DNA of 64,000 nt. It comes from an uncultured Erythrobacter sp. (GTDB taxonomy: Bacteria > Pseudomonadota > Alphaproteobacteria > Sphingomonadales > Sphingomonadaceae). The notes below the pieces were generated by a model. It did no database searches. It worked only from the letters and a program-made list of their open reading frames with translations, and was not told the origin of the DNA. The position numbers and the translations under genes were made by a program. Each line of letters opens with the position of its first letter. The first letter of the stretch is position 1. Shown here one piece after another: positions 1 to 64,000 of the stretch. The stretch lies in NCBI RefSeq assembly GCF_947499705.1, contig NZ_CANMPJ010000001.1, forward strand, positions 841,501-905,500, written 5' to 3'.

Positions 1-110
1 GGTATCTGCTGCTGATGCCCTACGCGCTGTTCAAATATGGGCGGATCAAGCGGCGCCGAGCGCAGGAACGGGCGAGCGCGCTGGCAGACGGTGAGCAAAC
101 GGGCGCGTAG
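1..110 (+). CDS. C-terminal fragment of a probable membrane protein (partial)
   Basis: An open frame enters from the left edge (first full codon at base 3) and ends at TAG 108-110. The visible 35 residues start with a hydrophobic stretch (YLLLMPYALF) and finish with a basic, polar tail (KYGRIKRRRAQERA). This is the usual look of a last transmembrane helix followed by a cytoplasmic tail. The family cannot be named from so little. It converges with, and overlaps by about 65 bases, the reverse-strand small gene at 46-309. Confidence 0.45.
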   Translation, partial: YLLLMPYALFKYGRIKRRRAQERASALADGEQTGA

Positions 111-309
111 CTGCCGAAGCAAAACGGGCGGGCTGGCGCAGCCGAACTTCCTCGGCATCCACCATCGGTACAAATCCGGCCTTCACCAGAGCACGCTCGC
201 GTTTCAAGGACTTGAACGCGAAGTGCCCGCGCATCCACAGATCGGCAAGCGACAGCAACGTGGCAAACGAGACGACCACGAAGAGAGCGGTGAGCGTGGC
301 TGCAATCAT
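46..309 (-). CDS. Small single-pass membrane protein, candidate SOS-induced gene
   Basis: This is an 87-residue protein of unknown family. Residues about 5-27 (TLTALFVVVSFATLLSLADL) form one transmembrane segment; the rest is a basic, polar tail. The start is well supported: an AAAGGAG Shine-Dalgarno lies eight bases before the ATG at 309. About 85 to 130 bases upstream sit two perfect GTTC-N7-GTTC motifs, the LexA operator of alphaproteobacteria, so DNA-damage induction is inferred. Known SOS-induced small membrane proteins of alphaproteobacteria (SidA in Caulobacter) block cell division; a similar role here is only a hypothesis. The 3' end overlaps a converging gene, and the C-terminal third is low-complexity, so the real end could be less conserved than the N-terminus. 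Confidence 0.6.
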   Translation of the reverse strand: MIAATLTALFVVVSFATLLSLADLWMRGHFAFKSLKRERALVKAGFVPMVDAEEVRLRQPARFASAATRPFAHRLPARSPVPALGAA

Positions 310-392
310 CGGTTAAACTCCTTTAGTGGTCATTCGCAGGGGCACCGGGATCGGTTACATATCCATGCGTTCAGTCTTTGTTCCACCGCGTT

Positions 393-407
393 GTTCTATA
401 TGTGTTC
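393..407. promoter_or_regulatory. LexA (SOS) box A
   Basis: GTTC, seven bases (TATATGT), GTTC: an exact match to the alphaproteobacterial LexA consensus GTTC-N7-GTTC. It lies 84 bases upstream of the ATG of the reverse-strand small membrane protein, and on that strand a TTGACT hexamer lies just before it. A further GTTC half-site at 380-383 has the wrong spacing (N9) for a full box. Confidence 0.7.
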
Positions 408-426
408 CGCTCAGTCAAGCAATTTT

Positions 427-441
427 GTTCCACTTGTGTTC
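427..441. promoter_or_regulatory. LexA (SOS) box B
   Basis: A second exact GTTC-N7-GTTC motif (spacer CACTTGT), offset 34 bases from box A, close to three helical turns. Two perfect boxes in tandem are unlikely by chance in an intergenic region of this size. Confidence 0.7.
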
Positions 442-636
442 CAAAATGAGCGAATGCACTAGATTTTGTAGGAGAAGGGGGCTAATGGCGCGCCCTCGCA
501 CCTAATTTCTGCCCGAATCATCGGCCTGACTGAAACTGCGAAATTCACATGGAAGGCGCTTTACACCGGTGCTGCCAGCGGGACACTCCGCCAGCGGTTC
601 CAGCCTTCCAGAGGACAAACCGGAAGGAATTACCTT

Positions 637-1386
637 ATGGCGGCCACTACCGTCACAATGCAGCAATTGATCGAGGCCGGCGCACACTTCGGCCACCAGA
701 CCCACCGCTGGAACCCGCGGATGAAGCCGTACATTTTCGGCAACCGCAACGGTGTTCACATCATCGACCTGTCGCAGACCGTGCCGCTGTTCGCGCGCGC
801 TCTCGATTTCGTTGAGTCGACTGTCCGCGCAGGCGGCAAGGTTCTGTTCGTCGGTACCAAGCGCCAGGCGCAAGAGCCGATCGCCGAGGCCGCTCGCGCT
901 TCAGGCCAGCACTTTGTCAACCACCGTTGGCTCGGCGGCATGCTGACCAACTGGAAGACCATCAGCGGTTCGATCAAGCGTCTCAAGAACCTTGAAGAGC
1001 AGCTTTCGGGCGACACCAGCGGCCTCACCAAGAAAGAGGTCCTGCAGCTCACCCGTGAGCGTGACAAGCTTGAGCTGTCGCTCGGCGGCATCCGCGACAT
1101 GGGCGGCATTCCGGACGTGATGTTCGTGATCGATGCCAACAAGGAAGACCTCGCCATCAAGGAAGCAGCTGTGCTCGGCATTCCGGTAATCGCGGTGCTC
1201 GATACCAATGTCGATCCTACGAATATCGCTTTCCCGGTTCCGGGTAACGACGACGCGAGCCGCGCTGTTCGCCTGTATTGTCAGGCGATTGGCGACGCAG
1301 CGACTGCTGGCAAGGGCGGCGCTGTCGCTGATTCTGGCGATGTCGGCACGATGGAAGAGCCACCTGCCGAAGCGGCAACCGCCTGA
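637..1386 (+). CDS. rpsB: 30S ribosomal protein S2
   Basis: At 249 residues this is the usual S2 size. The N-terminal signature is clear: [17 protein letters not shown] near residues 8-24, then KPYIFG and RNGVHIIDL. The mid-protein segment [11 protein letters not shown] and the later [12 protein letters not shown] are also S2 hallmarks. The C-terminal tail is acidic and variable, as in related species. An AAGGAAT Shine-Dalgarno precedes the ATG. S2 joins the small subunit late in assembly. It is the first gene of the operon and is followed 109 bases later by tsf, the pairing seen in almost all bacteria. Confidence 0.99.
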
Positions 1387-1495
1387 TCGTTTGATCCAAT
1401 TGGCGCGCGTCAACCGCGCGTCACAAACCCAGTTTAGCGCGCCGGGCATCCGTTCAACGGGCCCGGCGCCCCATACCTATTAGAAGGAAATCCCC

Positions 1496-2422
1496 ATGGC
1501 CGATTTCTCCGTCGCCGATGTGAAGAAACTGCGCGAAAAAACCGGCGCAGGCATGATGGACGCCAAGAAAGCGCTGACCGAAGCCGGCGGCGACATCGAA
1601 GCTGCTGTTGACGCACTGCGTGCAAAGGGCCTCGCCACCGCTCAGAAAAAGTCCAGCCGTACGGCTGCCGAGGGTCTCGTCGGCGTTGCCGTTTCGGGCA
1701 CGCGCGGCGTGGCTGTCGAGGTCAACTCCGAAACAGACTTCGTCGCCAAAAATGACAAGTTTCAAGATTTCGTGCGGAAGACCACCGAAGTGGCTCTGAC
1801 GCTCGACGCCGACGATGTCGAAGCTCTCAAGACCGCGGCCTATCCCGATGGCGGCACCGTTGCCGATCAGCTGACTGACAATGTCGCGACCATTGGTGAG
1901 AACCAGCAGATCCGCCGCATGAAGACCATTTCGGTCGGCGCTGGCGCGGTTGTGTCCTACGTTCACAACGCTGCCGCTGAAGGCCTCGGCAAGATCGGCG
2001 TTCTCGTCGCGCTTGAAGGCGACGCCGCTGCTGACGTGCTTGCAACACTTGGCAAGGACATCGCGCAGCACGCGGCTGCCATGTTCCCGCAGGCGCTCAA
2101 CGCTGAGGGCCTCGACCCGGCTGTGATCGAGCGCGAGCGCGCGATCGCACAGGAAAAGGCAGCCGAAAGCGGCAAGCCTGAGAACGTGCAGGAGAAAATG
2201 GTCGAAGGCGCCATCAAGAAATACGCCAAGGAAAACGCGCTGCTGAGCCAGATCTTTGTGAAAGACGGCAAAGCCACCGTCGAAGAATATGTCGCTCGCA
2301 CCGCCAACGAAGCTGGCGCGTCGATCAAGCTGACCGACTATGTCCGCTACCAGCTCGGCGAAGGCATCGAAGTCGAAGAAAGCGACTTTGCGGCGGAGGT
2401 TGCAGCCGCTGTTGGCGGCTAA
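1496..2422 (+). CDS. tsf: Elongation factor Ts
   Basis: This 308-residue protein is the nucleotide exchange factor that recharges EF-Tu with GTP. The N-terminal UBA-like module ([19 protein letters not shown], about residues 9-27) and the core [10 protein letters not shown] motif (about 77-86) identify it. An AGAAGGAA Shine-Dalgarno precedes the start. It follows rpsB on the same strand. A hairpin just after the stop and a reverse-strand gene then separate it from pyrH, which normally comes next. Confidence 0.99.
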
Positions 2423-2444
2423 GCGCTATTCGCATTGAGAATTG

Positions 2445-2483
2445 ACGGCCGTCGCAGCTCAGCGCTGCGGCGGCCGTATTTCT
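2445..2483 (+). terminator. Hairpin after tsf, probable terminator
   Basis: Arms ACGGCCG and CGGCCGT, extended by CGCAG/CTGCG, form a long GC-rich stem from 2445 to 2477, followed by ATTTCT. The U tract is weak. The stem also covers the last codons of the converging phosphoesterase gene, so it may serve both directions. Confidence 0.5.
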
Positions 2484-3289
2484 ATCAGCCAGATTTCAGG
2501 CTGGGTGAACAGGCGGATCGGCAGCAGGCTGGTGCCCGGTCCGCCGCTTGTAATCAAAGTTTTGCCGTGCTGCTCGACCACGCCGCAGGCATACAGCTCC
2601 CCGAAGTCCGACATCGTCGCTGGTGACCCGCCCCATGGGTAGGCGATTTGTCCGCAGTGGGTATGGCCTGCCAGCACGAGCTCAATCTCCACCGGTACTG
2701 ATGGGAACACATCCGGACTGTGCGTAAGCATAATTCTGACGCCCCCCAATCCCTGCATCTTCGCTACCGTCTTCTCCATATCGGCTCGGCCGGTGAAGTC
2801 GTCGTCGACCCCGCCAATCACCAGCGGACCGAATTGCGCGGCGTCGTTGGCAAGCACGGTAATCTGCTGATGCTGTGCGAGCTGCTGAGACAAGCCCGGC
2901 CAATCGAACCAGTGATCATGATTGCCGGGCACCATCGCCACGCCATAGGTCGCTGTCAGTTTACCGAGCGGAGCAACGATCTCCTCAGCTGAATAGGCTT
3001 TGGTGGCCGTGCGTTTCTCGCTTACCAAGTCACCTGCGATCGCGACCAGATCGGGTTCCAGCCTATTCACCTGTTCTACGATCCGAGCCAAACGGGATGG
3101 CGGCATATCCGGACCGGCAACATGGATGTCGGCCAGCAATGCAACAGTGACGGGACTTGTTCCGGGATCGAGAGCATCGCTGTTCAGGGTCAGTCGATGC
3201 ACCACAGGATCGCGCATCGTATCGTACCAAGCTTTCCCAAGCAGCGCGAAGCCCAGGATCAACCCAATCAGGAGCAGTTTTTTGATCAT
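2459..3289 (-). CDS. Calcineurin-like metallophosphoesterase, membrane-anchored
   Basis: This 276-residue protein has an N-terminal membrane anchor or uncleaved signal (residues 1-22). The metallophosphoesterase metal-site motifs then appear in order: LADIHV, GDLV, PGNHDHW and GHTHCGQ. This is the layout of the YaeI/YkuE group, which acts outside the inner membrane and includes enzymes that hydrolyse lipid A precursor UDP-sugars or other phosphoesters; the substrate here is not known. It is transcribed against its neighbours and sits in the middle of the otherwise conserved rpsB-tsf-pyrH-frr block. Its upstream side (3290-3415) must hold divergent promoters for itself and pyrH. Confidence 0.9.
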   Translation of the reverse strand: MIKKLLLIGLILGFALLGKAWYDTMRDPVVHRLTLNSDALDPGTSPVTVALLADIHVAGPDMPPSRLARIVEQVNRLEPDLVAIAGDLVSEKRTATKAYSAEEIVAPLGKLTATYGVAMVPGNHDHWFDWPGLSQQLAQHQQITVLANDAAQFGPLVIGGVDDDFTGRADMEKTVAKMQGLGGVRIMLTHSPDVFPSVPVEIELVLAGHTHCGQIAYPWGGSPATMSDFGELYACGVVEQHGKTLITSGGPGTSLLPIRLFTQPEIWLIEIRPPQR

Positions 3290-3415
3290 TGTCTCTCGAT
3301 TGCCAATGCACCTTTAGCGGGAACCGACCGCAAAGGTGCGCTATCCCCTTGGCAGCGCAGTGCCTGCCGGATAAGGGCGGCGCAACGATAAATCCTGCCA
3401 GCGAGCCTTGCCCTG

Positions 3416-4150
3416 ATGACCCAAGATACAGCAATGCCCGAAATCAAGCGCGTCTTGCTCAAACTCTCCGGCGAAGTTCTTATGGGAGAACAGGATTACG
3501 GGATTGATCCGGCCTATGTCGCGCGGCTCGCCGAAGAGGTGAAGGCGGCGCAGGCGACCGGCCTTGAAGTCTGCCTCGTGATCGGCGGCGGTAACATCTT
3601 CCGCGGCGTGGCTGGCGCAGCGCGCGGGCTCGATCGCACCACTGGCGACTATATGGGCATGCTTGCGACCGTAATGAACGCTTTGGCGATGCAGAATGCG
3701 CTGGAGCAGCAAGGCGTGCCGACCCGCGTGCAATCGGCGATCCCGATGTCCTCGGTATGCGAGCCCTACATTCGTCGCCGGGCCGAACGGCACCTTGAAA
3801 AAGGGCGCATCGTGATCTTCGCGGCGGGCACCGGCAATCCCTTCTTCACCACCGATACCGGCGCTGCTTTGCGCGCGGCCGAAATGAATTGCGACGCGCT
3901 GCTCAAGGGCACCAGCGTCGACGGGGTCTATGACAAAGACCCCAAAGGCAACCCCGATGCTACGCGCTTCGAAACCGTAAGCTACGACCACGTTCTCTCG
4001 CAAAATCTCAAAGTGATGGATGCTACCGCAGTCGCGCTTTGCCGCGAGAACGACATTCCGATAGTGGTGTTTTCGATCCGCGAAAAAGGCAACGTTGCCC
4101 GCGTCCTGTCGGGCGAAGGCACTCAGACGATAGTAACGAAGGACAATTGA
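3416..4150 (+). CDS. pyrH: Uridylate kinase
   Basis: This amino-acid-kinase-fold UMP kinase has 244 residues. [13 protein letters not shown] (about 12-24), the GGGNIFRG loop and [12 protein letters not shown] near the middle are diagnostic. It makes UDP from UMP and ATP and is normally a hexamer. The first ATG (3416) is used here; a second in-frame ATG at 3434 gives the shorter N-terminus seen in many homologues. Neither has a strong Shine-Dalgarno. It starts a run with frr three bases downstream, so the two are co-transcribed. Confidence 0.97.
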
Positions 4151-4153
4151 TCG

Positions 4154-4711
4154 ATGCCGCAATATGACAAGGCAGATATCGAGCGCCGGATGAACGGTGC
4201 TGTGGAAGCTCTGAAGAGCGATCTTGGGGGTCTTCGGACGGGCCGTGCTAACACGAGCTTGCTCGATCCGGTGCAATGCGAAGTGTATGGATCGATGATG
4301 CCGCTGAGCCAGGTTGCTACCGTTTCTGCGCCAGAGCCGCGCATGCTGAGCGTGCAGGTGTGGGACAAGTCGAACGTGTCGGCTGTCGAGAAGGGTATCA
4401 CCAAGGCGAATCTCGGCCTCAATCCGATGACTGATGGTCAGACCGTTCGTCTGCCGATGCCCGATCTGACGGAAGAGCGCCGTAAGGAACTTGCAAAGCT
4501 TGCCGGGCAATATGCCGAAAAGGCCAAGATCGCCATCCGCAACGTCCGCCGCGACGGGATGGAAGACCTGAAGACCGACGAGAAGAAGAAAGAAATCTCC
4601 GAGGACGAGCGAAAGCGGATGGAAGATGACGTCCAGAAGCTGACCGACAAGTATGTTGCCGAAACCGACGAGGCGGCGACCAAGAAAGAACAAGAGATCC
4701 TGACGCAGTAG
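4154..4711 (+). CDS. frr: Ribosome recycling factor
   Basis: At 185 residues this is the standard RRF length. The segments [51 protein letters not shown] (in pieces) and the coiled-coil [11 protein letters not shown] make the call secure. Together with EF-G it splits ribosomes after termination. An AAGGA lies just before the ATG, at the very end of pyrH. Confidence 0.98.
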
Positions 4712-4736
4712 GTCTGGATCGCGCAGGGGAGGCCAG

Positions 4737-5444
4737 ATGGGCGACCAGCCCGCGACGGAGAAAAGCGGTGCCAGCAATGGCGCACGTCACGTCGCGATCA
4801 TCATGGATGGCAATGGGCGCTGGGCAAAGAAGCGGGCGCTTCCGCGTGCAATTGGTCATCAGCGCGGCGTGGAGGCTGTACGGCGATTGGTTCGTGCGCT
4901 CGAGCCGATGGGCCTGGATTGCCTGACGCTCTACGCATTCTCCTCAGAGAACTGGAAACGGTCCGACGACGAAGTCGATGATCTGATGAACCTGATGCGC
5001 AAGTTCATAAAATCGGACTTGCCCGAATTCGTCGCCAACGATGTGAAGCTGAAGATTATCGGCGATTGGCGCTCTCTTGCTCCTGATATCGTTGCGATGC
5101 TCGAAGATGCGCTCGCTCAGACTGCGAATGGCACGCAGACCCTCGCTGTCGCGCTCAATTATGGCGCTCAGCACGAGATTGCGCGCGCAGCGGCGAAAGC
5201 TGCTGAGCAGGGCGCAATAACGCTGGAATCGATCGAAGCGCAGCTCGATACCAACGACTTGCCGCCGCTCGACCTACTCATCCGAACGAGCGGTGAAATT
5301 CGCCTGTCGAACTTCCTATTGTGGCAGGCGGCCTATGCCGAGATGCTGTTCGTCGACACGCTATGGCCGGACTTCAAACCCGAGCATTTGCAGGAAGCTC
5401 TCAACGACTTTGCCCGGAGGGAGCGTCGCTATGGCGGACGTTGA
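4737..5444 (+). CDS. uppS: Isoprenyl (undecaprenyl) diphosphate synthase
   Basis: This cis-prenyltransferase has 235 residues. The signature HVAIIMDGNGRWAKKR (about 18-33) contains the catalytic Asp. FSSENWKRS and the C-terminal RTSGEIRLSNFLLWQ with AYAEMLFVDTLWPDF complete the family pattern. It builds the lipid carrier for peptidoglycan and O-antigen. An AGGGGAGG Shine-Dalgarno precedes the start. Its last 14 bases overlap the start of cdsA. Confidence 0.97.
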   Translation: MGDQPATEKSGASNGARHVAIIMDGNGRWAKKRALPRAIGHQRGVEAVRRLVRALEPMGLDCLTLYAFSSENWKRSDDEVDDLMNLMRKFIKSDLPEFVANDVKLKIIGDWRSLAPDIVAMLEDALAQTANGTQTLAVALNYGAQHEIARAAAKAAEQGAITLESIEAQLDTNDLPPLDLLIRTSGEIRLSNFLLWQAAYAEMLFVDTLWPDFKPEHLQEALNDFARRERRYGGR

Positions 5445-6216
5445 AGACCGGCTCGAAGAGATAACGCGCAAGGCGCTTGAGACAGCTGAAAAAAAGAGCC
5501 CTGGCACTGTCGCAAGAGAAGCGGGCGGGATGAGCGACCTTACCGTCCGGCTGGTTTCGGCAATCGCGATGGCAGGCATCGCAGCGATTGCGCTGTGGCT
5601 GGGCAGTTGGTTCTGGATCGCGTTCGTCGTGTTGCTGGCGGGCGTTGTATTGTGGGAATGGAACAATTTGGTGAAAGGTTTCGATCTTTCGCCGACTGGG
5701 GAAATCCTATGGCTGTTCGGCGGAGCCGCCTATGTCTGCGCTGCGGCTCTGGCGATGGTGCAGGTGCGGATCAGTTATGGCGCGCTTGAAGTCGCGCTGG
5801 TCTTCATGCTTCCGATCATCGCGGTCGATGTAGGGGCCTATTTTGCGGGGCGATCCATCGGCGGGCCGAAGATTGCGCCGAGCATCAGCCCTTCGAAAAC
5901 CTGGGCGGGACTGGGCGGCGGCGCATTGGCGGCCGGTGCTGTCGCGCTGACAATGGAGATTGCGGGCTTCGGCCCGGCTGCTTCACCCGAATTTAGCATC
6001 GTGGGAATCCTGCTGGCCATCATTGCTGGAGCGTTGATCGCCGTAATCGCGCAGGCCGGAGACTTCTTCGAAAGCTGGATGAAGCGCCGGGCTGGCGTGA
6101 AGGATTCGAGCCGTCTCATCCCTGGGCATGGCGGCTTTTTCGATCGCCTTGATGGATTTCTTGCCGTTTTCTTTGTTCTCTTTGTGGTTGCCGTAGCACC
6201 AAACCTGCTGGGATAA
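5431..6216 (+). CDS. cdsA: Phosphatidate cytidylyltransferase
   Basis: This integral membrane enzyme makes CDP-diacylglycerol from phosphatidate and CTP. The C-terminal family signature is intact: SPSKTWAGLGGG, then QAGDFFESWMKRRAGVKDSSRLIPGHGGFFDRLDG, given here in its key parts. The start at 5431 is chosen because GGAGGG precedes it and it overlaps uppS by 14 bases; this leaves a soluble 33-residue N-terminal tail before MSDLTVRLVSA (5530), the alternative start. About six or seven hydrophobic segments are visible. Confidence 0.95.
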   Translation: MADVEDRLEEITRKALETAEKKSPGTVAREAGGMSDLTVRLVSAIAMAGIAAIALWLGSWFWIAFVVLLAGVVLWEWNNLVKGFDLSPTGEILWLFGGAAYVCAAALAMVQVRISYGALEVALVFMLPIIAVDVGAYFAGRSIGGPKIAPSISPSKTWAGLGGGALAAGAVALTMEIAGFGPAASPEFSIVGILLAIIAGALIAVIAQAGDFFESWMKRRAGVKDSSRLIPGHGGFFDRLDGFLAVFFVLFVVAVAPNLLG

Positions 6217-6226
6217 TGCGCACTCA

Positions 6227-7390
6227 ATGACCCGTTCGATTACCATTCTTGGCGCAACCGGTTCAATCGGAGCTTCAACGCTAGACCTGATCCGCCGCAA
6301 TCGCGATCTTTGGCAGGTCGAAGCGCTGACTGCCAATTGCAGCGCGAAAGAACTCGCCAAGCTCGCGCGCGAATTCAATGCGAAGATCGCAGTGGTCGGC
6401 GATGAATCCTGTCTCGATGAACTGCGCGAAGCACTTGCAGGAAGCGATGTCGAAGCCGCTGGCGGGGAGGCTGCCTTGTGCGAGGCCGCGGCGCGTCCGG
6501 CCGACTTTACCGTTGCCGCGATTGTCGGCTGCGCCGGGTTGCGGCCAGTAATGTCGGCGATCGAGCGCGGCGGAATTCTGGCGCTCGCCAATAAAGAGGC
6601 GCTGGTTTCCGCAGGTGACGTCATGACGGCAGCTATACGCAAGCACGAGGTTTGCCTGCTGCCGACCGACAGTGAGCACAACGCGATCTTCCAGAGCCTG
6701 GGCGCGAACAATCTAACCGATGTGTCTCGCATCACTCTCACGGCGAGCGGCGGGCCGTTTCGAACATGGACACAGGAACAGCTCGAAGCCGCGACTCCTG
6801 AGCAGGCGGTGGCGCATCCCAACTGGGACATGGGCGCCAAGATCAGCGTCGATTCCGCGACGATGATGAACAAGGGTCTCGAACTGATCGAGGCACACTA
6901 CATGTTTCCGGTCGGGCTCGACCGGATTCAGATCGTGGTCCATCCACAAAGCGTCGTTCACTCGATGGTCGAATTTCGCGACCGCTCGACGCTCGCGCAG
7001 CTTGGGCCATCGGATATGCGTGTGCCGATCGCTTCATGTCTTGCCTGGCCGCATCGAATGGACACGCCGCTTGAGCCTTTGAATTTGGCCGAGATCGGCG
7101 AGCTCTCTTTCTTCGAACCGGATGAGGAGCGCTTCCCTGCGACACGCCTCGCGCGCAACGCTCTCAATTCCGGCAACGGAGCGCCCGCGGTGCTGAACGC
7201 GGCCAACGAAGTCGCGGTTGCGGCATTCCTGGCTGGTCAGATTGGGTTCACACGCATTGCTGCAGTGGCGGAGGAGATGCTGCTCCGCTATAGCGCCCAG
7301 CAACCAAGCACCCTTGAAGATGTCCTCGCGATCGATGCCGATGTTCGCATCCGCACCGCTGAGGTTCTGGAGAATTACGCCGTTGTTTGA
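6227..7390 (+). CDS. dxr: 1-deoxy-D-xylulose 5-phosphate reductoisomerase
   Basis: The second enzyme of the MEP isoprenoid pathway, 387 residues. The N-terminal NADPH site ITILGATGSIGASTLDL (about 5-21), LANKEALVSAG, the metal and substrate residues in LPTDSEHNAIFQ, and HPNWDMGAKISVDSATMMNKGLE are all present. The gene lies 10 bases after cdsA. With uppS upstream, it puts isoprenoid supply and carrier synthesis into one operon. Confidence 0.98.
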   Translation: MTRSITILGATGSIGASTLDLIRRNRDLWQVEALTANCSAKELAKLAREFNAKIAVVGDESCLDELREALAGSDVEAAGGEAALCEAAARPADFTVAAIVGCAGLRPVMSAIERGGILALANKEALVSAGDVMTAAIRKHEVCLLPTDSEHNAIFQSLGANNLTDVSRITLTASGGPFRTWTQEQLEAATPEQAVAHPNWDMGAKISVDSATMMNKGLELIEAHYMFPVGLDRIQIVVHPQSVVHSMVEFRDRSTLAQLGPSDMRVPIASCLAWPHRMDTPLEPLNLAEIGELSFFEPDEERFPATRLARNALNSGNGAPAVLNAANEVAVAAFLAGQIGFTRIAAVAEEMLLRYSAQQPSTLEDVLAIDADVRIRTAEVLENYAVV

Positions 7391-8504
7391 ATCGCCCCCA
7401 TTCTGGATGTACGCCGTCGGCTTCCTGCTTTTGCTGGGTCCGCTGGTCACTGTGCACGAACTCGGCCACTATCTCGTCGGCCGCTGGTTCGGCGTAAAGG
7501 CCGATGCGTTCTCGGTTGGGTTCGGCAAGGAACTGTTAGGTCGAACCGACAGGCATGGGACGCGTTGGAAACTCTCCGCTTTGCCCTTGGGCGGATACGT
7601 TCAGTTCAAAGGCGATATGAACCCCGCTTCGGTGCCTGACCCCGATGCCCCTGCCGAAGAGGGCAGCTTTCAGACCGCGGCGTTATGGAAGCGTGCGCTT
7701 ATCGTTGCTGCGGGCCCTGTAACGAACATCATCGTCGCTCTGGCGATCTTTTTCTCTTTCAACATGGCATACGGAAAGCCGCTTCCGGTGGAACCCGAGC
7801 AGGTCGGAATCATCGCGAAATTCGCTGAGGATTCGCGGGCTGAGAAAGCCGGCTTCGAAATCGGTGACCGGATCACCAAGATCGACGGTCAGGAGATGGC
7901 CGGTTGGCGCGAAATCCAGCAGAGTATCCTGCTTTATCCCAATCGGGAATTTGTGGTGACGGTGGATCGCTCAGGCAAAACCATCGACCTTCCGGTGACA
8001 GCCGCAGCGGTCGAAATGGAGGACCGCTTCGGCAATATGTCCACGGTTGGTCTGATCGGGATCGAAGTCGAAGATATCGAAGAGCGTTTTGAGCCGGTTG
8101 GCGTCGGCGAGGCCGCGGTTCTTTCCGTCACGCAAAGCATGAAAGCTGCGGACATGATGGTCACGGGTATCGCCCAGATTATTCGCGGCGATCGCTCGAT
8201 CCAGGAAATGGGCGGCCCGGTAAAGATCGCGAAGTTCTCTGGCGAGCAGCTCAGCCTCGGGCCTTCTGCCTTTGTTTTCTTTGTGGCGCTCATCTCGCTT
8301 AATTTGGCATTCATCAACCTGTTGCCAATTCCGATGCTCGATGGCGGCCATCTGGCATTTTACGCCGTCGAGGCGGTCCGCCGGAAACCGGTCGGACCGC
8401 AAGCGACCGAATGGGCCTATCGCACCGGAATTGCGATTGTGCTCATGCTGATGGTGGTCGTGACCGTGAACGACGTCGTCTCTCTGCCACTTTTTGGCAG
8501 TTAG
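7383..8504 (+). CDS. rseP: Site-2 intramembrane zinc protease RseP
   Basis: This 373-residue RseP/RIP family protease has HExxH in VHELGHYLVGRWFGVKA near the N-terminus and the C-terminal membrane motif NLLPIPMLDGGHL (LDG). One PDZ domain (about residues 130-200) lies between them. It cuts anti-sigma factors and clears signal-peptide remnants. The start is set at TTG 7383, which gives (M)FESPPFW, the usual N-terminus, with a GGAG ten bases upstream and an 8-base overlap with dxr. An ATG at 7407 is possible but would remove residues before the first helix. Confidence 0.95.
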   Translation: MFESPPFWMYAVGFLLLLGPLVTVHELGHYLVGRWFGVKADAFSVGFGKELLGRTDRHGTRWKLSALPLGGYVQFKGDMNPASVPDPDAPAEEGSFQTAALWKRALIVAAGPVTNIIVALAIFFSFNMAYGKPLPVEPEQVGIIAKFAEDSRAEKAGFEIGDRITKIDGQEMAGWREIQQSILLYPNREFVVTVDRSGKTIDLPVTAAAVEMEDRFGNMSTVGLIGIEVEDIEERFEPVGVGEAAVLSVTQSMKAADMMVTGIAQIIRGDRSIQEMGGPVKIAKFSGEQLSLGPSAFVFFVALISLNLAFINLLPIPMLDGGHLAFYAVEAVRRKPVGPQATEWAYRTGIAIVLMLMVVVTVNDVVSLPLFGS

Positions 8505-8675
8505 CCGGGGAAAGCGAACGGGCGAGCGTGGGCAGGCGGGTAAGTCCGCTTGATTGCGTCACCTGCATGGGGCACAGGCAAATCGGGTCAGACGGCCCAT
8601 CGGAGAAGCGCCCGCGGGGAGGCGTGCCCAAAGGCCGGGCGTAGTGAAGACGGGTTAGACGGGAACTATAACTTC

Positions 8676-11423
8676 ATGAATCGATGCAGCGCGGCAGACG
8701 GTCAGTCTGTCACTCCCCATATCGCAACTTCGGCAACTGGCACGAACGCTCGGCGGTTAGCCGCCGCGTTGACCTGCGGGTCGATGCTTGCTGGCGTTCC
8801 TTTTGCAGCTTTCGCGCAAGACGAAGCCCAGCCAGAGGCGACGACCACCCAGCCAGCTCCTGCACCGGCGCCGGCTCCCGCGCCAGCTCCAGTCGACAAC
8901 ACCATCCGGACGATCAGTGTCGCCGGGGCCGAACGGCTCGAACCGACCACCATCCTGAGCTACATCCGTCTGCGGGTGGGCCAGGAATACACCTCGGTCG
9001 CTGCCGACCAGGCGCTCAAGGATCTTGGCGCGACAGAGCTGTTCTCGAACTTCTCGATCCGTAACGATGCCGGCAATGTCGTCATTACGGTGACTGAAAA
9101 CCCGGTGATCAACCGCATCGTTCTCGAAGGCAACAAGCGGCTCGACAACGAAAAGATCGTCCCGGAAATCAAGCTCGCGCCGCGTCAGATATTCACGCGG
9201 TCGAAGGTCCGCGCGGACGTTGCCCGTATTATCGAGCTTTACAAGCGCCAGGGCCGGTTCGCCGCGTCGGTTGAACCGAAGATGGTGCAACTACCGCAGA
9301 ACCGCGTCGACGTCGTGTTCGAGATCAGCGAAGGGCCGAAATCCAAAGTCCGGCAGATCAACATCATCGGCAACGAGAAATTCTCCGATGGCGAACTGCG
9401 CGGTGAAATGGTGACGAAGCAGGCCCGCTTCACCCGCTTCTTCAGCTCCAACACCAGTTATGACCCCGATCGTCTGGCATTCGACCAGCAGAAGCTGCGC
9501 CAGTTTTACCTGACCGAAGGCTATGCCGATTTCCGCGTCGTATCAGCGGTGGCTGAGCTTACGCCGGATCAGAAAGACTTCATCATCACCTATGTGGTGG
9601 AGGAAGGCGAGCGCTACAAATTCGGTGATGTCGAGGTCGACAGCCAATTGCGTGATTTTGACAGCGACTCTTTGGGTGCGAACCTGCCGATGGGGACCGG
9701 TGACTGGTACGACGCCAAATCGGTCGAAGACACTGTCGAGCAGCTTTCCGAGCTTGCCGGGCGCTTTGGTTACGCATTCGCCGACGTTCAACCGCGTTTC
9801 AGCCGCAACAAAGACGACCTCACGATGGACATCACGTTCATCCTGCGACAGGCGCCGCGCGTCTATGTCGAACGGGTTGATGTAAACGGCAACACGCTGA
9901 CGCAGGATAAGGTGATCCGCCGGGAATTCCGCCTTTCCGAAGGTGATGCATTCAACTCACTTGGCGTCCAGCGGACCACTGCGCGCATCAACTCGCTGGG
10001 CTATTTCCAGGAGAATTTCGAGGTCAATCAGGTCGAAGGCAGCGCGCCAGACCGGATCGTGCTCGAAGCGAATGTCGAAGAGCAGCCGACGGGCGAGTTG
10101 CAATTCTCCGCCGGCTTTTCATCAATCGAGCAGTTCATCCTTGCGGGCAGCATCCGGCAGCGAAACTTCCGTGGACGCGGCCAGACCATCGGTCTGAGCC
10201 TAAACTATTCGCAGTTCTCGCGGCAGGCGCAGATCAGCTTCACTGAACCGTATGTGTTCGACCGCAATATCTCGGCCGGGATCGACATTTATCGCCGGGA
10301 TTTCAACAGCTTCAACTTCACCAACAATGATCGCAACACGACGTTTGAGCAGGCCACGACCGGCTTTGGTATTCGCGTCGGAGTTCCGCTGACCGAATTC
10401 ATGTCGCTGGTTGGCAGCTACACACTCAACTACGATGATGTGAGCCTCGACGAGAACCTGTTCTTCTCCGACTTGAACGGTGATGGCATCACGGAATGCG
10501 ATCCGCTGCTTGCAGGCCGCTTCCTGTGCGATTCGCTAGGAGAGCGTTTGAGCTCGATTGTCGGTCTCAGCCTCAACTACAATTCACTCAACTCGCGCCT
10601 GCGTCCAACGCGTGGTCGGACTGTTTCGCTCAGCACCGAATTTGCCGGGCTCGGCGGCGATGTGCGCTACCTCCGTTTCCGTGGACGCGCGCAGCAGTTC
10701 TGGAATGTCGCGAATAGCGGTTTCATCTTCTCGCTGCTCGCAGAGGGCGGCACCATTCTCCCGCTTCAGGATCGCGGTGGTCCGGATGTTGAGGACATTC
10801 TCCTCACCGACCGGTTCTTCCTAGGTGAGCCACAATTCCGGGGCTTTGACATTCGCGGTGTCGGTCCGCGTATCCTGACTCAGCCTTATGTGCCGGATGA
10901 AAACGGGGTTCCCGTTCCGATCACCGATCGTCAGTCTGTGCGCGACGATGCGTTGGGTGGCCGCAATTACTATCTCGCACGCGCCGAGATTGAAATTCCG
11001 CTCGGCACCGGCGCGCGCGAGCTTGGCCTGCGCCCATCTATCTGGGTCGATGTCGGCGCCCTTTGGGGTATCGATCAACCCATTCTGCAGGATAACCCGA
11101 CGGGAATTCAGCAGACTGATGGGAACGGCAATCCGATCTTCATCGAGATTGTCGACAATGGCGATGGTACAACCAGCCAAATCGCGACGATCAATCCGAT
11201 TGCTGCTGATGGTGTGACGGCCAACGTGCCAAACATTCGCGCCAACAGCGCCATTCGCGAAGTCTTTCTCGGCAACTCGCCGTCCCCGCGTGTCACTGCT
11301 GGCATCGGGGTAAACTGGAACTCGCCATTCGGGCCGTTCCGCATCGATTTCGCCCAGACGATCCGCAAGGTCGCGGGTGATGACGATAAACGCTTCACGT
11401 TCAATGTAGGAACTCAGTTCTAA
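8676..11423 (+). CDS. bamA: Outer membrane protein assembly factor BamA
   Basis: The central subunit of the BAM complex, which inserts beta-barrel proteins into the outer membrane. A long signal peptide ends near AAFAQDEA, and an alternating Pro-Ala linker (about residues 59-73) follows. Five POTRA domains come next, then the 16-strand barrel with the family motif RFFLGEPQFRGFDIRGVGPR and the C-terminal aromatic beta-signal ending in FNVGTQF. At about 915 residues it is longer than E. coli BamA (810) because of the linker and several long barrel loops. The ATG at 8676 is preferred over upstream frames because a signal peptide follows it directly. Confidence 0.97.
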   Translation: MNRCSAADGQSVTPHIATSATGTNARRLAAALTCGSMLAGVPFAAFAQDEAQPEATTTQPAPAPAPAPAPAPVDNTIRTISVAGAERLEPTTILSYIRLRVGQEYTSVAADQALKDLGATELFSNFSIRNDAGNVVITVTENPVINRIVLEGNKRLDNEKIVPEIKLAPRQIFTRSKVRADVARIIELYKRQGRFAASVEPKMVQLPQNRVDVVFEISEGPKSKVRQINIIGNEKFSDGELRGEMVTKQARFTRFFSSNTSYDPDRLAFDQQKLRQFYLTEGYADFRVVSAVAELTPDQKDFIITYVVEEGERYKFGDVEVDSQLRDFDSDSLGANLPMGTGDWYDAKSVEDTVEQLSELAGRFGYAFADVQPRFSRNKDDLTMDITFILRQAPRVYVERVDVNGNTLTQDKVIRREFRLSEGDAFNSLGVQRTTARINSLGYFQENFEVNQVEGSAPDRIVLEANVEEQPTGELQFSAGFSSIEQFILAGSIRQRNFRGRGQTIGLSLNYSQFSRQAQISFTEPYVFDRNISAGIDIYRRDFNSFNFTNNDRNTTFEQATTGFGIRVGVPLTEFMSLVGSYTLNYDDVSLDENLFFSDLNGDGITECDPLLAGRFLCDSLGERLSSIVGLSLNYNSLNSRLRPTRGRTVSLSTEFAGLGGDVRYLRFRGRAQQFWNVANSGFIFSLLAEGGTILPLQDRGGPDVEDILLTDRFFLGEPQFRGFDIRGVGPRILTQPYVPDENGVPVPITDRQSVRDDALGGRNYYLARAEIEIPLGTGARELGLRPSIWVDVGALWGIDQPILQDNPTGIQQTDGNGNPIFIEIVDNGDGTTSQIATINPIAADGVTANVPNIRANSAIREVFLGNSPSPRVTAGIGVNWNSPFGPFRIDFAQTIRKVAGDDDKRFTFNVGTQF

Positions 11424-12118
11424 TGAAACTTTTTGCCAAATCGCTCGCCATCGCGAGCCTTTCGCTTTGCGCGGCTGCCGCCGTGCCTGCCGCTGCTCAA
11501 GTTGAAGGTCGGTTCGCGACACTCGATATTGGTCGTGCTGTGATCGGCACAAGCGCACTCCAGACCGCTTACCAGCAGGTCCAGACGACCTATTCGGCGC
11601 AGATCGAAACCCGCCGGACCAAGAGCCAGGAGCGTCAGACGCTGCTTCAGGGCTTTGACACCAATGGCGACAACGAAGTGAATGACGCCGAGCTGCAGGC
11701 TGCGCAAGCAAGCCCGCAATTCGCGCAGCTTCAGACGCTTGAGGCTGAAATTCAGCAGCTCAGCAATCAGATCGACGCTGGCCGGATCTTCGCGATCGAG
11801 GAAATCCTCAAGCAATATCCCGCAGCATTGCAGGAAGTCGTGACGCAGCAGCAGGTCCAGATGGTTATGGCACCGAACACGGTTCTGTACGCCCCGCCTG
11901 CGGCAGACATCACTCAGCAGATCACCACATCGCTGAATGCTAAAGTCCCGCAGGTTGGCATTGTGCCGCCAGCCAATTGGCAGCCTTCACGTCAGGGCGT
12001 GCAACTGTTCCAGGAAATCCAGCAGACGCTCGTCACAGCGCAGGTTCTACAGCAACGTCAGCAGGCCGCTCAGCAGCAACAACAGCAGGGCAACGCACAG
12101 TCACCGCAGGGCCGGTAA
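11423..12118 (+). CDS. ompH: OmpH/Skp-like periplasmic chaperone with an EF-hand-like loop
   Basis: This 231-residue protein has a signal peptide cleaved after AAAQ (about residue 26). It then has the OmpH pattern: a short strand, long coiled-coil arms rich in Gln/Ala, a C-terminal strand region and a very Gln-rich tail. It starts at the TAATG overlap with the bamA stop, so the two are translationally coupled. The pairing of bamA with skp-type genes is conserved and fits delivery of unfolded barrels to BamA. Residues 79-90 (DTNGDNEVNDAE) match an EF-hand calcium loop and interrupt the coiled coil, which classical Skp lacks. Confidence 0.9.
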   Translation: MKLFAKSLAIASLSLCAAAAVPAAAQVEGRFATLDIGRAVIGTSALQTAYQQVQTTYSAQIETRRTKSQERQTLLQGFDTNGDNEVNDAELQAAQASPQFAQLQTLEAEIQQLSNQIDAGRIFAIEEILKQYPAALQEVVTQQQVQMVMAPNTVLYAPPAADITQQITTSLNAKVPQVGIVPPANWQPSRQGVQLFQEIQQTLVTAQVLQQRQQAAQQQQQQGNAQSPQGR

Positions 12119-12151
12119 GGTCTGGGGTTGGACAAACGGGGGCAGGGTAAC

Positions 12152-12631
12152 ATGAGCGATCAGGCGTCATCATCGGAGCCAATTGTGGACTATGACATCC
12201 ACAAGATCCTGAAAGCCCTGCCGCACCGCTATCCGCTGCTACTCGTTGATCGGGTGAAAGAAATTCACCTGAATGAGCGCATCCATGCGGTGAAGGCCGT
12301 GAGCATGAACGAGGAGTTCTTTCAGGGGCATTTCCCCGGCGCTCCTATCATGCCGGGTGTGCTTCAGATCGAAGCGCTCGCGCAGGCAGCGGCCATTCTT
12401 GGGATTGAGACGCTTGGGTTGGCGGGAACCGGCAAACTCGTGATCTTCATGGGTATCGACGGAGCCAAGTTTCGCGCGCCGGTGACGCCAGGTTGTCTGC
12501 TCGACCTCGAAGTGGAGTTCCTCCAGCAGCGCCGCACGATCTACAAGTTCAAAGGCCGTGCGAGCGTCGAAGGCAAGACCACGTGCGAGACAGAGTTTAC
12601 CGCAATGATTGCGGACCCGCCGGAGAGTTGA
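12152..12631 (+). CDS. fabZ: 3-hydroxyacyl-[ACP] dehydratase FabZ
   Basis: This hotdog-fold dehydratase of fatty acid synthesis has 159 residues. [13 protein letters not shown] near residue 26, the catalytic His in [22 protein letters not shown] and the downstream Glu are all visible. The ATG at 12152 is used (the frame could be opened from TTG at 12128 but adds an unlikely tail). It closes the envelope operon, as fabZ does in many Gram-negatives between skp/lpxD and lpxA. Confidence 0.97.
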
Positions 12632-12962
12632 TTTCCGCTCGCCATCCGGCGTGCGATCTCCTCGCTCACGCGACCTAAAGGTCGCATCGCTGCGGGCGCC
12701 CAGTCGGGCTTGCGAACCCTTTCGGGCTCGAACTCGTGCGGAATTGGTGAATTGTTGGCGGAGCACGGCTGCATAGCAGCCGCAAGGGCGACCGCCCGTC
12801 CGCAGCGCCGAAGGCGCGAGGATATCGCGCGCCGGAGGGCGTGCGGACCACAAAGACTCACTCGTTGGGGTTGCCATTTGTGGCAATCCCAACTAAGCGC
12901 GCCGCTTCCCAATTCAACAGCGCATCCGGTCGGAACCGGTGGAAGCTACGAAGGACAGTACG
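12632..12962. repeat. Structured non-coding region with nested palindromes
   Basis: No credible gene is seen. The stretch is dense in hairpins. GCGACC and GGTCGC pair around TAAA at 12670-12685. GTCCGCA (12798) and TGCGGAC (12848) enclose two inner GC hairpins. A 13-base stem at 12864-12876 and 12881-12893 has one G-U pair and a TTTG loop. None has a U tract, so these are not simple terminators. The style is that of dispersed extragenic palindromic elements, but it could also be a structured RNA. The last bases carry the rpmE Shine-Dalgarno. Confidence 0.5.
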
Positions 12963-13187
12963 ATGAAAGCCGAAGGGCATCCCGAATATCACATGATCAC
13001 GGTCAAGATGACCGATGGCACCGAATTTCAAACACGCTCTACCTGGGGCAACGAAGGCGAGACCCTCGCTCTCGACATCGACCCGACCAGCCACCCGGCA
13101 TGGACCGGTGGTAAGCAGCAGCTTCAAGAAGGTGGCCGTGTTGCCGCGTTCAACAAGCGCTTCGGCGGGCTGTCCCTGAAGAAGTAA
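12963..13187 (+). CDS. rpmE: 50S ribosomal protein L31
   Basis: This 74-residue protein has the alphaproteobacterial L31 pattern: [40 protein letters not shown]. The zinc-binding Cys residues of the C+ form are absent, as is usual in this class. The ATG at 12963 follows GAAGGA; the frame can be extended upstream but without a better start. A strong terminator follows the stop. Confidence 0.97.
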
Positions 13188-13207
13188 GCGCGCTTTCAGA
13201 GCAATCC

Positions 13208-13239
13208 AAAAAGGGCGGTCCTGCGGGGCCGCCCTTTTT
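13208..13239 (+). terminator. Rho-independent terminator after rpmE
   Basis: Perfect 11-base arms AAAAAGGGCGG and CCGCCCTTTTT enclose a ten-base loop and end in a T run. The symmetrical A and T tracts mean it could work in both directions, but only rpmE points into it. Confidence 0.9.
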
Positions 13240-13276
13240 CGTTGCGCGACAAAGGTCGCCAGCTATCCTCCTTGTC

Positions 13277-13603
13277 ATGAACGCATGGATTTTCCTCGGC
13301 ATCGCCATCGTGCTCGAAGTGACGGGCACCTTCTTTCTCAAGCTCTCGAATGGGTTCGAGAAGTGGCAATGGGGCATGTTGTCGATGGCATGCTACGGCG
13401 CGTGTTTCTGGATGCTTGCCCCAGCGATGAAAGTTCTGCCTGTCGGGGTTGTCTACGCGATCTGGTCCGGTGTCGGGATTGTCGCAATCACCATCATCGG
13501 GCTGTTTGCATTCGACGAGCGCCTCAGCGCGTTGCAATTCGCTTTTATCGGGATGATCCTGATCGGTGCCGTGGGCCTCAATCTGACAGTTCAGCACGGT
13601 TGA
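13277..13603 (+). CDS. Small multidrug resistance (SMR) family exporter
   Basis: At 108 residues with four transmembrane helices this is the standard SMR size. Key residues fall at the EmrE positions: Glu14 (substrate/proton coupling), Tyr60 and Trp63. SMR proteins form antiparallel dimers that swap protons for cationic drugs or guanidinium compounds. EmrE-type and Gdx-type cannot be separated with confidence here. It stands alone after the rpmE terminator and converges with the MOSC gene. Confidence 0.9.
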   Translation: MNAWIFLGIAIVLEVTGTFFLKLSNGFEKWQWGMLSMACYGACFWMLAPAMKVLPVGVVYAIWSGVGIVAITIIGLFAFDERLSALQFAFIGMILIGAVGLNLTVQHG

Positions 13604-13610
13604 GCGACCG

Positions 13611-14153
13611 TTACACTCGTTCAAGGGGTATGTGCAGCCCACTAAGGCTTTCCACTGTGATTGGGTCACCGGGTCGAACCATGCCGCTTGAGACGGCGAC
13701 CGTCATGATCCCTGCTTTTCGCACGATGCCCTGATCGGTTTTGTTGACGACATGCTTGAGAAGCCCCGGAGCAAAATCATCGATCTGACCGCAAGGATTG
13801 CGAAGTCCCGTCACACGAAGCACGGCGTCGCCACCGATTTTTAGCAGCGTATCGCGGCCAAGCGACAGCAAGTCGATGCCGCGCGTGGTGATGTTCTCAC
13901 CCAGGTCGCCGGGCTGAATTGAAAAACCGCTTTTTCCCAATTCGTCGAACAATTCGGAATGGATCAAATGGACTTGCCGCAGATTGGGTTGTGCCGGGTT
14001 CGCCCGGACGCGCGATAGGTGCTGCACTTTCTCACCGGCATGCACGTCTCCGGCAACACCGATTCCAGCGACGATCTCAATTGTCTCTGCGAGCGATTTG
14101 GAGAAACGGTGTTCGCCGTCGCGAGCGACTGCCTGCACGGACGGGGAATTCAT
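13611..14153 (-). CDS. MOSC domain protein (YiiM-like)
   Basis: This 180-residue protein has the MOSC core: GVAGDVHAG, RQVHLIHSELFDEL, GDLGENITTRGIDLL and the conserved Cys in VTGLRNPCGQIDDF. MOSC domains occur in molybdenum cofactor sulfurases and in enzymes that use the cofactor to reduce N-hydroxylated compounds. The start at 14153 is set by a four-base ATGA overlap with the stop of the upstream oxygenase, so translation is coupled. The link between the two functions is not known. Confidence 0.85.
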   Translation of the reverse strand: MNSPSVQAVARDGEHRFSKSLAETIEIVAGIGVAGDVHAGEKVQHLSRVRANPAQPNLRQVHLIHSELFDELGKSGFSIQPGDLGENITTRGIDLLSLGRDTLLKIGGDAVLRVTGLRNPCGQIDDFAPGLLKHVVNKTDQGIVRKAGIMTVAVSSGMVRPGDPITVESLSGLHIPLERV

Positions 14154-14794
14154 TCCCATCCCCACGGTTTCTCGCGGTACCATTTGGTGATCACGTATTT
14201 CAGACCCTTACGGACCTTCATGCCGTGATGCAGCGTCGCGGGATTGACGCTGCCATCGGGGCTGCGGTTGTTCCAGCACAGCAGCTTGCCCGGCTCTGGC
14301 TTAAACGTCTTGTTGATCGCCTTGAACCGGGTCGCGCCGCCAGCTTCGACGTCATTGAGATAGATCATAAAGGTCCAGGTGCGCTGGCCTGCAACTGAAC
14401 AGAACTTTTCGTAGTCGGGGCCTCCGGGCGTGAAATAGTCGGTATGCGCCTTGAATTCCTGTCCCATTTCGTATCGCTGACCCTGCACCGGTTCGCCATA
14501 GGTCGGGTCGATCTCATTCAGGTTCGCCAGCAATGTTTCAAGCTGCTCCACTGCGGGCTCGGCGGGGTCGAGATCGCAGGTTTCGCTGGTGCGGAAATAA
14601 TCGTCGCCATTCGGATCAGCGACGGTCGAAGGACGGCGATCCTTGTCGATCAGGCGGATCAGTTCGGATTGAAGTTCTGCGTCGACGAAACGCTTGAACT
14701 GAAACAGTTCGATCTTGGGGCTGGGCACGCGCTGCATCCCGGCACGCGATGCCAGCAAATCGGAAGAAGAATCGCCCGGTGCCACCATGATCAT
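14150..14794 (-). CDS. 2-oxoglutarate/Fe(II)-dependent oxygenase, prolyl 4-hydroxylase type
   Basis: The iron ligands are visible as AHTDYF (His and Asp) and a distal His in LHHGMKV, with the 2-oxoglutarate Lys in GLKYVITKWY. The TFMIYLNDVEAGGATRF segment is typical of bacterial P4H-like proteins. The true start is uncertain: the frame stays open through the antisense of tRNA-His, which cannot be coding. ATG 14794 is used, with ATG 14788, ATG 14737 and TTG 14869 (behind AAGGGA) as alternatives. It is translationally coupled to the MOSC gene downstream. Confidence 0.8.
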   Translation of the reverse strand: MIMVAPGDSSSDLLASRAGMQRVPSPKIELFQFKRFVDAELQSELIRLIDKDRRPSTVADPNGDDYFRTSETCDLDPAEPAVEQLETLLANLNEIDPTYGEPVQGQRYEMGQEFKAHTDYFTPGGPDYEKFCSVAGQRTWTFMIYLNDVEAGGATRFKAINKTFKPEPGKLLCWNNRSPDGSVNPATLHHGMKVRKGLKYVITKWYREKPWGWE

Positions 14795-15015
14795 CACGAT
14801 ACGGGTGGCGCAGCCTGACGCAACCCATCGGGTGAGCGCGAAATAATCTTGCGCGCGAACAGCGAACAAGCAGTTTTCGCTTCCCTTGAAAGGCGCTTTG
14901 TGCAACAGGCTCGCGCCGCTTGAGAGTGCCCTTGACCGGGGCGGGATCAAGCGTAAACCGCCCCCCTTGCGCGGACTTGGCAGTGACCATGTGGTTGTGT
15001 TGGGACGGGGCGTGT

Positions 15016-15093
15016 GGCGATCGTAGCTCAGTTGGTTAGAGCGCCGGTTTGTGGTACCGGAGGTCGGGGGTTCGAGACCCCTCGATCGCCCCA
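15016..15093 (+). tRNA. tRNA-His (GTG)
   Basis: A complete cloverleaf is present. The acceptor arms GCGATCG (15017-15023) and CGATCGC (15083-15089) pair perfectly. The anticodon arm CCGGT-TTGTGGT-ACCGG reads GTG, and the T arm is GGGGG-TTCGAGA-CCCCT. The G at 15016 is the histidine-specific G-1, paired with discriminator C 15090, and CCA is encoded at 15091-15093. Confidence 0.97.
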
Positions 15094-15157
15094 TTTTCCC
15101 CAATCAATCCAAACGGTCGATCCGGCCACGCCGCAATTATTGTGAGGCGTTTGGCGT

Positions 15158-16222
15158 ATGACCGCATTTTGGACCGAGCCTGATTTCGACGACCACGAAA
15201 TGGTGCATTTCGTGCATGACCGTGCGAGCGGGCTGACGGCGATTATCGCGGTGCATTCTTCGCATCTTGGTCCGGGTGCTGGCGGCACGCGGTTTTGGCA
15301 CTACCCCAATCCCAAGGATGGACTGCGCGATGCGCTGCGCCTGTCACGCGGGATGAGCTACAAGAACGCGATGGCCGGTCTGCCGATGGGCGGGGGCAAG
15401 GCAGTCATTATCGCCGATGAGGACAAGGCCAAGACACCCGCCATGCTCGCCGCCTTTGGTGATGCAGTGGAAGGGCTGGGCGGTCGCTATGTGACAGCTG
15501 AAGATGTCGGGATCAGCGAAGCGGATATGGTCGCTGTCGCTGAACGAACTTCCCATGTTTCCGGGCTGCCTGCTTCGGGCGAAGACGCTGCCGGCGGTGA
15601 TCCGGGCCCATTCACGGCGATCGGCATCTACCACGGGATCAAAGCAGCGGTTCGCCACAAGCTCGGCAAAGACAGCCTCGAAGGCGTCCATGTGGCCGTT
15701 CAGGGCACGGGCAGTGTCGGCGGCGGAGTGGCAAAGCTGCTGGCGCAGGACGGCGCCAAACTGACACTGGCTGACATGCACGCCGACAGGGCAGCAGACC
15801 TTGCTCGTGAACTTGGCGGTCAAACTGCCAGCGCAGAGGCGATCATGAGCGTGCCCTGCGACGTGTTCAGCCCCAACGCGCTCGGCGCGATCCTCGACGA
15901 TGAAGGTATTGCACGGCTTGATACCCCGATTGTTGCAGGCGGCGCGAACAATCAGCTTGCCCGCCCTGAGCATGGTCAGGCCCTGTTCGAGCGCGGCATC
16001 CTGTTCGCGCCAGACTATGTGATCAATGCTGGCGGGATCATCTCGGTTGCGACCGAATACCTCGCGCGACGCGACGGAACTCCGGGCGATATCAACGAGG
16101 TGCGCAAGCGGCTCGCGCAGATCCCCGGGCGGCTTGAGGAAATCTGGCAGGAAAGCGATTCTAGTAAGGTTTCGCCAGATGTCGTGGCGGATCGGATGGC
16201 GCAGAAGCTGATTGGGCGTTAG
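15158..16222 (+). CDS. Glu/Leu/Phe/Val dehydrogenase
   Basis: This 354-residue amino acid dehydrogenase is of the leucine/valine branch. The glycine-rich substrate loop with the catalytic Lys is MSYKNAMAGLPMGGGKAVI, followed by RYVTAEDVGIS and the NAD-binding fold VQGTGSVGGGVAKLL. The late segment VINAGGIISVATEY matches the family. It probably deaminates a branched-chain amino acid to the keto acid with NAD. It is monocistronic, after tRNA-His and before ccmC. Confidence 0.92.
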   Translation: MTAFWTEPDFDDHEMVHFVHDRASGLTAIIAVHSSHLGPGAGGTRFWHYPNPKDGLRDALRLSRGMSYKNAMAGLPMGGGKAVIIADEDKAKTPAMLAAFGDAVEGLGGRYVTAEDVGISEADMVAVAERTSHVSGLPASGEDAAGGDPGPFTAIGIYHGIKAAVRHKLGKDSLEGVHVAVQGTGSVGGGVAKLLAQDGAKLTLADMHADRAADLARELGGQTASAEAIMSVPCDVFSPNALGAILDDEGIARLDTPIVAGGANNQLARPEHGQALFERGILFAPDYVINAGGIISVATEYLARRDGTPGDINEVRKRLAQIPGRLEEIWQESDSSKVSPDVVADRMAQKLIGR

Positions 16223-16332
16223 GCCCACTGCCAAATCCATGCTGCATTTGTGTCTGATGCAGCGACGCTTGCATGCTTTGCGCCCTTGCGGGGCGCGGCG
16301 GGGACACTAATAGACCTTAGCAAGGCCCCGAC

Positions 16333-17097
16333 ATGCATATCTACGCCAACCCCACCCGGTTCTTGTCACTCGCGAAGTGGCTCACACCGCTGTGTCTGTG
16401 GACCGGGCTGCTGCTGTCTTTGGGAGCGATTGGCTGGGGACTGACGATGGTCCCGGCCGACCGGCTGATGGGCGACAGTGTACGCATCCTGTTCATCCAT
16501 GTGCCCAGCGCATGGCTCGGCATGGGCGGCTGGGCTGGGCTGGCCATTGCCAGCGCCGCGCTGCTCATTTGGAAGCATCCACTCGCCGGCATTGCCGCGC
16601 GGGCTATGGCGATGCCGGGTCTGGTGTTTACTGCTATTTGCCTCGCCACAGGATCAATATGGGGACGCCCGACCTGGGGTACCTGGTGGGTGTGGGACGG
16701 GCGGCTGACCAGCATGTTGGTGCTGCTGTTCCTCTATGCCGGATACATTGCGCTGGCGCAGGCAACAGCGCGCGAAGGCGGCTCGCCCAAAATTGCCGCG
16801 ATCTTTGGATTGGTCGGCGCGATCAATATTCCGATCATCAACCGCTCTGTCGTGTGGTGGAACTCGCTTCATCAGCCGCCCAGCATTACAGTCGGTAAGA
16901 GCGCGATCGACCCGGTGTTCCTGTGGCCACTACTCGCTGCTGTAATCGGCTTCTCGCTGTTGTTTGGCGCGGTCGTGCTGATGCGGATGCGCGCGCTGAT
17001 CGCGGAGGCACAGGTTGAGGCACGCCTGCGCCGCCGCGCGCTCGACGATGATGCGCCTGTGCAGACAGCCTCGGGCCAAATGGCGGGGACAGCGTAA
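16333..17097 (+). CDS. ccmC: Heme exporter/handling protein CcmC
   Basis: This 254-residue protein has six transmembrane helices and the tryptophan-rich heme motif WGTWWVWDGRLTS, flanked by conserved His residues (FIHVPSAW and SLHQPPS). CcmC loads heme onto CcmE in the periplasm. It is the first gene of the ccmCDEFGHI run. The transporter subunits ccmA and ccmB are not next to it and must be elsewhere. Confidence 0.96.
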   Translation: MHIYANPTRFLSLAKWLTPLCLWTGLLLSLGAIGWGLTMVPADRLMGDSVRILFIHVPSAWLGMGGWAGLAIASAALLIWKHPLAGIAARAMAMPGLVFTAICLATGSIWGRPTWGTWWVWDGRLTSMLVLLFLYAGYIALAQATAREGGSPKIAAIFGLVGAINIPIINRSVVWWNSLHQPPSITVGKSAIDPVFLWPLLAAVIGFSLLFGAVVLMRMRALIAEAQVEARLRRRALDDDAPVQTASGQMAGTA

Positions 17098-17237
17098 TGC
17101 GTGAGGCGCTCGATCATTGGGATTTCGTGCTGGCTGCCTACGCGATCGGCCTCGTCGGGCTGGGCGCGCTTGTCCTGTGGAGCTGGCGCAGCATGCGCAG
17201 CGCCGAGCAGCGCCGTGACGAGGTGAAACGCCGATGA
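17097..17237 (+). CDS. ccmD: Heme exporter protein CcmD
   Basis: This tiny 46-residue membrane protein (MREALDHWDFVLAAYAIG...) has one transmembrane helix and a basic tail ending in KRR. It overlaps the ccmC stop by one base (TAATG) and the ccmE start by four (ATGA). Size, hydrophobic pattern and position between ccmC and ccmE identify it. CcmD helps release holo-CcmE from the CcmABC complex. Confidence 0.93.
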   Translation: MREALDHWDFVLAAYAIGLVGLGALVLWSWRSMRSAEQRRDEVKRR

Positions 17238-17713
17238 GCGATGCGGCTCCGATCAAGGCCAAACATCAAAGGCTGATGCTCGTGGTTCTCGCGCTCGTTG
17301 CCATCGTTGCGGCGGGACTGATTGCGACTTGGGCGCTGCGCAATCAGGCGAACTATTTCTACCTGCCAGAGCAGATGACGGCGGAGCCGCCCGCTGTCGG
17401 TCAGGCGGTGCGATTGGGCGGGATGGTACAGCCCGGTTCGCTCGAAACGCAGGCCGACGGCGTGACGGTTGCCTTCGTGGTCACCGGCAACGGAGCCAGC
17501 ACCGTGCCGGTGCGCTACAGCGGCATCCTGCCTGACCTGTTCGTCGAAGGATCTGGCGTCGTCGCCGAGGGCAGCCTGCAAGCCGACGGTACATTCCTCG
17601 CGACCAACCTGCTGGCAAAGCATGACGAGAACTACGTACCAAAGGAGCTTGAAGGGCTCGAAGGGCACAATGCGGCGGACACGGTTGCCGAAACCACTGT
17701 CGGCCTCGATTAA
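17234..17713 (+). CDS. ccmE: Cytochrome c-type biogenesis heme chaperone CcmE
   Basis: This 159-residue protein is anchored by one N-terminal helix (about 14-36), with a periplasmic OB-fold domain. The heme-binding motif HDENY (His near residue 134) follows LATNLLAK. Heme is held covalently on this His and passed to CcmF/H. It overlaps ccmD by four bases. Confidence 0.96.
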   Translation: MSDAAPIKAKHQRLMLVVLALVAIVAAGLIATWALRNQANYFYLPEQMTAEPPAVGQAVRLGGMVQPGSLETQADGVTVAFVVTGNGASTVPVRYSGILPDLFVEGSGVVAEGSLQADGTFLATNLLAKHDENYVPKELEGLEGHNAADTVAETTVGLD

Positions 17714-17728
17714 GGGCGCGCTGGCGGC

Positions 17729-19726
17729 ATGATCGCAGAAATCGGCCTCGCTGCCCTGTGGCTTGCAACGGCGCTTGCTGTTTTGCAGCTCCTATCCGGT
17801 GCGCTGGCCTTGCGCACTGGAGAGGGCGAAAGCTCACCTATCGCGATCTATGCCCGGCCTGCAGCGGTGGTGCAGGCGGTGCTGGCGACGTTGGCCTTCG
17901 TCATGCTGCTTTACGCTTTCGCGATCACTGATCTGTCGATCAAGCTGGTCGCGACGAACTCGCATTCGATGAAGCCGTTCCTTTACAAGATCACCGGCAC
18001 TTGGGGGAACCACGAGGGTTCGATGCTCCTGTGGGTGGCAGTGCTTGCGCTGTCAGGAGGATTGCTCGCAGGGGCTGAGAAGCGCCTGTCCGAGCGCACG
18101 ATGAATGCAACGCTCGCAGTGCAAGGGTTTGTTGCGCTCGGTTTTTACGCCTTTCTGCTGCTGAGCTCGAACCCGTTCGAGCGGCTGCCGACTCCTGCAC
18201 CAGAGGGTGTCGGGCTGAACCCGTTGTTGCAGGATATCGGCCTCGCGCTGCATCCGCCGACGCTTTACATCGGCTATGTCGGGCTTTCGGTGGCATTCAG
18301 CCTCGCCATGGGCGCGCTGATCACGCGGCAAGTCACGCCGGAATTTGCGCGCGTTATGAGGCCTTGGGCACTCGGCGCATGGGTGTTCCTGACGCTCGGG
18401 ATCACCGCTGGCAGCTATTGGGCTTACTACGAGCTGGGTTGGGGCGGCTGGTGGTTCTGGGACCCGGTTGAGAACGCCTCGCTAATGCCGTGGCTGGCTG
18501 CGACCGCATTGCTGCACTCAGTGAGCGTGCTGGCAGCACGCGATGCGCTCAGGACCTGGACGATTATGCTCGGGGTGCTCGCATTCTCGATGAGCATGCT
18601 CGGTACGTTCCTCGTCCGCTCGGGGGTGTTGACCAGCGTCCACGCCTTTGCCGTCGATCCGGAGCGAGGGACCTTCATCCTCATTCTTCTAGCGCTCTAT
18701 ATTGGCGGGAGCCTTGCGATTTTCGCCGTGCGAGCAAGCTCGGTCGCCGAAGGCAAGCGATTCACCGCGACCAGCCGCGAAGGCGCACTGGTGTTCAACA
18801 ATGTGATGCTGTCAGCGATCTTGGCGATCGTCCTGCTCGGCACGCTCTACCCACTGCTCACCGAGGCATTCGATGTGCGCGTGTCGGTTGGGCCGCCCTA
18901 CTTCAATCCGGTTGGTGCCGTCTTCGCGATCCCGATGTTCATGGTGATGGCGGTCGGCCCACTGCTGCGCTGGAAGTCCGACAAGCCGGGCAGGCTCAAA
19001 TTCGAACTCGCGGTAGTCGGCACCATCTTTGTGGCTGTCGCTGGTCTCGTGGCGGTGCTCGGCAATTACGGACTGCTGCCGCTCCTTGGCTTGGCATTGG
19101 CAGCGGCGCTTGCCATCGCGGCTTTCTTGCCATTGCGGGGGCGCAAGCTCTCGCGCGTTCCTACAGCGGTGTGGGGCATGGTTCTGGCGCATTTCGGTGT
19201 CGCTGTGGCTCTGTTCGGTATGGCCAGCGAAAGCGCGTTTACACAGGAGCGGCTCGCGGCTCTTACGGCTGGCGAGCAAACGACCGTCGGTGAGTGGACG
19301 GTCAGTCTTGATAGCGTCGACCCAGTTGCTGGCCCAAACTGGACTGCGCTCGAAGCGCGCCTTGCGGCCGAGCGCGGCGGAGAGCCGGTTACACTTACAC
19401 CGCAATCGCGGAGTTTCTGGGCGCCATCGCAAGCCACTAGCGAGGCCGCTCTGCTGACTACATGGGATGGGCAGCTGTATGCAGTGATCGGCACCACTGC
19501 TGGCGAGACAGACGATGGCACACAGCGCTGGCAGATCCGGGTGTGGTGGAAACCGTTCGTGACCTTCATCTGGTACGGCGGGCTGTTGATCGGGCTCGGC
19601 GGGATACTGGCGATCTTTGGCCGTGTGAGCACCGACTTGCGGCGGCGCAAGGCCGTGCAACTCGGCGATGAGCGACGCGCCGAAATGGATGCCCTTGAAG
19701 CCGACAAGACTGCGGAGATGGTCTGA
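17729..19726 (+). CDS. ccmF: Heme lyase subunit CcmF
   Basis: This large multi-spanning protein has 665 residues. The WWD motif ELGWGGWWFWDPVENASLMPW is clear, with flanking conserved His (TGTWGNHEGSMLLW) and the LHPPTLYIGY segment. It ligates heme to the CxxCH motif of apocytochromes together with CcmH and CcmI. The stop overlaps the start of ccmG (TGATG). Confidence 0.97.
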   Translation: MIAEIGLAALWLATALAVLQLLSGALALRTGEGESSPIAIYARPAAVVQAVLATLAFVMLLYAFAITDLSIKLVATNSHSMKPFLYKITGTWGNHEGSMLLWVAVLALSGGLLAGAEKRLSERTMNATLAVQGFVALGFYAFLLLSSNPFERLPTPAPEGVGLNPLLQDIGLALHPPTLYIGYVGLSVAFSLAMGALITRQVTPEFARVMRPWALGAWVFLTLGITAGSYWAYYELGWGGWWFWDPVENASLMPWLAATALLHSVSVLAARDALRTWTIMLGVLAFSMSMLGTFLVRSGVLTSVHAFAVDPERGTFILILLALYIGGSLAIFAVRASSVAEGKRFTATSREGALVFNNVMLSAILAIVLLGTLYPLLTEAFDVRVSVGPPYFNPVGAVFAIPMFMVMAVGPLLRWKSDKPGRLKFELAVVGTIFVAVAGLVAVLGNYGLLPLLGLALAAALAIAAFLPLRGRKLSRVPTAVWGMVLAHFGVAVALFGMASESAFTQERLAALTAGEQTTVGEWTVSLDSVDPVAGPNWTALEARLAAERGGEPVTLTPQSRSFWAPSQATSEAALLTTWDGQLYAVIGTTAGETDDGTQRWQIRVWWKPFVTFIWYGGLLIGLGGILAIFGRVSTDLRRRKAVQLGDERRAEMDALEADKTAEMV

Positions 19727-20250
19727 TGCGCCTGACCTATTCGATCCCCTTGGCAATCTTCCTGTTCATCCTCGGTCTGGGCGGTTTCATGCTGACCCAG
19801 CCCAAAGACGATACAATTCCCTCGGCGATGATATCCAAGCCGCTGCCCGAGTTTGCGCTCGAGCCTGCGACCGGAGGCGTCGAAGGCGCATCGCGGGCCG
19901 ATTTTGTCGGCGGCGAGCCGAAGCTGCTGAACATCTGGGCGAGTTGGTGTCTGCCTTGCATTGCCGAAGCGCCGCAGCTCGAAGCGCTGAAGGAAGAGGG
20001 CGCCGAAATCATTGGCATTGCGATCCGTGACAAGCCGGAGGACGTCGCCGAATTCCTCGGTCGCTGGGGCAACCCCTACACCCGCATCGGCGCCGACGAC
20101 ATCTCTTCCCTGATGATTGAGATCGGCGCATCGGGCGTGCCGGAGACCTATGTGATCGATGCGGCGGGCAATATTCGGTATCAGCATATCGGCGATATCC
20201 GCGAAGAACACGTGCCGCTGCTGCTCGAGAAACTTGAGGAAGCGCGGTGA
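19726..20250 (+). CDS. ccmG: Periplasmic thioredoxin CcmG/DsbE
   Basis: This 174-residue protein has a membrane anchor at the N-terminus and a thioredoxin fold with WASWCLPCIAEAP (CxxC at about residues 71-74) and the cis-Pro region SGVPETYVID. It reduces apocytochrome c cysteines before heme attachment. It lies between ccmF and ccmH with overlaps at both ends. Confidence 0.96.
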   Translation: MRLTYSIPLAIFLFILGLGGFMLTQPKDDTIPSAMISKPLPEFALEPATGGVEGASRADFVGGEPKLLNIWASWCLPCIAEAPQLEALKEEGAEIIGIAIRDKPEDVAEFLGRWGNPYTRIGADDISSLMIEIGASGVPETYVIDAAGNIRYQHIGDIREEHVPLLLEKLEEAR

Positions 20251-20678
20251 TGCGGACGTTGTGGTTTGCCATTCTCGCAGCTTTCGCGCTTGCTGTTCCG
20301 GCGGCAGCTCAGGACGATCTGCCGCCCGCCCCCTATGCTTACACCCAACTCGAAGACCCGGCGCAGGAAGCGCTCGCTCTCGAACTGATGGAGACGCTCC
20401 GCTGCCTGACTTGCCAATCGCAGAGCATTGCCGATAGCGACGCTCCGATGGCGGGCGATATGCGGCATCAGGTGCGCAGCCGCATCGCGGCCGGTGAAAG
20501 CCCCGAAGCGGTCCGTGCGTGGCTGATAGAGCGCTATGGCGACTATGTCAGCTACTCGCCCGAGGTTAGCGCGAGCACTTGGCCGCTCTTCGCCATACCA
20601 GTCATCCTGTTCCTGATCGCAATTTTCGTGCTTCTCCGCCGTCTAGGCAAGCGGCGCGGCGATAGCGAGGTCGCATGA
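20250..20678 (+). CDS. ccmH: Cytochrome c maturation protein CcmH (CycL)
   Basis: A signal peptide ending at VPAAAQ, then the redox motif LRCLTCQSQSIADSDA and the AWLIERYGDYV segment, with one C-terminal anchor helix. This is the short, alphaproteobacterial CcmH. The start is ATG 20250, overlapping the ccmG stop; a GTG three bases earlier is also possible. It works with CcmG in keeping apocytochrome reduced. Confidence 0.95.
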   Translation: MRTLWFAILAAFALAVPAAAQDDLPPAPYAYTQLEDPAQEALALELMETLRCLTCQSQSIADSDAPMAGDMRHQVRSRIAAGESPEAVRAWLIERYGDYVSYSPEVSASTWPLFAIPVILFLIAIFVLLRRLGKRRGDSEVA

Positions 20679-21319
20679 CCGGCTGGCTCATCGTGATCCT
20701 TTTGGCAGCGCTGGCCTTTGTTATCGGCGCAATTATACTTCGCTTGCCGCGAGAGGGATGGACACTATTTGCCGCAGCGCTGGTGTTCGGGCTGGCTGGA
20801 TACGCCTGGCAAGGCTCGCCAGATCAGCCTTCCAGCCCCAAACCCGAACAGTCGCGCTCCACCCAATCGGGCGAGGAGATGGTCGAAGCACGGCTCCAAC
20901 TGTTCGATGAAGTGGCTCCCAAACCAAATTATCTTGTCACCTCCGATGCCTTCGCCCGGCGCGGCCAGTTTGGCGATGCGGCGGGTCTGCTACGCCGCGG
21001 ACTCACTGAGAACCCACAGCACCTCGAAGGCTGGCTCGCGCTAGGCATTGCATTGGTCGGTCATGCCGATGGCTCTGTCACACCCGCAGCGCGTGAAGCC
21101 TATGACCGGGCCAGCGCAGTCGATCCGAACAATCCTTCGCCGCAATTCTTCCTCGGCTTTGCCTATTTGCGCAGCGGTGAAGTGCGCGAGGCGCGGGCGG
21201 TTTGGGGCGAACTGCTGAATAATTCTCCCGAAGACGCACCGTGGCGGCCGGACATTGCCCGCCGGGTCGAAGCGCTCGATCAGATGATTGCCAACGCGCC
21301 GATGCTCCAAGGGCGTTGA
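20675..21319 (+). CDS. ccmI: Cytochrome c biogenesis TPR protein CcmI (CycH)
   Basis: This 214-residue protein has two N-terminal transmembrane helices (about 3-22 and 28-46) and then TPR-like repeats (GQFGDAAGLLRRGLTENPQHLEGWLALG and SPQFFLGFAYLRSGEVREARAVW, given in parts). CcmI holds the C-terminus of apocytochrome c for the heme lyase. It overlaps ccmH by four bases (ATGA) and is the last gene of the operon. Confidence 0.9.
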   Translation: MTGWLIVILLAALAFVIGAIILRLPREGWTLFAAALVFGLAGYAWQGSPDQPSSPKPEQSRSTQSGEEMVEARLQLFDEVAPKPNYLVTSDAFARRGQFGDAAGLLRRGLTENPQHLEGWLALGIALVGHADGSVTPAAREAYDRASAVDPNNPSPQFFLGFAYLRSGEVREARAVWGELLNNSPEDAPWRPDIARRVEALDQMIANAPMLQGR

Positions 21320-21479
21320 GCAAGGCTGTTGAGCATGTTGTTGCAGGCGCGAACGCTCGGTGCTAGTGGCCGCGACCTTGCGGCGCATTACACGTTTGGC
21401 CGCATTCGGGGGCGCGAACTCAGCTTAACAAAAGCGGGCTCGTGAAGGGCAGTACCGGAGATCGGGAAATCCAATTGGC

Positions 21480-23405
21480 ATGAGCGACACTTCAACAACA
21501 CCGGCGCATCAGCCTCCCACCGGAGGCAAGAGCCACAGCGCGTCCAAAACCGCGCTGGCGGTGGGTGCGATCGGTATCGTCTTTGGCGATATCGGCACCA
21601 GCCCGCTTTATGCCTTCCGTGAGACATTCGTCGGCCCGCACCCGCTTGCTTTGGATCAGGCGCATGTGCTCGGGGTGATCAGCCTGATTTTCTGGTCAAT
21701 GACGCTGGTTGTGGCGATCCAGTATGTCACCATCCTGATGCGCGCCGATAACAAGGGGCAGGGCGGTTCGCTCGCTCTCGTCGCGCTGATCTCCAGCCAG
21801 CTCAACAAGTCGAAATATGGCTGGGTGGCATTGCTGCTCGGGGTGTTCGCGACCTCGCTGTTCTACGGCGACAGTATGATCACGCCGGCGATTTCGGTTC
21901 TGTCCGCGGTCGAAGGTTTGACGGTGGTGGACGAAGGCCTCCAGCGATACGTCATACCCATCGCGCTCGGACTCCTCGTGTTCCTGTTCGTGCTGCAAAA
22001 GCGCGGGACGGCGAAGGTCGGGGCGCTCTTCGCCCCGGTGATGATCGTCTATTTCACAGTCATCGCGGCGCTGGGGACATGGCAGATCATCCAGACGCCG
22101 ACGATCCTGTGGGCGCTCAATCCATATCACGCGGTCAATTTCTTCGTCCTCGATGGATGGCTTGCGTTCCTCGCGCTCGGCTCCGTGGTGCTCGCTGTGA
22201 CGGGTTCTGAAGCGCTCTACTCCGACATGGGACACTTCGGCCGGGGACCAATGCGACTGAGCTGGTTCGGCTTTGTCATGCCTTGCCTGCTGCTCAATTA
22301 TTTCGGTCAGGGCGCCATGGTGATCGGTCTTCCGCCCGAACAGGCCGTCGAGGCAATTCAGAGCCCGTTCTTCTTCCTTGCATCTGAGGAGTGGCGTCTG
22401 CCGCTCGTCCTGCTCGCCACTGTCGCCACCTTCATTGCCAGCCAGGCGGTGATCTCCGGCGCGTTCTCGATCACGCATCAGGCTATCCAGATGGGCTATA
22501 TTCCGCGCCTCTCGATCCGCCACACCAGCGAGACCGAAGGCGGCCAGATCTACATTCCCGTGGTCAACTGGGCGCTGATGGTCGCGGTGATCATCCTTGT
22601 CCTGACTTTCCAGAACTCCTCCAACCTTGCCAGCGCCTACGGTATCGCGGTCACGGGCGCAGTCACCATCGACACGCTGTTGATGGCGGTGCTGCTGGTC
22701 GGCGTGTGGAAATGGAAGTGGTGGTATGCCGCGCCCGTCGTTCTGCTGTTCCTGATCGTCGACGGAGCCTATTTCGCCGCCAACCTCACCAAGGTGCCCG
22801 AGGGCGGCTGGTTCCCGCTGATGGTCGGCTTCATCGCCTTCCTGCTGCTCACCACCTGGGCGCGCGGCCGCAAGCTGATGCGCGAGCGGATGAGCGAGGT
22901 CGCGCTGCCGATGGAAATCTTCGCCAAGTCGGCCAAGAACTCCGCCCTGCGTGTGCCCGGCACGGCGATCTTCATGGCCAGCTCGACCGCAGGCGTGCCG
23001 TCCGCGCTGCTCCATAATATCAAGCACAACAAGGTGCTGCATGAGCGCGTCGTGATCTTGACTGTCGATATTCAGGACGTGCCCTATGTCGATCCGGCCG
23101 AGCGCTGCGAGTATACCGACATGGGCGATGGCTTCTACCGCGCGGTCCTCCACTACGGCTTCATGGAAGAGACCAACGTGGTTGAGGGCCTCAAGAACAT
23201 GGACCGCTGCGGTGGCGAGTTCGAGATGATGCACACCAGCTTCTTCCTCTCACGCCAGACACTGCTCGCCAGTGACAAACCGGGAATGCCGATCTGGCGC
23301 GAGAAGATTTTTGCGTGGATGCTGAGGAACAGCGCGAGCGCGATGGACTTCTTCAAGCTGCCGACCAACAGGGTGGTGGAGCTTGGGAGCCAGGTGGAGA
23401 TTTGA
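21480..23405 (+). CDS. kup: KUP-type potassium uptake transporter
   Basis: This 641-residue protein begins with the family hallmark [20 protein letters not shown] (about 27-46), followed by about twelve transmembrane helices and a soluble C-terminal domain with [15 protein letters not shown]. It is a proton-coupled K+ importer of the inner membrane. It stands alone, 160 bases after ccmI. Confidence 0.96.
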
Positions 23406-23412
23406 ATTCTAT

Positions 23413-23516
23413 CGTCATCCCAGCGGAGTTGTAGACGGCCAGTGGCCAATGCTGGGATCTCGGGTAACAACCGCTGAGGTGAGCGGCCCTAGACCCCGGC
23501 TTTCGCTGGGGTGACG
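23413..23516. repeat. Extragenic palindromic element
   Basis: The ends CGTCATCCCAGCG (23413) and CGCTGGGGTGACG (23504) are inverted repeats with one mismatch. Inside lies a second GCTGGGAT copy, so the whole 104 bases can fold into one long structure. This is the common CGTCATCCC...GGGTGACG type of dispersed element. It lies directly after kup, where it may end or stabilise the transcript. Confidence 0.65.
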
Positions 23517-23939
23517 AAGGAGCAAAGTTGACACAATTGACACCGTGTCAGCCGCCGATTTCGATCATTTCTATATACGTTTCAATAATTTGAGACGAAA
23601 AAGCGAAGTTGACACTTGTCCAACTCGAAACGTGTTTTGGGATGCGATTGTCAAAGAGCCGCGCGGAGTATGGCGCGGGTTGAGCGAGTAGGAAAATCTT
23701 TTGATCAGGTGTGGTTTTTACGTCCGCTCTCGGCGCAATTGCAAGCATAGGCGCTACCCGCAAACAAAGCGCCATACTGCGATTGTAATCTTCGCCTCCC
23801 ATAGCCATCTAAGGTCTAGCTACCAGTCGCAATCGACGGTCACTGCTTCCACAATCGGAAGCCCTTTCCTTCAGTTCCGCCTCCTAGTCGCAGCCGGGTC
23901 AATTCTGGCGCGCTGCACACTCGTTCGAAGGAATGACGC
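23517..23939. other. Gene-free stretch before the CSD-like gene
   Basis: No convincing gene is seen on either strand; the short frames have no Shine-Dalgarno and no protein-like composition. It is less GC-rich than its surroundings. TTGACAC occurs three times (23528, 23537, 23609), and TGACAC-C-GTGTCA at 23538-23550 is a perfect palindrome that could be an operator. The promoter of the 84-residue gene downstream should lie here. Confidence 0.35.
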
Positions 23940-24194
23940 ATGACACATTTTGGCAAGATCAAGAGCTACGACAGCAGCGTGGGCAGTGGCTCAATCACCC
24001 CTGAAAAAGGTGGCGACGCACTTCGGTTCAAGAAGGCGGACCTCCAGCAGGAGGGACAGATGCCGAAGGTCGATCAACGTTTCAGTTACGAAACCAGCGA
24101 AGTCGACGGCGGTAAAAAGCATGCCGTGAACCTGCAGCACCAGCAGGGCGACGGACAAGACCAGAAGGAACAGGCCAGCCAACAGCAGGGCTGA
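23940..24194 (+). CDS. Divergent cold-shock-domain-like protein
   Basis: This 84-residue protein starts FGKIKSYDSSVGSGSITPEKGG, which lines up with the first strands of the cold-shock OB fold (GxIKWFNxxKGFGFI), and continues with DALRFKKADLQQ in place of the RNP2 strand. The aromatic residues that bind RNA in true Csp proteins are mostly replaced (VGSGSI for KGFGFI). The last 20 residues are Gln/Asp-rich and disordered. AAGGA lies seven bases before the ATG. It may be a regulator that no longer binds RNA in the classical way. Confidence 0.7.
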   Translation: MTHFGKIKSYDSSVGSGSITPEKGGDALRFKKADLQQEGQMPKVDQRFSYETSEVDGGKKHAVNLQHQQGDGQDQKEQASQQQG

Positions 24195-24209
24195 CGCCGA
24201 ACAAGCAGG

Positions 24210-24235
24210 GCCGGGAGATTAACCACTCCCGGCTC
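24210..24235 (+). other. Stem-loop after the CSD-like gene
   Basis: GCCGGGAG and CTCCCGGC pair around ATTAACCA. There is no T run, so it is more likely a 3' stabilising hairpin than a complete terminator. Confidence 0.4.
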
Positions 24236-24309
24236 ACGCAATGCAGGGTGCATCTGCAACGACGCGACCCGAGGAGATATTGAGGCCAGTTGCCTTTCTG
24301 TCTCTGACT

Positions 24310-24564
24310 TTAGCCTCCGTCGCTAGTCGACGGGGGCTCTTTTTCGACCTGGGAACGCTGATTGCGCGCCTGAGCCAGAGCATCCCCAAGGTTTGTGTAG
24401 CGGTAAGCGCCTACCCGATAGCTTCCAACCAGCGTTAGAATAATGCCCATCCCACGAAGCTCGGCCATGTCTTTTGCCAATGCCTCACATTGAGAAACAT
24501 CTACTCCCCCGTCTTCACCCAACATGTGGGGGTGGCAGCGCGGAAGGAAATTGTCAGAAATCAT
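24310..24564 (-). CDS. Hypothetical protein, coupled to the SET-domain gene
   Basis: This 84-residue protein of unknown family (MISDNFLPRCHPHML...) is predicted to be mainly helical, without signal or membrane segments. Its start overlaps the stop of the SET-domain gene by four bases (ATGA), the main support for it being real. The C-terminal tail KEPPSTSDGG is encoded in the stem of the opposite-strand terminator, so it is likely unstructured. Confidence 0.55.
   Translation of the reverse strand: MISDNFLPRCHPHMLGEDGGVDVSQCEALAKDMAELRGMGIILTLVGSYRVGAYRYTNLGDALAQARNQRSQVEKEPPSTSDGG
24312..24344 (+). terminator. Rho-independent terminator
   Basis: An 11-base stem (AGCCTCCGTCG with CGACGGGGGCT, one U-G pair) around CTAGT is followed by CTTTTT. 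It points rightward, so it most likely ends the transcript of the CSD-like gene. It is embedded in the last codons of the converging 84-residue gene. Confidence 0.7.
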
Positions 24565-25049
24565 GATGTGTCCATCCTATGAAGGTTCAAAAGCTCGACA
24601 TCCATCTCGATAAGGTAGGGCGCGACGAAGCCAGCGTAGTCATTCTTGCGTTGCTGAGGCAGATCTTTCCAGCCGGTGATCGAGCCGCGGCAGTTCGCTT
24701 GCCCGCAGGCGCATGGACCGGGGAAATGTTCGATCAGGTAGTTGCGCATTGCATAGTCATATGTGGCTTCATCTTCGGCGGCGATGTCGCCCATCGCGAC
24801 AATGTTATGGCCGCCGGATTCATTGAGCACGATGCCGCAATTCGGATCGCACGAGTGATTGAACTTGGAGCTCAATCCCTTGTGGAATCCGAATTTGGTC
24901 TTGCTGATTTGTGAGGCATGCGAATGGTTGCTGATCGGTCCGCCATCGAGCACACCCACATAAAGAATGTCGCCTTTGATGAATGATCCCAGGGCAAAAA
25001 CGCCTTGGCCGCGACCATGGGCCGTTCGCTCCTCGATAACAGTGGTCAT
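24561..25049 (-). CDS. SET domain protein
   Basis: This compact 162-residue SET protein has GRGQGVFALGSFIKGD at the N-terminus, the pseudoknot motif FNHSCDPNC (residues 63-71), ATYDYA (95-100) with the active-site Tyr, and a post-SET-like Cys cluster CACGQANCRG (113-122). These are the features of lysine methyltransferases. Most free-living bacteria lack clear histone targets, so the substrate is unknown and may be a ribosomal or DNA-binding protein. It lies in a small reverse-strand operon between two short unknown genes. Confidence 0.8.
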   Translation of the reverse strand: MTTVIEERTAHGRGQGVFALGSFIKGDILYVGVLDGGPISNHSHASQISKTKFGFHKGLSSKFNHSCDPNCGIVLNESGGHNIVAMGDIAAEDEATYDYAMRNYLIEHFPGPCACGQANCRGSITGWKDLPQQRKNDYAGFVAPYLIEMDVELLNLHRMDTS

Positions 25050-25058
25050 GTGAAATTC

Positions 25059-25262
25059 TCAGTCGGCAATGGCGTGGTGAGACCAGGAGCGATTGGCTCT
25101 GATCTTTGCGACAGGGTACTGCGCGACGCCGAGCTTCTGGCGGGCTTCTTGAAGCGCGGCCTCATGATGATTGACGCAGCCGCGCTGCGGAGCCCGGGCT
25201 CCTGCCGTTGCGGCATTCATCAAAGCGACTTGGTGGTCGTAAAGAAGTCTGTTGAGGCTCAA
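25059..25262 (-). CDS. Small hypothetical protein upstream of the SET-domain gene
   Basis: This 67-residue protein starts (M)SLNRLLYDHQVALMNA. A GGGAGA Shine-Dalgarno sits eight bases before the TTG start at 25262, and the stop is nine bases before the SET gene. These make a three-gene operon plausible. No domain is recognised; it is soluble and mainly helical. Confidence 0.5.
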   Translation of the reverse strand: MSLNRLLYDHQVALMNAATAGARAPQRGCVNHHEAALQEARQKLGVAQYPVAKIRANRSWSHHAIAD

Positions 25263-25446
25263 CTCGCGTTCTCCCTAATGCGGGAGCGCAATTGTCTCTC
25301 AGTCGAGGGGGCGCATTAAGACGTGCTCTCGATCTTTAACAGATGGTGATGACGATAATGCTTTTCAAGCAGTGAGCCATCAGAACGTGTCTGTGATCCC
25401 GGCGCGCTGGAACCTGCGCTCCCCACCCCAAAAAGTCACAGCAAAC

Positions 25447-26238
25447 TCACCCTGTCGGCGGTTCGTCCTTCAGCACATCGTCCTCCTGTCCGACGTCGAG
25501 CCCATGCTTCAGCAGCATCGGGATCTGTGTGAAGGTGAACAGGAAGGTCAGGGGCAGGAACACCCAGAATTTGGCCCATAGCCAGCCTTCGAAGCTGAGA
25601 TAGGCGCGCAGGCCTTCGTTCAGCCCCGCCAGGACAAGGAAGAAGAAACCCCAGTTGCGCGACAGTTTTAGCCAGCCTTCGTCGGTGAGGCCTTCGAACG
25701 CCGCCTCTAGCAGGATCTTGAGCAGCGGTTTGCCCATTCGCCATCCGACCAGCAGCGCGACGCCGAACACGGAATAGATGATCGTGGGCTTGAGCTGCAC
25801 GAACACCGGATCGCCGAAGAAGATCGTCAGCGCGCCGAAGCCCACGATGAGTGCGGTCGAAAACCACAGCATCGGTGAGACTTTACCGAGCCGGAATTTT
25901 GAAATCAGCAGGGCGGCGACCGCGGCGACCATGAACGCGCCGGTGCCATTGATGATGGCGACCAATTCTCCTGCGGGGTTGGGCTCGTCAGGCGCAGTGA
26001 AGCGATAGACCGCGAGGAACACCAGCAGTGGTCCGTAGTCGACCGCCACGCTGAGCCAGGAAGAACCGGCCTTTTTCGCATCGGATGGTCGCTCTGTTTC
26101 AATTCGCCCTTCGACAGGCTCAGGACGAGCGTTGTCCTTAGTGGCTTTGTTCAACCCCGCTCGTGCTGAGCCAGTGGCGCTTTGCGCCGTCTTCGACTCC
26201 GAAGTGCGAGCGCTGGCCTGGTCTTTTTCGTAAGCCAT
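25447..26238 (-). CDS. yciB: Inner membrane-spanning protein YciB (septation protein A family)
   Basis: This 263-residue protein has five transmembrane helices from about residue 65. VDYGPLLVFLAVYRF, GWRMGKPLLKILLEAAF and NEGLRAYLSFEGWLWAKFW are characteristic of the family. YciB affects septum and envelope integrity. The family is usually about 180-200 residues; the extra N-terminal 60 residues here are low-complexity and contain NARPEPVEGR (36-45), which is encoded by a dispersed repeat. It overlaps the ftsY stop (TGATG) and is last of dapF-mtaB-ftsY-yciB. Confidence 0.92.
   Translation of the reverse strand: MAYEKDQASARTSESKTAQSATGSARAGLNKATKDNARPEPVEGRIETERPSDAKKAGSSWLSVAVDYGPLLVFLAVYRFTAPDEPNPAGELVAIINGTGAFMVAAVAALLISKFRLGKVSPMLWFSTALIVGFGALTIFFGDPVFVQLKPTIIYSVFGVALLVGWRMGKPLLKILLEAAFEGLTDEGWLKLSRNWGFFFLVLAGLNEGLRAYLSFEGWLWAKFWVFLPLTFLFTFTQIPMLLKHGLDVGQEDDVLKDEPPTG
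26105..26131. repeat. RPEPVEG-type dispersed repeat inside yciB
   Basis: The segment beginning CGCCCTTCGACAGGCTCAGG matches the half-palindromic element frequent in sphingomonads and other Gram-negatives, which reads RPEPVEG on one strand. It lies in frame in the disordered N-terminal extension of YciB, so the gene tolerates it as extra peptide. Confidence 0.7.
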
Positions 26239-27161
26239 CAGGCCACTCCTGCAATCACGCGCGCCACCAGATCGGGGTCGAACGGGCGCAGGTCTTCCAT
26301 TTTCTCACCGACGCCGATCGCATGGATCGGCAGGCCGTATTGTTCGGCTGCTGCGACGAGTACGCCGCCGCGCGCGGTGCCATCCAGCTTGGTCATGATC
26401 AGCCCGGTTACGCCCGCCACTTCCTTGAACACGTCGATCTGTGACAGCGCGTTCTGGCCGTTCGTGGCGTCGAGCACCAGCACCACGTCATGCGGTGCCT
26501 CTTCGTTCAGACGCCCGAGAACGCGGCGGATCTTTTCGAGCTCGTCCATCAGCTCGCGCTTGTTCTGGAGGCGGCCAGCGGTGTCGACGATCAGCGCGTC
26601 GATCCCGGTATCGGTTGCCTGCTTGACCGCGTCATACACGATCGAGGCCGGGTCGCCGCCTTCGGGGCCGCGCACAAGGTCCACTCCCGCACGCTCGGCC
26701 CATGTCGCGAGCTGTCCAATGGCTGCGGCGCGGAACGTGTCGCCGGCGGCGAGCAGAACTCCGTAATCGTCTTCGGTAAAAAGATGCGCGAGCTTGGCGA
26801 TGGTGGTGGTCTTGCCCGAGCCGTTGACGCCGATCACGAGTATCACTTGCGGGCGAGGGAAGGCGACCACTTCGAGCGGTTTGGCGACCGGTCGTAGGAT
26901 CTCGGCGATCTCTTCGGCGACGGCCTCTTTCAGCTCCTGCTCGGTGATTTGCAGGCCAAAGCGTTTTTCCGACAGCTTGGCGCGAATGCGCGCCGCGGCG
27001 GACGGGCCAAGGTCGGAGATGATCAGCGCGTCTTCGACATCGTCGAGCGTTGCATCATCGAGTTTGGCAGTGCTTACGATACCCGAGAGGTTCGACGAGA
27101 GCCGGTCGGACGTCTTGCTGAACCCTCCGAAGAGGCGCTGGCTCCAGCTGTTCTCGCTCAT
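26238..27161 (-). CDS. ftsY: Signal recognition particle receptor FtsY
   Basis: This 307-residue protein has an NG domain with GVNGSGKTTTIAKLA (P-loop), DTFRAAAIGQL, VDTAGRLQNK and TKLDGTARGGV. The acidic A domain of E. coli FtsY is missing, as is common in alphaproteobacteria. It docks SRP-ribosome complexes at the membrane. Its ATG overlaps the mtaB stop (ATGA). Confidence 0.97.
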   Translation of the reverse strand: MSENSWSQRLFGGFSKTSDRLSSNLSGIVSTAKLDDATLDDVEDALIISDLGPSAAARIRAKLSEKRFGLQITEQELKEAVAEEIAEILRPVAKPLEVVAFPRPQVILVIGVNGSGKTTTIAKLAHLFTEDDYGVLLAAGDTFRAAAIGQLATWAERAGVDLVRGPEGGDPASIVYDAVKQATDTGIDALIVDTAGRLQNKRELMDELEKIRRVLGRLNEEAPHDVVLVLDATNGQNALSQIDVFKEVAGVTGLIMTKLDGTARGGVLVAAAEQYGLPIHAIGVGEKMEDLRPFDPDLVARVIAGVA

Positions 27162-28348
27162 CTAAGCAGGCCTTCCTCAACTGCGCGCACGGTCATCGCG
27201 ACCAATTCGCCTGCTTGAGTGCCATCGGGCAGCTTCACGCGGGCATAGTTGGGCGCATAGCCGCTGCCATCGCGCTCGGCGAGGACGGGCAGGGTTTCGC
27301 CCACAAGGCTGTCGAGCCATGCGGTTCTGACCTCGGCGACCGCGGCGCGAAGTTCGGCCGCACGAGCCTTGATCACGGCGCGATCAAGCTGCGGCATCCG
27401 CGCGGCTGGAGTGCCGGGGCGGGGGGAGAAGGGGAAGATATGACCGTGCACGATATCAAGCGCGCGAATGATCGAGAGGTTTTCGGCGTGGTGCTCGGAC
27501 GTTTCGGTCGGAAAGCCTGCCATCAGATCAGCTCCAACGGTAATCTCAGGCCGCTGCGCCTTGAGGCGTTGAACAAGGTCCACCGCATCGGCGCGCAGAT
27601 GGCGGCGTTTCATGCGTTTGAGGATCAAGTCGGCCCCATGCTGAAGCGAGAGGTGCAAGTGCGGCATGATGCGAGGCTCGCTGGCGAACAGCTCGAACAG
27701 CCGATCATCGATCTCGATCCCGTCGAGCGAGGACAGCCGCAGCCGGGCGAGGGCGGGGAAGCGGTTCAGTATGGCTTCGACGAGTGTCCCAAGCGGCGGC
27801 GCATCGGGCAGATCGTGGCCCCATGACGTCAGATCGACTCCGGTCAGCACCACTTCCTTCGCGCCCAGATCGAGATGCTGTTCTATCTCACGCAGAGCAT
27901 CGGCAATGGGCAGTGAGCGGCTCACACCGCGCCCCTGCGGGATTACGCAGAACGTGCAGGCATGATCGCAACCATTCTGCACCGCGATAAAGGCGCGGGT
28001 CTTTGTCGGCGCAATCGGTGCTTCGGTCGCAGGAATGTTCCAGACGCGCGGATCGAGTTTGCTCTGGTTGGCGATCAGTCCGTCAACCTCTGGCATTGCG
28101 CCGAGCTGTTCGCGCTCAATATCTGCGGCGCAGCCCGTCACCAGCAGGCGCGCGTCCGGGCGAGCGCGGCGGGCCTTGCGGATCGCTTGACGCGTCTGCC
28201 GCACGGCTTCGCTTGTGACGGCACAGCTGTTCACGACCACAACGTCGCCTTCATCGGCCAGCATGGCGCGCATGCGCTCGCTTTCGGCGATGTTGAGCCT
28301 GCATCCCAAGGAGATAACTTCGGGCGATATGACTTCGGGAGCGCTCAC
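27158..28348 (-). CDS. mtaB: tRNA t6A37 methylthiotransferase MtaB
   Basis: This radical SAM methylthiotransferase has about 396 residues. The N-terminal MTTase Cys sites are SLGCRLN, NSCAVT and VTGCAA; the radical SAM cluster is CDHACTFC. It adds a methylthio group to t6A37 of ANN-reading tRNAs. The start is GTG 28348, which overlaps the dapF stop (GTGA); the frame is open further upstream but only inside dapF. It ends with a four-base overlap with ftsY. Confidence 0.93.
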   Translation of the reverse strand: MSAPEVISPEVISLGCRLNIAESERMRAMLADEGDVVVVNSCAVTSEAVRQTRQAIRKARRARPDARLLVTGCAADIEREQLGAMPEVDGLIANQSKLDPRVWNIPATEAPIAPTKTRAFIAVQNGCDHACTFCVIPQGRGVSRSLPIADALREIEQHLDLGAKEVVLTGVDLTSWGHDLPDAPPLGTLVEAILNRFPALARLRLSSLDGIEIDDRLFELFASEPRIMPHLHLSLQHGADLILKRMKRRHLRADAVDLVQRLKAQRPEITVGADLMAGFPTETSEHHAENLSIIRALDIVHGHIFPFSPRPGTPAARMPQLDRAVIKARAAELRAAVAEVRTAWLDSLVGETLPVLAERDGSGYAPNYARVKLPDGTQAGELVAMTVRAVEEGLLR

Positions 28349-29154
28349 GAGTAATCGTCCCACTCGAACGTTCCTCGAAAGGCTTCGGTCGCGGGGCCGG
28401 TCATGCGGATCGACCCGCCTTGCGCCCATTCAATCGTCAGATCGCCGCCGGGTAGCGTGACGGTCACCGGGCTTTTCGCGATGCCCTTGCGGATCGCTGC
28501 CACCGCAGTGGCGCAGGCACCCGTGCCGCATGCGCGGGTCAAGCCAGCGCCCCGTTCCCACACGCGCAGCGAAAGATGATTGTCCGCAATCACATGCGCC
28601 ACATTCACATTCACGCGTTCGGGGAAGAGCGGGTCTTCCTCGATCTCCGGGCCGATGTGCTGGAGATCTATGTCGGGCGCTTCAGGCGTAAAGAAGACTA
28701 CGTGAGGATTGCCGACATTCACGGCCATGGGATTCTTAAGCGGTCCCCAAGAAACAGGCATGGAGGCGGTATCCATCGCATAGTCGAGCGGGATTTCTTG
28801 AAATTCGAACTTTGGCTCGCCCATGTCGACGCTTGCGCCGCCATCCGCCGGTTCCAGTTCGATAATACCGCCTGCGGTCTCAACTTTCGCTGGCTTCCCA
28901 TGCAAAAGTGCCACCGCCCGGCTCGCATTGCCGCAGGCTTCCACCTCGCCGCCGTCGGAATTGAAAATGCGCATGCGGAAATCGGCCGCGCTGCTCGGCT
29001 CGAGGAGGATCAACTGGTCGCAACCAATCCCCTCACGCCGGTCGGCGATCCTGTACGCTACCTCTTCGGAAATGTCGGGCACGGCATTTTCGCGTGCGTC
29101 AAGCACCACGAAGTCATTGCCGAGGCCGTGCATCTTGATGAAGGGGACGCGCAT
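28345..29154 (-). CDS. dapF: Diaminopimelate epimerase
   Basis: The two catalytic cysteines are in EACGNASRAVA and TRACGTGACATAV; the N-terminus FIKMHGLGNDFVVLD is typical. It interconverts LL- and meso-diaminopimelate for lysine and peptidoglycan. ATG 29154 gives MRVPFIKMHG, the usual start; ATG 29166 would add four residues. It heads the dapF-mtaB-ftsY-yciB operon, whose genes all overlap. Confidence 0.96.
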   Translation of the reverse strand: MRVPFIKMHGLGNDFVVLDARENAVPDISEEVAYRIADRREGIGCDQLILLEPSSAADFRMRIFNSDGGEVEACGNASRAVALLHGKPAKVETAGGIIELEPADGGASVDMGEPKFEFQEIPLDYAMDTASMPVSWGPLKNPMAVNVGNPHVVFFTPEAPDIDLQHIGPEIEEDPLFPERVNVNVAHVIADNHLSLRVWERGAGLTRACGTGACATAVAAIRKGIAKSPVTVTLPGGDLTIEWAQGGSIRMTGPATEAFRGTFEWDDYS

Positions 29155-29209
29155 TATGAGGCGCATCTATGCACGCGCCCGCCTCGCGTCTAGCCCCGGA
29201 CTTGCGCGC

Positions 29210-30874
29210 TTACTGGCTGGCGCGGATGCGCGCGAGCGACGGTTCTGGAAAGATGTGGGTGGTTTCTTCGGGCTCGCGGTAGACGCGTCGCTCGACCAGT
29301 TTGCCCAGTGGGCGCAGGCGATTGCGAACTTCTTCGGCGGTTTCCGGACGCCCGTAGAGATACCCTTGGCCCTTCAATTGGCCCATTTCCTTGAGCGAGG
29401 CGAGGATCTTCTCGTCTTCGATACCCTCAGCAGTGATCGGCATGTTGAGGCCTTCACCCAGCGAGATGATCGCATCGACAATGGTAGAGCTGCCTTCGGG
29501 ATTGCTGAGTTCGCCAACGAAACTGCGATCGATCTTGAGCCGGTCGAATGGCAGCGAACGCAGCTGCTCAAGGCTGGAATAGCCTGTGCCGAAATCGTCG
29601 AGGCTGATCCGGACGCCTTGATTGCGCAGGCTGGTGATCATCGACCGGACAAGGCCGACATTGTCGTGCAGGCAGCTTTCGGTGATCTCGATTTCGAGCC
29701 GCTGCGGCGGCAGCCCCTGTTGCACGAGCAGCTTGAGCAGCTTTTGTGCAAACCACGGATCACGCAATTGCACCGGCGAGATGTTGATCGACAGCGTGAG
29801 CGAGTCTTCCCATTCGCACGCATCGGTGAAGGCCTGGGCCATCAACTGATCGGAAATCTCGCAAATGACGCCGATTTCCTCGGCGATCGGAATGAAGATT
29901 TCGGGGCTGACCAGGCCCAGTTGCGGCGACTGCCAGCGAGCGAGCATCTCAAACCCGACCAGTTCGCCGGTGTGAAGATCAACCTGCTGCTCATAATAGG
30001 GGACGAATTCGGCTTCGGCGAGGCCGCGGCGAATGCCTGTTTCGAGCTGATTGCGGAAGCGCAGCTCGTTTTCCATGGTCGGTTCGAACCAGAAAAAGCG
30101 GTTTTTGCCCTGCTTTTTGGCGTGATACATCGCGATATCGGCGCGGTGCATCAGTTCGCTGGCATCAATGGCGAGCGGATTGGGGCTTTCGTCCTCCAGC
30201 TCGGTCGCGACCCCGATCGACATCGTGGCGTCGATGGTAATTTTCTCAAGCTCGAACGGGATTGCGGCCTGTTCGAAAAAGCGGATGATCAAGTCGTCAA
30301 TGCGCTCAGGCGCAGATTTGTTGAATGGCACAACGATGCCGAATTCGTCGCCGCCCAGACGTGCGATGCGCGCCTGCTTCGGCAATTGACCTATCAGCCG
30401 CTCGGCCAATTGCACCAGCACGGCATCGCCAATGCCGTGGCCGTGCATATCGTTGATCTGCTTGAAATTATCGAGATCGACCATGATGAAGGCGACCGCA
30501 TCGCCCTTCTTGGCGGCGGAAGCGCGGAGCTTTTCAGCGGCATCCGCCATGCTGCGACGGTTCAGGCAGCCGGTTAGCGGGTCGATTTCCGAAAGCTTGC
30601 GCGCATGTTCTTCGGCGCGTTTGCGTTCGGAGATTTCGTGAGTGAGCTGGCGGTAACGGCGCCAGCCGAAGATCACGAGAGCGATGTTCAGGAGCAGGGC
30701 GTTGACCAGCAAGTGGTTGGGTCCGGTGCCAATGCCAACCAATGATCGAAACACGCCTGGAAGCACTGCGCTACCTGTTGCAACAAACAACAGGATAGCC
30801 GCGGTGGCGATCCCGAGTGCGATCAGGTCACGCTCGGCACTGCCAAAGCGGTTTTTCGGTTTTGTTTCTGTCAC
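29210..30874 (-). CDS. Membrane-bound GGDEF-EAL protein (c-di-GMP turnover)
   Basis: This 554-residue protein has two N-terminal transmembrane helices (about 18-45 and 53-71), then a GGDEF domain with intact RLGGDEFG (172-179), then an EAL-type domain. The EAL triad reads EML (309-311), while the metal and catalytic residues in NISPVQL, EITES, DDFGTGYSSL, LKIDRSFV and TAEGIED are present. Both cyclase and phosphodiesterase activity are possible; dual proteins often act mainly as phosphodiesterases. No periplasmic sensor domain is visible. Confidence 0.93.
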   Translation of the reverse strand: MTETKPKNRFGSAERDLIALGIATAAILLFVATGSAVLPGVFRSLVGIGTGPNHLLVNALLLNIALVIFGWRRYRQLTHEISERKRAEEHARKLSEIDPLTGCLNRRSMADAAEKLRASAAKKGDAVAFIMVDLDNFKQINDMHGHGIGDAVLVQLAERLIGQLPKQARIARLGGDEFGIVVPFNKSAPERIDDLIIRFFEQAAIPFELEKITIDATMSIGVATELEDESPNPLAIDASELMHRADIAMYHAKKQGKNRFFWFEPTMENELRFRNQLETGIRRGLAEAEFVPYYEQQVDLHTGELVGFEMLARWQSPQLGLVSPEIFIPIAEEIGVICEISDQLMAQAFTDACEWEDSLTLSINISPVQLRDPWFAQKLLKLLVQQGLPPQRLEIEITESCLHDNVGLVRSMITSLRNQGVRISLDDFGTGYSSLEQLRSLPFDRLKIDRSFVGELSNPEGSSTIVDAIISLGEGLNMPITAEGIEDEKILASLKEMGQLKGQGYLYGRPETAEEVRNRLRPLGKLVERRVYREPEETTHIFPEPSLARIRASQ

Positions 30875-31049
30875 CTTGATCGAAACTCGCCGCGAGCGGC
30901 CTGCCCCCCAATAGAAATCAATCGAGCACTGTCTGGGCTAGATGCCTAAAAATCGGGTTAATCCTTTGCTATTGCGTGCAAGAGGGGTGGATGCAGAGCA
31001 CTCGCTTGCGCTAATCGAGCCCTAATTCGCAAACAAAGGAGCGTGCCCC

Positions 31050-31460
31050 GTGGCCAATTACTGGTTGGTGAAATCCGAACCGTTCAAATACAGCTGGGAC
31101 GATCTCGTCGCCGAGGAAGAAGGCGTTTGGGACGGAGTTCGCAATCATTCGGCAAAACTCAATTTGCGCGCGATGGAAGTGGGCGATGAGTGTTTTTTCT
31201 ATCACTCGCGCGAAGGATTGGAGATTGTTGGCGTTTGCGAAGTGACCGTCGCGGGCATTCTCGACCCGACCGATGAAACCGGCAAATGGGCCGCGGTGAA
31301 GGTCAAACCAAAGCGCAAGTTCGACAATCCTGTGACGCTGAAACAGATCAAGGCCGAACCCAAGCTCGCGGATTGCGAGCTGGTGCGGCTCTCCCGCCTA
31401 TCGGTCGCGAAGATCAAGCCCGATGAGTGGAAGCTGATCTGCAAAATGGCGGAAGGTTAG
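31050..31460 (+). CDS. EVE domain protein
   Basis: This 136-residue protein starts MANYWLVKSEPFKYSWDDL, with GVWDGVRNHSAKLNLRAMEVGDECFFYHS (in parts), the classic EVE/thymocyte-nuclear-protein-1 pattern. EVE is a PUA-like fold that binds modified bases such as 5-methylcytosine. GTG 31050 follows AAAGGAG. It is a single gene, converging with the ThDP enzyme. Confidence 0.93.
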   Translation: MANYWLVKSEPFKYSWDDLVAEEEGVWDGVRNHSAKLNLRAMEVGDECFFYHSREGLEIVGVCEVTVAGILDPTDETGKWAAVKVKPKRKFDNPVTLKQIKAEPKLADCELVRLSRLSVAKIKPDEWKLICKMAEG

Positions 31461-33142
31461 GTCCTCGCTCTCAATCCGCTGATCGTCGCGCCGCTGGCGG
31501 CGAGCTGTTCGATATCGATCTTTAGATGAATCAGTCGCAGGCCTTTGCGGGATTGTGCTTCGGCAAGGGCAACGGTGAACTCATCGGTGGTTGAGACGGT
31601 CGCGGACCAACCGCCATACGCTGCGCCGAGCGCTGCGAAATCGGGGTTGGCGAGCTTGGTTGCCGATACCCGTCCCGGATATTCGCGCTCTTGATGCATT
31701 CGAATCGTGCCATAGGCGCTGTTATCGACGACGAGCACGAGCAGGTTTGCGCCGTACTGCGCTGCGGTCGCGAGCTCCTGTCCGTTCATGAGAAAATCGC
31801 CATCACCTGCGACGGCAACAACCTGTCGATCGGGATGGCGCAGAGCGGCTGCGACTGCGGCTGGAACACCGTATCCCATCGCCCCGGCTGTCGGTGCAAG
31901 CTGGGTCGGCAGTCCTTCGTAGCGCCAATAGCGATGCCACCATCCCGCGAAATTGCCCGCGCCGTTGCAGATGATGGTGTCGGCTGGAAGCGTCTTTCGC
32001 ATCGCCGTGACGCAGGCGGCCATATCAAGCGCGGGCGGGTTGTCCGATGGCGCGTGCGTGGCCCAACTCTCCCACTCAGCATGCGCCTCAGCCCCGGCAT
32101 CGAACGGGATAACGGTGTGATCCTCCCAAAGGGCCGCCGCTTCGGCGAATTCATCGACCGCGCAGCACAGGGACAGTTCGGTTAGGTAGACGCGGCCCAG
32201 CTCTTCCGGGTCAGGGTGGACGTGGACCAGCAATTGTTCAGGGTGGTCGGGGAGCGGGAAAGAATATCCATCCGTTGTCGCCTCCCCAAGCCGAGCACCC
32301 ACCGCGAGCACGAGATCGGCGTTCTTCACTCGCTCGACGAGTTTGGGATTGGGACCGTAGCCGAGATTGCCCGCATGGACGGGCGAGGACGGGCTGATGG
32401 CATCCTGCCGCCGGAATGCAGTTGCAACTGGCAGGCCGATGTTCTCGGCAAAGCTCTGGAAATGCTCACGCGCTTTGGCGTTCCAGCCAGCGCCGCCAAT
32501 AATCGCAATCGGGCTTGCGGCGTCGGCAACCAATGCGAACAGCGCCTGCATGGCGTCCGGGCAAACGGCCTGGGCAGGACGGGTGACCATAGGGCGTGGT
32601 TTGATTGCCGGATCGACCGGATCGCACAACATGTCTTCCGGAAGGGCAAGCACCACCGGGCCGGGGCGACCGCTGATCGCAACCGAATAGGCACGGGCGA
32701 TGTATTCCGGGATGCGCGCAGCATCGTCGATCTTGGCTGCCCATTTGCATATCGGACCGAAGAATGCGGGGAAATCGACTTCCTGAAAGCCCTCGCGATC
32801 TCTCATCCCCCGATCCACGTCACCGACAAACAGGATCATCGGCTGCGAATCCTGATGTGCGACATGCACGCCGATGCTGGCATTTGTGGCGCCCGGTCCG
32901 CGCGTGACGAACGCGATGCCAGGCCGTCCCGAACCAGCAGCGTTTAGCGCTCCGTCTGCGCATGCCATGAAGGCAACGCCGCCTTCCTGACGGCAGGTAA
33001 TTGTTTCGATGTCGGACCGTTCATGCAGCGCATCAAGCACCGCGAGGAAGCTCTCGCCGGGCACGGTGAAGATCCGGTCCGTCCCTTGCTCGGCAAGGCA
33101 ATCGACCAGCAATTCTGCTGCGCTTCTCGTGGTTTCGGCCAA
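31457..33142 (-). CDS. Thiamine diphosphate-dependent enzyme, acetolactate synthase-like
   Basis: This 561-residue protein has the three ThDP domains: FTVPGESFLAVLDAL with the activating Glu in TCRQEGGVAFMA, a central domain with GGAGWNAKAREHF, and the C-terminal cofactor motif VAGDGDFLMNGQELATAAQYG through NSAYGTI. It belongs to the IlvB/benzaldehyde-lyase-like group. It is not the biosynthetic ilvB-ilvH pair, since no regulatory subunit follows, so the substrate is unknown. Confidence 0.88.
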   Translation of the reverse strand: MAETTRSAAELLVDCLAEQGTDRIFTVPGESFLAVLDALHERSDIETITCRQEGGVAFMACADGALNAAGSGRPGIAFVTRGPGATNASIGVHVAHQDSQPMILFVGDVDRGMRDREGFQEVDFPAFFGPICKWAAKIDDAARIPEYIARAYSVAISGRPGPVVLALPEDMLCDPVDPAIKPRPMVTRPAQAVCPDAMQALFALVADAASPIAIIGGAGWNAKAREHFQSFAENIGLPVATAFRRQDAISPSSPVHAGNLGYGPNPKLVERVKNADLVLAVGARLGEATTDGYSFPLPDHPEQLLVHVHPDPEELGRVYLTELSLCCAVDEFAEAAALWEDHTVIPFDAGAEAHAEWESWATHAPSDNPPALDMAACVTAMRKTLPADTIICNGAGNFAGWWHRYWRYEGLPTQLAPTAGAMGYGVPAAVAAALRHPDRQVVAVAGDGDFLMNGQELATAAQYGANLLVLVVDNSAYGTIRMHQEREYPGRVSATKLANPDFAALGAAYGGWSATVSTTDEFTVALAEAQSRKGLRLIHLKIDIEQLAASGATISGLRART

Positions 33143-33321
33143 GACAATTCCCTCCGCTCAGGCCCTATAATCAGGCACAGCGCGCTTAGCGCCGCACGCC
33201 CTGGTAGGCAAACGCTGCGGCGCTACCCAAGCTGGTTAACCGGAGGGTGAATTGTCCCGCCTTGCGACAGTGGATGAGCGGAGGCTGTGCGCGGGTAAAG
33301 AAAGTGTTAACGCCTGCGGCT

Positions 33322-33585
33322 ATGAAGTATCCAAAGCTCACCAGCGAACTGATCTCTGACGCGCAGCGCCGCCGCGAAGCGGGCGGGCCGTTCAAGCGCC
33401 GCGCTCTTGTCCTCACCGATGAAGAAGCGACGCATCCGTTCAGGGCGAACCTGCCGCCACATGTGAAGGATGATCTGCACGACATCCCGGCGGAAAGCCT
33501 TTGGGCGCTGACACAAGACGATGTGCGCGGCTTCGCCAGCACCTATTTCGCGGCGACCGCAGCGATCCTCGTCTTCATTATGTGA
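33322..33585 (+). CDS. Hypothetical protein with C-terminal hydrophobic segment
   Basis: This 87-residue protein starts MKYPKLTSELISDAQRRRE and ends with a short hydrophobic segment (FAATAAILVFIM) that could anchor it. The middle is polar, with TDEEATHPFRANLPPHVKDDL. The start is chosen at ATG 33322; no strong Shine-Dalgarno is seen. The family is not recognised. Confidence 0.55.
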   Translation: MKYPKLTSELISDAQRRREAGGPFKRRALVLTDEEATHPFRANLPPHVKDDLHDIPAESLWALTQDDVRGFASTYFAATAAILVFIM

Positions 33586-33603
33586 TTTAGGCGCCGCACG
33601 CGC

Positions 33604-34998
33604 TTACTCGGCCAATTGCGCAGCCGCTTCTTTTTCAGCGCTGAACAGCAGCCAACCGAGCCACGCTGATACCACGGTCATTGCCGCCGCCAGCAGCAAT
33701 TGCTCGGCCACCGGTATGCCCACCGCAGTCATGCCGATAGCGATCGCTGAACCCAGCACCATCGAGACCGAATTGACGATATTGTTCGCCGCAATCGTGC
33801 GTGAGGCCGCGTTGTGTTCGCAGCGCGTGGTGAGAAACGCGTAGAGCGGGACCACGAACATTCCTCCGGCCGTCGAAATGCCAAGCAGGATCAGCAGAAG
33901 CGGAACGGCAAGCGGTTCAAGGACCCATTGCTCGATCGGCAGCAATTCGCCCGCTTCGTTCGGTATCCATGCCCGCGACAGGATGTAGAACCCGAGCAGA
34001 AACCCGCCCATCACAACCACGCAGACGGGTGCAAAGCGGGCAGACACATCGCCTTTGAGCAGGGCGTTGATGGCGACCGATCCGACCGCAATACCGATAG
34101 AGAAGATCACGAGAAACAGGCTGGCAACTTCCGGTGTTGCGAGCAGTTGGTTCTTGGCGAGTGGCGGAAACTGGATGAAAAGCAGAGCGCCGATGGTCCA
34201 GAAAAAGCTGATGGCGATGATCGCGAACCAGATCTCGCGATTGTCCATAGTCTTCTTCACCAGCCGCCAGCTCATCACGACCTGGTCTGCCAGCGCGACA
34301 GGCACAAAACCCAGCCAACGCAGCAATGGGTTGCGCACCGTTTCCGCATACGGCTCGATCAAAGGGAAGTGCAGCTCATGATCGCCTTGCGGCGGGGCAT
34401 CGGGAACGAAGCGGCTGACAAAGTAACCCACAATCGCCGTCACTACGACGAGCACAATGGCGAATTCGACGTCGATAAACCCTGCCAGGATCGTGCCGAG
34501 CAAGATCGCAATGTAGGTGCCCGCCTCGACCAGGCCGGTGCCGGGCAAGACTTCGTCTTTCTTCAGGTGCTGAGGCAGGATCGCGTATTTAATCGGGCCG
34601 AGAAACGAAGATTGCACGGCGGCGAGGAACACGACGAACAGCAAGAGCGGGATCGCCACCGTGTGCACCATGATGCCCTGCCACGCCATGTAGAGGCCCG
34701 CCGCGCCAAGCGACGCCCAGCCGATCTCGCATAATTTGACGATCCGGATGATCCGCGCCTTGTCTCGAGAATCCGCCAATTGTCCTGCAAGCGCGGAAAA
34801 AAGCACGAATGGGAGGATGAACAGGAGCGACGCGATTCCGCTGAAAAACGCCTCCTGCTTTTCATCACTATAGACCGAGTAGACGACGAACAGGACCAAA
34901 GCGGTCTTGTAGAGATTGTCGTTGAACGCGTTGAAGAACTGCGTGACCATCAACGGCAGAAAGCGCTTGCGGCGCATAAGGTGCGTCGATGTCGTCAT
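33604..34998 (-). CDS. MFS transporter, LplT-like
   Basis: This 464-residue protein has twelve transmembrane helices. The N-terminal FFNAFNDNLYKTALVL and the mid-loop QSSFLGPIKYAILPQHLKKDE match the lysophospholipid flippase LplT and the MFS part of LplT-acyltransferase fusions. No acyltransferase domain is attached. It may move lysophospholipids inward for re-acylation. It is divergent from pgsA, another phospholipid gene. Confidence 0.85.
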   Translation of the reverse strand: MTTSTHLMRRKRFLPLMVTQFFNAFNDNLYKTALVLFVVYSVYSDEKQEAFFSGIASLLFILPFVLFSALAGQLADSRDKARIIRIVKLCEIGWASLGAAGLYMAWQGIMVHTVAIPLLLFVVFLAAVQSSFLGPIKYAILPQHLKKDEVLPGTGLVEAGTYIAILLGTILAGFIDVEFAIVLVVVTAIVGYFVSRFVPDAPPQGDHELHFPLIEPYAETVRNPLLRWLGFVPVALADQVVMSWRLVKKTMDNREIWFAIIAISFFWTIGALLFIQFPPLAKNQLLATPEVASLFLVIFSIGIAVGSVAINALLKGDVSARFAPVCVVVMGGFLLGFYILSRAWIPNEAGELLPIEQWVLEPLAVPLLLILLGISTAGGMFVVPLYAFLTTRCEHNAASRTIAANNIVNSVSMVLGSAIAIGMTAVGIPVAEQLLLAAAMTVVSAWLGWLLFSAEKEAAAQLAE

Positions 34999-35126
34999 TA
35001 AACCTAGTTAAGCAGCGTCCCCAGAAGCGCGAGACATAGCGATCACCCCAACATTCACAAGAGCGTTCACAAGCGCCCCAGATACTCTTTTACGCTGCGT
35101 CACACCGCGCTAGAGGCGACAGGTAC

Positions 35127-35735
35127 ATGTTGACGCTTCCTAATATCCTAACGCTGTCGCGAATTCTGGCGTTGCCTTTGCTCGGGTTCTTCCTGTGGTG
35201 GCCGGATTGGAAGCTTGGCTATGCGATTGGCTTTGTGCTGTATGGCCTCATCGGGATCACCGATTTTTTCGACGGCTACCTCGCGCGGGCGCAGGGAACG
35301 GTATCGAAACTCGGAATTTTCCTCGATCCGATCGCTGACAAGATCATGGTCGCAACTGTGATCCTAGTCCTGACGGCGCAAGGATATCTGCGCGGACCGT
35401 ATGTGGGCGACATGCATGTGATCGCTGGGCTGATCATCCTGATCCGAGAGATCGCCGTTTCGGGTCTGCGCGAATTTCTCGGGGGGCTGCAAGTTTCGGT
35501 CCCGGTATCCAAGCTGGCGAAATGGAAGACGGCGTTCCAACTGATAGCGCTCGGCGCGCTGATTGGTGGCGGAGCGGTGCACGGCCAGCCGTGCCAAGTG
35601 CCCGGCGACGCCTGCGCTTCGGTGGCCGAGACTTGGATCCACCTGATCGGCCTATCGACGCTATGGGCGGCGGCGGTCCTGACCTGCATTACCGGCTGGG
35701 ACTACCTGCGGGTTGGTCTTAAGCATATGGATTGA
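35127..35735 (+). CDS. pgsA: CDP-diacylglycerol-glycerol-3-phosphate 3-phosphatidyltransferase
   Basis: This 202-residue membrane protein contains the CDP-alcohol phosphotransferase motif DGYLARAQGTVSKLGIFLD (Asp and Arg residues at the expected spacing), followed by PIADK. It makes phosphatidylglycerol phosphate, the committed step to PG and cardiolipin. It starts LPNILTLSRILALP, the usual form. The next gene begins 11 bases later. Confidence 0.95.
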   Translation: MLTLPNILTLSRILALPLLGFFLWWPDWKLGYAIGFVLYGLIGITDFFDGYLARAQGTVSKLGIFLDPIADKIMVATVILVLTAQGYLRGPYVGDMHVIAGLIILIREIAVSGLREFLGGLQVSVPVSKLAKWKTAFQLIALGALIGGGAVHGQPCQVPGDACASVAETWIHLIGLSTLWAAAVLTCITGWDYLRVGLKHMD

Positions 35736-35745
35736 GGGATACGTT

Positions 35746-36228
35746 ATGGCTGCATTTTTCAGAAAACTGTTCGGCGATAAACAGAACGCGCCAGCCACAA
35801 GCGAGATGCCTGAGAGCATCGAACAAGGCATGCAGTGGCAAGCGGAAGACTTTGTTCGCGCCTTTTCGCAACCAGATGCACCAATCGATGGAAGTTGTCT
35901 CGACTACAGTTCAGCCTCGTTGGATGAGGTTGATCGTTTGCTCGACAATGTTCACTGTCACGGTCAGGAATTGCCTGACGATCTTCACTTTCTGATTTCG
36001 GCCTACGTATTCGAGGTAGCTCGCCGCGAGTTCGGTGGACGTTATCTTCGTGGTGACGAGAAGGACCCATTCGTGCTTGTCATGGGCAAAGAAGACGCGA
36101 GCGTGGGCCTGTGCGTCATGTCAAAGGTTCGTGGACGAGCCATAAACGGTAACGAAGACAACATCCCGTTTTTCTATGCGGGCATTGCTCCAGCAATCGA
36201 TCGAGGAGTGCCAGCCACTCTAATCTGA
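35746..36228 (+). CDS. Hypothetical protein downstream of pgsA
   Basis: This 160-residue soluble, acidic protein follows GAGGGA and ATG 35746. The core reads SLDEVDRLLDN, then ISAYVFEVARREFGGRYLRGDEKDPFVLVM and FFYAGIAPAID. The pattern of a helix followed by AY-hydrophobic-GG resembles small domains seen among immunity or DUF3806-like proteins, but no family is assigned. It is less GC-rich than pgsA, suggesting separate acquisition. Confidence 0.7.
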   Translation: MAAFFRKLFGDKQNAPATSEMPESIEQGMQWQAEDFVRAFSQPDAPIDGSCLDYSSASLDEVDRLLDNVHCHGQELPDDLHFLISAYVFEVARREFGGRYLRGDEKDPFVLVMGKEDASVGLCVMSKVRGRAINGNEDNIPFFYAGIAPAIDRGVPATLI

Positions 36229-36294
36229 AGTTCAATCAATGGGCCAGCAGCCGTCGAGAAAGCCACCCAAATAAATGTACCTACGCGGCGCAGA

Positions 36295-36810
36295 TCACCC
36301 AGCGCCTCTCAAATGCGCATAAGACAGATCGCCTGACCCGCGCACACCATAATCGCTTGGGTTTTCGGGATCATCGCGGTCCCAGCCATCGGTGCAGGGC
36401 TGGGTGCTGTTCCAATCATAGACGGCGTGGCGATGACTGATTTTCCAGACGCCGTCGCGCCGCTCGAAGCGATCCAGATAGCGACCAGCCGCGATCATCA
36501 GGACATCGCCATCTGGCGTCGCAATGGTGTGGTGGGCGACGAAATAGCTTTCTCCAGATGCGCGGTCGCCATCCAATTCTATGATCGACTGTCCGATGAC
36601 GTGTTGAGTGCGCTTCATCGTGTCGAGCACAGGCATCACCCACTCGATGAAGTCGGCTGCGGTGCCCTTGAACAGTCCGTGATCATCGGTTGCGCCGGGA
36701 TGAAAGCAATCCCGCACAATCTCGGCATCGCAGCGGTCGATCCCGCGCGCCATCCGCGCGACAACTTCTATACATTCAAGCTTGTCGGCGACATCTTCCA
36801 AACGGCTCAT
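36295..36810 (-). CDS. SnoaL/NTF2-like protein, partner of the Rieske oxygenase
   Basis: This 171-residue protein starts MSRLEDVADKLECIEVVARMARGIDRCD, typical of NTF2-like cone-fold proteins including dioxygenase beta subunits. AAAGG precedes ATG 36810. It lies 34 bases after the Rieske gene on the same strand, so it may be a small subunit or a partner enzyme. The C-terminal 25 residues (DDPENPSDYGVRGSGDLSYAH) are a common tail in this family. Confidence 0.8.
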   Translation of the reverse strand: MSRLEDVADKLECIEVVARMARGIDRCDAEIVRDCFHPGATDDHGLFKGTAADFIEWVMPVLDTMKRTQHVIGQSIIELDGDRASGESYFVAHHTIATPDGDVLMIAAGRYLDRFERRDGVWKISHRHAVYDWNSTQPCTDGWDRDDPENPSDYGVRGSGDLSYAHLRGAG

Positions 36811-36844
36811 CGTTGAGACCTTTCGTGCGTTGGAACAGAGGGCT

Positions 36845-38182
36845 CTAGCGCGCCATCCATGTATCAAGCGTCTCATGGAAATATCGCATCCGGCTTTCCT
36901 GCGAGGCAAGGTAATCGCGCTTGTACCCACGCGAATGCAGGCCGCGTTGCTGCTGCGGCCATATCTCCAGATCCTCGTCGATCGCAGGGCCGGTTGTGAC
37001 CTGATCAGCAGGCCCTTGCATGTGCGGCACTTCGGCCTCGGTCGAGATCGTCTCGCCCATCACATAGGAGTAATATTCGGTCTGACCTTTGGCGAAGAGC
37101 ACCATGAACCACATGTCGAACAAACACTTCTCCGGGTCGCTCGGGTGCGGGCGGGCACGCAGCCAGATATTGCTTTCCGGCTTCAGGCTGAACGAGAGGT
37201 TGGGGAAGATCGTGTAGTGCCAGTTATCGGTCAGTTGCTCGTCGTGATAGGTTGAGAAGTCATACCCCTTTTCTGCGCCCAGCTTGCGCTTGGCCTTTTG
37301 CAGATCCTTGCGGATGTTGCAGGTTCTACCGCCGCGATAATCGTCTGGATTGAGCTCCCAGAACTCCATCTCACCCGCCATTTTCTCCAGCGTTTCTTTC
37401 TCACCGCCCTTGAGCGCCGCAGCCGGACCTCCGCCCGGCATCAACATGCGGCAATGGCCTTGCGGGTAGTGATCGAACTGGCACCCTTCGCGACCGTATT
37501 CGAGCGTGTGGACTGCGCCCGGATGGACGAACGGCACGTGGTAGGATTCGCTGAAATTGTCCTGCACCAACTTCCAGTTGAAATCGCCTTCGACCGTCAC
37601 CCAATGGGTACGGCGAAAATCGGTCATGGGATATGTGTCAATCTGGTCGGCAATCGGGCCGAGATACTCGCGTAGCGGCACGCAATCATCGTCCATATTG
37701 TACCATACAAAGCCTGCCCAAACTTCGCACTGCATCTCGACCAGATTGAGTTTCCCGCAGGGGCTGCCCTGAACGAAATCGGCCTCGTCAGGGACGGACT
37801 TCAGCGTGCCTTTCAGGTCATAGGCCCAAGCGTGATAGGGGCATACCAGCCGTTTGGCGTTGCCGCTTTCGTCCTTCATCAGTTCCAGACCGCGATGCTG
37901 GCAGACATTGTAGAAGGCGCGGATCTGTCCGTCGTCACCGTGAACGCAGAGGATACGTTCCCGTCCTAGTGATGTTGTCGTGTAATCGCCTTTGTTTTGC
38001 AGCTCGCGTTCCAGACAGGCGATCTGCCAGGTCTTGGTCCAAACCTTGTCCCACTCTTCATCCATGAAGGTCTTGGAGAAATATCGATCGGGCGTGATTG
38101 GGCTACCGCGCAATTCCGGTTCTGGCTGCTTGGAAATGTCGGCCAGTTGTTTGTTCAAATCACGCGGATCGTAATCGGCCAT
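36845..38182 (-). CDS. Rieske non-heme iron aromatic ring-hydroxylating oxygenase, alpha subunit
   Basis: This 445-residue protein has a Rieske 2Fe-2S site C94-Q-H96 and C114-P-Y-H117, and a mononuclear iron site in DNFSESYHVPFVHPG (His215, His220; Glu212 at the bridging position). It needs a reductase encoded elsewhere. The natural substrate cannot be deduced. The next gene encodes an NTF2-like protein, giving an alpha plus small-protein pair. Confidence 0.9.
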   Translation of the reverse strand: MADYDPRDLNKQLADISKQPEPELRGSPITPDRYFSKTFMDEEWDKVWTKTWQIACLERELQNKGDYTTTSLGRERILCVHGDDGQIRAFYNVCQHRGLELMKDESGNAKRLVCPYHAWAYDLKGTLKSVPDEADFVQGSPCGKLNLVEMQCEVWAGFVWYNMDDDCVPLREYLGPIADQIDTYPMTDFRRTHWVTVEGDFNWKLVQDNFSESYHVPFVHPGAVHTLEYGREGCQFDHYPQGHCRMLMPGGGPAAALKGGEKETLEKMAGEMEFWELNPDDYRGGRTCNIRKDLQKAKRKLGAEKGYDFSTYHDEQLTDNWHYTIFPNLSFSLKPESNIWLRARPHPSDPEKCLFDMWFMVLFAKGQTEYYSYVMGETISTEAEVPHMQGPADQVTTGPAIDEDLEIWPQQQRGLHSRGYKRDYLASQESRMRYFHETLDTWMAR

Positions 38183-38361
38183 CGCTGTGCTCCTCGCCTG
38201 GCGCCGCCAAATATTTTGATAGCCCGCAGGTCTTTTTCTGGACGGCTATTCCATGGCTTGAAGCGCGCTGATCTTGAGCACTTGCGATAGCAATTCTGGA
38301 GCGGCTTGGACCCTAGCTAATTTGACGCGGTAGGGTGGGGGCTTGCCGAAAACTGACGCGT

Positions 38362-39258
38362 TCAACCGGCGCGCAATTCCTCGGCCAGCAATCGGAAGTC
38401 TGCTTCGCGCGGTGAATTTTTCCGCCAAACCAGCACGATCTCACGCTTGGCCGTGTCGCTCTTGACCGGACGGGCGACGACTTCAGTTCCCGCCAATATC
38501 CCGGCATCGAGCGCCATTTCAGGCAACATCGTCAGGCCCAGATCATTATCGACCAATTGCACCAAAGTGTGCAGGCTGGTGCCGATCATCGCCGCGCTGG
38601 AACGCAATTCGGAACGATTGCAGGCGGCCAATGCGTGATCGCGCAGGCAGTGACCGTCTTCAAGCAGCAGCAAACGCCCCTGGTCGATCATGTCCGGCGG
38701 AATTTGCGCAGGCGGATCGCGCGGATCATCCTTCGGAAAGGCGACGAACAGGCGGTCGTCGGCGATGTGCTCAACCTCGACCTCGCCGGTATCGAAGGGA
38801 AGGGCAAGCAACACGCAATCGACTCGCCCGTGCTGGAGCGATTCAACCGCATCCTGACTGGTTTCCTCGCGCAACATCAATTGCAGATCGGGGCGCTCTT
38901 TCTTCAGGCGCGGCAGGATGCGCGGTAGCATGAAAGGTGCGATTGTCGGGATCACGCTCATCCGCAACATACCGGACAGCGGCGTGCCAGCAGCTTGGAC
39001 AAGGTCCGACAGTTCCTCGGCCTCGCGCAGCAGCCGGTTGGCCTTCGCCACCACCTGATCGCCCAGCGATGTAAATCGAACCACGCGGCGGCTGCGTTCG
39101 ACCAGCGTCACGCCGAGCAGCGATTCCAGTTCGCGAATGCCTGCCGACAGCGTCGATTGCGACACGAAGCTGGCATCGGCGGCTTTGCCAAAATGGCCAT
39201 GTTCGTGCAGCGCGACGAGGTACTGCAGCTGCTTGATCGTAGGGAGGTAGGTGCTCAC
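38362..39258 (-). CDS. oxyR: Hydrogen peroxide-sensing regulator OxyR
   Basis: This 298-residue LysR protein has an N-terminal winged HTH (LPTIKQLQYLVALHEHGHFGKAADA). The redox segment LLLEDGHCLRDHALAAC has Cys204 and Cys213, nine apart, as Cys199/Cys208 in E. coli OxyR, so this is a peroxide sensor and not a generic LysR protein. The start is GTG 39258, four bases after the rnd stop, so it is co-transcribed with rnd. No catalase or peroxiredoxin gene is next to it. Confidence 0.92.
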   Translation of the reverse strand: MSTYLPTIKQLQYLVALHEHGHFGKAADASFVSQSTLSAGIRELESLLGVTLVERSRRVVRFTSLGDQVVAKANRLLREAEELSDLVQAAGTPLSGMLRMSVIPTIAPFMLPRILPRLKKERPDLQLMLREETSQDAVESLQHGRVDCVLLALPFDTGEVEVEHIADDRLFVAFPKDDPRDPPAQIPPDMIDQGRLLLLEDGHCLRDHALAACNRSELRSSAAMIGTSLHTLVQLVDNDLGLTMLPEMALDAGILAGTEVVARPVKSDTAKREIVLVWRKNSPREADFRLLAEELRAG

Positions 39259-39262
39259 GCGC

Positions 39263-40465
39263 CTATTCCGCAGCCAGCGCTTCTTCCATGCTGGCTTGCA
39301 TGTCGTCGATGTGGGTCATCTTGAGCTTGCCGTCCTGCACCGCAAAGGCGAGCTTGCCTTCGACCAGTTCCAGCGCGTCCTTGCCGAACACGTCATAGCG
39401 CCAGCCCTTAAGGACCTTGAGGTCGCGGACACCGGCGGCAAGCGCTTCCATTTCATCCGCACGCGTTAGAAGGCGCGCTGCCACGTCGATTTCGCGGGCG
39501 CGGATTTTCAGCAGCAGCTTGAGCAGGTCGGCAACCAACGCTCCCTCTTTGCCGAGCGGCGCGCCGCGCTTCATTTTCTCGGGCATTTCCGACTTCGACA
39601 GAGGTTCTGCCTCGGCCGCGACCCGCATCATCCGTTTTCCGATATCGTTGTCCCTCCACGCCGCCGAAAGGCCGCGGACCTTTGCGAGGTCGGCTTGCTT
39701 CTTGGGCGGATGGCTGGCGATGTCTGCCAGCGTTTCGTCGCGCATGATCCGTCCGCGCGGGATATTCTTGTGCTGCGCTTCGCCTTCGCGCCATGCAGCG
39801 AGCGCCTTGAGTCGTCCGAGAACCTGCGCATTCCGCCCGGGGGAGCGAATGCGTTTCCACGATGTATCGGGATCGATCAGATAGTTCGAAGCATCCGCGA
39901 GCTTCTCCATCTCGGCGTCGAGCCAAGCGCCACGGCCGGTCTTGATCAGCTTCTTGAGGATCTTGGGAAAGATCTTCGACAAATGCGTCACATCGCCAAT
40001 CGCGTATTCGATCTGCCTATCAGTGAGCGGACGGCGGCTCCAATCGGTGAAGCGCGCGCCCTTGTCGATCTGGATGTTGAGCCATGTGTCGACGAGGTTT
40101 GCATAGCCGATTTGCTCTGACTGGCTGATCGCCATCATTGCAATTTGTGTGTCGAAGATCGGGAAGGGCGTCTTGCCGGTCAGGTTGACGATAATCTCAA
40201 CATCCTGCCCGCCTGCATGGAAGACTTTGAGGACTTCCTCATTCTCACACATCAGATCGAGCAATGGCGTCAGGTCGATGCCTTCGGCCAGGGGATCGAT
40301 GGCGGCGGCTTCTTCGGTGTTGGCGATCTGGACCAGGCACAGTTCAGGCCAGTATGTGTTCTCGCGCATGAATTCGGTGTCGACAGCGACGAATTCGGAC
40401 TTCGCAAGACGCTCGCACAAATCGGCCAAAGCGTCGGTAGTGGTAATCAGATCATGTATTTTCAT
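39263..40465 (-). CDS. rnd: Ribonuclease D
   Basis: This 400-residue DEDD exonuclease has FVAVDTEFMRENTYWPELCLVQIA (catalytic Asp and Glu), VFHAGGQDVEII and the later QIEYAIGDVTHLSKIF. Two HRDC-type helical domains follow. It trims tRNA 3' ends. ATG 40465 is the natural start; the open frame extends upstream without protein character. It is followed by oxyR after four bases. Confidence 0.96.
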   Translation of the reverse strand: MKIHDLITTTDALADLCERLAKSEFVAVDTEFMRENTYWPELCLVQIANTEEAAAIDPLAEGIDLTPLLDLMCENEEVLKVFHAGGQDVEIIVNLTGKTPFPIFDTQIAMMAISQSEQIGYANLVDTWLNIQIDKGARFTDWSRRPLTDRQIEYAIGDVTHLSKIFPKILKKLIKTGRGAWLDAEMEKLADASNYLIDPDTSWKRIRSPGRNAQVLGRLKALAAWREGEAQHKNIPRGRIMRDETLADIASHPPKKQADLAKVRGLSAAWRDNDIGKRMMRVAAEAEPLSKSEMPEKMKRGAPLGKEGALVADLLKLLLKIRAREIDVAARLLTRADEMEALAAGVRDLKVLKGWRYDVFGKDALELVEGKLAFAVQDGKLKMTHIDDMQASMEEALAAE

Positions 40466-40653
40466 ATCAACTTCGTTTGTTTGAGCGGAGTGCCGCTCTC
40501 GGGATGAATCCCATGGAATCGCAGCGCCAGTGCAGCGACCGCGCGCATAGCGTTGTACCCCTGAAAAGGGAAAGAGTTTAGGTGTTGGCGGGCGATGCCC
40601 ACAGATGTCTAGATTTGCGTTCCGGGACGCTGGCCGAGTTATGCCGCATAGGT

Positions 40654-41142
40654 CTATTGTTCCACGTCTACCGAAACGTAGTCCTGATCGCACTGGTCTG
40701 TGATTTCCGCCAGGCCTTCGCCGACTTCCATAATGTCCTCGTTTGCTTCAATCGCTTCGATGTCGCTCGCAACCTTCTGGGAGATATTTTTCCGTGTTGC
40801 TTCGTCGAGAGGGCGGGCGGCGACCATTTGGTCGATCAGCACGCCGAACTCTTCGCTCGAGGACTGCGAGGCAGCAGCGAGAGCTTCTATTTCTGACTTC
40901 CTTCCAGGATCATCCTCGAATTCGGCAATCACTCCATACAGCGTCGCCAAACGCTCTTCCGCGGCCATACAACGGCTGGCATCAATGAAGCCGGCATCAG
41001 AAAGATCCATTTCAGGTTCGGCAAGATCTGTCGTTGTTTCCTGCGGTGTGGATTCTGTGCCATCAGCCGGAGCTGCCGGGTCGCGGGTATCACAACCGCT
41101 CAGTGCCAGTAACAGGAAACCGATCGAAAAGATTTTGCGCAT
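40654..41142 (-). CDS. Putative lipoprotein
   Basis: This 162-residue protein has a lipobox, signal peptide then LLLALSGC (Cys17). After it comes an acidic, Thr/Pro-rich linker and a helical domain with CMAAEERLATLYGVIAEFEDD. The protein is very acidic, and its family is unknown. It is transcribed away from aspS. Confidence 0.7.
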   Translation of the reverse strand: MRKIFSIGFLLLALSGCDTRDPAAPADGTESTPQETTTDLAEPEMDLSDAGFIDASRCMAAEERLATLYGVIAEFEDDPGRKSEIEALAAASQSSSEEFGVLIDQMVAARPLDEATRKNISQKVASDIEAIEANEDIMEVGEGLAEITDQCDQDYVSVDVEQ

Positions 41143-41319
41143 GCCGCACCTCCGGGAAAAATGTCTGCCCCAATAAGAAGCGTGGAAACGGTCGAAACTG
41201 GATCATAGTTGTTCTTCGGAACACAAGTCGGTGCAAAAGGGGTGACGACAATGGGGTGAGCCGCTAGACGCCGCGCCGAACCAATCACCTCTTAATTTAT
41301 GAAACCTACTCACATGACT

Positions 41320-43122
41320 ATGCACCAATATCGCTCGCACACCTGCGCACAGCTTTCTGCTGAAAATGTCGGCGAAACCGTTCGCCTTTCGGGCTGGGTC
41401 CACCGGAAACGCGATCATGGCGGCGTGTTGTTCGTCGATTTGCGCGATCACTACGGCATCACCCAGATTGTAGCGGATGAGGATTCGCCCGCTTTGGCGG
41501 TGTTCGAAAGCCTGCGCGCCGAGTCAGTCGTGACTATCGATGGTGATGTGAAGGCACGCACGCCTGAGACCGTGAATGCAGACCTGCCGACCGGCGAGAT
41601 CGAAGTGTTTGCGCGCTCCATCACGGTGCAAAGCGCGGCAGAAGAGTTGCCGATGCCGGTCGCTGGAGAGCAGGACTATCCCGATGAAATCCGCCTCAAA
41701 TACCGCTTCCTGGATCTGCGCCGCGAGACGATGCATCGCAATATCATGCTGCGTAGCCAGGTGATCGCCTCGATCCGTAACCGCATGGTCGAGCAGGGCT
41801 TTACCGAGTTCCAGACCCCGATTCTGACCGCTTCCAGCCCGGAAGGCGCGCGTGACTTCCTCGTGCCAAGTCGGATGCATCCGGGCAATTTTTATGCGCT
41901 TCCGCAGGCGCCGCAGATGTTCAAGCAGATGCTGATGGTGTCGGGCTTTGACCGCTACTTCCAGATCGCGCCGTGTTTCCGCGACGAAGATCTGCGCGCC
42001 GATCGCAGCCTCGAATTTTACCAACTCGATTTCGAGATGAGTTTCGTCACACAGGAAGACGTTTTTCAGGCGCTGGAACCAGTGCTTGGCGGGCTTTTCG
42101 CTGAATTTGCGGGTGGCAAGCGCGTAACACCGGTCGGCGAGTTCCCGCGCATTCCGTATTCCGAAGCGATGCTCAAATACGGCACCGACAAACCGGACCT
42201 GCGCAACCCGCTTATTATCAGCGATGTCACAAGCCATTTCGAGAAATCGGGCTTCGGCCTGTTCGAAAAGATCGTTGGCGGCGGCGGCTGTGTCCGCGTG
42301 ATCCCCGCACCCAAGACCAACGAGAAGAGTCGCAAGTTCTTCGACGATATGAACAATTGGGCGCGCAGTGAAGGTTTCGCCGGGCTCGGTTATGTCACCC
42401 GCAAGGGCGGTGAGTTCGGCGGCCCGATCGCCAAGAACCATGGCCCTGAACGGATGGAAGAGCTCTACAACGAGCTTGGTCTCGGCCCGGATGACGGCCT
42501 GTTCTTCGCCGCGGGCAAGGAAAAGGACGCGGCCAAGCTGGCCGGTGCCGCCCGCACGCAGATTGGCGAGCAACTGGAACTGATCGAGCAGGGCTGTTTC
42601 AAGTTCTGCTGGATCGTCGATTTCCCGATGTTCGAATATGACGAAGATGCCAAGAAGGTCGATTTCAGTCACAACCCGTTCTCCATGCCGCAGGGCGAGA
42701 TGGAAGCGCTGGAGGCTATGGACCCGCTCGAAATCAAGGCGTGGCAGTACGACATCGTCTGCAACGGCTATGAACTGTCTTCAGGCGCGATCCGGAACCA
42801 CCGCCCGGATATCATGTACAAGGCGTTCGAGATCGCAGGTTATGACAAGGCAACCGTGGACCGCGAATTTTCCGGCATGATCGAAGCGTTCAAATTGGGC
42901 GCGCCGCCGCATGGCGGGTCGGCGCCTGGGATTGACCGGATCGTCATGCTGCTCGCCGGTGAAGAAGCGATCCGCGAAGTCATCGCCTTCCCGATGAACC
43001 AGAAGGGCGAAGACCTGATGATGGGCGCGCCGTCCAAGGCCGAACTGCCGCAGCTGCGCGAATTGCAGATCCGTGTAATTGAGCCGCCAAAAACTGACTC
43101 TAAACCCACGACCGAAAGCTGA
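41320..43122 (+). CDS. aspS: Aspartyl-tRNA synthetase
   Basis: This class II synthetase has an anticodon-binding OB fold at the N-terminus ([26 protein letters not shown]), motif 2 ([23 protein letters not shown] in parts) and motif 3 ([13 protein letters not shown]). The bacterial GAD insertion lies between. [12 protein letters not shown] (ATG 41320) is used as start; ATGs at 41314 and 41299 are possible. It is the bacterial long form, which can be non-discriminating in species that use GatCAB, but this cannot be read from the sequence alone. Confidence 0.97.
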
Positions 43123-43137
43123 TCCGCACAACAAAAT

Positions 43138-43163
43138 GGGCGCCCGGAATAGTCCGAGCGCCC
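43138..43163 (+). terminator. Hairpin after aspS
   Basis: GGGCGC and GCGCCC, with inner CGGA/TCCG, form a stem with two mismatches 15 bases after the stop. No clear T run follows, so it is a weak call. Confidence 0.35.
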
Positions 43164-43255
43164 CAGTTGTGAGGAACTTTATTGTTATGTTGTGAAGCGC
43201 GGAGCGCGCGTCGCCTCACTCCCCAGTAGGGCGGGCACTCAACGCGCTGTCCATG

Positions 43256-43699
43256 TTACGCGTATTGCTCTTCCAGCATGTCCGCGAAACGTTCGCCTTC
43301 GCGCACATCGCGATAGGCCGTTTCGATCAGCGTGCGCGTATCCGGGTCGAGCTCGACATCCTCATCCGTGAGTGCGTCGCGGAACTTCTCGGCGAGGTAT
43401 TCTTCGCCTTCTTCCACGCGCTCAATCGCGGCTTCGTTGCTGTCGGTCAGCGCGTTCGCGATCGAAAGGAAGGTCTGATGGGCCGAACCTTCGATGCTGA
43501 CGGCGGTGATGGGTTGCTCGCCCTTCGCCTGCAGCGCGTCGTTCATTTTGTTGAGTATCTGCGCTCGATCGCCGCTGCGGCGGGAGAACGCTTGTTTGAT
43601 GGTCGGGCTCTCGACCTTCTCGGCGGCCTTTCGATAGCCTTCGACAGAATCGTAAGTGGTTTGGGTAAGGTCTTTCAGCAGTTCAACAGTGTTAGTCAT
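43256..43699 (-). CDS. PA2169-family four-helix-bundle protein (DUF2383)
   Basis: This 147-residue all-helical, ferritin-like protein starts TVELLKDLTQTTYDSVEGYRKAAEKV, with FSRRSGDRAQIL in helix two and EGEEYLAEKF later, the pattern of the DUF2383/PA2169 group. These proteins are usually stress-associated, and their function is not established. The gene stands alone between aspS and the next plus-strand gene. Confidence 0.85.
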   Translation of the reverse strand: MTNTVELLKDLTQTTYDSVEGYRKAAEKVESPTIKQAFSRRSGDRAQILNKMNDALQAKGEQPITAVSIEGSAHQTFLSIANALTDSNEAAIERVEEGEEYLAEKFRDALTDEDVELDPDTRTLIETAYRDVREGERFADMLEEQYA

Positions 43700-43944
43700 G
43701 GGTCTCCTTGATAGGGTTGCTATTGTGTGTAGCGGACGCTGATTGCGCCGCGCTTACAATAACTTAATGGGTGAGGCGCGGAAAAGGTCCGAGCGGTTCG
43801 CTAGGGCGTTCATCAGGTGCGATGGGCCGAAATCGCGCTTTAAGCCCGCCTGAGCGCACTTCGATCCGGTGGAACGTCGCGCAATTCAGCTGGCCTTCAC
43901 GCGGACCTTCCGACATTATCAAACGGACGTCTTCGGGGGCAAAG

Positions 43945-44940
43945 ATGATGAATTTTCGCAAATTTCTTGCTGGTGCAGTTGTGGGCAGCATGGGTTTGAT
44001 CAGCACAAGCGCGACAGCAGAAGTGATCGCGGCCGATGGGTTTTCGCCTGCGAGCAGCGATGCAGGTCTGGGCATTGAGACCATCGCTGTTGAGAGGATG
44101 GACGGCACGGAGGGGTCGAAAGTCGCCTTTGAGCTGAAAGAGGCGATCGACGGCCTTCGTCTGGATGATGAGCAATGGTTCGAGATCGTCCCGACTTCTG
44201 CCGAATATGTCGATGCGACCTTTCGTGGCTCTGCCGATAGCAGCTCATCGATCACCGAGTTGGATGACAAAAAGGTCACAACATGCGCGGAGAAAGATGA
44301 CGATGGCGACTGTATCCGCAACAAGGTCTCCTATTACAGTTGCAGCAGTTACGAGGTGTCGTTGCGCTACGATATCGAACTGATCGGTTCGGATGGGCTG
44401 GTGCTCTATTCCGTCCGCGACGAAGATTCGAGCTCGACAGATTACTGCACAGACGAGGAATCGAGGCCATCAGTCCAGCGCATGACCGATAGACTGGCTG
44501 GCGCTTTGGCAACGCGCACAAGGTGGGCGTTGGCTCCGCGGTACTTCCGCTCCGACTACAGGTTGCTGGAGCGTCGCAAGGGGCTTGAGAAGGCGGATCG
44601 CAAGCTCTTCAAGCAGGGCCTCAAATTGACGAAAAGCGATGCAGCAGCGGCGTGTGAGGTTTTTGAAGGGTTAGAGGCGAACAATCCGCAACAAGTCTCC
44701 GTCCTGTTTAACATTGGCCTGTGTCACGAAAGCCGGAGGGACTTCGCTCTAGCGAAGACATATTATCAGCGCGCTGAGAATATCGAACCTGGCAAATGGA
44801 TGACGGCGGAATCGCTTGAGCGCGTTGCCAACCGGATCGAAGCAGAGGCTCAGTTCGCGCGGCGCAAGGATTTCTTGGAAAGTCGGTACGCCGAGGCACC
44901 GGCGTCGCCAGAAACTACCGATCTGACGAATGCTGAATGA
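43945..44940 (+). CDS. Secreted protein with a TPR-like C-terminal region
   Basis: About 331 residues. A signal peptide (FRKFLAGAVVGSMGLISTSATA) is followed by a domain with paired Cys residues (CAEKDDDGDC, SYYSCSSYEV, DYCTDE). The C-terminal third (ACEVFEGLEANNPQQVSVLFNIGLCHESRRDFALAKTYYQRA in parts) is TPR-like. The middle acidic DDDGD segment could bind metal. ATG 43945 follows GGGGGC; 43948 is equally possible. The family is not recognised; it probably acts in the periplasm. Confidence 0.7.
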   Translation: MMNFRKFLAGAVVGSMGLISTSATAEVIAADGFSPASSDAGLGIETIAVERMDGTEGSKVAFELKEAIDGLRLDDEQWFEIVPTSAEYVDATFRGSADSSSSITELDDKKVTTCAEKDDDGDCIRNKVSYYSCSSYEVSLRYDIELIGSDGLVLYSVRDEDSSSTDYCTDEESRPSVQRMTDRLAGALATRTRWALAPRYFRSDYRLLERRKGLEKADRKLFKQGLKLTKSDAAAACEVFEGLEANNPQQVSVLFNIGLCHESRRDFALAKTYYQRAENIEPGKWMTAESLERVANRIEAEAQFARRKDFLESRYAEAPASPETTDLTNAE

Positions 44941-45007
44941 AATGGCTTTGAAGCCACAAAGATCCTTGAAGGCGTAACCGGAGATGGGAGCAGGGCGAAC
45001 AAGAGGC

Positions 45008-45805
45008 ATGAGAACCACCCGCCGCTCTGCAATTTTCGGAGGCCTCGCCGCTGCTACAGGCGTTAGTGCAGCAGGCCAGACCCTTGCCGGCTGCGCGCCG
45101 TCCGAGACGCTCTCCGGTGACCAGCTTACGAAGGTGACCGTACTGGGCGTGATCCACCGCACCCATCGCACCAGCAGCGCCTATTCCCTGGATGTGCTGC
45201 GCGAAGCCGTGCGCCGCGCCGAACCCAATGTAATCCTGACCGAAATTCCGCCGGACCGGATCGGAGAGGCCAAGCGCGGCTTTGCCGAAACCGGCGAAGT
45301 GACCGAGCCGCGTGCCCGGGTATTCCCCGAATACACCGATGTCGTTTTCCCGCTTTCGCGCGAAATGGATTTCGAAATGCTCGGCACGGCTGGCTGGACG
45401 CAGAAGATTGCCGATGATCGCGGTGTTGCTCTCAAAGCTATCGAAAATGATCCGGCGCGCGCTTCACAATGGGAAGAGCACGAGGAAGCGCGGGCAGAAT
45501 ATTCGAACAAAGTGCGTGGTCGCGGCGATGATCCGGCATTTATCCACACGCCTGAATACGATGTTCAAGTGCAGCAGGCGCAGACCCCGTACCAGATATA
45601 TTTCGACGGTGATCTCGGTTCCGGCGGCTGGACGAAAATCAACCGCGCGCACACCGATTTGATCAACACCGCGCTCGATTCGATCAGCGGACAGGGCCTG
45701 AACGCCCTTGTTATGTTCGGTGCATGGCATAAATACATGATCGAGCGTTCGTTGGCGTTTCGGGGCGATATTGAACTGCGCGATGCAACCGCGTTGTTCG
45801 ACTGA
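45008..45805 (+). CDS. TraB/ChaN-like lipoprotein with Tat-type leader
   Basis: About 265 residues. The leader MRTTRRSAIFGGLAAATG carries a twin-Arg stretch, and LAGC is a lipobox. The first core segment VTVLGVIHRTHRTSSAYSLDVLREAV with EPNVILTEIPPD matches the GxxH and NxxxE pattern of TraB/ChaN-type proteins. The C-terminal MFGAWHKYMIERSL carries another conserved His. The substrate is unknown. An AAGAGG precedes ATG 45008. Confidence 0.7.
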   Translation: MRTTRRSAIFGGLAAATGVSAAGQTLAGCAPSETLSGDQLTKVTVLGVIHRTHRTSSAYSLDVLREAVRRAEPNVILTEIPPDRIGEAKRGFAETGEVTEPRARVFPEYTDVVFPLSREMDFEMLGTAGWTQKIADDRGVALKAIENDPARASQWEEHEEARAEYSNKVRGRGDDPAFIHTPEYDVQVQQAQTPYQIYFDGDLGSGGWTKINRAHTDLINTALDSISGQGLNALVMFGAWHKYMIERSLAFRGDIELRDATALFD

Positions 45806-45898
45806 CCTGTTGCGGCAATTCGATCACCACTTGCGCTCAATCGCGCCCTTGATTAGGGCGAGAGCCAATTCTTAACCCCCAATTCAAGAGGGACACAC

Positions 45899-46135
45899 AT
45901 GAGCGATACTGCCGACCGCGTGCAGAAAATTGTCGTTGAGCACCTTGGCGTCGAAGCCGATAAGGTAGCTCAGGATGCGAGCTTCATCGATGATCTGGGC
46001 GCTGACAGCCTCGACATCGTCGAACTGGTGATGGCGTTCGAAGAGGAATTCGGTGTCGAAATCCCCGACGATGCGGCTGAGAAAATCACCACCGTCGGCG
46101 ACGCGACGAAATATATCGAAGACAACAAGGGCTGA
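45899..46135 (+). CDS. acpP: Acyl carrier protein
   Basis: This 78-residue acidic four-helix protein has the phosphopantetheine site [10 protein letters not shown] (Ser near residue 38). An AAGAGGG Shine-Dalgarno precedes the start. It carries the growing acyl chain in fatty acid synthesis and is followed by fabF, as usual. Confidence 0.99.
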
Positions 46136-46176
46136 TTGCCCATCGGATGCCCGCTTTTCCGCGGGCAACTGACCAA

Positions 46177-46218
46177 CAGGCCCGAGCCCGAACAGGGTCG
46201 CGGGCCTGTAGCGTTTTT
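46177..46218 (+). terminator. Intercistronic terminator/attenuator between acpP and fabF
   Basis: CAGGCCCG (46177) and CGGGCCTG (46201) pair, followed by TAGCG and TTTTT. A terminator here lets acpP be made in large excess over fabF, which is what cells need. Confidence 0.7.
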
Positions 46219-46262
46219 GCCGCGAACGCGCGGCGTAGGCGCAGGAGACGAAAGGGATTCGA

Positions 46263-47522
46263 ATGCGGCGTGTGGTTGTAACCGGGCTTGGCCTCGTCAC
46301 TCCTCTTGGCGGGGACGTCGAAACCAGCTGGAAAAACCTGATTGCAGGCGAAAGCGGTGCCGGACAGATCACCCGCTTCGATACCGAGGGGCAGAAATGC
46401 ACCATTGCTTGCGAAGTGAAGGGCAAGGACCATCCCTGGGGCTTCGACGCTGACAAGCGCGTCGATCACAAGGTTCAGCGCCAAGTTGATCCATTCATCG
46501 TGTACGGCATCGATGCCGCCGGACAGGCGCTCGAGCACGCCGGTCTGACCGACATGACCGACGCGGAGAAAGAGCGCACCGGTTGCTCGATCGGCGCAGG
46601 TATCGGCGGTCTTCCTGGGATCGAGAGTGAAAGCATCGTGCTGCATGAGCGCGGGCCAACCCGCGTTTCGCCGCACTTTGTGCATGGCCGCCTGATCAAC
46701 CTCGTCACCGGACAGGTGCAGATCAAATACGGATTCATGGGGCCGAACCACGCTGTCGTGACCGCGTGTTCCACCGGCGCGCACTCGATCGGCGATGCCG
46801 CACGTATGATCGCGATGGACGATGCCGACGTGATGTTGGCGGGCGGGGCGGAAAGCACCATCAATCCGCTCGGGATCGCAGGTTTCGCTCAGGCGCGCGC
46901 TCTCAACATGAGCATGAATGACCGCCCGATCGAGGCGAGCCGTCCCTATGACAGGGACCGTGACGGCTTTGTGATGGGCGAGGGCGCCGGTGTCGTCGTT
47001 TTGGAAGAGTATGAGCGGGCGAAGGCACGCGGAGCAACAATCTATGCTGAAGTGACCGGATATGGCCTTTCGGGCGATGCTTACCACGTCACAGCCCCGC
47101 ACCCCGAAGGCAAGGGCGCTGAACTGGCAATGCGAATGGCGCTCAAGAAAGCGGGCCTCGGCCCCGGCGATATCGATTACGTCAACGCGCACGGTACCTC
47201 GACAATGGCCGATACGATTGAGCTTGCTGCGGTAAAGCGTGTGCTGGGCGATGATCTCGGCGGAGCGTCCATGAGCTCGACCAAGTCGGCAATCGGGCAC
47301 TTGCTTGGCGGTGCTGGCGCGGTCGAGGCCGTGTTCTGCGTTCTCGCCATGCGCGACGGTGTTGTTCCGCCTACACTCAATCTTCGCAATCCCGACGAAG
47401 GCACTGAAGGTATTGACTTAGTCCCACTAAAGGCGAGGCAGCGTGACGTCCGCGCAGTCCTCAATAACAGCTTCGGTTTCGGGGGTACCAACGCCTCTGT
47501 AATCATGCAGAAGATCGATTGA
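46263..47522 (+). CDS. fabF: 3-oxoacyl-[ACP] synthase II
   Basis: This 419-residue condensing enzyme has Cys in VVTACSTGAHSIGDA, His in NAHGTSTMADTIE and His in KSAIGHLLGGAGAVEA, the full Cys-His-His triad. It elongates acyl-ACP, including unsaturated chains. It follows acpP after a hairpin and precedes mltG by four bases. Confidence 0.98.
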   Translation: MRRVVVTGLGLVTPLGGDVETSWKNLIAGESGAGQITRFDTEGQKCTIACEVKGKDHPWGFDADKRVDHKVQRQVDPFIVYGIDAAGQALEHAGLTDMTDAEKERTGCSIGAGIGGLPGIESESIVLHERGPTRVSPHFVHGRLINLVTGQVQIKYGFMGPNHAVVTACSTGAHSIGDAARMIAMDDADVMLAGGAESTINPLGIAGFAQARALNMSMNDRPIEASRPYDRDRDGFVMGEGAGVVVLEEYERAKARGATIYAEVTGYGLSGDAYHVTAPHPEGKGAELAMRMALKKAGLGPGDIDYVNAHGTSTMADTIELAAVKRVLGDDLGGASMSSTKSAIGHLLGGAGAVEAVFCVLAMRDGVVPPTLNLRNPDEGTEGIDLVPLKARQRDVRAVLNNSFGFGGTNASVIMQKID

Positions 47523-47526
47523 TCGG

Positions 47527-48495
47527 ATGAAGAAGCTCGGTCTTGTCGCCGGGTTGGTGATCGCCGCGTTTGTCGCGGTGGGCGTCTATTTGGGCAGCAC
47601 CATGCTGGGCGGCGCGACCGTAAAGGTCGAATCCAGCTTTGTGATCCCTGCCGGAGCTTCCGTAAGCGCAGTTGCGCAAAAGCTTGAAGACGAAGGGCAT
47701 ATCATTTCGGCAGACGGCTTTGTGCTGCGGGCCAAGCTGCTGGGCTCTTCCGACCCCATCCAGGCTGGCGAGTTCAAGCTTGCTCCCGGAATGTCGCAGG
47801 CGCAGATCCTGCAAGCTTTCCAATCGGGCGATGTGATCCGCCGCTTCATCACCATTCCTGAAGGCATGCCATCGATCATGGTTCAGGAAAGATTGATGGC
47901 AGAAGAGTTGCTTACGGGCGATATTGAAGCCCCTCTCGAGGGTTCGATCCTGCCCGATACCTATGCCTTCGAACGCGGGCAAAGCCGGGCTTCACTGATC
48001 GAGCAGATGCAACTGGCGATGGACAAATACCTCGCTGAAGCATGGGCTGAGCGCGGACCTGATATCGCCGTGGAGACCATGCGCGATGCGCTCATCCTGG
48101 CGTCGGTAGTAGAGAAAGAAACCGGCAAGCCGTCAGAGCGCCGGATGGTGGCCGGTCTCTATTCGAACCGCGTGAAGACGGGCATGCTACTTCAGGCCGA
48201 TCCGACGATCATCTACCCTATCACAAAGGGCAAGCCACTCGGGCGCCGCATTCGCCAATCGGAGATAGCCGCGGTCAACGGTTACAACACCTACACCCGC
48301 GTCGGCTTGCCAGAGGGTCCGATCACCAATCCGGGGCGCGAGAGCATCGCCGCGGTGCTCAACCCCGAAACGACCAGCGCACTGTTCATGGTCGCCGATG
48401 GCACTGGCGGGCACATGTTCGCCGACACACTGGCCGAGCACAACGCCAACGTTGAAAAGTGGTACGCCATCCGCCGTGAGCGCGGTGAAATGTGA
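47527..48495 (+). CDS. mltG: Endolytic murein transglycosylase MltG
   Basis: This 322-residue protein has one N-terminal membrane helix, a LysM-like region and the YceG core: LEGSILPDTYAF, the catalytic Glu in ILASVVEKETGKPSERRMVAGLYSNR and LQADPTIIYPITKG, then PITNPGRESIAAVLNP. It cuts nascent glycan strands at the membrane. The last seven codons are repeated 99 bases downstream in the same frame. Confidence 0.96.
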   Translation: MKKLGLVAGLVIAAFVAVGVYLGSTMLGGATVKVESSFVIPAGASVSAVAQKLEDEGHIISADGFVLRAKLLGSSDPIQAGEFKLAPGMSQAQILQAFQSGDVIRRFITIPEGMPSIMVQERLMAEELLTGDIEAPLEGSILPDTYAFERGQSRASLIEQMQLAMDKYLAEAWAERGPDIAVETMRDALILASVVEKETGKPSERRMVAGLYSNRVKTGMLLQADPTIIYPITKGKPLGRRIRQSEIAAVNGYNTYTRVGLPEGPITNPGRESIAAVLNPETTSALFMVADGTGGHMFADTLAEHNANVEKWYAIRRERGEM

Positions 48496-48592
48496 ACAGG
48501 ACAACTGGGAATGGAAATGTGCCAACGCGCTGACAATGCTCGACGGTCCTCGGCGAACTACAAACAAGGACGCCGTGAGCGCGGTGAAATGT
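48472..48592 (+). repeat. 22-base direct repeat flanking a 77-base insert
   Basis: The last 22 bases of mltG (48472-48493) are repeated exactly at 48571-48592, 99 bases apart and therefore in the same reading frame. Copy one ends in TGA, copy two in TAG. This suggests a tandem duplication or insertion at the 3' end of mltG, with the older stop being TAG at copy two. Confidence 0.75.
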
Positions 48593-48605
48593 AGGCCGAC
48601 CGTAA

Positions 48606-49124
48606 GTGGCCAATCCCTTTATCGTGACGGCCAAGCTGCCCCCCGACATACAGGGCTGGGCAGAAGGCCTGCGCCGCGCGAATTACCCGGCAGAGCGCAA
48701 CCACCTGCATGCGCATGTCACCATGTTCCATTCCTTCGCACCTTCTTTGCTTGAGGAACTCAAAGACTATCTTCCGCGCATAGCCGCCGAATTCGCCGCG
48801 CCTGAGGCGGATGTGACCGGATTGCTTGATCTCGGCAGCGGCACCGCAATCGCGCTCGCCAGCCCGCAGTTGCTGAGCCTGCGCGCAATGATTGCGGAGC
48901 ACTTCCACGGCAGCCTGACGGCGCAGGACCTCTACGAGCCGCGTCCGCATATCACGATCCAGAACAAGGTTACCAAGCGTGAAGCGCGCGCGTTGCAAGC
49001 GGAACTGGCGCCAACGATCGAGGAACGACGCTTCATATTTCCCGCCCTGGAGCTGCACCTCTACAAGGGCGGGCCATGGGATTTGGTCAAGGCCTGTGCG
49101 TTCAGAGGCAAAGAACGGCTCTGA
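48606..49124 (+). CDS. 2'-5' RNA ligase/2H phosphoesterase family protein
   Basis: This 172-residue protein has two HxT motifs, HAHVTMF and RPHITIQNKV, spaced as in 2H phosphoesterases. These hydrolyse or ligate 2',3'- or 2'-5' phosphodiester bonds in RNA or nucleotides. GTG 48606 is used; there is only a weak Shine-Dalgarno. It follows mltG. Confidence 0.85.
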   Translation: MANPFIVTAKLPPDIQGWAEGLRRANYPAERNHLHAHVTMFHSFAPSLLEELKDYLPRIAAEFAAPEADVTGLLDLGSGTAIALASPQLLSLRAMIAEHFHGSLTAQDLYEPRPHITIQNKVTKREARALQAELAPTIEERRFIFPALELHLYKGGPWDLVKACAFRGKERL

Positions 49125-49211
49125 CCGTTGCAACAATGGTTGACCGCCTGCGCATGCGGCCCTAAATGCGCCGCTCGCTTGAGGCCCATGTGCCTCGCGA
49201 ATCCCTATTGG

Positions 49212-49288
49212 GGCGGAGTAGCTCAGGTGGTTAGAGCAGCGGAATCATAATCCGCGTGTCGGGGGTTCAAGTCCCTCCTCCGCTACCA
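49212..49288 (+). tRNA. tRNA-Met (CAT), elongator type
   Basis: The acceptor arms GGCGGAG and CTCCGCT pair with one terminal G-U. The anticodon arm GCGGA-ATCATAA-TCCGC reads CAT. The T arm is GGGGG-TTCAAGT-CCCTC, and CCA is encoded. The anticodon stem lacks the three G-C pairs of the initiator, so elongator tRNA-Met is preferred over initiator; tRNA-Ile2 (lysidine) cannot be fully excluded. It borders the genomic island. Confidence 0.93.
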
Positions 49289-49472
49289 TTAAACCCTTTG
49301 AAAACTTGATATTTTTCAATTCCAACAGGGATTAGGGCGAAATTGCCTTGTTGCATGATGTTGCGCTGTTTTCCGGCGATATTCGCGGTTTCCCAATAGA
49401 TTCCGGCTGGTCCGTGCAACATATCTGCGACATACTCCGCCGGGGTCTCGGAGGCATATTGCGAGGTTGAGA

Positions 49473-50015
49473 ATGGTCGAAAGCCAACCCTACGTTGAGC
49501 GTGCCCTATTCATTGTGGGCGAGCCGGATTCTGGCAAGAGTTCGCAGTTGCGTAGCATGTTTCGCGATTGGCGATTTGGCACTGAGGGTAAGATACCAGG
49601 TGCTCGGAAAATCCAAGAGAGATACTGGCTCTCAGATACTAGGGCGGTTTATCTACGTATGACCTCGCCTCACGAATATTATGAGAGCCTTGACGAGTTC
49701 CTCGACAAGACAGCTGCAAAGTTCACGGCTGGCAACCGGTGGAATTTTGCCAGTCCTCTGCAACCATATGCGGCGCGAAAGATCGGCAACGCCGACGAGG
49801 TAATTGGAGCCTTTGTGAAACGCTTCCGCCCAGAGCGTGTCAGAATTGTTATTCTCGACCCTCGTTGGAGTGAAGGAAGCAGGAAGCGTTCAGAGCTGCA
49901 AAAGCTAGTGGATGGATTTCGCAAGATCGGCAAGAATGTCGAGGTTCTCATTTGCGATGCCAGAACAAAGACCGGCAATGGCCTGATCTATGCAGATTTC
50001 TTCGACTTCACCTGA
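49473..50015 (+). CDS. P-loop NTPase-like protein of unknown function
   Basis: This 180-residue protein has a Walker A in VGEPDSGKSSQLRSMF (about 17-32) and a Walker B-like strand RVRIVILDPRW (near 120-130). GAGG lies before ATG 49473. The family is not recognised. It sits between tRNA-Met and hsdM, in the position where defence accessory genes are often found. It is too short for a complete AAA or STAND protein. Confidence 0.65.
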   Translation: MVESQPYVERALFIVGEPDSGKSSQLRSMFRDWRFGTEGKIPGARKIQERYWLSDTRAVYLRMTSPHEYYESLDEFLDKTAAKFTAGNRWNFASPLQPYAARKIGNADEVIGAFVKRFRPERVRIVILDPRWSEGSRKRSELQKLVDGFRKIGKNVEVLICDARTKTGNGLIYADFFDFT

Positions 50016-50100
50016 TTTCCTCAAGGAGGGAACAATCGAATTTCCCTATTGATTTAGGAAAATAATTGGCGGCTGGGCGGGGGCGCGCTAGCAGTCCGGC

Positions 50101-51552
50101 ATGTTCGAAAACGCCTTCAACAACATCGACCGTGCCCTTCGCAATGATGAGGGGCTGGCTTCCGAATTGGACTATGCCGAGCAGACAAGCTGGCTGCTAT
50201 TCCTGAAATACCTTGCCGATCTGGAGCAGGAGCGGGAGGACGAGGCCGCGCTTGAGGGTAAGGATTACCAGCCGATCCTCGATCCCCAACATCGTTGGGC
50301 AAGCTGGGCCGCGCCTAAGGATGAGCAAGGCGAGCCAGATCACAACGCTGCGCAGACCGGGCAAGACCTGATCGATTTCGTCAACGGCAAGCTGTTTCCG
50401 TATCTGAAGACCTTTCAGGCTGAGGGCACCGATGCCGATACGCTCGAATACAAGATCGGGCAGATATTCGCGGAGATCACCAACCGCTTCCGATCAGGCT
50501 ATTCGCTCAGGGAAGTGATCGACATCGTCGATACGCTCGATTTCGGCAGCACACAGGCCAAGCACGAGCTTTCCGATCTCTATGAAGTCCGCATCAAGCG
50601 CATGGGCAATGCGGGGCGCAATGGCGGGGAGTATTACACGCCGCGCGCGCTGATCCGGGCGATGATCAAGGTGGTCGATCCCAAGATTGGCGAGAGCATC
50701 TATGATGGCGCTTGCGGGTCGGCTGGCTTCCTGTGCGAAGCGTGGGACATGATGCGGCGCGATGATCTGTCGTCTGCCGAATGGGACACGCTCCAGCGCA
50801 AGACGTTTTACGGGCAGGAGAAGAAGTCGCTCGCCTATGTGCTGGGCGTGATGAATATGATCCTGCACGGGATCGAAACGCCAGCCGTGCGGCACACCAA
50901 TACGCTCGCGGAAAACGTGTTGGATATTCAGGAGGCTGACCGGCACGATATTGTTCTGGCCAATCCCCCCTTTGGCGGGGGCGAGCGCAAGGAAGTGCAG
51001 CAAAACTTCCCGATCAAATCGGGCGAGACCGCCTATCTGTTCCTGCAGCATTTCATCCGCAAGCTTAAAGCAGGCGGACGCGGGGCGGTGGTTATCAAGA
51101 ACACCTTCCTGAGCAACACCGACAACGCCAGCGTCGAACTGCGCAAGGAATTGCTGGCGAGCTGTAATCTGCACACCGTGCTCGATTGTCCCGGCGGCAC
51201 GTTTCAGGGTGCTGGGGTGAAGACGGTGGTGCTGTTTTTCGAGAAAGGCGCGCCCACGCGAAAGGTCTGGTATTACCAGCTCGATCCGGGGCGCTCGCTG
51301 GGCAAGACCAATCCGCTGAATGATGACGATCTGGCCGAGTTTGTCGCGCTCCAGCCGAACAAGGCGGATAGCGAGAAAAGCTGGAGCGTTGCAGTCGAGG
51401 CGCTGGATCAAGACACCTTCGACCTGTCGGTTCGCAATCCGAATGCGCCGGAGGAAGCGCCCTTGCGTGAACCGGCGGAGATTATCGAGGCGATGCTGGC
51501 GCGCGATGCCGAGACCGCGCAGATACTCGAAGATATTCGGGGGATGCTGTGA
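50101..51552 (+). CDS. hsdM: Type I restriction-modification methyltransferase subunit
   Basis: This 483-residue N6-adenine methyltransferase has the SAM site DGACGSAGFL and catalytic NPPF (288-291), with an N-terminal helical HsdM domain (MFENAFNNIDRALRN). The stop overlaps the GTG start of hsdS (GTGA), a coupling typical of hsd operons. Confidence 0.96.
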   Translation: MFENAFNNIDRALRNDEGLASELDYAEQTSWLLFLKYLADLEQEREDEAALEGKDYQPILDPQHRWASWAAPKDEQGEPDHNAAQTGQDLIDFVNGKLFPYLKTFQAEGTDADTLEYKIGQIFAEITNRFRSGYSLREVIDIVDTLDFGSTQAKHELSDLYEVRIKRMGNAGRNGGEYYTPRALIRAMIKVVDPKIGESIYDGACGSAGFLCEAWDMMRRDDLSSAEWDTLQRKTFYGQEKKSLAYVLGVMNMILHGIETPAVRHTNTLAENVLDIQEADRHDIVLANPPFGGGERKEVQQNFPIKSGETAYLFLQHFIRKLKAGGRGAVVIKNTFLSNTDNASVELRKELLASCNLHTVLDCPGGTFQGAGVKTVVLFFEKGAPTRKVWYYQLDPGRSLGKTNPLNDDDLAEFVALQPNKADSEKSWSVAVEALDQDTFDLSVRNPNAPEEAPLREPAEIIEAMLARDAETAQILEDIRGML

Positions 51553-52676
51553 GGGGCGGCATTTTTGGCAACGTCAAGTTGGGACAGGTTGCTTCAGTCA
51601 ATTATGGCTATACGGAAAGCGCATCCTCCGAAGCTATTGGTCCGAAGTTTCTACGCATCACCGACATTCAGGACGGCAATGTTGACTGGACAGCGGTGCC
51701 CTACTGCGAAATCGACCAACGAGATTTTGACAAGCACAAGCTTGAAGCTGGCGATATTGTTTTTGCTCGGACGGGAGCAACAACCGGCAAGAGCTTTTTG
51801 ATTCAAGAACCCCCCGCGAGCGTTCCAGCGTCTTACCTTATAAGGCTTCGGATTACCGACAATGAGTTGTCGCCTGACTATTTGGCTCTGTTTTTTCAAA
51901 CCTCTGCATACTGGGAAGCAATAAAGCAGGGTTCATCGGGAAGCGCGCAAGGCGGCTTCAATGCTTCAAAGCTGAAGGAACTCGAAGTTCCACTCCCGCC
52001 GCTGGAGGAGCAGAAGCGGATTGTTGCGGTGCTGGATCAGGCTTTCGCCGCCCTCGACCGCGCCCGCGCCAACGCCGAGGCCAATCTGGCAGATGCGGAG
52101 GAGTTGTTCGAGCGGGAGTTGTCTGCATCATTTGCCAAGGCGTCGAGTTCATCGAAGTTTCTGCCCTTTTCGAAGCTTTGTAAGCCATTGACACCAAAAA
52201 CTAAGATCAAACGGAAAGACTATCTGGCAGAAGGCAATCATCCGATAGTCTCTCAAGAAGCAGACCTGATTTCCGGTTATTGGAATGATGGCAAAGCCCT
52301 TATGAGATTGAATGAACCGGTCGTCGTGTTTGGCGACCACACCCGGTGTTTGAAATATGTCGATTTCGATTTCGTCGTGGGAGCTGATGGAACGAAGGTC
52401 CTCAAGCCGGGTGAGGGAGTAGACGCATCGTATTTATACTACGGGCTGCGAAGCATCCCTATTGCGGAGAAGGGATACGCTCGACACTTTCGGTTCCTCA
52501 AGGAAGGCACATTGCCCGATTTGGAGGAAGATCAACAAAGAGAACTTGCCAATCATTTGCGAGATATAGAATCGCAAGCTCTTCAGCTGGCCGATCACTA
52601 TGAAGCCAAGGTTCAAGACCTCGATGACCTCCGCCAATCCATACTGCAAAAGGCCTTTGCCGGGGAGCTGACCTGA
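51549..52676 (+). CDS. hsdS: Type I restriction-modification specificity subunit
   Basis: This 375-residue protein has two target-recognition domains. The first ends in PLPPLEEQKRIVAVLDQAFAALDRARANAEANL, the central coiled coil. The second (starting near SKFLPFSKLCKPL) ends in a matching segment EEDQQRELANHL...LRQSILQKAFAGEL. It determines the bipartite DNA site. GTG 51549 overlaps hsdM. Its TRDs are the fastest-changing part of such loci. Confidence 0.93.
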   Translation: MRGGIFGNVKLGQVASVNYGYTESASSEAIGPKFLRITDIQDGNVDWTAVPYCEIDQRDFDKHKLEAGDIVFARTGATTGKSFLIQEPPASVPASYLIRLRITDNELSPDYLALFFQTSAYWEAIKQGSSGSAQGGFNASKLKELEVPLPPLEEQKRIVAVLDQAFAALDRARANAEANLADAEELFERELSASFAKASSSSKFLPFSKLCKPLTPKTKIKRKDYLAEGNHPIVSQEADLISGYWNDGKALMRLNEPVVVFGDHTRCLKYVDFDFVVGADGTKVLKPGEGVDASYLYYGLRSIPIAEKGYARHFRFLKEGTLPDLEEDQQRELANHLRDIESQALQLADHYEAKVQDLDDLRQSILQKAFAGELT

Positions 52677-52679
52677 TCG

Positions 52680-52748
52680 ATGAGCAGTCTTGACCACGAA
52701 ACCGAAGCCGATACCCGCGCCAACCGCATCGATCCGGTGCCAGCATGA
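52680..52748 (+). pseudogene. Truncated duplicate of the hsdR 5' end (22-codon frame)
   Basis: Starting three bases after the hsdS stop, this frame reads MSSLDHETEADTRANRIDPVPA then TGA. The real hsdR at 53222 begins MANLDHETEADTRANRIDPV. Over 60 bases the two differ at nine positions; only two residues change, and the later differences are all silent. The TGA overlaps the ATG of the next gene by four bases (ATGA), so this remnant may now act as a translational coupler. It marks the original hsdS-hsdR junction. Confidence 0.85.
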
Positions 52749-53212
52749 GCGTACCATTCCGTCATTCAGCAGCGTTCGGCAAGCGCATCGAATATTATGT
52801 AGTCGGCTTGATGCTGAAGGAAGGCCTCGACGTTTACATGCCGCTGGTGGACGACGATGCCATTGATGCGGTGGTAAAGCGGCCGGACGGAAGCTTTGTC
52901 GAAATCCAGATCAAGGCACGCTCGAAGGACGTCAAGTTCGGAAGCGCTGGGCTGTTTGCCGCCTTGACCCACGCGTATCGGCCCAATTACTGGTTCGTAT
53001 TCTACTCAGAGCGGATGGACACGTTATGGATTATGTCATCGGCTGAATTTGTCCGTGAGGCTGCGCAGAACAAGTCAGGTAAAAATGAGGGCAAGCGTTC
53101 GATCTGGTTCAACGGGAAGAACACGAAGGCAAAGACCGAGCATACGAAGCCGCAATTCGAGAAATATGTCGTAAGCAGTTTCAGCCGCATCCTGAACGAA
53201 AGCCCCGATTAG
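52745..53212 (+). CDS. PD-(D/E)XK nuclease-like protein nested in hsdR
   Basis: This 155-residue protein has Glu16 in FGKRIEYYVVG, an acidic turn VDDDAIDAVV (35-44) and EIQIKA (53-58). The order of a helical Glu, Asp, then E-x-Q-x-K, is that of PD-(D/E)XK endonuclease-like folds. The C-terminal half is basic. No Shine-Dalgarno precedes ATG 52745; it depends on coupling with the 22-codon frame. It may be a free-standing nuclease, an R-M accessory factor or a homing-type gene. Confidence 0.7.
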   Translation: MSVPFRHSAAFGKRIEYYVVGLMLKEGLDVYMPLVDDDAIDAVVKRPDGSFVEIQIKARSKDVKFGSAGLFAALTHAYRPNYWFVFYSERMDTLWIMSSAEFVREAAQNKSGKNEGKRSIWFNGKNTKAKTEHTKPQFEKYVVSSFSRILNESPD

Positions 53213-53221
53213 ATTTATCCC

Positions 53222-55567
53222 ATGGCCAACCTCGACCACGAAACCGAAGCTGACACCCGCGCCAATCGTATCGATCCGGTGCTGCGCGAGGCGGGCTGGG
53301 GCGAGGTTGATGGCTCCCAGATCAATCGCGAGAAAATCGCGCCGGGGCGAATCCTTGCAGGCGGCGAGCGCGCCAATCCTATGTCCGCCGATTACGTGCT
53401 GTCCTACAAGGGCCGCAAGCTGGCGGTCATCGAGGCCAAGCGGGCTGGGCTGGGCCACACCGATGGCGTAGGGCAGGCCAAGGAATATTCGCGGAGGCTG
53501 GAAGCGCGCTTTGCCTACTCCACCAACGGGCTTGGCTGGTATGGCATAGATATGAATACGGGAAAGGAAGGCGATTTCGATCTGCCCTTTCCCGGTCCGC
53601 AAGATCTTTGGAATCGATGTTTTCCTGAGGGCAATGACTGGCGCGAACGCTTTGGCTCGGTGCCTTTCAGCACGGGCGGCGGCAAGTGGCAGCCGCGATA
53701 CTACCAGCACAACGCCATTACAGCCGTTCTGGAGGCCATAGCGCAGGAAAAGCGGCGCATCCTGCTCACACTCGCCACAGGCACCGGAAAGACCTCTATC
53801 GCCTTCCAAATCGCTTGGAAGCTATTTCAGTCGAAGTGGAACCTCTCAGGCGAGCCGACACGCCGCCCACGCATCCTGTTTCTGGCGGACCGCAACATTC
53901 TCGCCGATCAGGCCTATAACAGCTTCAACGCCTTTCCAGCCGATGCCTTGATGCGGATTGATCCCGAAGAAGTTCGCAAACGCGGCGGGGTGCCGACGAA
54001 CGCCAATATCTTCTTCACAATCTTCCAGACCTTTATGACAAGCGGGAAGGACGGGGAAACCGAGTTCACCTTTGAAGGCTATGCGCCCGATTTCTTCGAT
54101 TTCATTGTGATCGATGAATGCCATCGTGGCGGCGCGCGGGATGAAAGCACGTGGCGTGAAATCCTGAATTACTTTGAGCCAGCCGTGCAGCTTGGCCTGA
54201 CCGCTACGCCCAAGCGCGATGTTAATGCGGATACCTACGGCTATTTCGGAGAGCCGGTTTACACCTATGCACTGAAAGAAGGGATCGGCGATGGCTTCCT
54301 GACCCCGTTCAAGGTGCGCCAGATGGCGAGCACCTTGGACAGCTACACCTTCAGTGATGATGATGAGGTTCTGAGCGGGGAAATCGATCCTGATAAAGAA
54401 TATAGGGAAGCGGATTTCAACACGCGGCTGGTGATCGACGAGCGCGAGAAAAGCCGTGTGCAGGAGTTCATGGATCAGATCGACCAGCGCCAGAAGACGC
54501 TCGTTTTCTGTGCGACACAGGATCACGCGGCCCGGGTGCGCAATTTCATCAATCAGCTGAAGGACAATCCCGATCCGCATTATTGCGAGCGGGTCACGGC
54601 GGATGATGGCAAGCTGGGCGAGCAACACCTTCGCGAGTTTCAGGATAACGAGAAGACGCTACCAACGATCCTGACGACCTCTCAGAAGCTCTCAACCGGG
54701 GTGGACGCACGCAACATCCGCAACATCGTGCTCTTGCGTCCGGTGAAGTCCATGATCGAGTTCAAGCAGATTATCGGGCGGGGAACCCGGACCTTCGACG
54801 GGAAGGACTTCTTCACCGTCTATGACTTCGTGAAGGCCTATGAGCACTTCAACGATCCGGAATGGGATGGCGAGCCGCTGCCGCCGGATGGACCGAGCGG
54901 ACCGAAACCGCCAGTACCGCCAACGCCTGAGCCTCCGGATGATGCCGATGATCCAGCCGACCCGAAAGGGCCGACCGAAAAGATCGTCGTGAAACTGGCG
55001 GACGGGAAAGAGCGCAAGATCAGCTATGTCGGCAACACGCTCTACATGCTCAACGGCAGGCCGATCAGCGGTGCTGAGTTTATGGAGCACCTGTTCGGTG
55101 ATCTGGCCGGTCTGGTTGCCGATGAGGACCAGTTACGGGCGATCTGGAGCGATCCTGAAAGCAGGAAAGGCTTCCTCCAGCGGCTTGATGAGATGGGCTA
55201 CGATAGCGAGCGTATGGACGATATGTGCCGCCTGATCGATGCGCCGCGATCCGACATTTTTGACGTGCTGGCCTATATTCGCTTCACCTTAGCGCCTCTC
55301 GCCCGGTCAGAGAGGGTGGAGGCGGCTAAAACTGCTGGAATGGATGGCTATGAAGAGGAAATGCGCGAGTTCCTTAGCTACGTCCTCCAGTCTTATGAAA
55401 TGCAGGGTATTCGCGAGTTGGACCCCGGCAAACTCGGTGACTTCCTCCGCATCCGATATGGCGGCATGAACGACGCGAAGCGCAAGCTCGGATCGGTCGA
55501 AGAGATACGCGGCGCGTTCTTCGATATTCAAAAGCACCTATTTCAACAGGACGCTTCACGGGGATAG
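53222..55567 (+). CDS. hsdR: Type I restriction endonuclease subunit
   Basis: This 781-residue protein has an N-terminal nuclease with Asp57, E71-A-K73 and QxxxY (85-89). Two RecA-like motor domains follow: Walker A LATGTGKT (184-191), DECH (298-301), TATPKRD and QIIGRGTRT. A Pro-rich linker and an EcoEI-type C-terminal domain come next. It cuts DNA after translocation when the site is unmethylated. It looks intact in spite of the insertion just before it; no Shine-Dalgarno is visible. Confidence 0.94.
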   Translation: MANLDHETEADTRANRIDPVLREAGWGEVDGSQINREKIAPGRILAGGERANPMSADYVLSYKGRKLAVIEAKRAGLGHTDGVGQAKEYSRRLEARFAYSTNGLGWYGIDMNTGKEGDFDLPFPGPQDLWNRCFPEGNDWRERFGSVPFSTGGGKWQPRYYQHNAITAVLEAIAQEKRRILLTLATGTGKTSIAFQIAWKLFQSKWNLSGEPTRRPRILFLADRNILADQAYNSFNAFPADALMRIDPEEVRKRGGVPTNANIFFTIFQTFMTSGKDGETEFTFEGYAPDFFDFIVIDECHRGGARDESTWREILNYFEPAVQLGLTATPKRDVNADTYGYFGEPVYTYALKEGIGDGFLTPFKVRQMASTLDSYTFSDDDEVLSGEIDPDKEYREADFNTRLVIDEREKSRVQEFMDQIDQRQKTLVFCATQDHAARVRNFINQLKDNPDPHYCERVTADDGKLGEQHLREFQDNEKTLPTILTTSQKLSTGVDARNIRNIVLLRPVKSMIEFKQIIGRGTRTFDGKDFFTVYDFVKAYEHFNDPEWDGEPLPPDGPSGPKPPVPPTPEPPDDADDPADPKGPTEKIVVKLADGKERKISYVGNTLYMLNGRPISGAEFMEHLFGDLAGLVADEDQLRAIWSDPESRKGFLQRLDEMGYDSERMDDMCRLIDAPRSDIFDVLAYIRFTLAPLARSERVEAAKTAGMDGYEEEMREFLSYVLQSYEMQGIRELDPGKLGDFLRIRYGGMNDAKRKLGSVEEIRGAFFDIQKHLFQQDASRG

Positions 55568-55612
55568 CTCCGGTCGATTCACAAGCCTGTGTTGGAAGGC
55601 TATAGCACCGGT

Positions 55613-56245
55613 ATGGGCGGATTTGGTTCAGGACGGCGCTTTGGCGATCCGGTCGCAGAGGAAGCGCTGCGCATCGATATCGCGTGGATGGTGCGGACAA
55701 AGCGTGCGGTACCTGGTTCGGAAGTTTGGGGCAGTCTTAGCTGGACGTGCGGCGGTGAGCCTTCCGGCAATATCAATTACACTTGCGACATGACCGATCT
55801 GGAGAATGCAATTCTGGAGCTGCGCTTCAAAGTGACCCGCCGTTCGACCGGGCAATCGACTGATCACGTTCAATGCATTCAACTGAGCTATACGGAGCCT
55901 AATTTCGGCGGAAAACGCTGGTGGATGCATTGCCCCAGAATGGGGGAGCGTGTCGGCAAGCTCTATTGCCCGGCTGGTGCTGAGTTGTTCGCCAGTCGCA
56001 AGGCCTACAGCATCGGATACCGCTCACAGCGCATCACTAGACGCGATGCGGTATTCGAGCGCCTGTTTCGTATCCAAAAGAAGCTAGGGTGTGAGGAGGG
56101 TTGGGGAAACTGGATCACCCGACCGAAGGGGATGCATCACCGGACCTTTGAGCGCTATCTTGATGAGTATGAGTATCTGGACGGGCTTTGTGCAGTTGAG
56201 ATGATGCAGGTGATCGGTATCTTGCAAGCCATGGAGAAGCGGTGA
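55613..56245 (+). CDS. GGFGSGR-family protein, zinc-knuckle residues lost
   Basis: About 210 residues. MGGFGSGRRFG, DIAWMVRTKRAVPGS, GGKRWWMHCPRMGERVGKLYCP and YSIGYRSQR match a family common in alphaproteobacteria. In the usual family the segment after the LYLP-like strand is FACRxCxxLxY; here it reads FASRKAYSIGY, so both Cys are gone, although other Cys (HCP, LYCP) remain. Its function is unknown. ATG 55613 matches the usual start; GTG 55589 would add eight residues. Confidence 0.7.
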   Translation: MGGFGSGRRFGDPVAEEALRIDIAWMVRTKRAVPGSEVWGSLSWTCGGEPSGNINYTCDMTDLENAILELRFKVTRRSTGQSTDHVQCIQLSYTEPNFGGKRWWMHCPRMGERVGKLYCPAGAELFASRKAYSIGYRSQRITRRDAVFERLFRIQKKLGCEEGWGNWITRPKGMHHRTFERYLDEYEYLDGLCAVEMMQVIGILQAMEKR

Positions 56246-56736
56246 GGCGACAGAAATCGTCAAAAATTTTTCGCGGCATTTGGCCCCATTTTTTATCTCA
56301 ATTCATGGAGTTCTCGACCCCAACTCCACATCGTCGACCGTATGTAGCCTGTTGTAGCGCACTTCGCATGCCTCTGGCGCGTCTCACTCACTTGTAGACT
56401 AGTCCTATATGAACCTTGGTGAGACCAGAGCGAAAAGGGCATAGGACAACTACCCCTGCCTCTGGATGCGAATACGCGATCCGATAGCAAGGGCAGTCCG
56501 GCCACTTTGCGCTCTAATCGGAGAGGTATGAACCTCGGAGCCGACCGTCGCTTAAGGGCACTTCTGGTCGTTAGGTCGCCAGATGCTTGGCAGTTGCTTT
56601 CGGGGCTGTCCTAAACCCCGCCGGTCGCCCCTCTGCCTTTCGGACTGGGCTTCCCAATTTGACCGGACCCCTTCTGGTATTGGGATACTGCCTGGCCGCC
56701 AGAGTATTGAGCCAACTCAGCCAGACAGGAAACGGC
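56246..56736. other. Gene-free stretch inside the island
   Basis: No convincing gene is seen. A TATGAACCT motif occurs twice (near 56408 and 56527), each followed at the same distance by GGGCA, which suggests an old, partly decayed repeat. It is probably the remains of former genes or the control region of the reverse-strand HTH gene. Confidence 0.35.
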
Positions 56737-56916
56737 TTAAGCGTTTGAGCAAAATGCCGCTTCGAGTTCGGAGCGCCGAAAATACATCGAGCGCCCTTTG
56801 CGGATGACAGGCAAGTGACCCTGCTCAACCAAGTGATAAACTTGGCGCTGCGTGATCATTCCACCCGTCTCTTGTTCGACGGCTTTTGCACCTTTGAGCA
56901 GGTCTTCAGCAAGCAT
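56737..56916 (-). CDS. Small excisionase-like helix-turn-helix protein
   Basis: This 59-residue protein (MLAEDLLKGAKAVEQETG...) has MITQRQVYHLVEQGHLPVIRKGR followed by MYFRRSELEAAF, the layout of MerR/excisionase-type winged HTH domains (AlpA/Xis). ATG 56916 follows AAAGGAAG. It lies back to back with the genes leading to the integrase and is a candidate excision factor of the island. Confidence 0.75.
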   Translation of the reverse strand: MLAEDLLKGAKAVEQETGGMITQRQVYHLVEQGHLPVIRKGRSMYFRRSELEAAFCSNA

Positions 56917-57031
56917 CGTTCTTCCTTTGTGCACAGATAGATACAGGTATAACCAAAATGACCTTTACAGTTGCACTCTCTCCGCGCAAGAGGATAGGGC
57001 TACACCCGTATCCAAAGGTGGGGAAAACTGG

Positions 57032-57658
57032 GTGAAATTGAGTTATGGGCAACTGGAGGCGATATTGGCGGCCTATCTTGAGGTTCATCCCGATAAGCGT
57101 TCAACCTTCCGTTCGAGAATGAAGCAGCTTCAGAGGCTAGAATTTCCGAAGGGTGTGAATATCGGGCGAGGCGTCAGAATGACATATACAGCCGAACATC
57201 TTCTCCAGCTCGCCGTGGCATTCGAGATCATCGGGACGGGGCTGGCTGCGAAGGCTGCGACCGATCTTGTGGCGGAGTATTGGGAGCGATTCCAAGCAGC
57301 CTTTGGTCGGGCCTACTCTAGACTGGGCTACAACACAGACTTTGAGACTTTTGTCTGTGTCGCGGGGCAGCCGCCAGTGCCACCCCAAGCTCGGAGCGAC
57401 TTTTTTGTTTCAGTGCACGACCTGACTTCGCTGACTGAGCAAGTTCTCTGCTTCCCTCGACCGGACGCGGTTTCGAGGGCCGGAATGCAGATAATTCGTG
57501 CAGACTACTTGCTGGAGCGGGTCAACCGGCTTGCTCGCGACGTTGGTCAGGTTGGTCGCCCCAAATGGGCTCCTGAGTATCGAACGTGGGCGAGGAAGCG
57601 CGACGAAGATCAAAAGCTATGGGACCACGCCGATGGTGGCCCGCCGATCCCGTTCTAG
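57032..57658 (+). CDS. Unknown protein upstream of the integrase
   Basis: This 208-residue protein starts at GTG 57032. It begins VKLSYGQLEAILAAYLEVHPDKRSTFRSRM (in parts), probably an HTH-like helical domain, then MTYTAEHLLQLAVAFEIIGTGLAAK. No signal or membrane segment is seen. It lies nine bases before the integrase gene on the same strand, so it may regulate it. The family is not recognised. Confidence 0.6.
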   Translation: MKLSYGQLEAILAAYLEVHPDKRSTFRSRMKQLQRLEFPKGVNIGRGVRMTYTAEHLLQLAVAFEIIGTGLAAKAATDLVAEYWERFQAAFGRAYSRLGYNTDFETFVCVAGQPPVPPQARSDFFVSVHDLTSLTEQVLCFPRPDAVSRAGMQIIRADYLLERVNRLARDVGQVGRPKWAPEYRTWARKRDEDQKLWDHADGGPPIPF

Positions 57659-57667
57659 GAGACCCAA

Positions 57668-58831
57668 ATGACAGCTATCCGTAAGCGTGAGTGGTTATCT
57701 CCCAAAGGCCAGAAGAAGACCGCTTGGTTGGTCGATTACAAAGACCAACACGGTAAGCGACGGGCGCGGCAATTCCCGACTAAGAAAGAGGCGGAAGCCT
57801 ATTCTGATCGAGCGAGGGATGAGATCAGGCAGGGTAGGCATACCCATGATCGGGACAGCATCACGGTGGCTGTTGCCGCTGATCTGTGGATTGCGGCTAG
57901 TGACGCCGAGGGGCTGGAGCGGAGCACAATCAAGCGGTATCGCGAGTTGGCGAAGCTGCATATTGCTCCAAAATTTGGAGAACTGAAGCTGTCGCAGCTT
58001 TCAAAGGCCCAAGTGGTCGAATGGCGGCAGGAGTTGTTGATCGAGAAGTCCCGTTCGATGGCAAGCAAAATCATCCGGGCGCTGTCCGCAATCCTAAACA
58101 ATGCGATGGAGATTGGCGCGATCAGCCAGAATGTCGCATCGGATGTGAAAGTCGGAAGGGCAAAGCGTGAAGCTGCGCGGGTCGAGCCGCCAGCGCGGAC
58201 AGACCTGAAGAAGATGATCGAGGCGGCAACTGACAATGAGCGCCCGTTTTTACTGACCGCTATCACCATGGGACTTCGCTCATCTGAGCTGCGCGGGCTG
58301 TGCTGGCGCGATGTTGACCTGAAGGTGGGGACGCTGACTGTTCGCCAGCGGGCCGATGAATGGGGCGTTCTCGGCCCGCCAAAAAGCGAGGCAGGACGGC
58401 GGACAATTCCGATGCCACCTCAACTGGTTGCAGAGCTGACTAGGTGGAAACTGCGCTGCAGACCCAGCCATAAAGGGCTTGTCTTTCCCAGCGTTGTAGG
58501 AACTCCACTAAGGCACAATAACGTTCTGCGGCGGCTCTACTTCCCATTGCAGGTTAGGGCAGGGCTGGGAGTGCCCAAGCTGAACAAGAGTGGCCAGCCC
58601 ATCATCGATAATGAGGGCAATCCGGTTCTCACCGGGAAATACCGGTTTCACGCTCTACGTCACGCGGCTGCGAGCGGCTGGATTGCGAGCAAGATTGATT
58701 TGAAGCGTCTACAGGTTTGGATTGGTCACGAGAGCATTCAGCTAACGCTCGACACCTATGGGCATTTGCTGGCTGATCAGGAACGCGACGCCGAGTTGGC
58801 TATGCTCGCCAGCCGAGATTTGTTCGCCTGA
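57668..58831 (+). CDS. Tyrosine recombinase (phage-type integrase)
   Basis: This 387-residue protein has an N-terminal AP2-like arm-binding region (WLVDYKDQHGKRRARQF), a core-binding SAM-like domain and a catalytic domain with Arg204, H328-A-L-R331-H, His354 in GHESI and nucleophile Tyr364 in DTYGHLL. It probably moves the island. It points away from tRNA-Met, unlike the usual int-next-to-tRNA layout. Confidence 0.93.
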   Translation: MTAIRKREWLSPKGQKKTAWLVDYKDQHGKRRARQFPTKKEAEAYSDRARDEIRQGRHTHDRDSITVAVAADLWIAASDAEGLERSTIKRYRELAKLHIAPKFGELKLSQLSKAQVVEWRQELLIEKSRSMASKIIRALSAILNNAMEIGAISQNVASDVKVGRAKREAARVEPPARTDLKKMIEAATDNERPFLLTAITMGLRSSELRGLCWRDVDLKVGTLTVRQRADEWGVLGPPKSEAGRRTIPMPPQLVAELTRWKLRCRPSHKGLVFPSVVGTPLRHNNVLRRLYFPLQVRAGLGVPKLNKSGQPIIDNEGNPVLTGKYRFHALRHAAASGWIASKIDLKRLQVWIGHESIQLTLDTYGHLLADQERDAELAMLASRDLFA

Positions 58832-59071
58832 AAGGCGACTGACCGCTAACGACCCAGAAACGGACGTTCAGTAAGGACGCATTGGACACTGCCTTGTGAA
58901 TTTGCTCCGAGTGCTCAACATCCCTGTGTCGTACCCCTCCATTCCAAGCAGCCATTCACGCAGCCTTTCCTGTCTTGTAAAAATGGCCACCAAATTCATA
59001 TTTCACTTTTAAGAACTTGACTCCTTGGTCTCAGTATTGATGCTGGCTCTCGAAAACAGGGGTTTTCACTT
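58832..59071. other. Intergenic region between integrase and RHS genes
   Basis: No gene and no copy of the tRNA-Met 3' end are seen. It is AT-rich near 58978-59040, with a TTGACT that may belong to the promoter of the 59072 gene. Confidence 0.35.
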
Positions 59072-59668
59072 ATGAGTCGCAAGCATTTTGTGGCAGGCTT
59101 AGTGCTTGCCTCTCTTCCAATTACTCTAGCCCACGGGCAGGCGAGCACAAAGACGTATACTTACGACGAACTTGGTCGATTGATTAAGGTCGAGGTTGCC
59201 AATGGCTCGCAAAATGGCGAGCAGCGCGACTATGCATATGACAGGTCCGACAATCGAACGCAGGTGAATTCTACCGGAGCAGATGGCGGAACACCGTCAT
59301 CGTCTTGCGCGCTGAGTTCAGTTGGATGGACTACTGTGCAGGGTTCTTACGGCATCGCGCGTGTTTTTCCGCCAACGCCCGCTGGCTGCGGATTTCCGGT
59401 AGAATTGAGCGCCACGATTACAGTCGAAAGTGGCCAGATATCAGGCCCAGAGCTCACTGCGATCCAAGACTCAGTCTTGTGGATCGGCGGCGATACTTTG
59501 CAGTCCACTGATTTCGCCAAGTCGATGGCCTTTGGGCCAGCTGCGACTGACGTGAGTACTCCAGATGACTACGTTCTGAAGGTAACTTGGAGCACAACAA
59601 CCAGCAATGTGACCTTTGATACGCCGGGGCCGGCATTTGCGCTCGTCACCGTAACACCGGAACCGTAA
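59072..59668 (+). CDS. Secreted protein with a single YD-repeat pair
   Basis: This 198-residue protein has a signal peptide ending in LAHGQ. TYTYDELGRLIKVEVANG and DYAYDRSDNRTQVN are RHS/YD repeats. A beta-rich domain rich in Ser/Thr follows (SVGWTTVQGS...). It is a short YD protein, perhaps a fragment or an accessory of the large RHS proteins downstream. Confidence 0.75.
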   Translation: MSRKHFVAGLVLASLPITLAHGQASTKTYTYDELGRLIKVEVANGSQNGEQRDYAYDRSDNRTQVNSTGADGGTPSSSCALSSVGWTTVQGSYGIARVFPPTPAGCGFPVELSATITVESGQISGPELTAIQDSVLWIGGDTLQSTDFAKSMAFGPAATDVSTPDDYVLKVTWSTTTSNVTFDTPGPAFALVTVTPEP

Positions 59669-59689
59669 CGCCGAATTAGGGAGGCCGAA

Positions 59690-60088
59690 ATGCCTGGAAA
59701 TCTAACAACCTCGATCTCGGCTTCGGCATTGGTCTGCTCCGTCGTTCTTGGCGTCGGGTCCGCAACCGTTGCGAGCGCACAGGACGACGGCGCAAACGGT
59801 CAAGGTCAGAATTCATCATACGTCTGCATGGTCCGAGATGGGCCAGACGCAGACGGTGCGAGTGTGACCCGTATCAAGGTTCCTCTGGCTGAGGAGCAAT
59901 GGCTTACAGGTAGGGGCTTTCGCCGCTCCAGCTGTGACAAAGCAGAGACTTGGCTGCGCACGATGCGGCCTTCGATGTGCGCGGTTTCAGAAGTTGGTGA
60001 TCCAGCGTTCGAATCAGAAGTGAGGAATTGGCACGGCCTCTCGCCCGCTGAAATCTGCGATCTGGCCGCTAAGCTTCCAGGCGGTTGA
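59690..60088 (+). CDS. Small secreted hypothetical protein
   Basis: This 132-residue protein has a signal peptide (cut after VASAQ, about residue 31) and several Cys residues (YVCMVRDG, SSCDKAE, MCAVSE, EICDLA). GTGTGAGACCC-like GC-rich context is ordinary; no domain is recognised. It lies between the two YD/RHS genes on the same strand and may be an accessory or immunity-type protein, but there is no direct evidence. Confidence 0.6.
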   Translation: MPGNLTTSISASALVCSVVLGVGSATVASAQDDGANGQGQNSSYVCMVRDGPDADGASVTRIKVPLAEEQWLTGRGFRRSSCDKAETWLRTMRPSMCAVSEVGDPAFESEVRNWHGLSPAEICDLAAKLPGG

Positions 60089-60133
60089 TAACCACTTCAC
60101 GAGCCTCCGTTTCAGGTTGAACAATCACCGGGT

Positions 60134-62071
60134 ATGCAAATGAACATCAGTGTTTCCAAGTCTGCTCTCGTCTCCGTCTCGACGGTTGCATTGCTCATGC
60201 ATACCGCTGTGTCACTCGCTCAGGATGCACCACCGCCGCCCGAGCAAGATACCGAGTCATCGACCGGGGTGAGCCTAGTTTCCGGCGGCTATTCAACCAG
60301 CGCAACTGACGTATCGATTGGTCAAGGTGAGTTTCCGCAAGCGCTCACTTTGAGCCGGGAATACTCAAGCAGCATGCACAAGACGCATGGCACTAATGAT
60401 GGGATTCTAAGCTGGGGATGGTCCACCAATCTTACGATGTACATCACAGTAGGCGAGCTCGGAGGGGGCGACTATCCACCTGATGAACCAGTAATCGATA
60501 ACGAGCGCTACCCTTGGCGATACGGGATTGCCCAAGGCACCAGCACGCTGGCTTCGTTTGTCGAACTCGATCCCAACTCACCCATAGATCCACATGTGGG
60601 GCCAAATTACGAAGGGCCGTTCGGCGTCTGGGGCGATCCCTTTCCGGGCTCATTGGTGCGAACGGGTAACGAGCTGATCTTCACCGCCATCAATGGTACG
60701 AAGCACATCTTCGAAGAGGGAAGTCAGCAGATTTTGCGGGACAATAGTCCTGCTTTCAGAACGCGGCTCGAAGCAAAAGACGGTACGGTATTGACCTTTC
60801 ACGGCAAGCGGGGTGCCGACGCCGTCTTCAGCAATCGAGGAATTGCCATTCTTTTTGAGTTCGACCCGAATGTCACGACACAGCTGGGTCCTACTGATCC
60901 CGCTTTTCCCATCCTTTGGACGAAGTCATGCGCCGTCAACCTGGTTGAACACTATGTAACCCCGACATCGAGTTGCCCTGCGGGCGTTCCGTCTGTTTCA
61001 TACCAGCATAGTACGCTGCCGAACGGTTTCCGAGTCTTGGCCAGCGTGACCGATCAGCTGAATAACCAAACGACCTATGAATACACTGCAGACGAGCAGC
61101 TCGAATGCGTCAAGCTACCCGGCCAGTCATCCTGTCAAATCTTCAACCATTACTCGAATTGCATGCCGATACCGAACGAGCCGACCAATTTTTCAATGAA
61201 CTCGTTTCAGCAGGTCTATCGCCAGGATCTGATCACCGGCGAATCTATCAACTATGATTTTGATACGTCGCGGTATTGCCCGCTCAAGCCGCCAGGTAGC
61301 GGCCCATATTCCGCACCTGAAAGTGCAGATGTCACGATGACCTATGCGGATGGTTCGACCAAGACCGTTCGTGCCTCTTACGAAGGTCTTCCGCGCAAGA
61401 TCACCGACGCACTCGGTCGTGAGACGACCATGATTCACGGCATCGAGAACTTTGCCAATCGCGAAATTCATCTCACTGAGGTTATCGCTGAAGAGGGCAA
61501 CAGTTGGAATTACGATTACCACGGCACTGGCCAGGTCACCAAAACAACCATTAAGCCCAAGTCAGGCTCTGGAAGCCAGGTTTGGGAAACGGTCTATGGC
61601 GGTGCGGATGTCTGCCACCAACCCACCGCACAGATCGATGCTGAAGGCAATCAGACCGACATCGTTTACGACACCACGCATTGCGGCATCCTCAAGCGGA
61701 CACTTCCCGCTGCCGCTCTAGGTAGTCCAAGGCCCGAGACGCGTTACACTTGGGCTCCGAAATACGCTTGGATCAAGAACTCAAGCGGAGGATTTTCGCA
61801 GGCTGTTGGTGAGGTCCAGGTGCTGGTTTCTGAGGAATTCTGCCGAACAAGCACCTACACCAATGGTGCCTGCGAAGCTGGCGCGGGCGATCTGGTCGTC
61901 ACCACCTACGAGTACCAGCAAGGCAACGCCACTAAAGGCAGCAACCTGTTTCGTGTTGGCATGGCAGTGAATGCCGACGGGCAAACGCTGCGGACCTGCT
62001 ACGGGCTTGACTATTTCGGGCGACAAATTTCCGAGACACAGCCCAAGGCTGGACTGGCGAGCTGTCAGTGA
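60134..62071 (+). CDS. RHS-type protein, N-terminal half with its own signal peptide
   Basis: This 645-residue protein has a signal peptide ending at VSLAQ, a proline-rich linker, then GYSTSATDVSIGQGEFPQALTLSREYSSS and WGWSTNLTMYI, the start of an RHS/DUF6531-like shell. A few YD-type motifs appear in the second half (TYEYTADEQLECV, TTYEYQQG, GLDYFGRQIS). It ends at TGA 62069-62071, overlapping the GTG of the next gene. The shell therefore seems to be divided between two polypeptides. ATG 60140 is an alternative start. Confidence 0.85.
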   Translation: MQMNISVSKSALVSVSTVALLMHTAVSLAQDAPPPPEQDTESSTGVSLVSGGYSTSATDVSIGQGEFPQALTLSREYSSSMHKTHGTNDGILSWGWSTNLTMYITVGELGGGDYPPDEPVIDNERYPWRYGIAQGTSTLASFVELDPNSPIDPHVGPNYEGPFGVWGDPFPGSLVRTGNELIFTAINGTKHIFEEGSQQILRDNSPAFRTRLEAKDGTVLTFHGKRGADAVFSNRGIAILFEFDPNVTTQLGPTDPAFPILWTKSCAVNLVEHYVTPTSSCPAGVPSVSYQHSTLPNGFRVLASVTDQLNNQTTYEYTADEQLECVKLPGQSSCQIFNHYSNCMPIPNEPTNFSMNSFQQVYRQDLITGESINYDFDTSRYCPLKPPGSGPYSAPESADVTMTYADGSTKTVRASYEGLPRKITDALGRETTMIHGIENFANREIHLTEVIAEEGNSWNYDYHGTGQVTKTTIKPKSGSGSQVWETVYGGADVCHQPTAQIDAEGNQTDIVYDTTHCGILKRTLPAAALGSPRPETRYTWAPKYAWIKNSSGGFSQAVGEVQVLVSEEFCRTSTYTNGACEAGAGDLVVTTYEYQQGNATKGSNLFRVGMAVNADGQTLRTCYGLDYFGRQISETQPKAGLASCQ

Positions 62072-64000
62072 GGGCGCGCGGCTTGAGAGGCATCGCTTCC
62101 GCGCTCACGCTTGCAGCGACCGGGTTAGCACTCTCGCTGCCTAGCATAGCCGTCGCACAGGCAACGGCATCGGACTATACCTCAGCTACGCGTTACGATG
62201 ATCTTGGCCGGGTCGTCGGCACAATCGCACCCGATCCCGATGGAACAGGTCCGAGCAAACACCTCGCCACCCGAACAACCTATGATGTGCGCGGCAATGT
62301 CGTGAAAGTCGAGACAGGCGAGCTCGCGAATTGGCATAGCGAACACATTGACCCACATAGTGTCGCTTGGGATGGCGATTTCACGGTCCATACGACCATC
62401 GAAACGACCTATGACAACCTCAATCGCAAGCTGACCGACAAGGTCACCGGTTCGGACAATGTTGCGGTCGGCCTTACCCAATACAGCTATGATGATGTCG
62501 GACGGCTTGAATGCACAGCCGTCCGGATGGATCCGAACAACTATGCAACGCTGCCACTCAACGCATGCAGCCACCCAAGCTCAACGCCTCCCGGTGTTGC
62601 CAGGGACCGTATTTCCCAGACGATCTACGATGCCGCTGGTCAGGTACTGCAGATCAAGAGCGCAGTTGGCATTGACGGCGTTAAACGAACCGATGCGACC
62701 TACACCTATACCGGCAACGGTCAGATCGAGCATCTAATTGATGCTAATGGGAACAAGGCTAAGCTCGAGTATGACGGCTATGATCGTCAGGTCGCATGGA
62801 TTTTCCCCGCCAAGACTGGGCACAATCCCGCAGACTTTGACGATACAACCCACGCCAGCGCGCTCGGTAGTGCGGGCAGTCTGAGCTCCACCGACAAAGA
62901 AGAATACACCTACGACAAAAATGGCAACCGTTTGACGCTGAAGAAGCGCGACGACACGATCATCAACTACGAGTACGATGATCTAAATCGGATGACCAAG
63001 AAGACGATCCCTGATCGCGGGGGATTGGGCTCCATCCACGAGCGCAATGTCGTCTACGAATACGATCTGCGCGGGTTGCAGACCGTCGCGAAGTTTGAAG
63101 GGTCTTCGGAAGAAATCGAAGTTCAGTATGACGGGTTTGGCCGTCCCACCTTCAGCCAAACGACAATGGGCGGCCCCACGCACGCCAAGTCGCTCACCTA
63201 CGGCTACGATGCCAATGGCAACCGCACCAGCCTCACTTTTGGGTCAACAATCAATTCAACGTTCACGTACACTTATGATGCTGGCAACCGGCCTGATCAG
63301 ATCACAGACCCTTACGGCATTGCGCTGGTCGATTTCGAATACAACGAACGGAGTGAGCTAACGCAGGCAGCCAAGTACTCATTGGCCCCCGATCAGTCTT
63401 GGACCTATGATCCTGTGGGCCGCATGGCCTCGGCCTCAATCGACGCGCCAGGAACAGCTATCGGCGTAACCTGGTCGTACACCCGCAACCCCGCGTCACA
63501 AATCCTGACCGAGGCACAATCCAACGATGTATATAGCTGGGACGGCGCGGCGAATGCGAACACGCCATACACGGTCAACGGGCTCAATCAGTACACTGCG
63601 GTGGGTGTTGCAAGCTTCGCTTACGATCCTAACGGCAACCTGACGGACGATGGCGAATACACCTATCTCTACGACGTCGAGAACCGCTTGGTTGAAATGC
63701 GGCACAAGGGCACAACAACGGGCTGCAGCGCGGGCAATCTGGCGGCTGAACTGTTCTACGATCCGCTGGGACGGCTATACAAAACGGCGAATTACTCCTG
63801 CAACACGCTGACCGAAAGCCGCCTCTATCACTACGATGGCGATGCTTTGGTAGAAGAGTACGACCTCGCCAACAACATCCTTGCTCGCCACATCCACGGC
63901 CCCGCCGCCGGGGTAGACGATCCGCTGGTGACCTATGAGCACCATAACCTCACAGTCGGCTTTGCGCTGTTCCTCCAGCGCGATGCGCGCGGATCAATCG
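62068..64000 (+). CDS. RHS/YD-repeat protein, second half, signal peptide (partial)
   Basis: GTG 62068 (GTGA overlap with the gene before) starts a frame that stays open to the window end. A signal peptide (LRGIASALTLAATGLALSLPSIAVAQ in parts) is followed by many YD repeats: TRYDDLGRVVG, TYDNLNRKL, YSYDDVGRLE, YDGYDRQV, YTYDKNGNRLT, YEYDDLNRMTK and TYGYDANGNRTS. The last visible part, RHIHGPAAGVDDPLVTYE, resembles the RHS core before the variable C-terminus. Any toxin domain and immunity gene would lie to the right of the window. Confidence 0.85.
   Translation, partial: MRARGLRGIASALTLAATGLALSLPSIAVAQATASDYTSATRYDDLGRVVGTIAPDPDGTGPSKHLATRTTYDVRGNVVKVETGELANWHSEHIDPHSVAWDGDFTVHTTIETTYDNLNRKLTDKVTGSDNVAVGLTQYSYDDVGRLECTAVRMDPNNYATLPLNACSHPSSTPPGVARDRISQTIYDAAGQVLQIKSAVGIDGVKRTDATYTYTGNGQIEHLIDANGNKAKLEYDGYDRQVAWIFPAKTGHNPADFDDTTHASALGSAGSLSSTDKEEYTYDKNGNRLTLKKRDDTIINYEYDDLNRMTKKTIPDRGGLGSIHERNVVYEYDLRGLQTVAKFEGSSEEIEVQYDGFGRPTFSQTTMGGPTHAKSLTYGYDANGNRTSLTFGSTINSTFTYTYDAGNRPDQITDPYGIALVDFEYNERSELTQAAKYSLAPDQSWTYDPVGRMASASIDAPGTAIGVTWSYTRNPASQILTEAQSNDVYSWDGAANANTPYTVNGLNQYTAVGVASFAYDPNGNLTDDGEYTYLYDVENRLVEMRHKGTTTGCSAGNLAAELFYDPLGRLYKTANYSCNTLTESRLYHYDGDALVEEYDLANNILARHIHGPAAGVDDPLVTYEHHNLTVGFALFLQRDARGSI

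Follow-up and report, generated by a model that had tools for sequence, protein, structure and literature searches.

A leftover hsdR start beside an embedded nuclease-like gene in a type I restriction locus of an uncultured Erythrobacter

Genes embedded in restriction loci have been used to find new defence systems, and to our knowledge the route by which such genes enter these loci has not been worked out. A locus of an uncultured Erythrobacter sp. raises this question: how did a nuclease-like gene, here called X155, come to lie between a truncated hsdR start and a complete hsdR? The locus is part of a 64,000-nucleotide stretch of DNA (the window), and its layout of hsdS, 20-codon hsdR start (52680), nuclease-like gene and complete hsdR (53222), described in the earlier note, can be read directly. 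On balance, we consider it likely that recombination with a piece of a related hsdS-X155-hsdR locus severed the truncated start from its gene and supplied both X155 and a replacement hsdR start.

All features of the locus are on the forward strand. The type I methyltransferase gene hsdM (50101-51552; N6_Mtase, 207.8 bits) is overlapped by hsdS (51549-52676; GTG start; Methylase_S, 63 bits). The product of hsdR (53222-55567) scores 777.3 bits against a cut-off of 550 in the EcoAI/FtnUII family model NF046051, and hsdM and hsdS adjoin hsdR on the same strand with overlapping genes. Judged by these matches, the locus is an EcoAI/FtnUII-family type I restriction-modification system. The 20-codon stub (52680-52739), probably the former start of the resident hsdR, follows hsdS after 3 bases (4 in typical relatives). 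Its frame continues through CCAGCATGA (52740-52748; P, A, stop), and the TGA of the resulting 22-codon frame (52680-52748) overlaps the ATG of X155 as ATGA. X155 (52745-53212) encodes a predicted PD-(D/E)XK nuclease of 155 residues. The live hsdR head, codons 1 to about 82 (53222-53468, the end point being approximate), is likely to be the right end of the import.

The stub and the live head share 18 of 20 residues, namely codon 1 and an unbroken run of 17 in codons 4-20, and differ at 9 of 60 bases. Codons 2 (S/A) and 3 (S/N) account for the residue changes; the differences in codons 4, 10, 11, 15 and 16 are silent, so that all five changes within codons 4-20 leave the protein unaltered. This bears out the uninterrupted run and silent recoding reported earlier. 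No longer direct repeat than this pair (61 nt, 85%) was found in 47500-60000, and the stub scores 37.5 with an HsdR-head profile built from 18 heads (the window's own live head among them), a value that no sequence reached among 1000 first-order randomisations of the interval. Since ETEADTRANRIDPV is strongly conserved in HsdR of relatives, the identity of residues alone says little, and the argument rests on the silent differences and the layout. Under free drift after a duplication, five silent changes out of five would have a probability of about 0.0007-0.0019. A recent simple tandem duplication, already discounted in the earlier note, is ruled out by these silent differences; both copies therefore appear to have evolved as working hsdR starts.

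Which of the two starts is native can be judged from relatives. In the order, 14 of the 396 genomes, the window's included, have hsdR at E<=1e-150. None of the 13 related hsd loci carries X155: hsdS is joined to hsdR in ten, which are empty sites, another cargo gene is present in two and a longer hsdS in one. The earlier note had proposed looking for loci with and without X155, and had reasoned that an arrangement common to most related loci would be an ancient fixed one; within the order no related locus has it. The stub junction, GAGCTGACC-TGA-TCG-ATG, resembles that of relatives, e.g., GAGCTGACC-TGA-ACCG-ATG, and P0121, which is the closest HsdR found, has a head with the same 20 residues as the stub. 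Within the 42-base stretch encoding ETEADTRANRIDPV the stub agrees with L073, L075 and L072 at 41, 40 and 39 positions, and the live head at 37, 36 and 37. The proposed alignment of both starts with relatives gave a divided result: the stub is nearer to 10 of 14 relatives (to three of them by a single base), the live head is nearer to three (L068, L076 and L079) and one is tied, the decision resting on 42-60 bases because the stub is short. As ten of 13 related loci are empty, and the stub comes close to these in layout and for the most part in sequence, it is likely to be the old hsdR start of the locus, X155 and the live head being the newcomers.

The newcomer gene belongs to an uncharacterised, widely spread nuclease-like family. 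By Foldseek, X155 has a PD-(D/E)XK fold nearest to the homing endonuclease I-Ssp6803I (PDB 2ost), and residues E16, D41, E53, Q55 and K57 are conserved; with both the fold and the conserved active-site pattern of the superfamily, X155 is a predicted PD-(D/E)XK nuclease. A search of its sequence against solved structures in the PDB gave nothing below E 0.8. It scores 22.1 bits with PF11645 (PDDEXK_5), below the gathering cut-off of 26.1, and 33 of 40 members of alignment A1 match this family at E<=0.01, which suggests a relative of PF11645 PDDEXK_5 and not a member.

Homologues of X155 number 3728, and 43 genome loci were collected in many phyla. X155 sits between hsdS and hsdR in 14 of these 43; L029 and L044 end before hsdR, L016 has another gene order and the rest lack the layout. 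In L018 it lies inside a DpnII-type operon. Being widely spread and present in type I as well as DpnII-type operons, X155 is a testable defence candidate; its likely role is that of an accessory nuclease in defence, expressed together with the type I system. Close to the window it is rare: the window's own gene is the only full-length copy in 396 genomes of the order, where four others have short or distant pieces only, and the only one at E<=1e-20 in 385 genomes of the class. Beside the X155 remnants in G171 and G273, no hsd genes were seen within about 1.5 kb. A phage or plasmid origin of X155 was considered and is countered by the absence of matches at E<=1e-5 among 50,697 phage records and by a single match (61%, outside an hsd locus) at the same threshold in 72,556 plasmid records; none was confirmed in viral contigs.

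The idea of a mobile nuclease gene, put forward in the earlier note, has to be divided. An incoming nuclease gene accompanied by a replacement hsdR start became the better supported option, through the rarity of X155, the ten empty sites and the proximity of the stub to most relatives. A self-moving insert did not hold: X155 is not private to this locus, hsdS-X155-hsdR recurs in other phyla, and there is no sign of self-movement. Apart from the stub and live head, no repeats of at least 16 bases were found flanking X155 in 47500-60000, and a self-mobile insert with its own ends was rejected on this ground; the other repeats of this length detected there lie near 48472 (a pair of 22 bases) and near 57289 (a pair of 16 bases), besides one inverted pair. 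No attachment-site copy of tRNA-Met reaching 11 bases was found within 56200-64000.

Since the hsdS-X155-hsdR layout recurs across phyla, the unit of import was likely a piece of such a locus, comprising an hsdS tail, X155 and an hsdR head. CCAGCATGA (52740-52748) may represent the last codons of the donor hsdS, overlapping the ATG of X155. The stop of hsdS and the start of X155 share ATGA in six of the 16 X155 relatives listed (L002, L004, L008, L014, L029 and L031), and in L077-L079 the hsdS tails end in PA or AA plus stop on the ATGA of hsdR. Because the stub frame ends like such an hsdS tail, the donor was likely an hsdS-X155-hsdR locus. No locus pairing this X155 with this hsdR head was seen among the DNA obtained.

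The event can be pictured as follows. The resident locus would have been hsdM-hsdS-hsdR with nothing between, as in ten of 13 relatives in the order, and the donor piece would have consisted of the last hsdS codons, X155 and an hsdR head. At its left end the join to the resident hsdR, after codon 20, would have involved no real homology and may have used a shared GTG; at its right end homologous crossing over would have taken place within about 82 codons of the hsdR start. One-ended events of this type are known as homology-facilitated illegitimate recombination. Three or four bases of microhomology are present at the left junction and could be chance. The outcome is a complete hsdR, with the reading frame of the stub continuing into P-A-stop, the TGA of which overlaps the X155 ATG; the old start may now serve as a translated leader through which ribosomes coming from hsdS are coupled to X155. 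The stub is likely the trace of one entry event, including the join of resident and donor and the make-up of the donor piece, and the host hsdR would have survived by being given a new start. Further hsdR-head remnants in L036, L042 and, weakly, L031 fit this picture, those in L036 and L042 suggesting that insertion beside hsdR heads recurs.

The same final structure is predicted exactly by the alternative raised earlier, an exchange of hsdMS in which an incoming hsdM and hsdS with 20 hsdR codons replaced the old hsdM and hsdS of an X155-bearing locus. hsd genes do recombine freely: similarity to HsdR protein relatives is mosaic along the protein, with no single crossover point found, and the hsdR head of G264 appears to be swapped. 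Yet on either flank of X155 the window's nearest relative is G264, which lacks X155. G264 is the nearest relative in hsdM (87.9% DNA, 91% protein identity); in hsdS it is 95% identical over two conserved stretches, 51990-52111 (122 bases) and 52617-52676 (60 bases), the rest being a different hsdS with 34% protein identity; and after base 240 of hsdR it is the best of eight relatives in each of four bins (81-88%). We therefore favour a small one-ended import over this exchange, for which an X155-bearing resident is in addition less likely, given that the order and class samples contain no other full-length X155. Exchange of hsdMS is thus possible, if rather unlikely.

The same comparison bears on the suggestion that the live start differs in ancestry from the body of hsdR. 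G264 is the worst of eight relatives in the first 120 bases (62%); over bases 120-240 it is at 67%, three other relatives being as far (62-65%). Codons 1 to about 82 thus seem to depart in ancestry from G264, and the remainder to agree with it. However, it is the G264 head that stands apart, being only 56-71% identical to each of the seven other close relatives across the first 240 bases, so the discordance need not reflect an event in the window.

A small one-ended import remains our preferred reading when X155 is considered as a free-standing homing-type endonuclease, which we find improbable. By this account it would cut an X155-less hsdR start, repair from a donor would copy X155 along with the donor's resistant hsdR head, and one-sided repair would leave the stub. 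Remnants of hsdR heads do occur in four of 17 X155 intervals (the window, L036, L042 and, weakly, L031) and in none of 16 cargo intervals without X155, but the excess is not significant (one-sided Fisher p 0.058; 0.125 without L031) and 13 of the 17 have no remnant. Besides, the L031 remnant and the long one of L036 precede an SLFN_AlbA_2 gene and not X155. Recoding is shown only for the window's remnant: that of L036 is identical to its own live head at 91 of 93 bases and that of L042 over its first 23, so both could be recent local duplications and not foreign heads. The swapped head in the G264 lineage was seen with no X155 present, and nucleases with a defence role, SPARDA DREN among them (PMC12205087), belong to this fold class too.

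By score alone, the L031 remnant (19.1, reached by one of 300 random sequences) and the short L036 remnant (18.7) are weak, profile noise reaching 15.5 on the reverse strand and 16.8 in a chance match inside the L080 hsdR; an hsdR-like stretch after a solo X155 in L013 (16.0) is at noise level and was not counted. L036 also has an hsdS-tail remnant, from a search that covered part of the loci. In the window and 16 other hsdS-X155-hsdR intervals, X155 is flanked by the genes of a restriction system that is complete. The counts of 17 and 16 exclude 20 empty intervals and L076 (extended hsdS), and L120 is kept among the 16 although hsdS was undetected there. Among eight further X155 genomes, G776 and G780 were already counted, G1107 and G1166 were added and four had no hsd genes in the fetched flanks. 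From 19 hsdR genomes, G1045 and G1142 (hsdR head missing) were left out, and G813 (L130) has no hsdS. Eight of 24 plasmid matches were opened (L056 without hsdS) and three of 949 E. coli records (hsdR before hsdM in L053 and L054); two of five viral loci have no hsdR start (L047 and L050).

More speculative still is the idea that X155 is the founding member of a family of stand-alone homing-type nucleases directed at restriction loci, with leftover hsdR starts as footprints. If so, X155 would open X155-less hsdR starts and drive its own gene and a resistant hsdR head into the hsdS-hsdR gap, at times with passenger defence genes, and embedded cargo would build up as the restriction gene stays alive. 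By another account, the hsdR start was duplicated long ago within one genome, in tandem or as a target site, and X155 entered between the drifting copies. This would suit their 85% identity over 61 bases and the nearly or locally identical pairs of L036 and L042, and is hardly credible given the wholly silent differences in codons 4-20 (p 0.0007-0.0019) and the 41 of 42 bases shared by the stub and L073.

Compared with an ordinary EcoAI/FtnUII type I system, the window has the same run of hsdM, hsdS and hsdR, with X155 and the stub as extras. I-Ssp6803I is alike in fold; no intron is seen around X155, and there is no meaningful sequence match in the PDB. The nuclease domain of SPARDA DREN is the Foldseek match right after 2ost, and its catalytic D41, Q60 and K62 (PMC12205087) resemble the invariant D41, Q55 and K57 of X155; DREN forms a single domain within a larger protein that partners an Argonaute, whereas X155 stands alone. 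Closest in setting are DarTG2, which occupies the hsdS-hsdR gap of the E. coli RptR island, where this gap was called a potential recombination hotspot (PMC12255303), and TgvAB of V. cholerae VPI-2 and RloF of Campylobacter, embedded likewise (PMC11411939). As far as the available passages of these papers go, each is, like X155, a foreign defence-type gene occupying this position in a type I operon; the cargo differs from X155, and neither a leftover hsdR start nor a replaced hsdR head is described in those passages. The RptR island and TgvAB were, by the same passages, tested for anti-phage activity, whereas X155 is known here from its sequence. Among open-literature titles and abstract openings we recognised no description of hsdR remnants beside cargo. 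Embedded genes in type I loci are thus already known, and the hsdR-start remnants are the new detail.

The type I restriction locus of the window comprises hsdM (50101-51552), hsdS (51549-52676) and hsdR (53222-55567), whose product, at 777 bits, exceeds the 550-bit cut-off of the EcoAI/FtnUII model. The hsdS-hsdR gap holds a 22-codon frame (52680-52748), which opens with a second, 20-codon hsdR start, hereafter the stub, and X155 (52745-53212), coding for a predicted PD-(D/E)XK nuclease of 155 residues. A tRNA-Met gene (49212-49288) precedes the hsd operon and a gene for a tyrosine recombinase (57668-58831) follows it, an arrangement (49212-58831) resembling an integrated island; a second copy of the tRNA-Met end was sought up to position 64000 of the window and none was found. 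A 22-base direct repeat (48472-48592) occurs in two identical copies, 99 bases apart, at the end of and just past a gene that we take to be MltG-like.

Codons 1-20 of the stub frame share 18 of 20 residues with the start of the complete hsdR (the live head), 17 of them unbroken, and 51 of 60 bases. The residue changes fall in codons 2 and 3 and the silent differences in codons 4, 10, 11, 15 and 16, so the earlier note was right to describe an unbroken 17-residue match with silent recoding. The stub scores 37.5 with an HsdR-head profile that includes the window's live head, a value reached by none of 1000 randomised intervals. Since the motif ETEADTRANRIDPV is strongly conserved across the relatives' HsdR, residue identity alone is weak evidence. 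Were the stub a drifting copy, finding all five changes in codons 4-20 silent would have a p of 0.0007-0.0019, which agrees with the earlier argument against a recent simple tandem duplication in the window. Such improbability under drift makes it likely that both starts evolved as functioning hsdR starts, i.e., have separate origins.

Relatives of hsdR (E<=1e-150) are present in 14 of the 396 Sphingomonadales genomes, the window's included. hsdS is joined directly to hsdR in 10 of the 13 other loci (L068, L070, L072-L075, L077-L080), providing the empty sites that had been proposed for checking. None of the 13 contains X155 or an hsdR-head remnant in the gap; the ancient layout common to most related hsd loci, considered earlier as the opposite of a mobile insertion, is thus not seen in this order. 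L069 and L071, both from the window's family, have a common 217-codon cargo frame between hsdS and hsdR (about 840-1490 on the hsd strand) without an hsdR remnant. The remaining locus, L076, has an extended hsdS (2-1501 on the hsd strand), its C-terminus being about 200 residues longer and reaching hsdR.

The end of the window hsdS together with the stub (GAGCTGACC-TGA-TCG-ATG) nearly reproduces the relatives' junction, with a stop-to-start spacing of 3 bases versus typically 4 in the relatives. Over 42 bases of conserved motif, 10 of 14 relatives (the 13 loci of the order and the plasmid locus L045) resemble the stub more than they do the live head, by one base in 3 of those 10; L070 is a tie, and the live head is closer for L068, L076 and L079. 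The best stub matches are L073 (41/42), L075 (40/42) and L072 (39/42), for which the live head reaches 37, 36 and 37. The head of the closest HsdR found (P0121) is identical to the stub over 20 residues.

X155 is foreign to the window's order. Its full-length form occurs in one of the 396 genomes, the window's own (the matches in four further genomes are short or distant), and at E<=1e-20 in one of 385 alphaproteobacterial genomes, again the window's; 3728 homologues were found elsewhere. Of 43 genome loci retrieved from Bacteroidetes, Spirochaetes, Zixiibacteriota and other groups, 14 have the order hsdS-X155-hsdR, some with additional cargo. In L005 (948-6253) X155 shares the gap with a UvrD-type helicase and, judged by eye, two ATPase-like frames and a RhuM-like gene; the ATPase-like frames and the helicase together resemble Gabija. 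Another X155 homologue belongs to a DpnII-type operon (L018:4231-7371; D12 methylase, DpnII, X155, N6_N4 methylase by Pfam), and L024 (70-3734) appears similar by eye, with one extra small gene after X155.

The hsdS stop and X155 start share ATGA in 6 of the 16 listed X155 relatives. The window stub frame likewise terminates on ATGA, preceded by P and A codons, and three loci of the window's family (L077-L079) have P-A-type hsdS tails ending on ATGA, which there overlaps hsdR. Because of these overlaps and tails, we infer from sequence that the stub frame may be the resident hsdR head fused with the final codons of a donor hsdS.

We lean towards a reading in which a donor piece, hsdS tail-X155-hsdR head, recombined into the resident hsdR. 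Its left end would have joined hsdR after codon 20 without real homology and its right end would have entered by homologous crossover within the hsdR head, leaving hsdR complete. The old start would become a leader, through which translation of X155 may be coupled to hsdS.

An exchange of hsdMS could instead have produced the arrangement. G264 (L068, L131), the closest hsd relative, matches the window at 87.9% over 1507 bases of hsdM, at 95% in two parts of hsdS, 122 and 60 bases long (the remainder differs, with 34% protein identity), and at 81-88% in hsdR beyond base 240, where it ranks top of 8 relatives in all four bins. Judged from these alignments, the window and G264 likely have a common backbone on either side of X155, which argues against hsdMS exchange. 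Over the first 120 bases of hsdR G264 is the lowest of the 8 (62%); between bases 120 and 240 it lies no farther from the window (67%) than three other relatives do (62-65%). The G264 head stands apart from the other seven relatives too (56-71% over 240 bases). At least some of the discordance is explained by a head swap in G264, which shows that hsdR heads are exchanged at the hsdS-hsdR junction even without X155. In L068 the divergent head (hsdR codons 1 to about 82) is bordered by an hsdS end and an hsdR body that are both closely related, with no cargo.

The head profile also detected remnants in other X155 loci: in L036 one of 31 codons ahead of an SLFN_AlbA_2 gene and a short one that directly follows X155 and precedes an hsdS-tail remnant; in L042 one directly before a truncated X155; and a weak one in L031. 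With each locus's own head left out of the profile, they score 77.2 and 19.2 (L036, 31-codon and short), 26.8 (L042) and 25.7 (L031). Remnants in 4 of 17 X155 intervals (14 fetched loci, the window and two from a second class sample), versus 0 of 16 X155-less cargo intervals, suggest a link to X155 (one-sided Fisher p 0.058, or 0.125 leaving L031 out), most of the X155 intervals having been gathered by searching for X155. The L036 gap (3574-10000) contains, in order, a protein of 711 residues that matches HSDR_N weakly, X155, the short head and hsdS-tail remnants, a 482-residue gene, the 31-codon remnant, the SLFN_AlbA_2 gene and short repeats (by eye) before hsdR. In L042 (3815-4070) X155 stops after about 48 residues and continues into a tail like that of the L036 SLFN_AlbA_2 gene (by eye).

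The 31-codon L036 remnant is identical to its own live head at 91 of 93 bases and the L042 remnant over its first 23 bases, which counts against a foreign head in these two loci; among the remnants compared (window, L036, L042), recoding is shown for that of the window alone. Duplication of the hsdR start within one genome, slightly strengthened by these unrecoded remnants at some cost to the donor-piece reading, is nevertheless very improbable.

Among the matches listed, no leftover hsdR starts next to embedded cargo were recognised in the literature. Defence genes embedded between hsdS and hsdR have already been described (PMC12255303, PMC11411939), and the hsdS-hsdR gap is termed a potential recombination hotspot in the former (PMC12255303).
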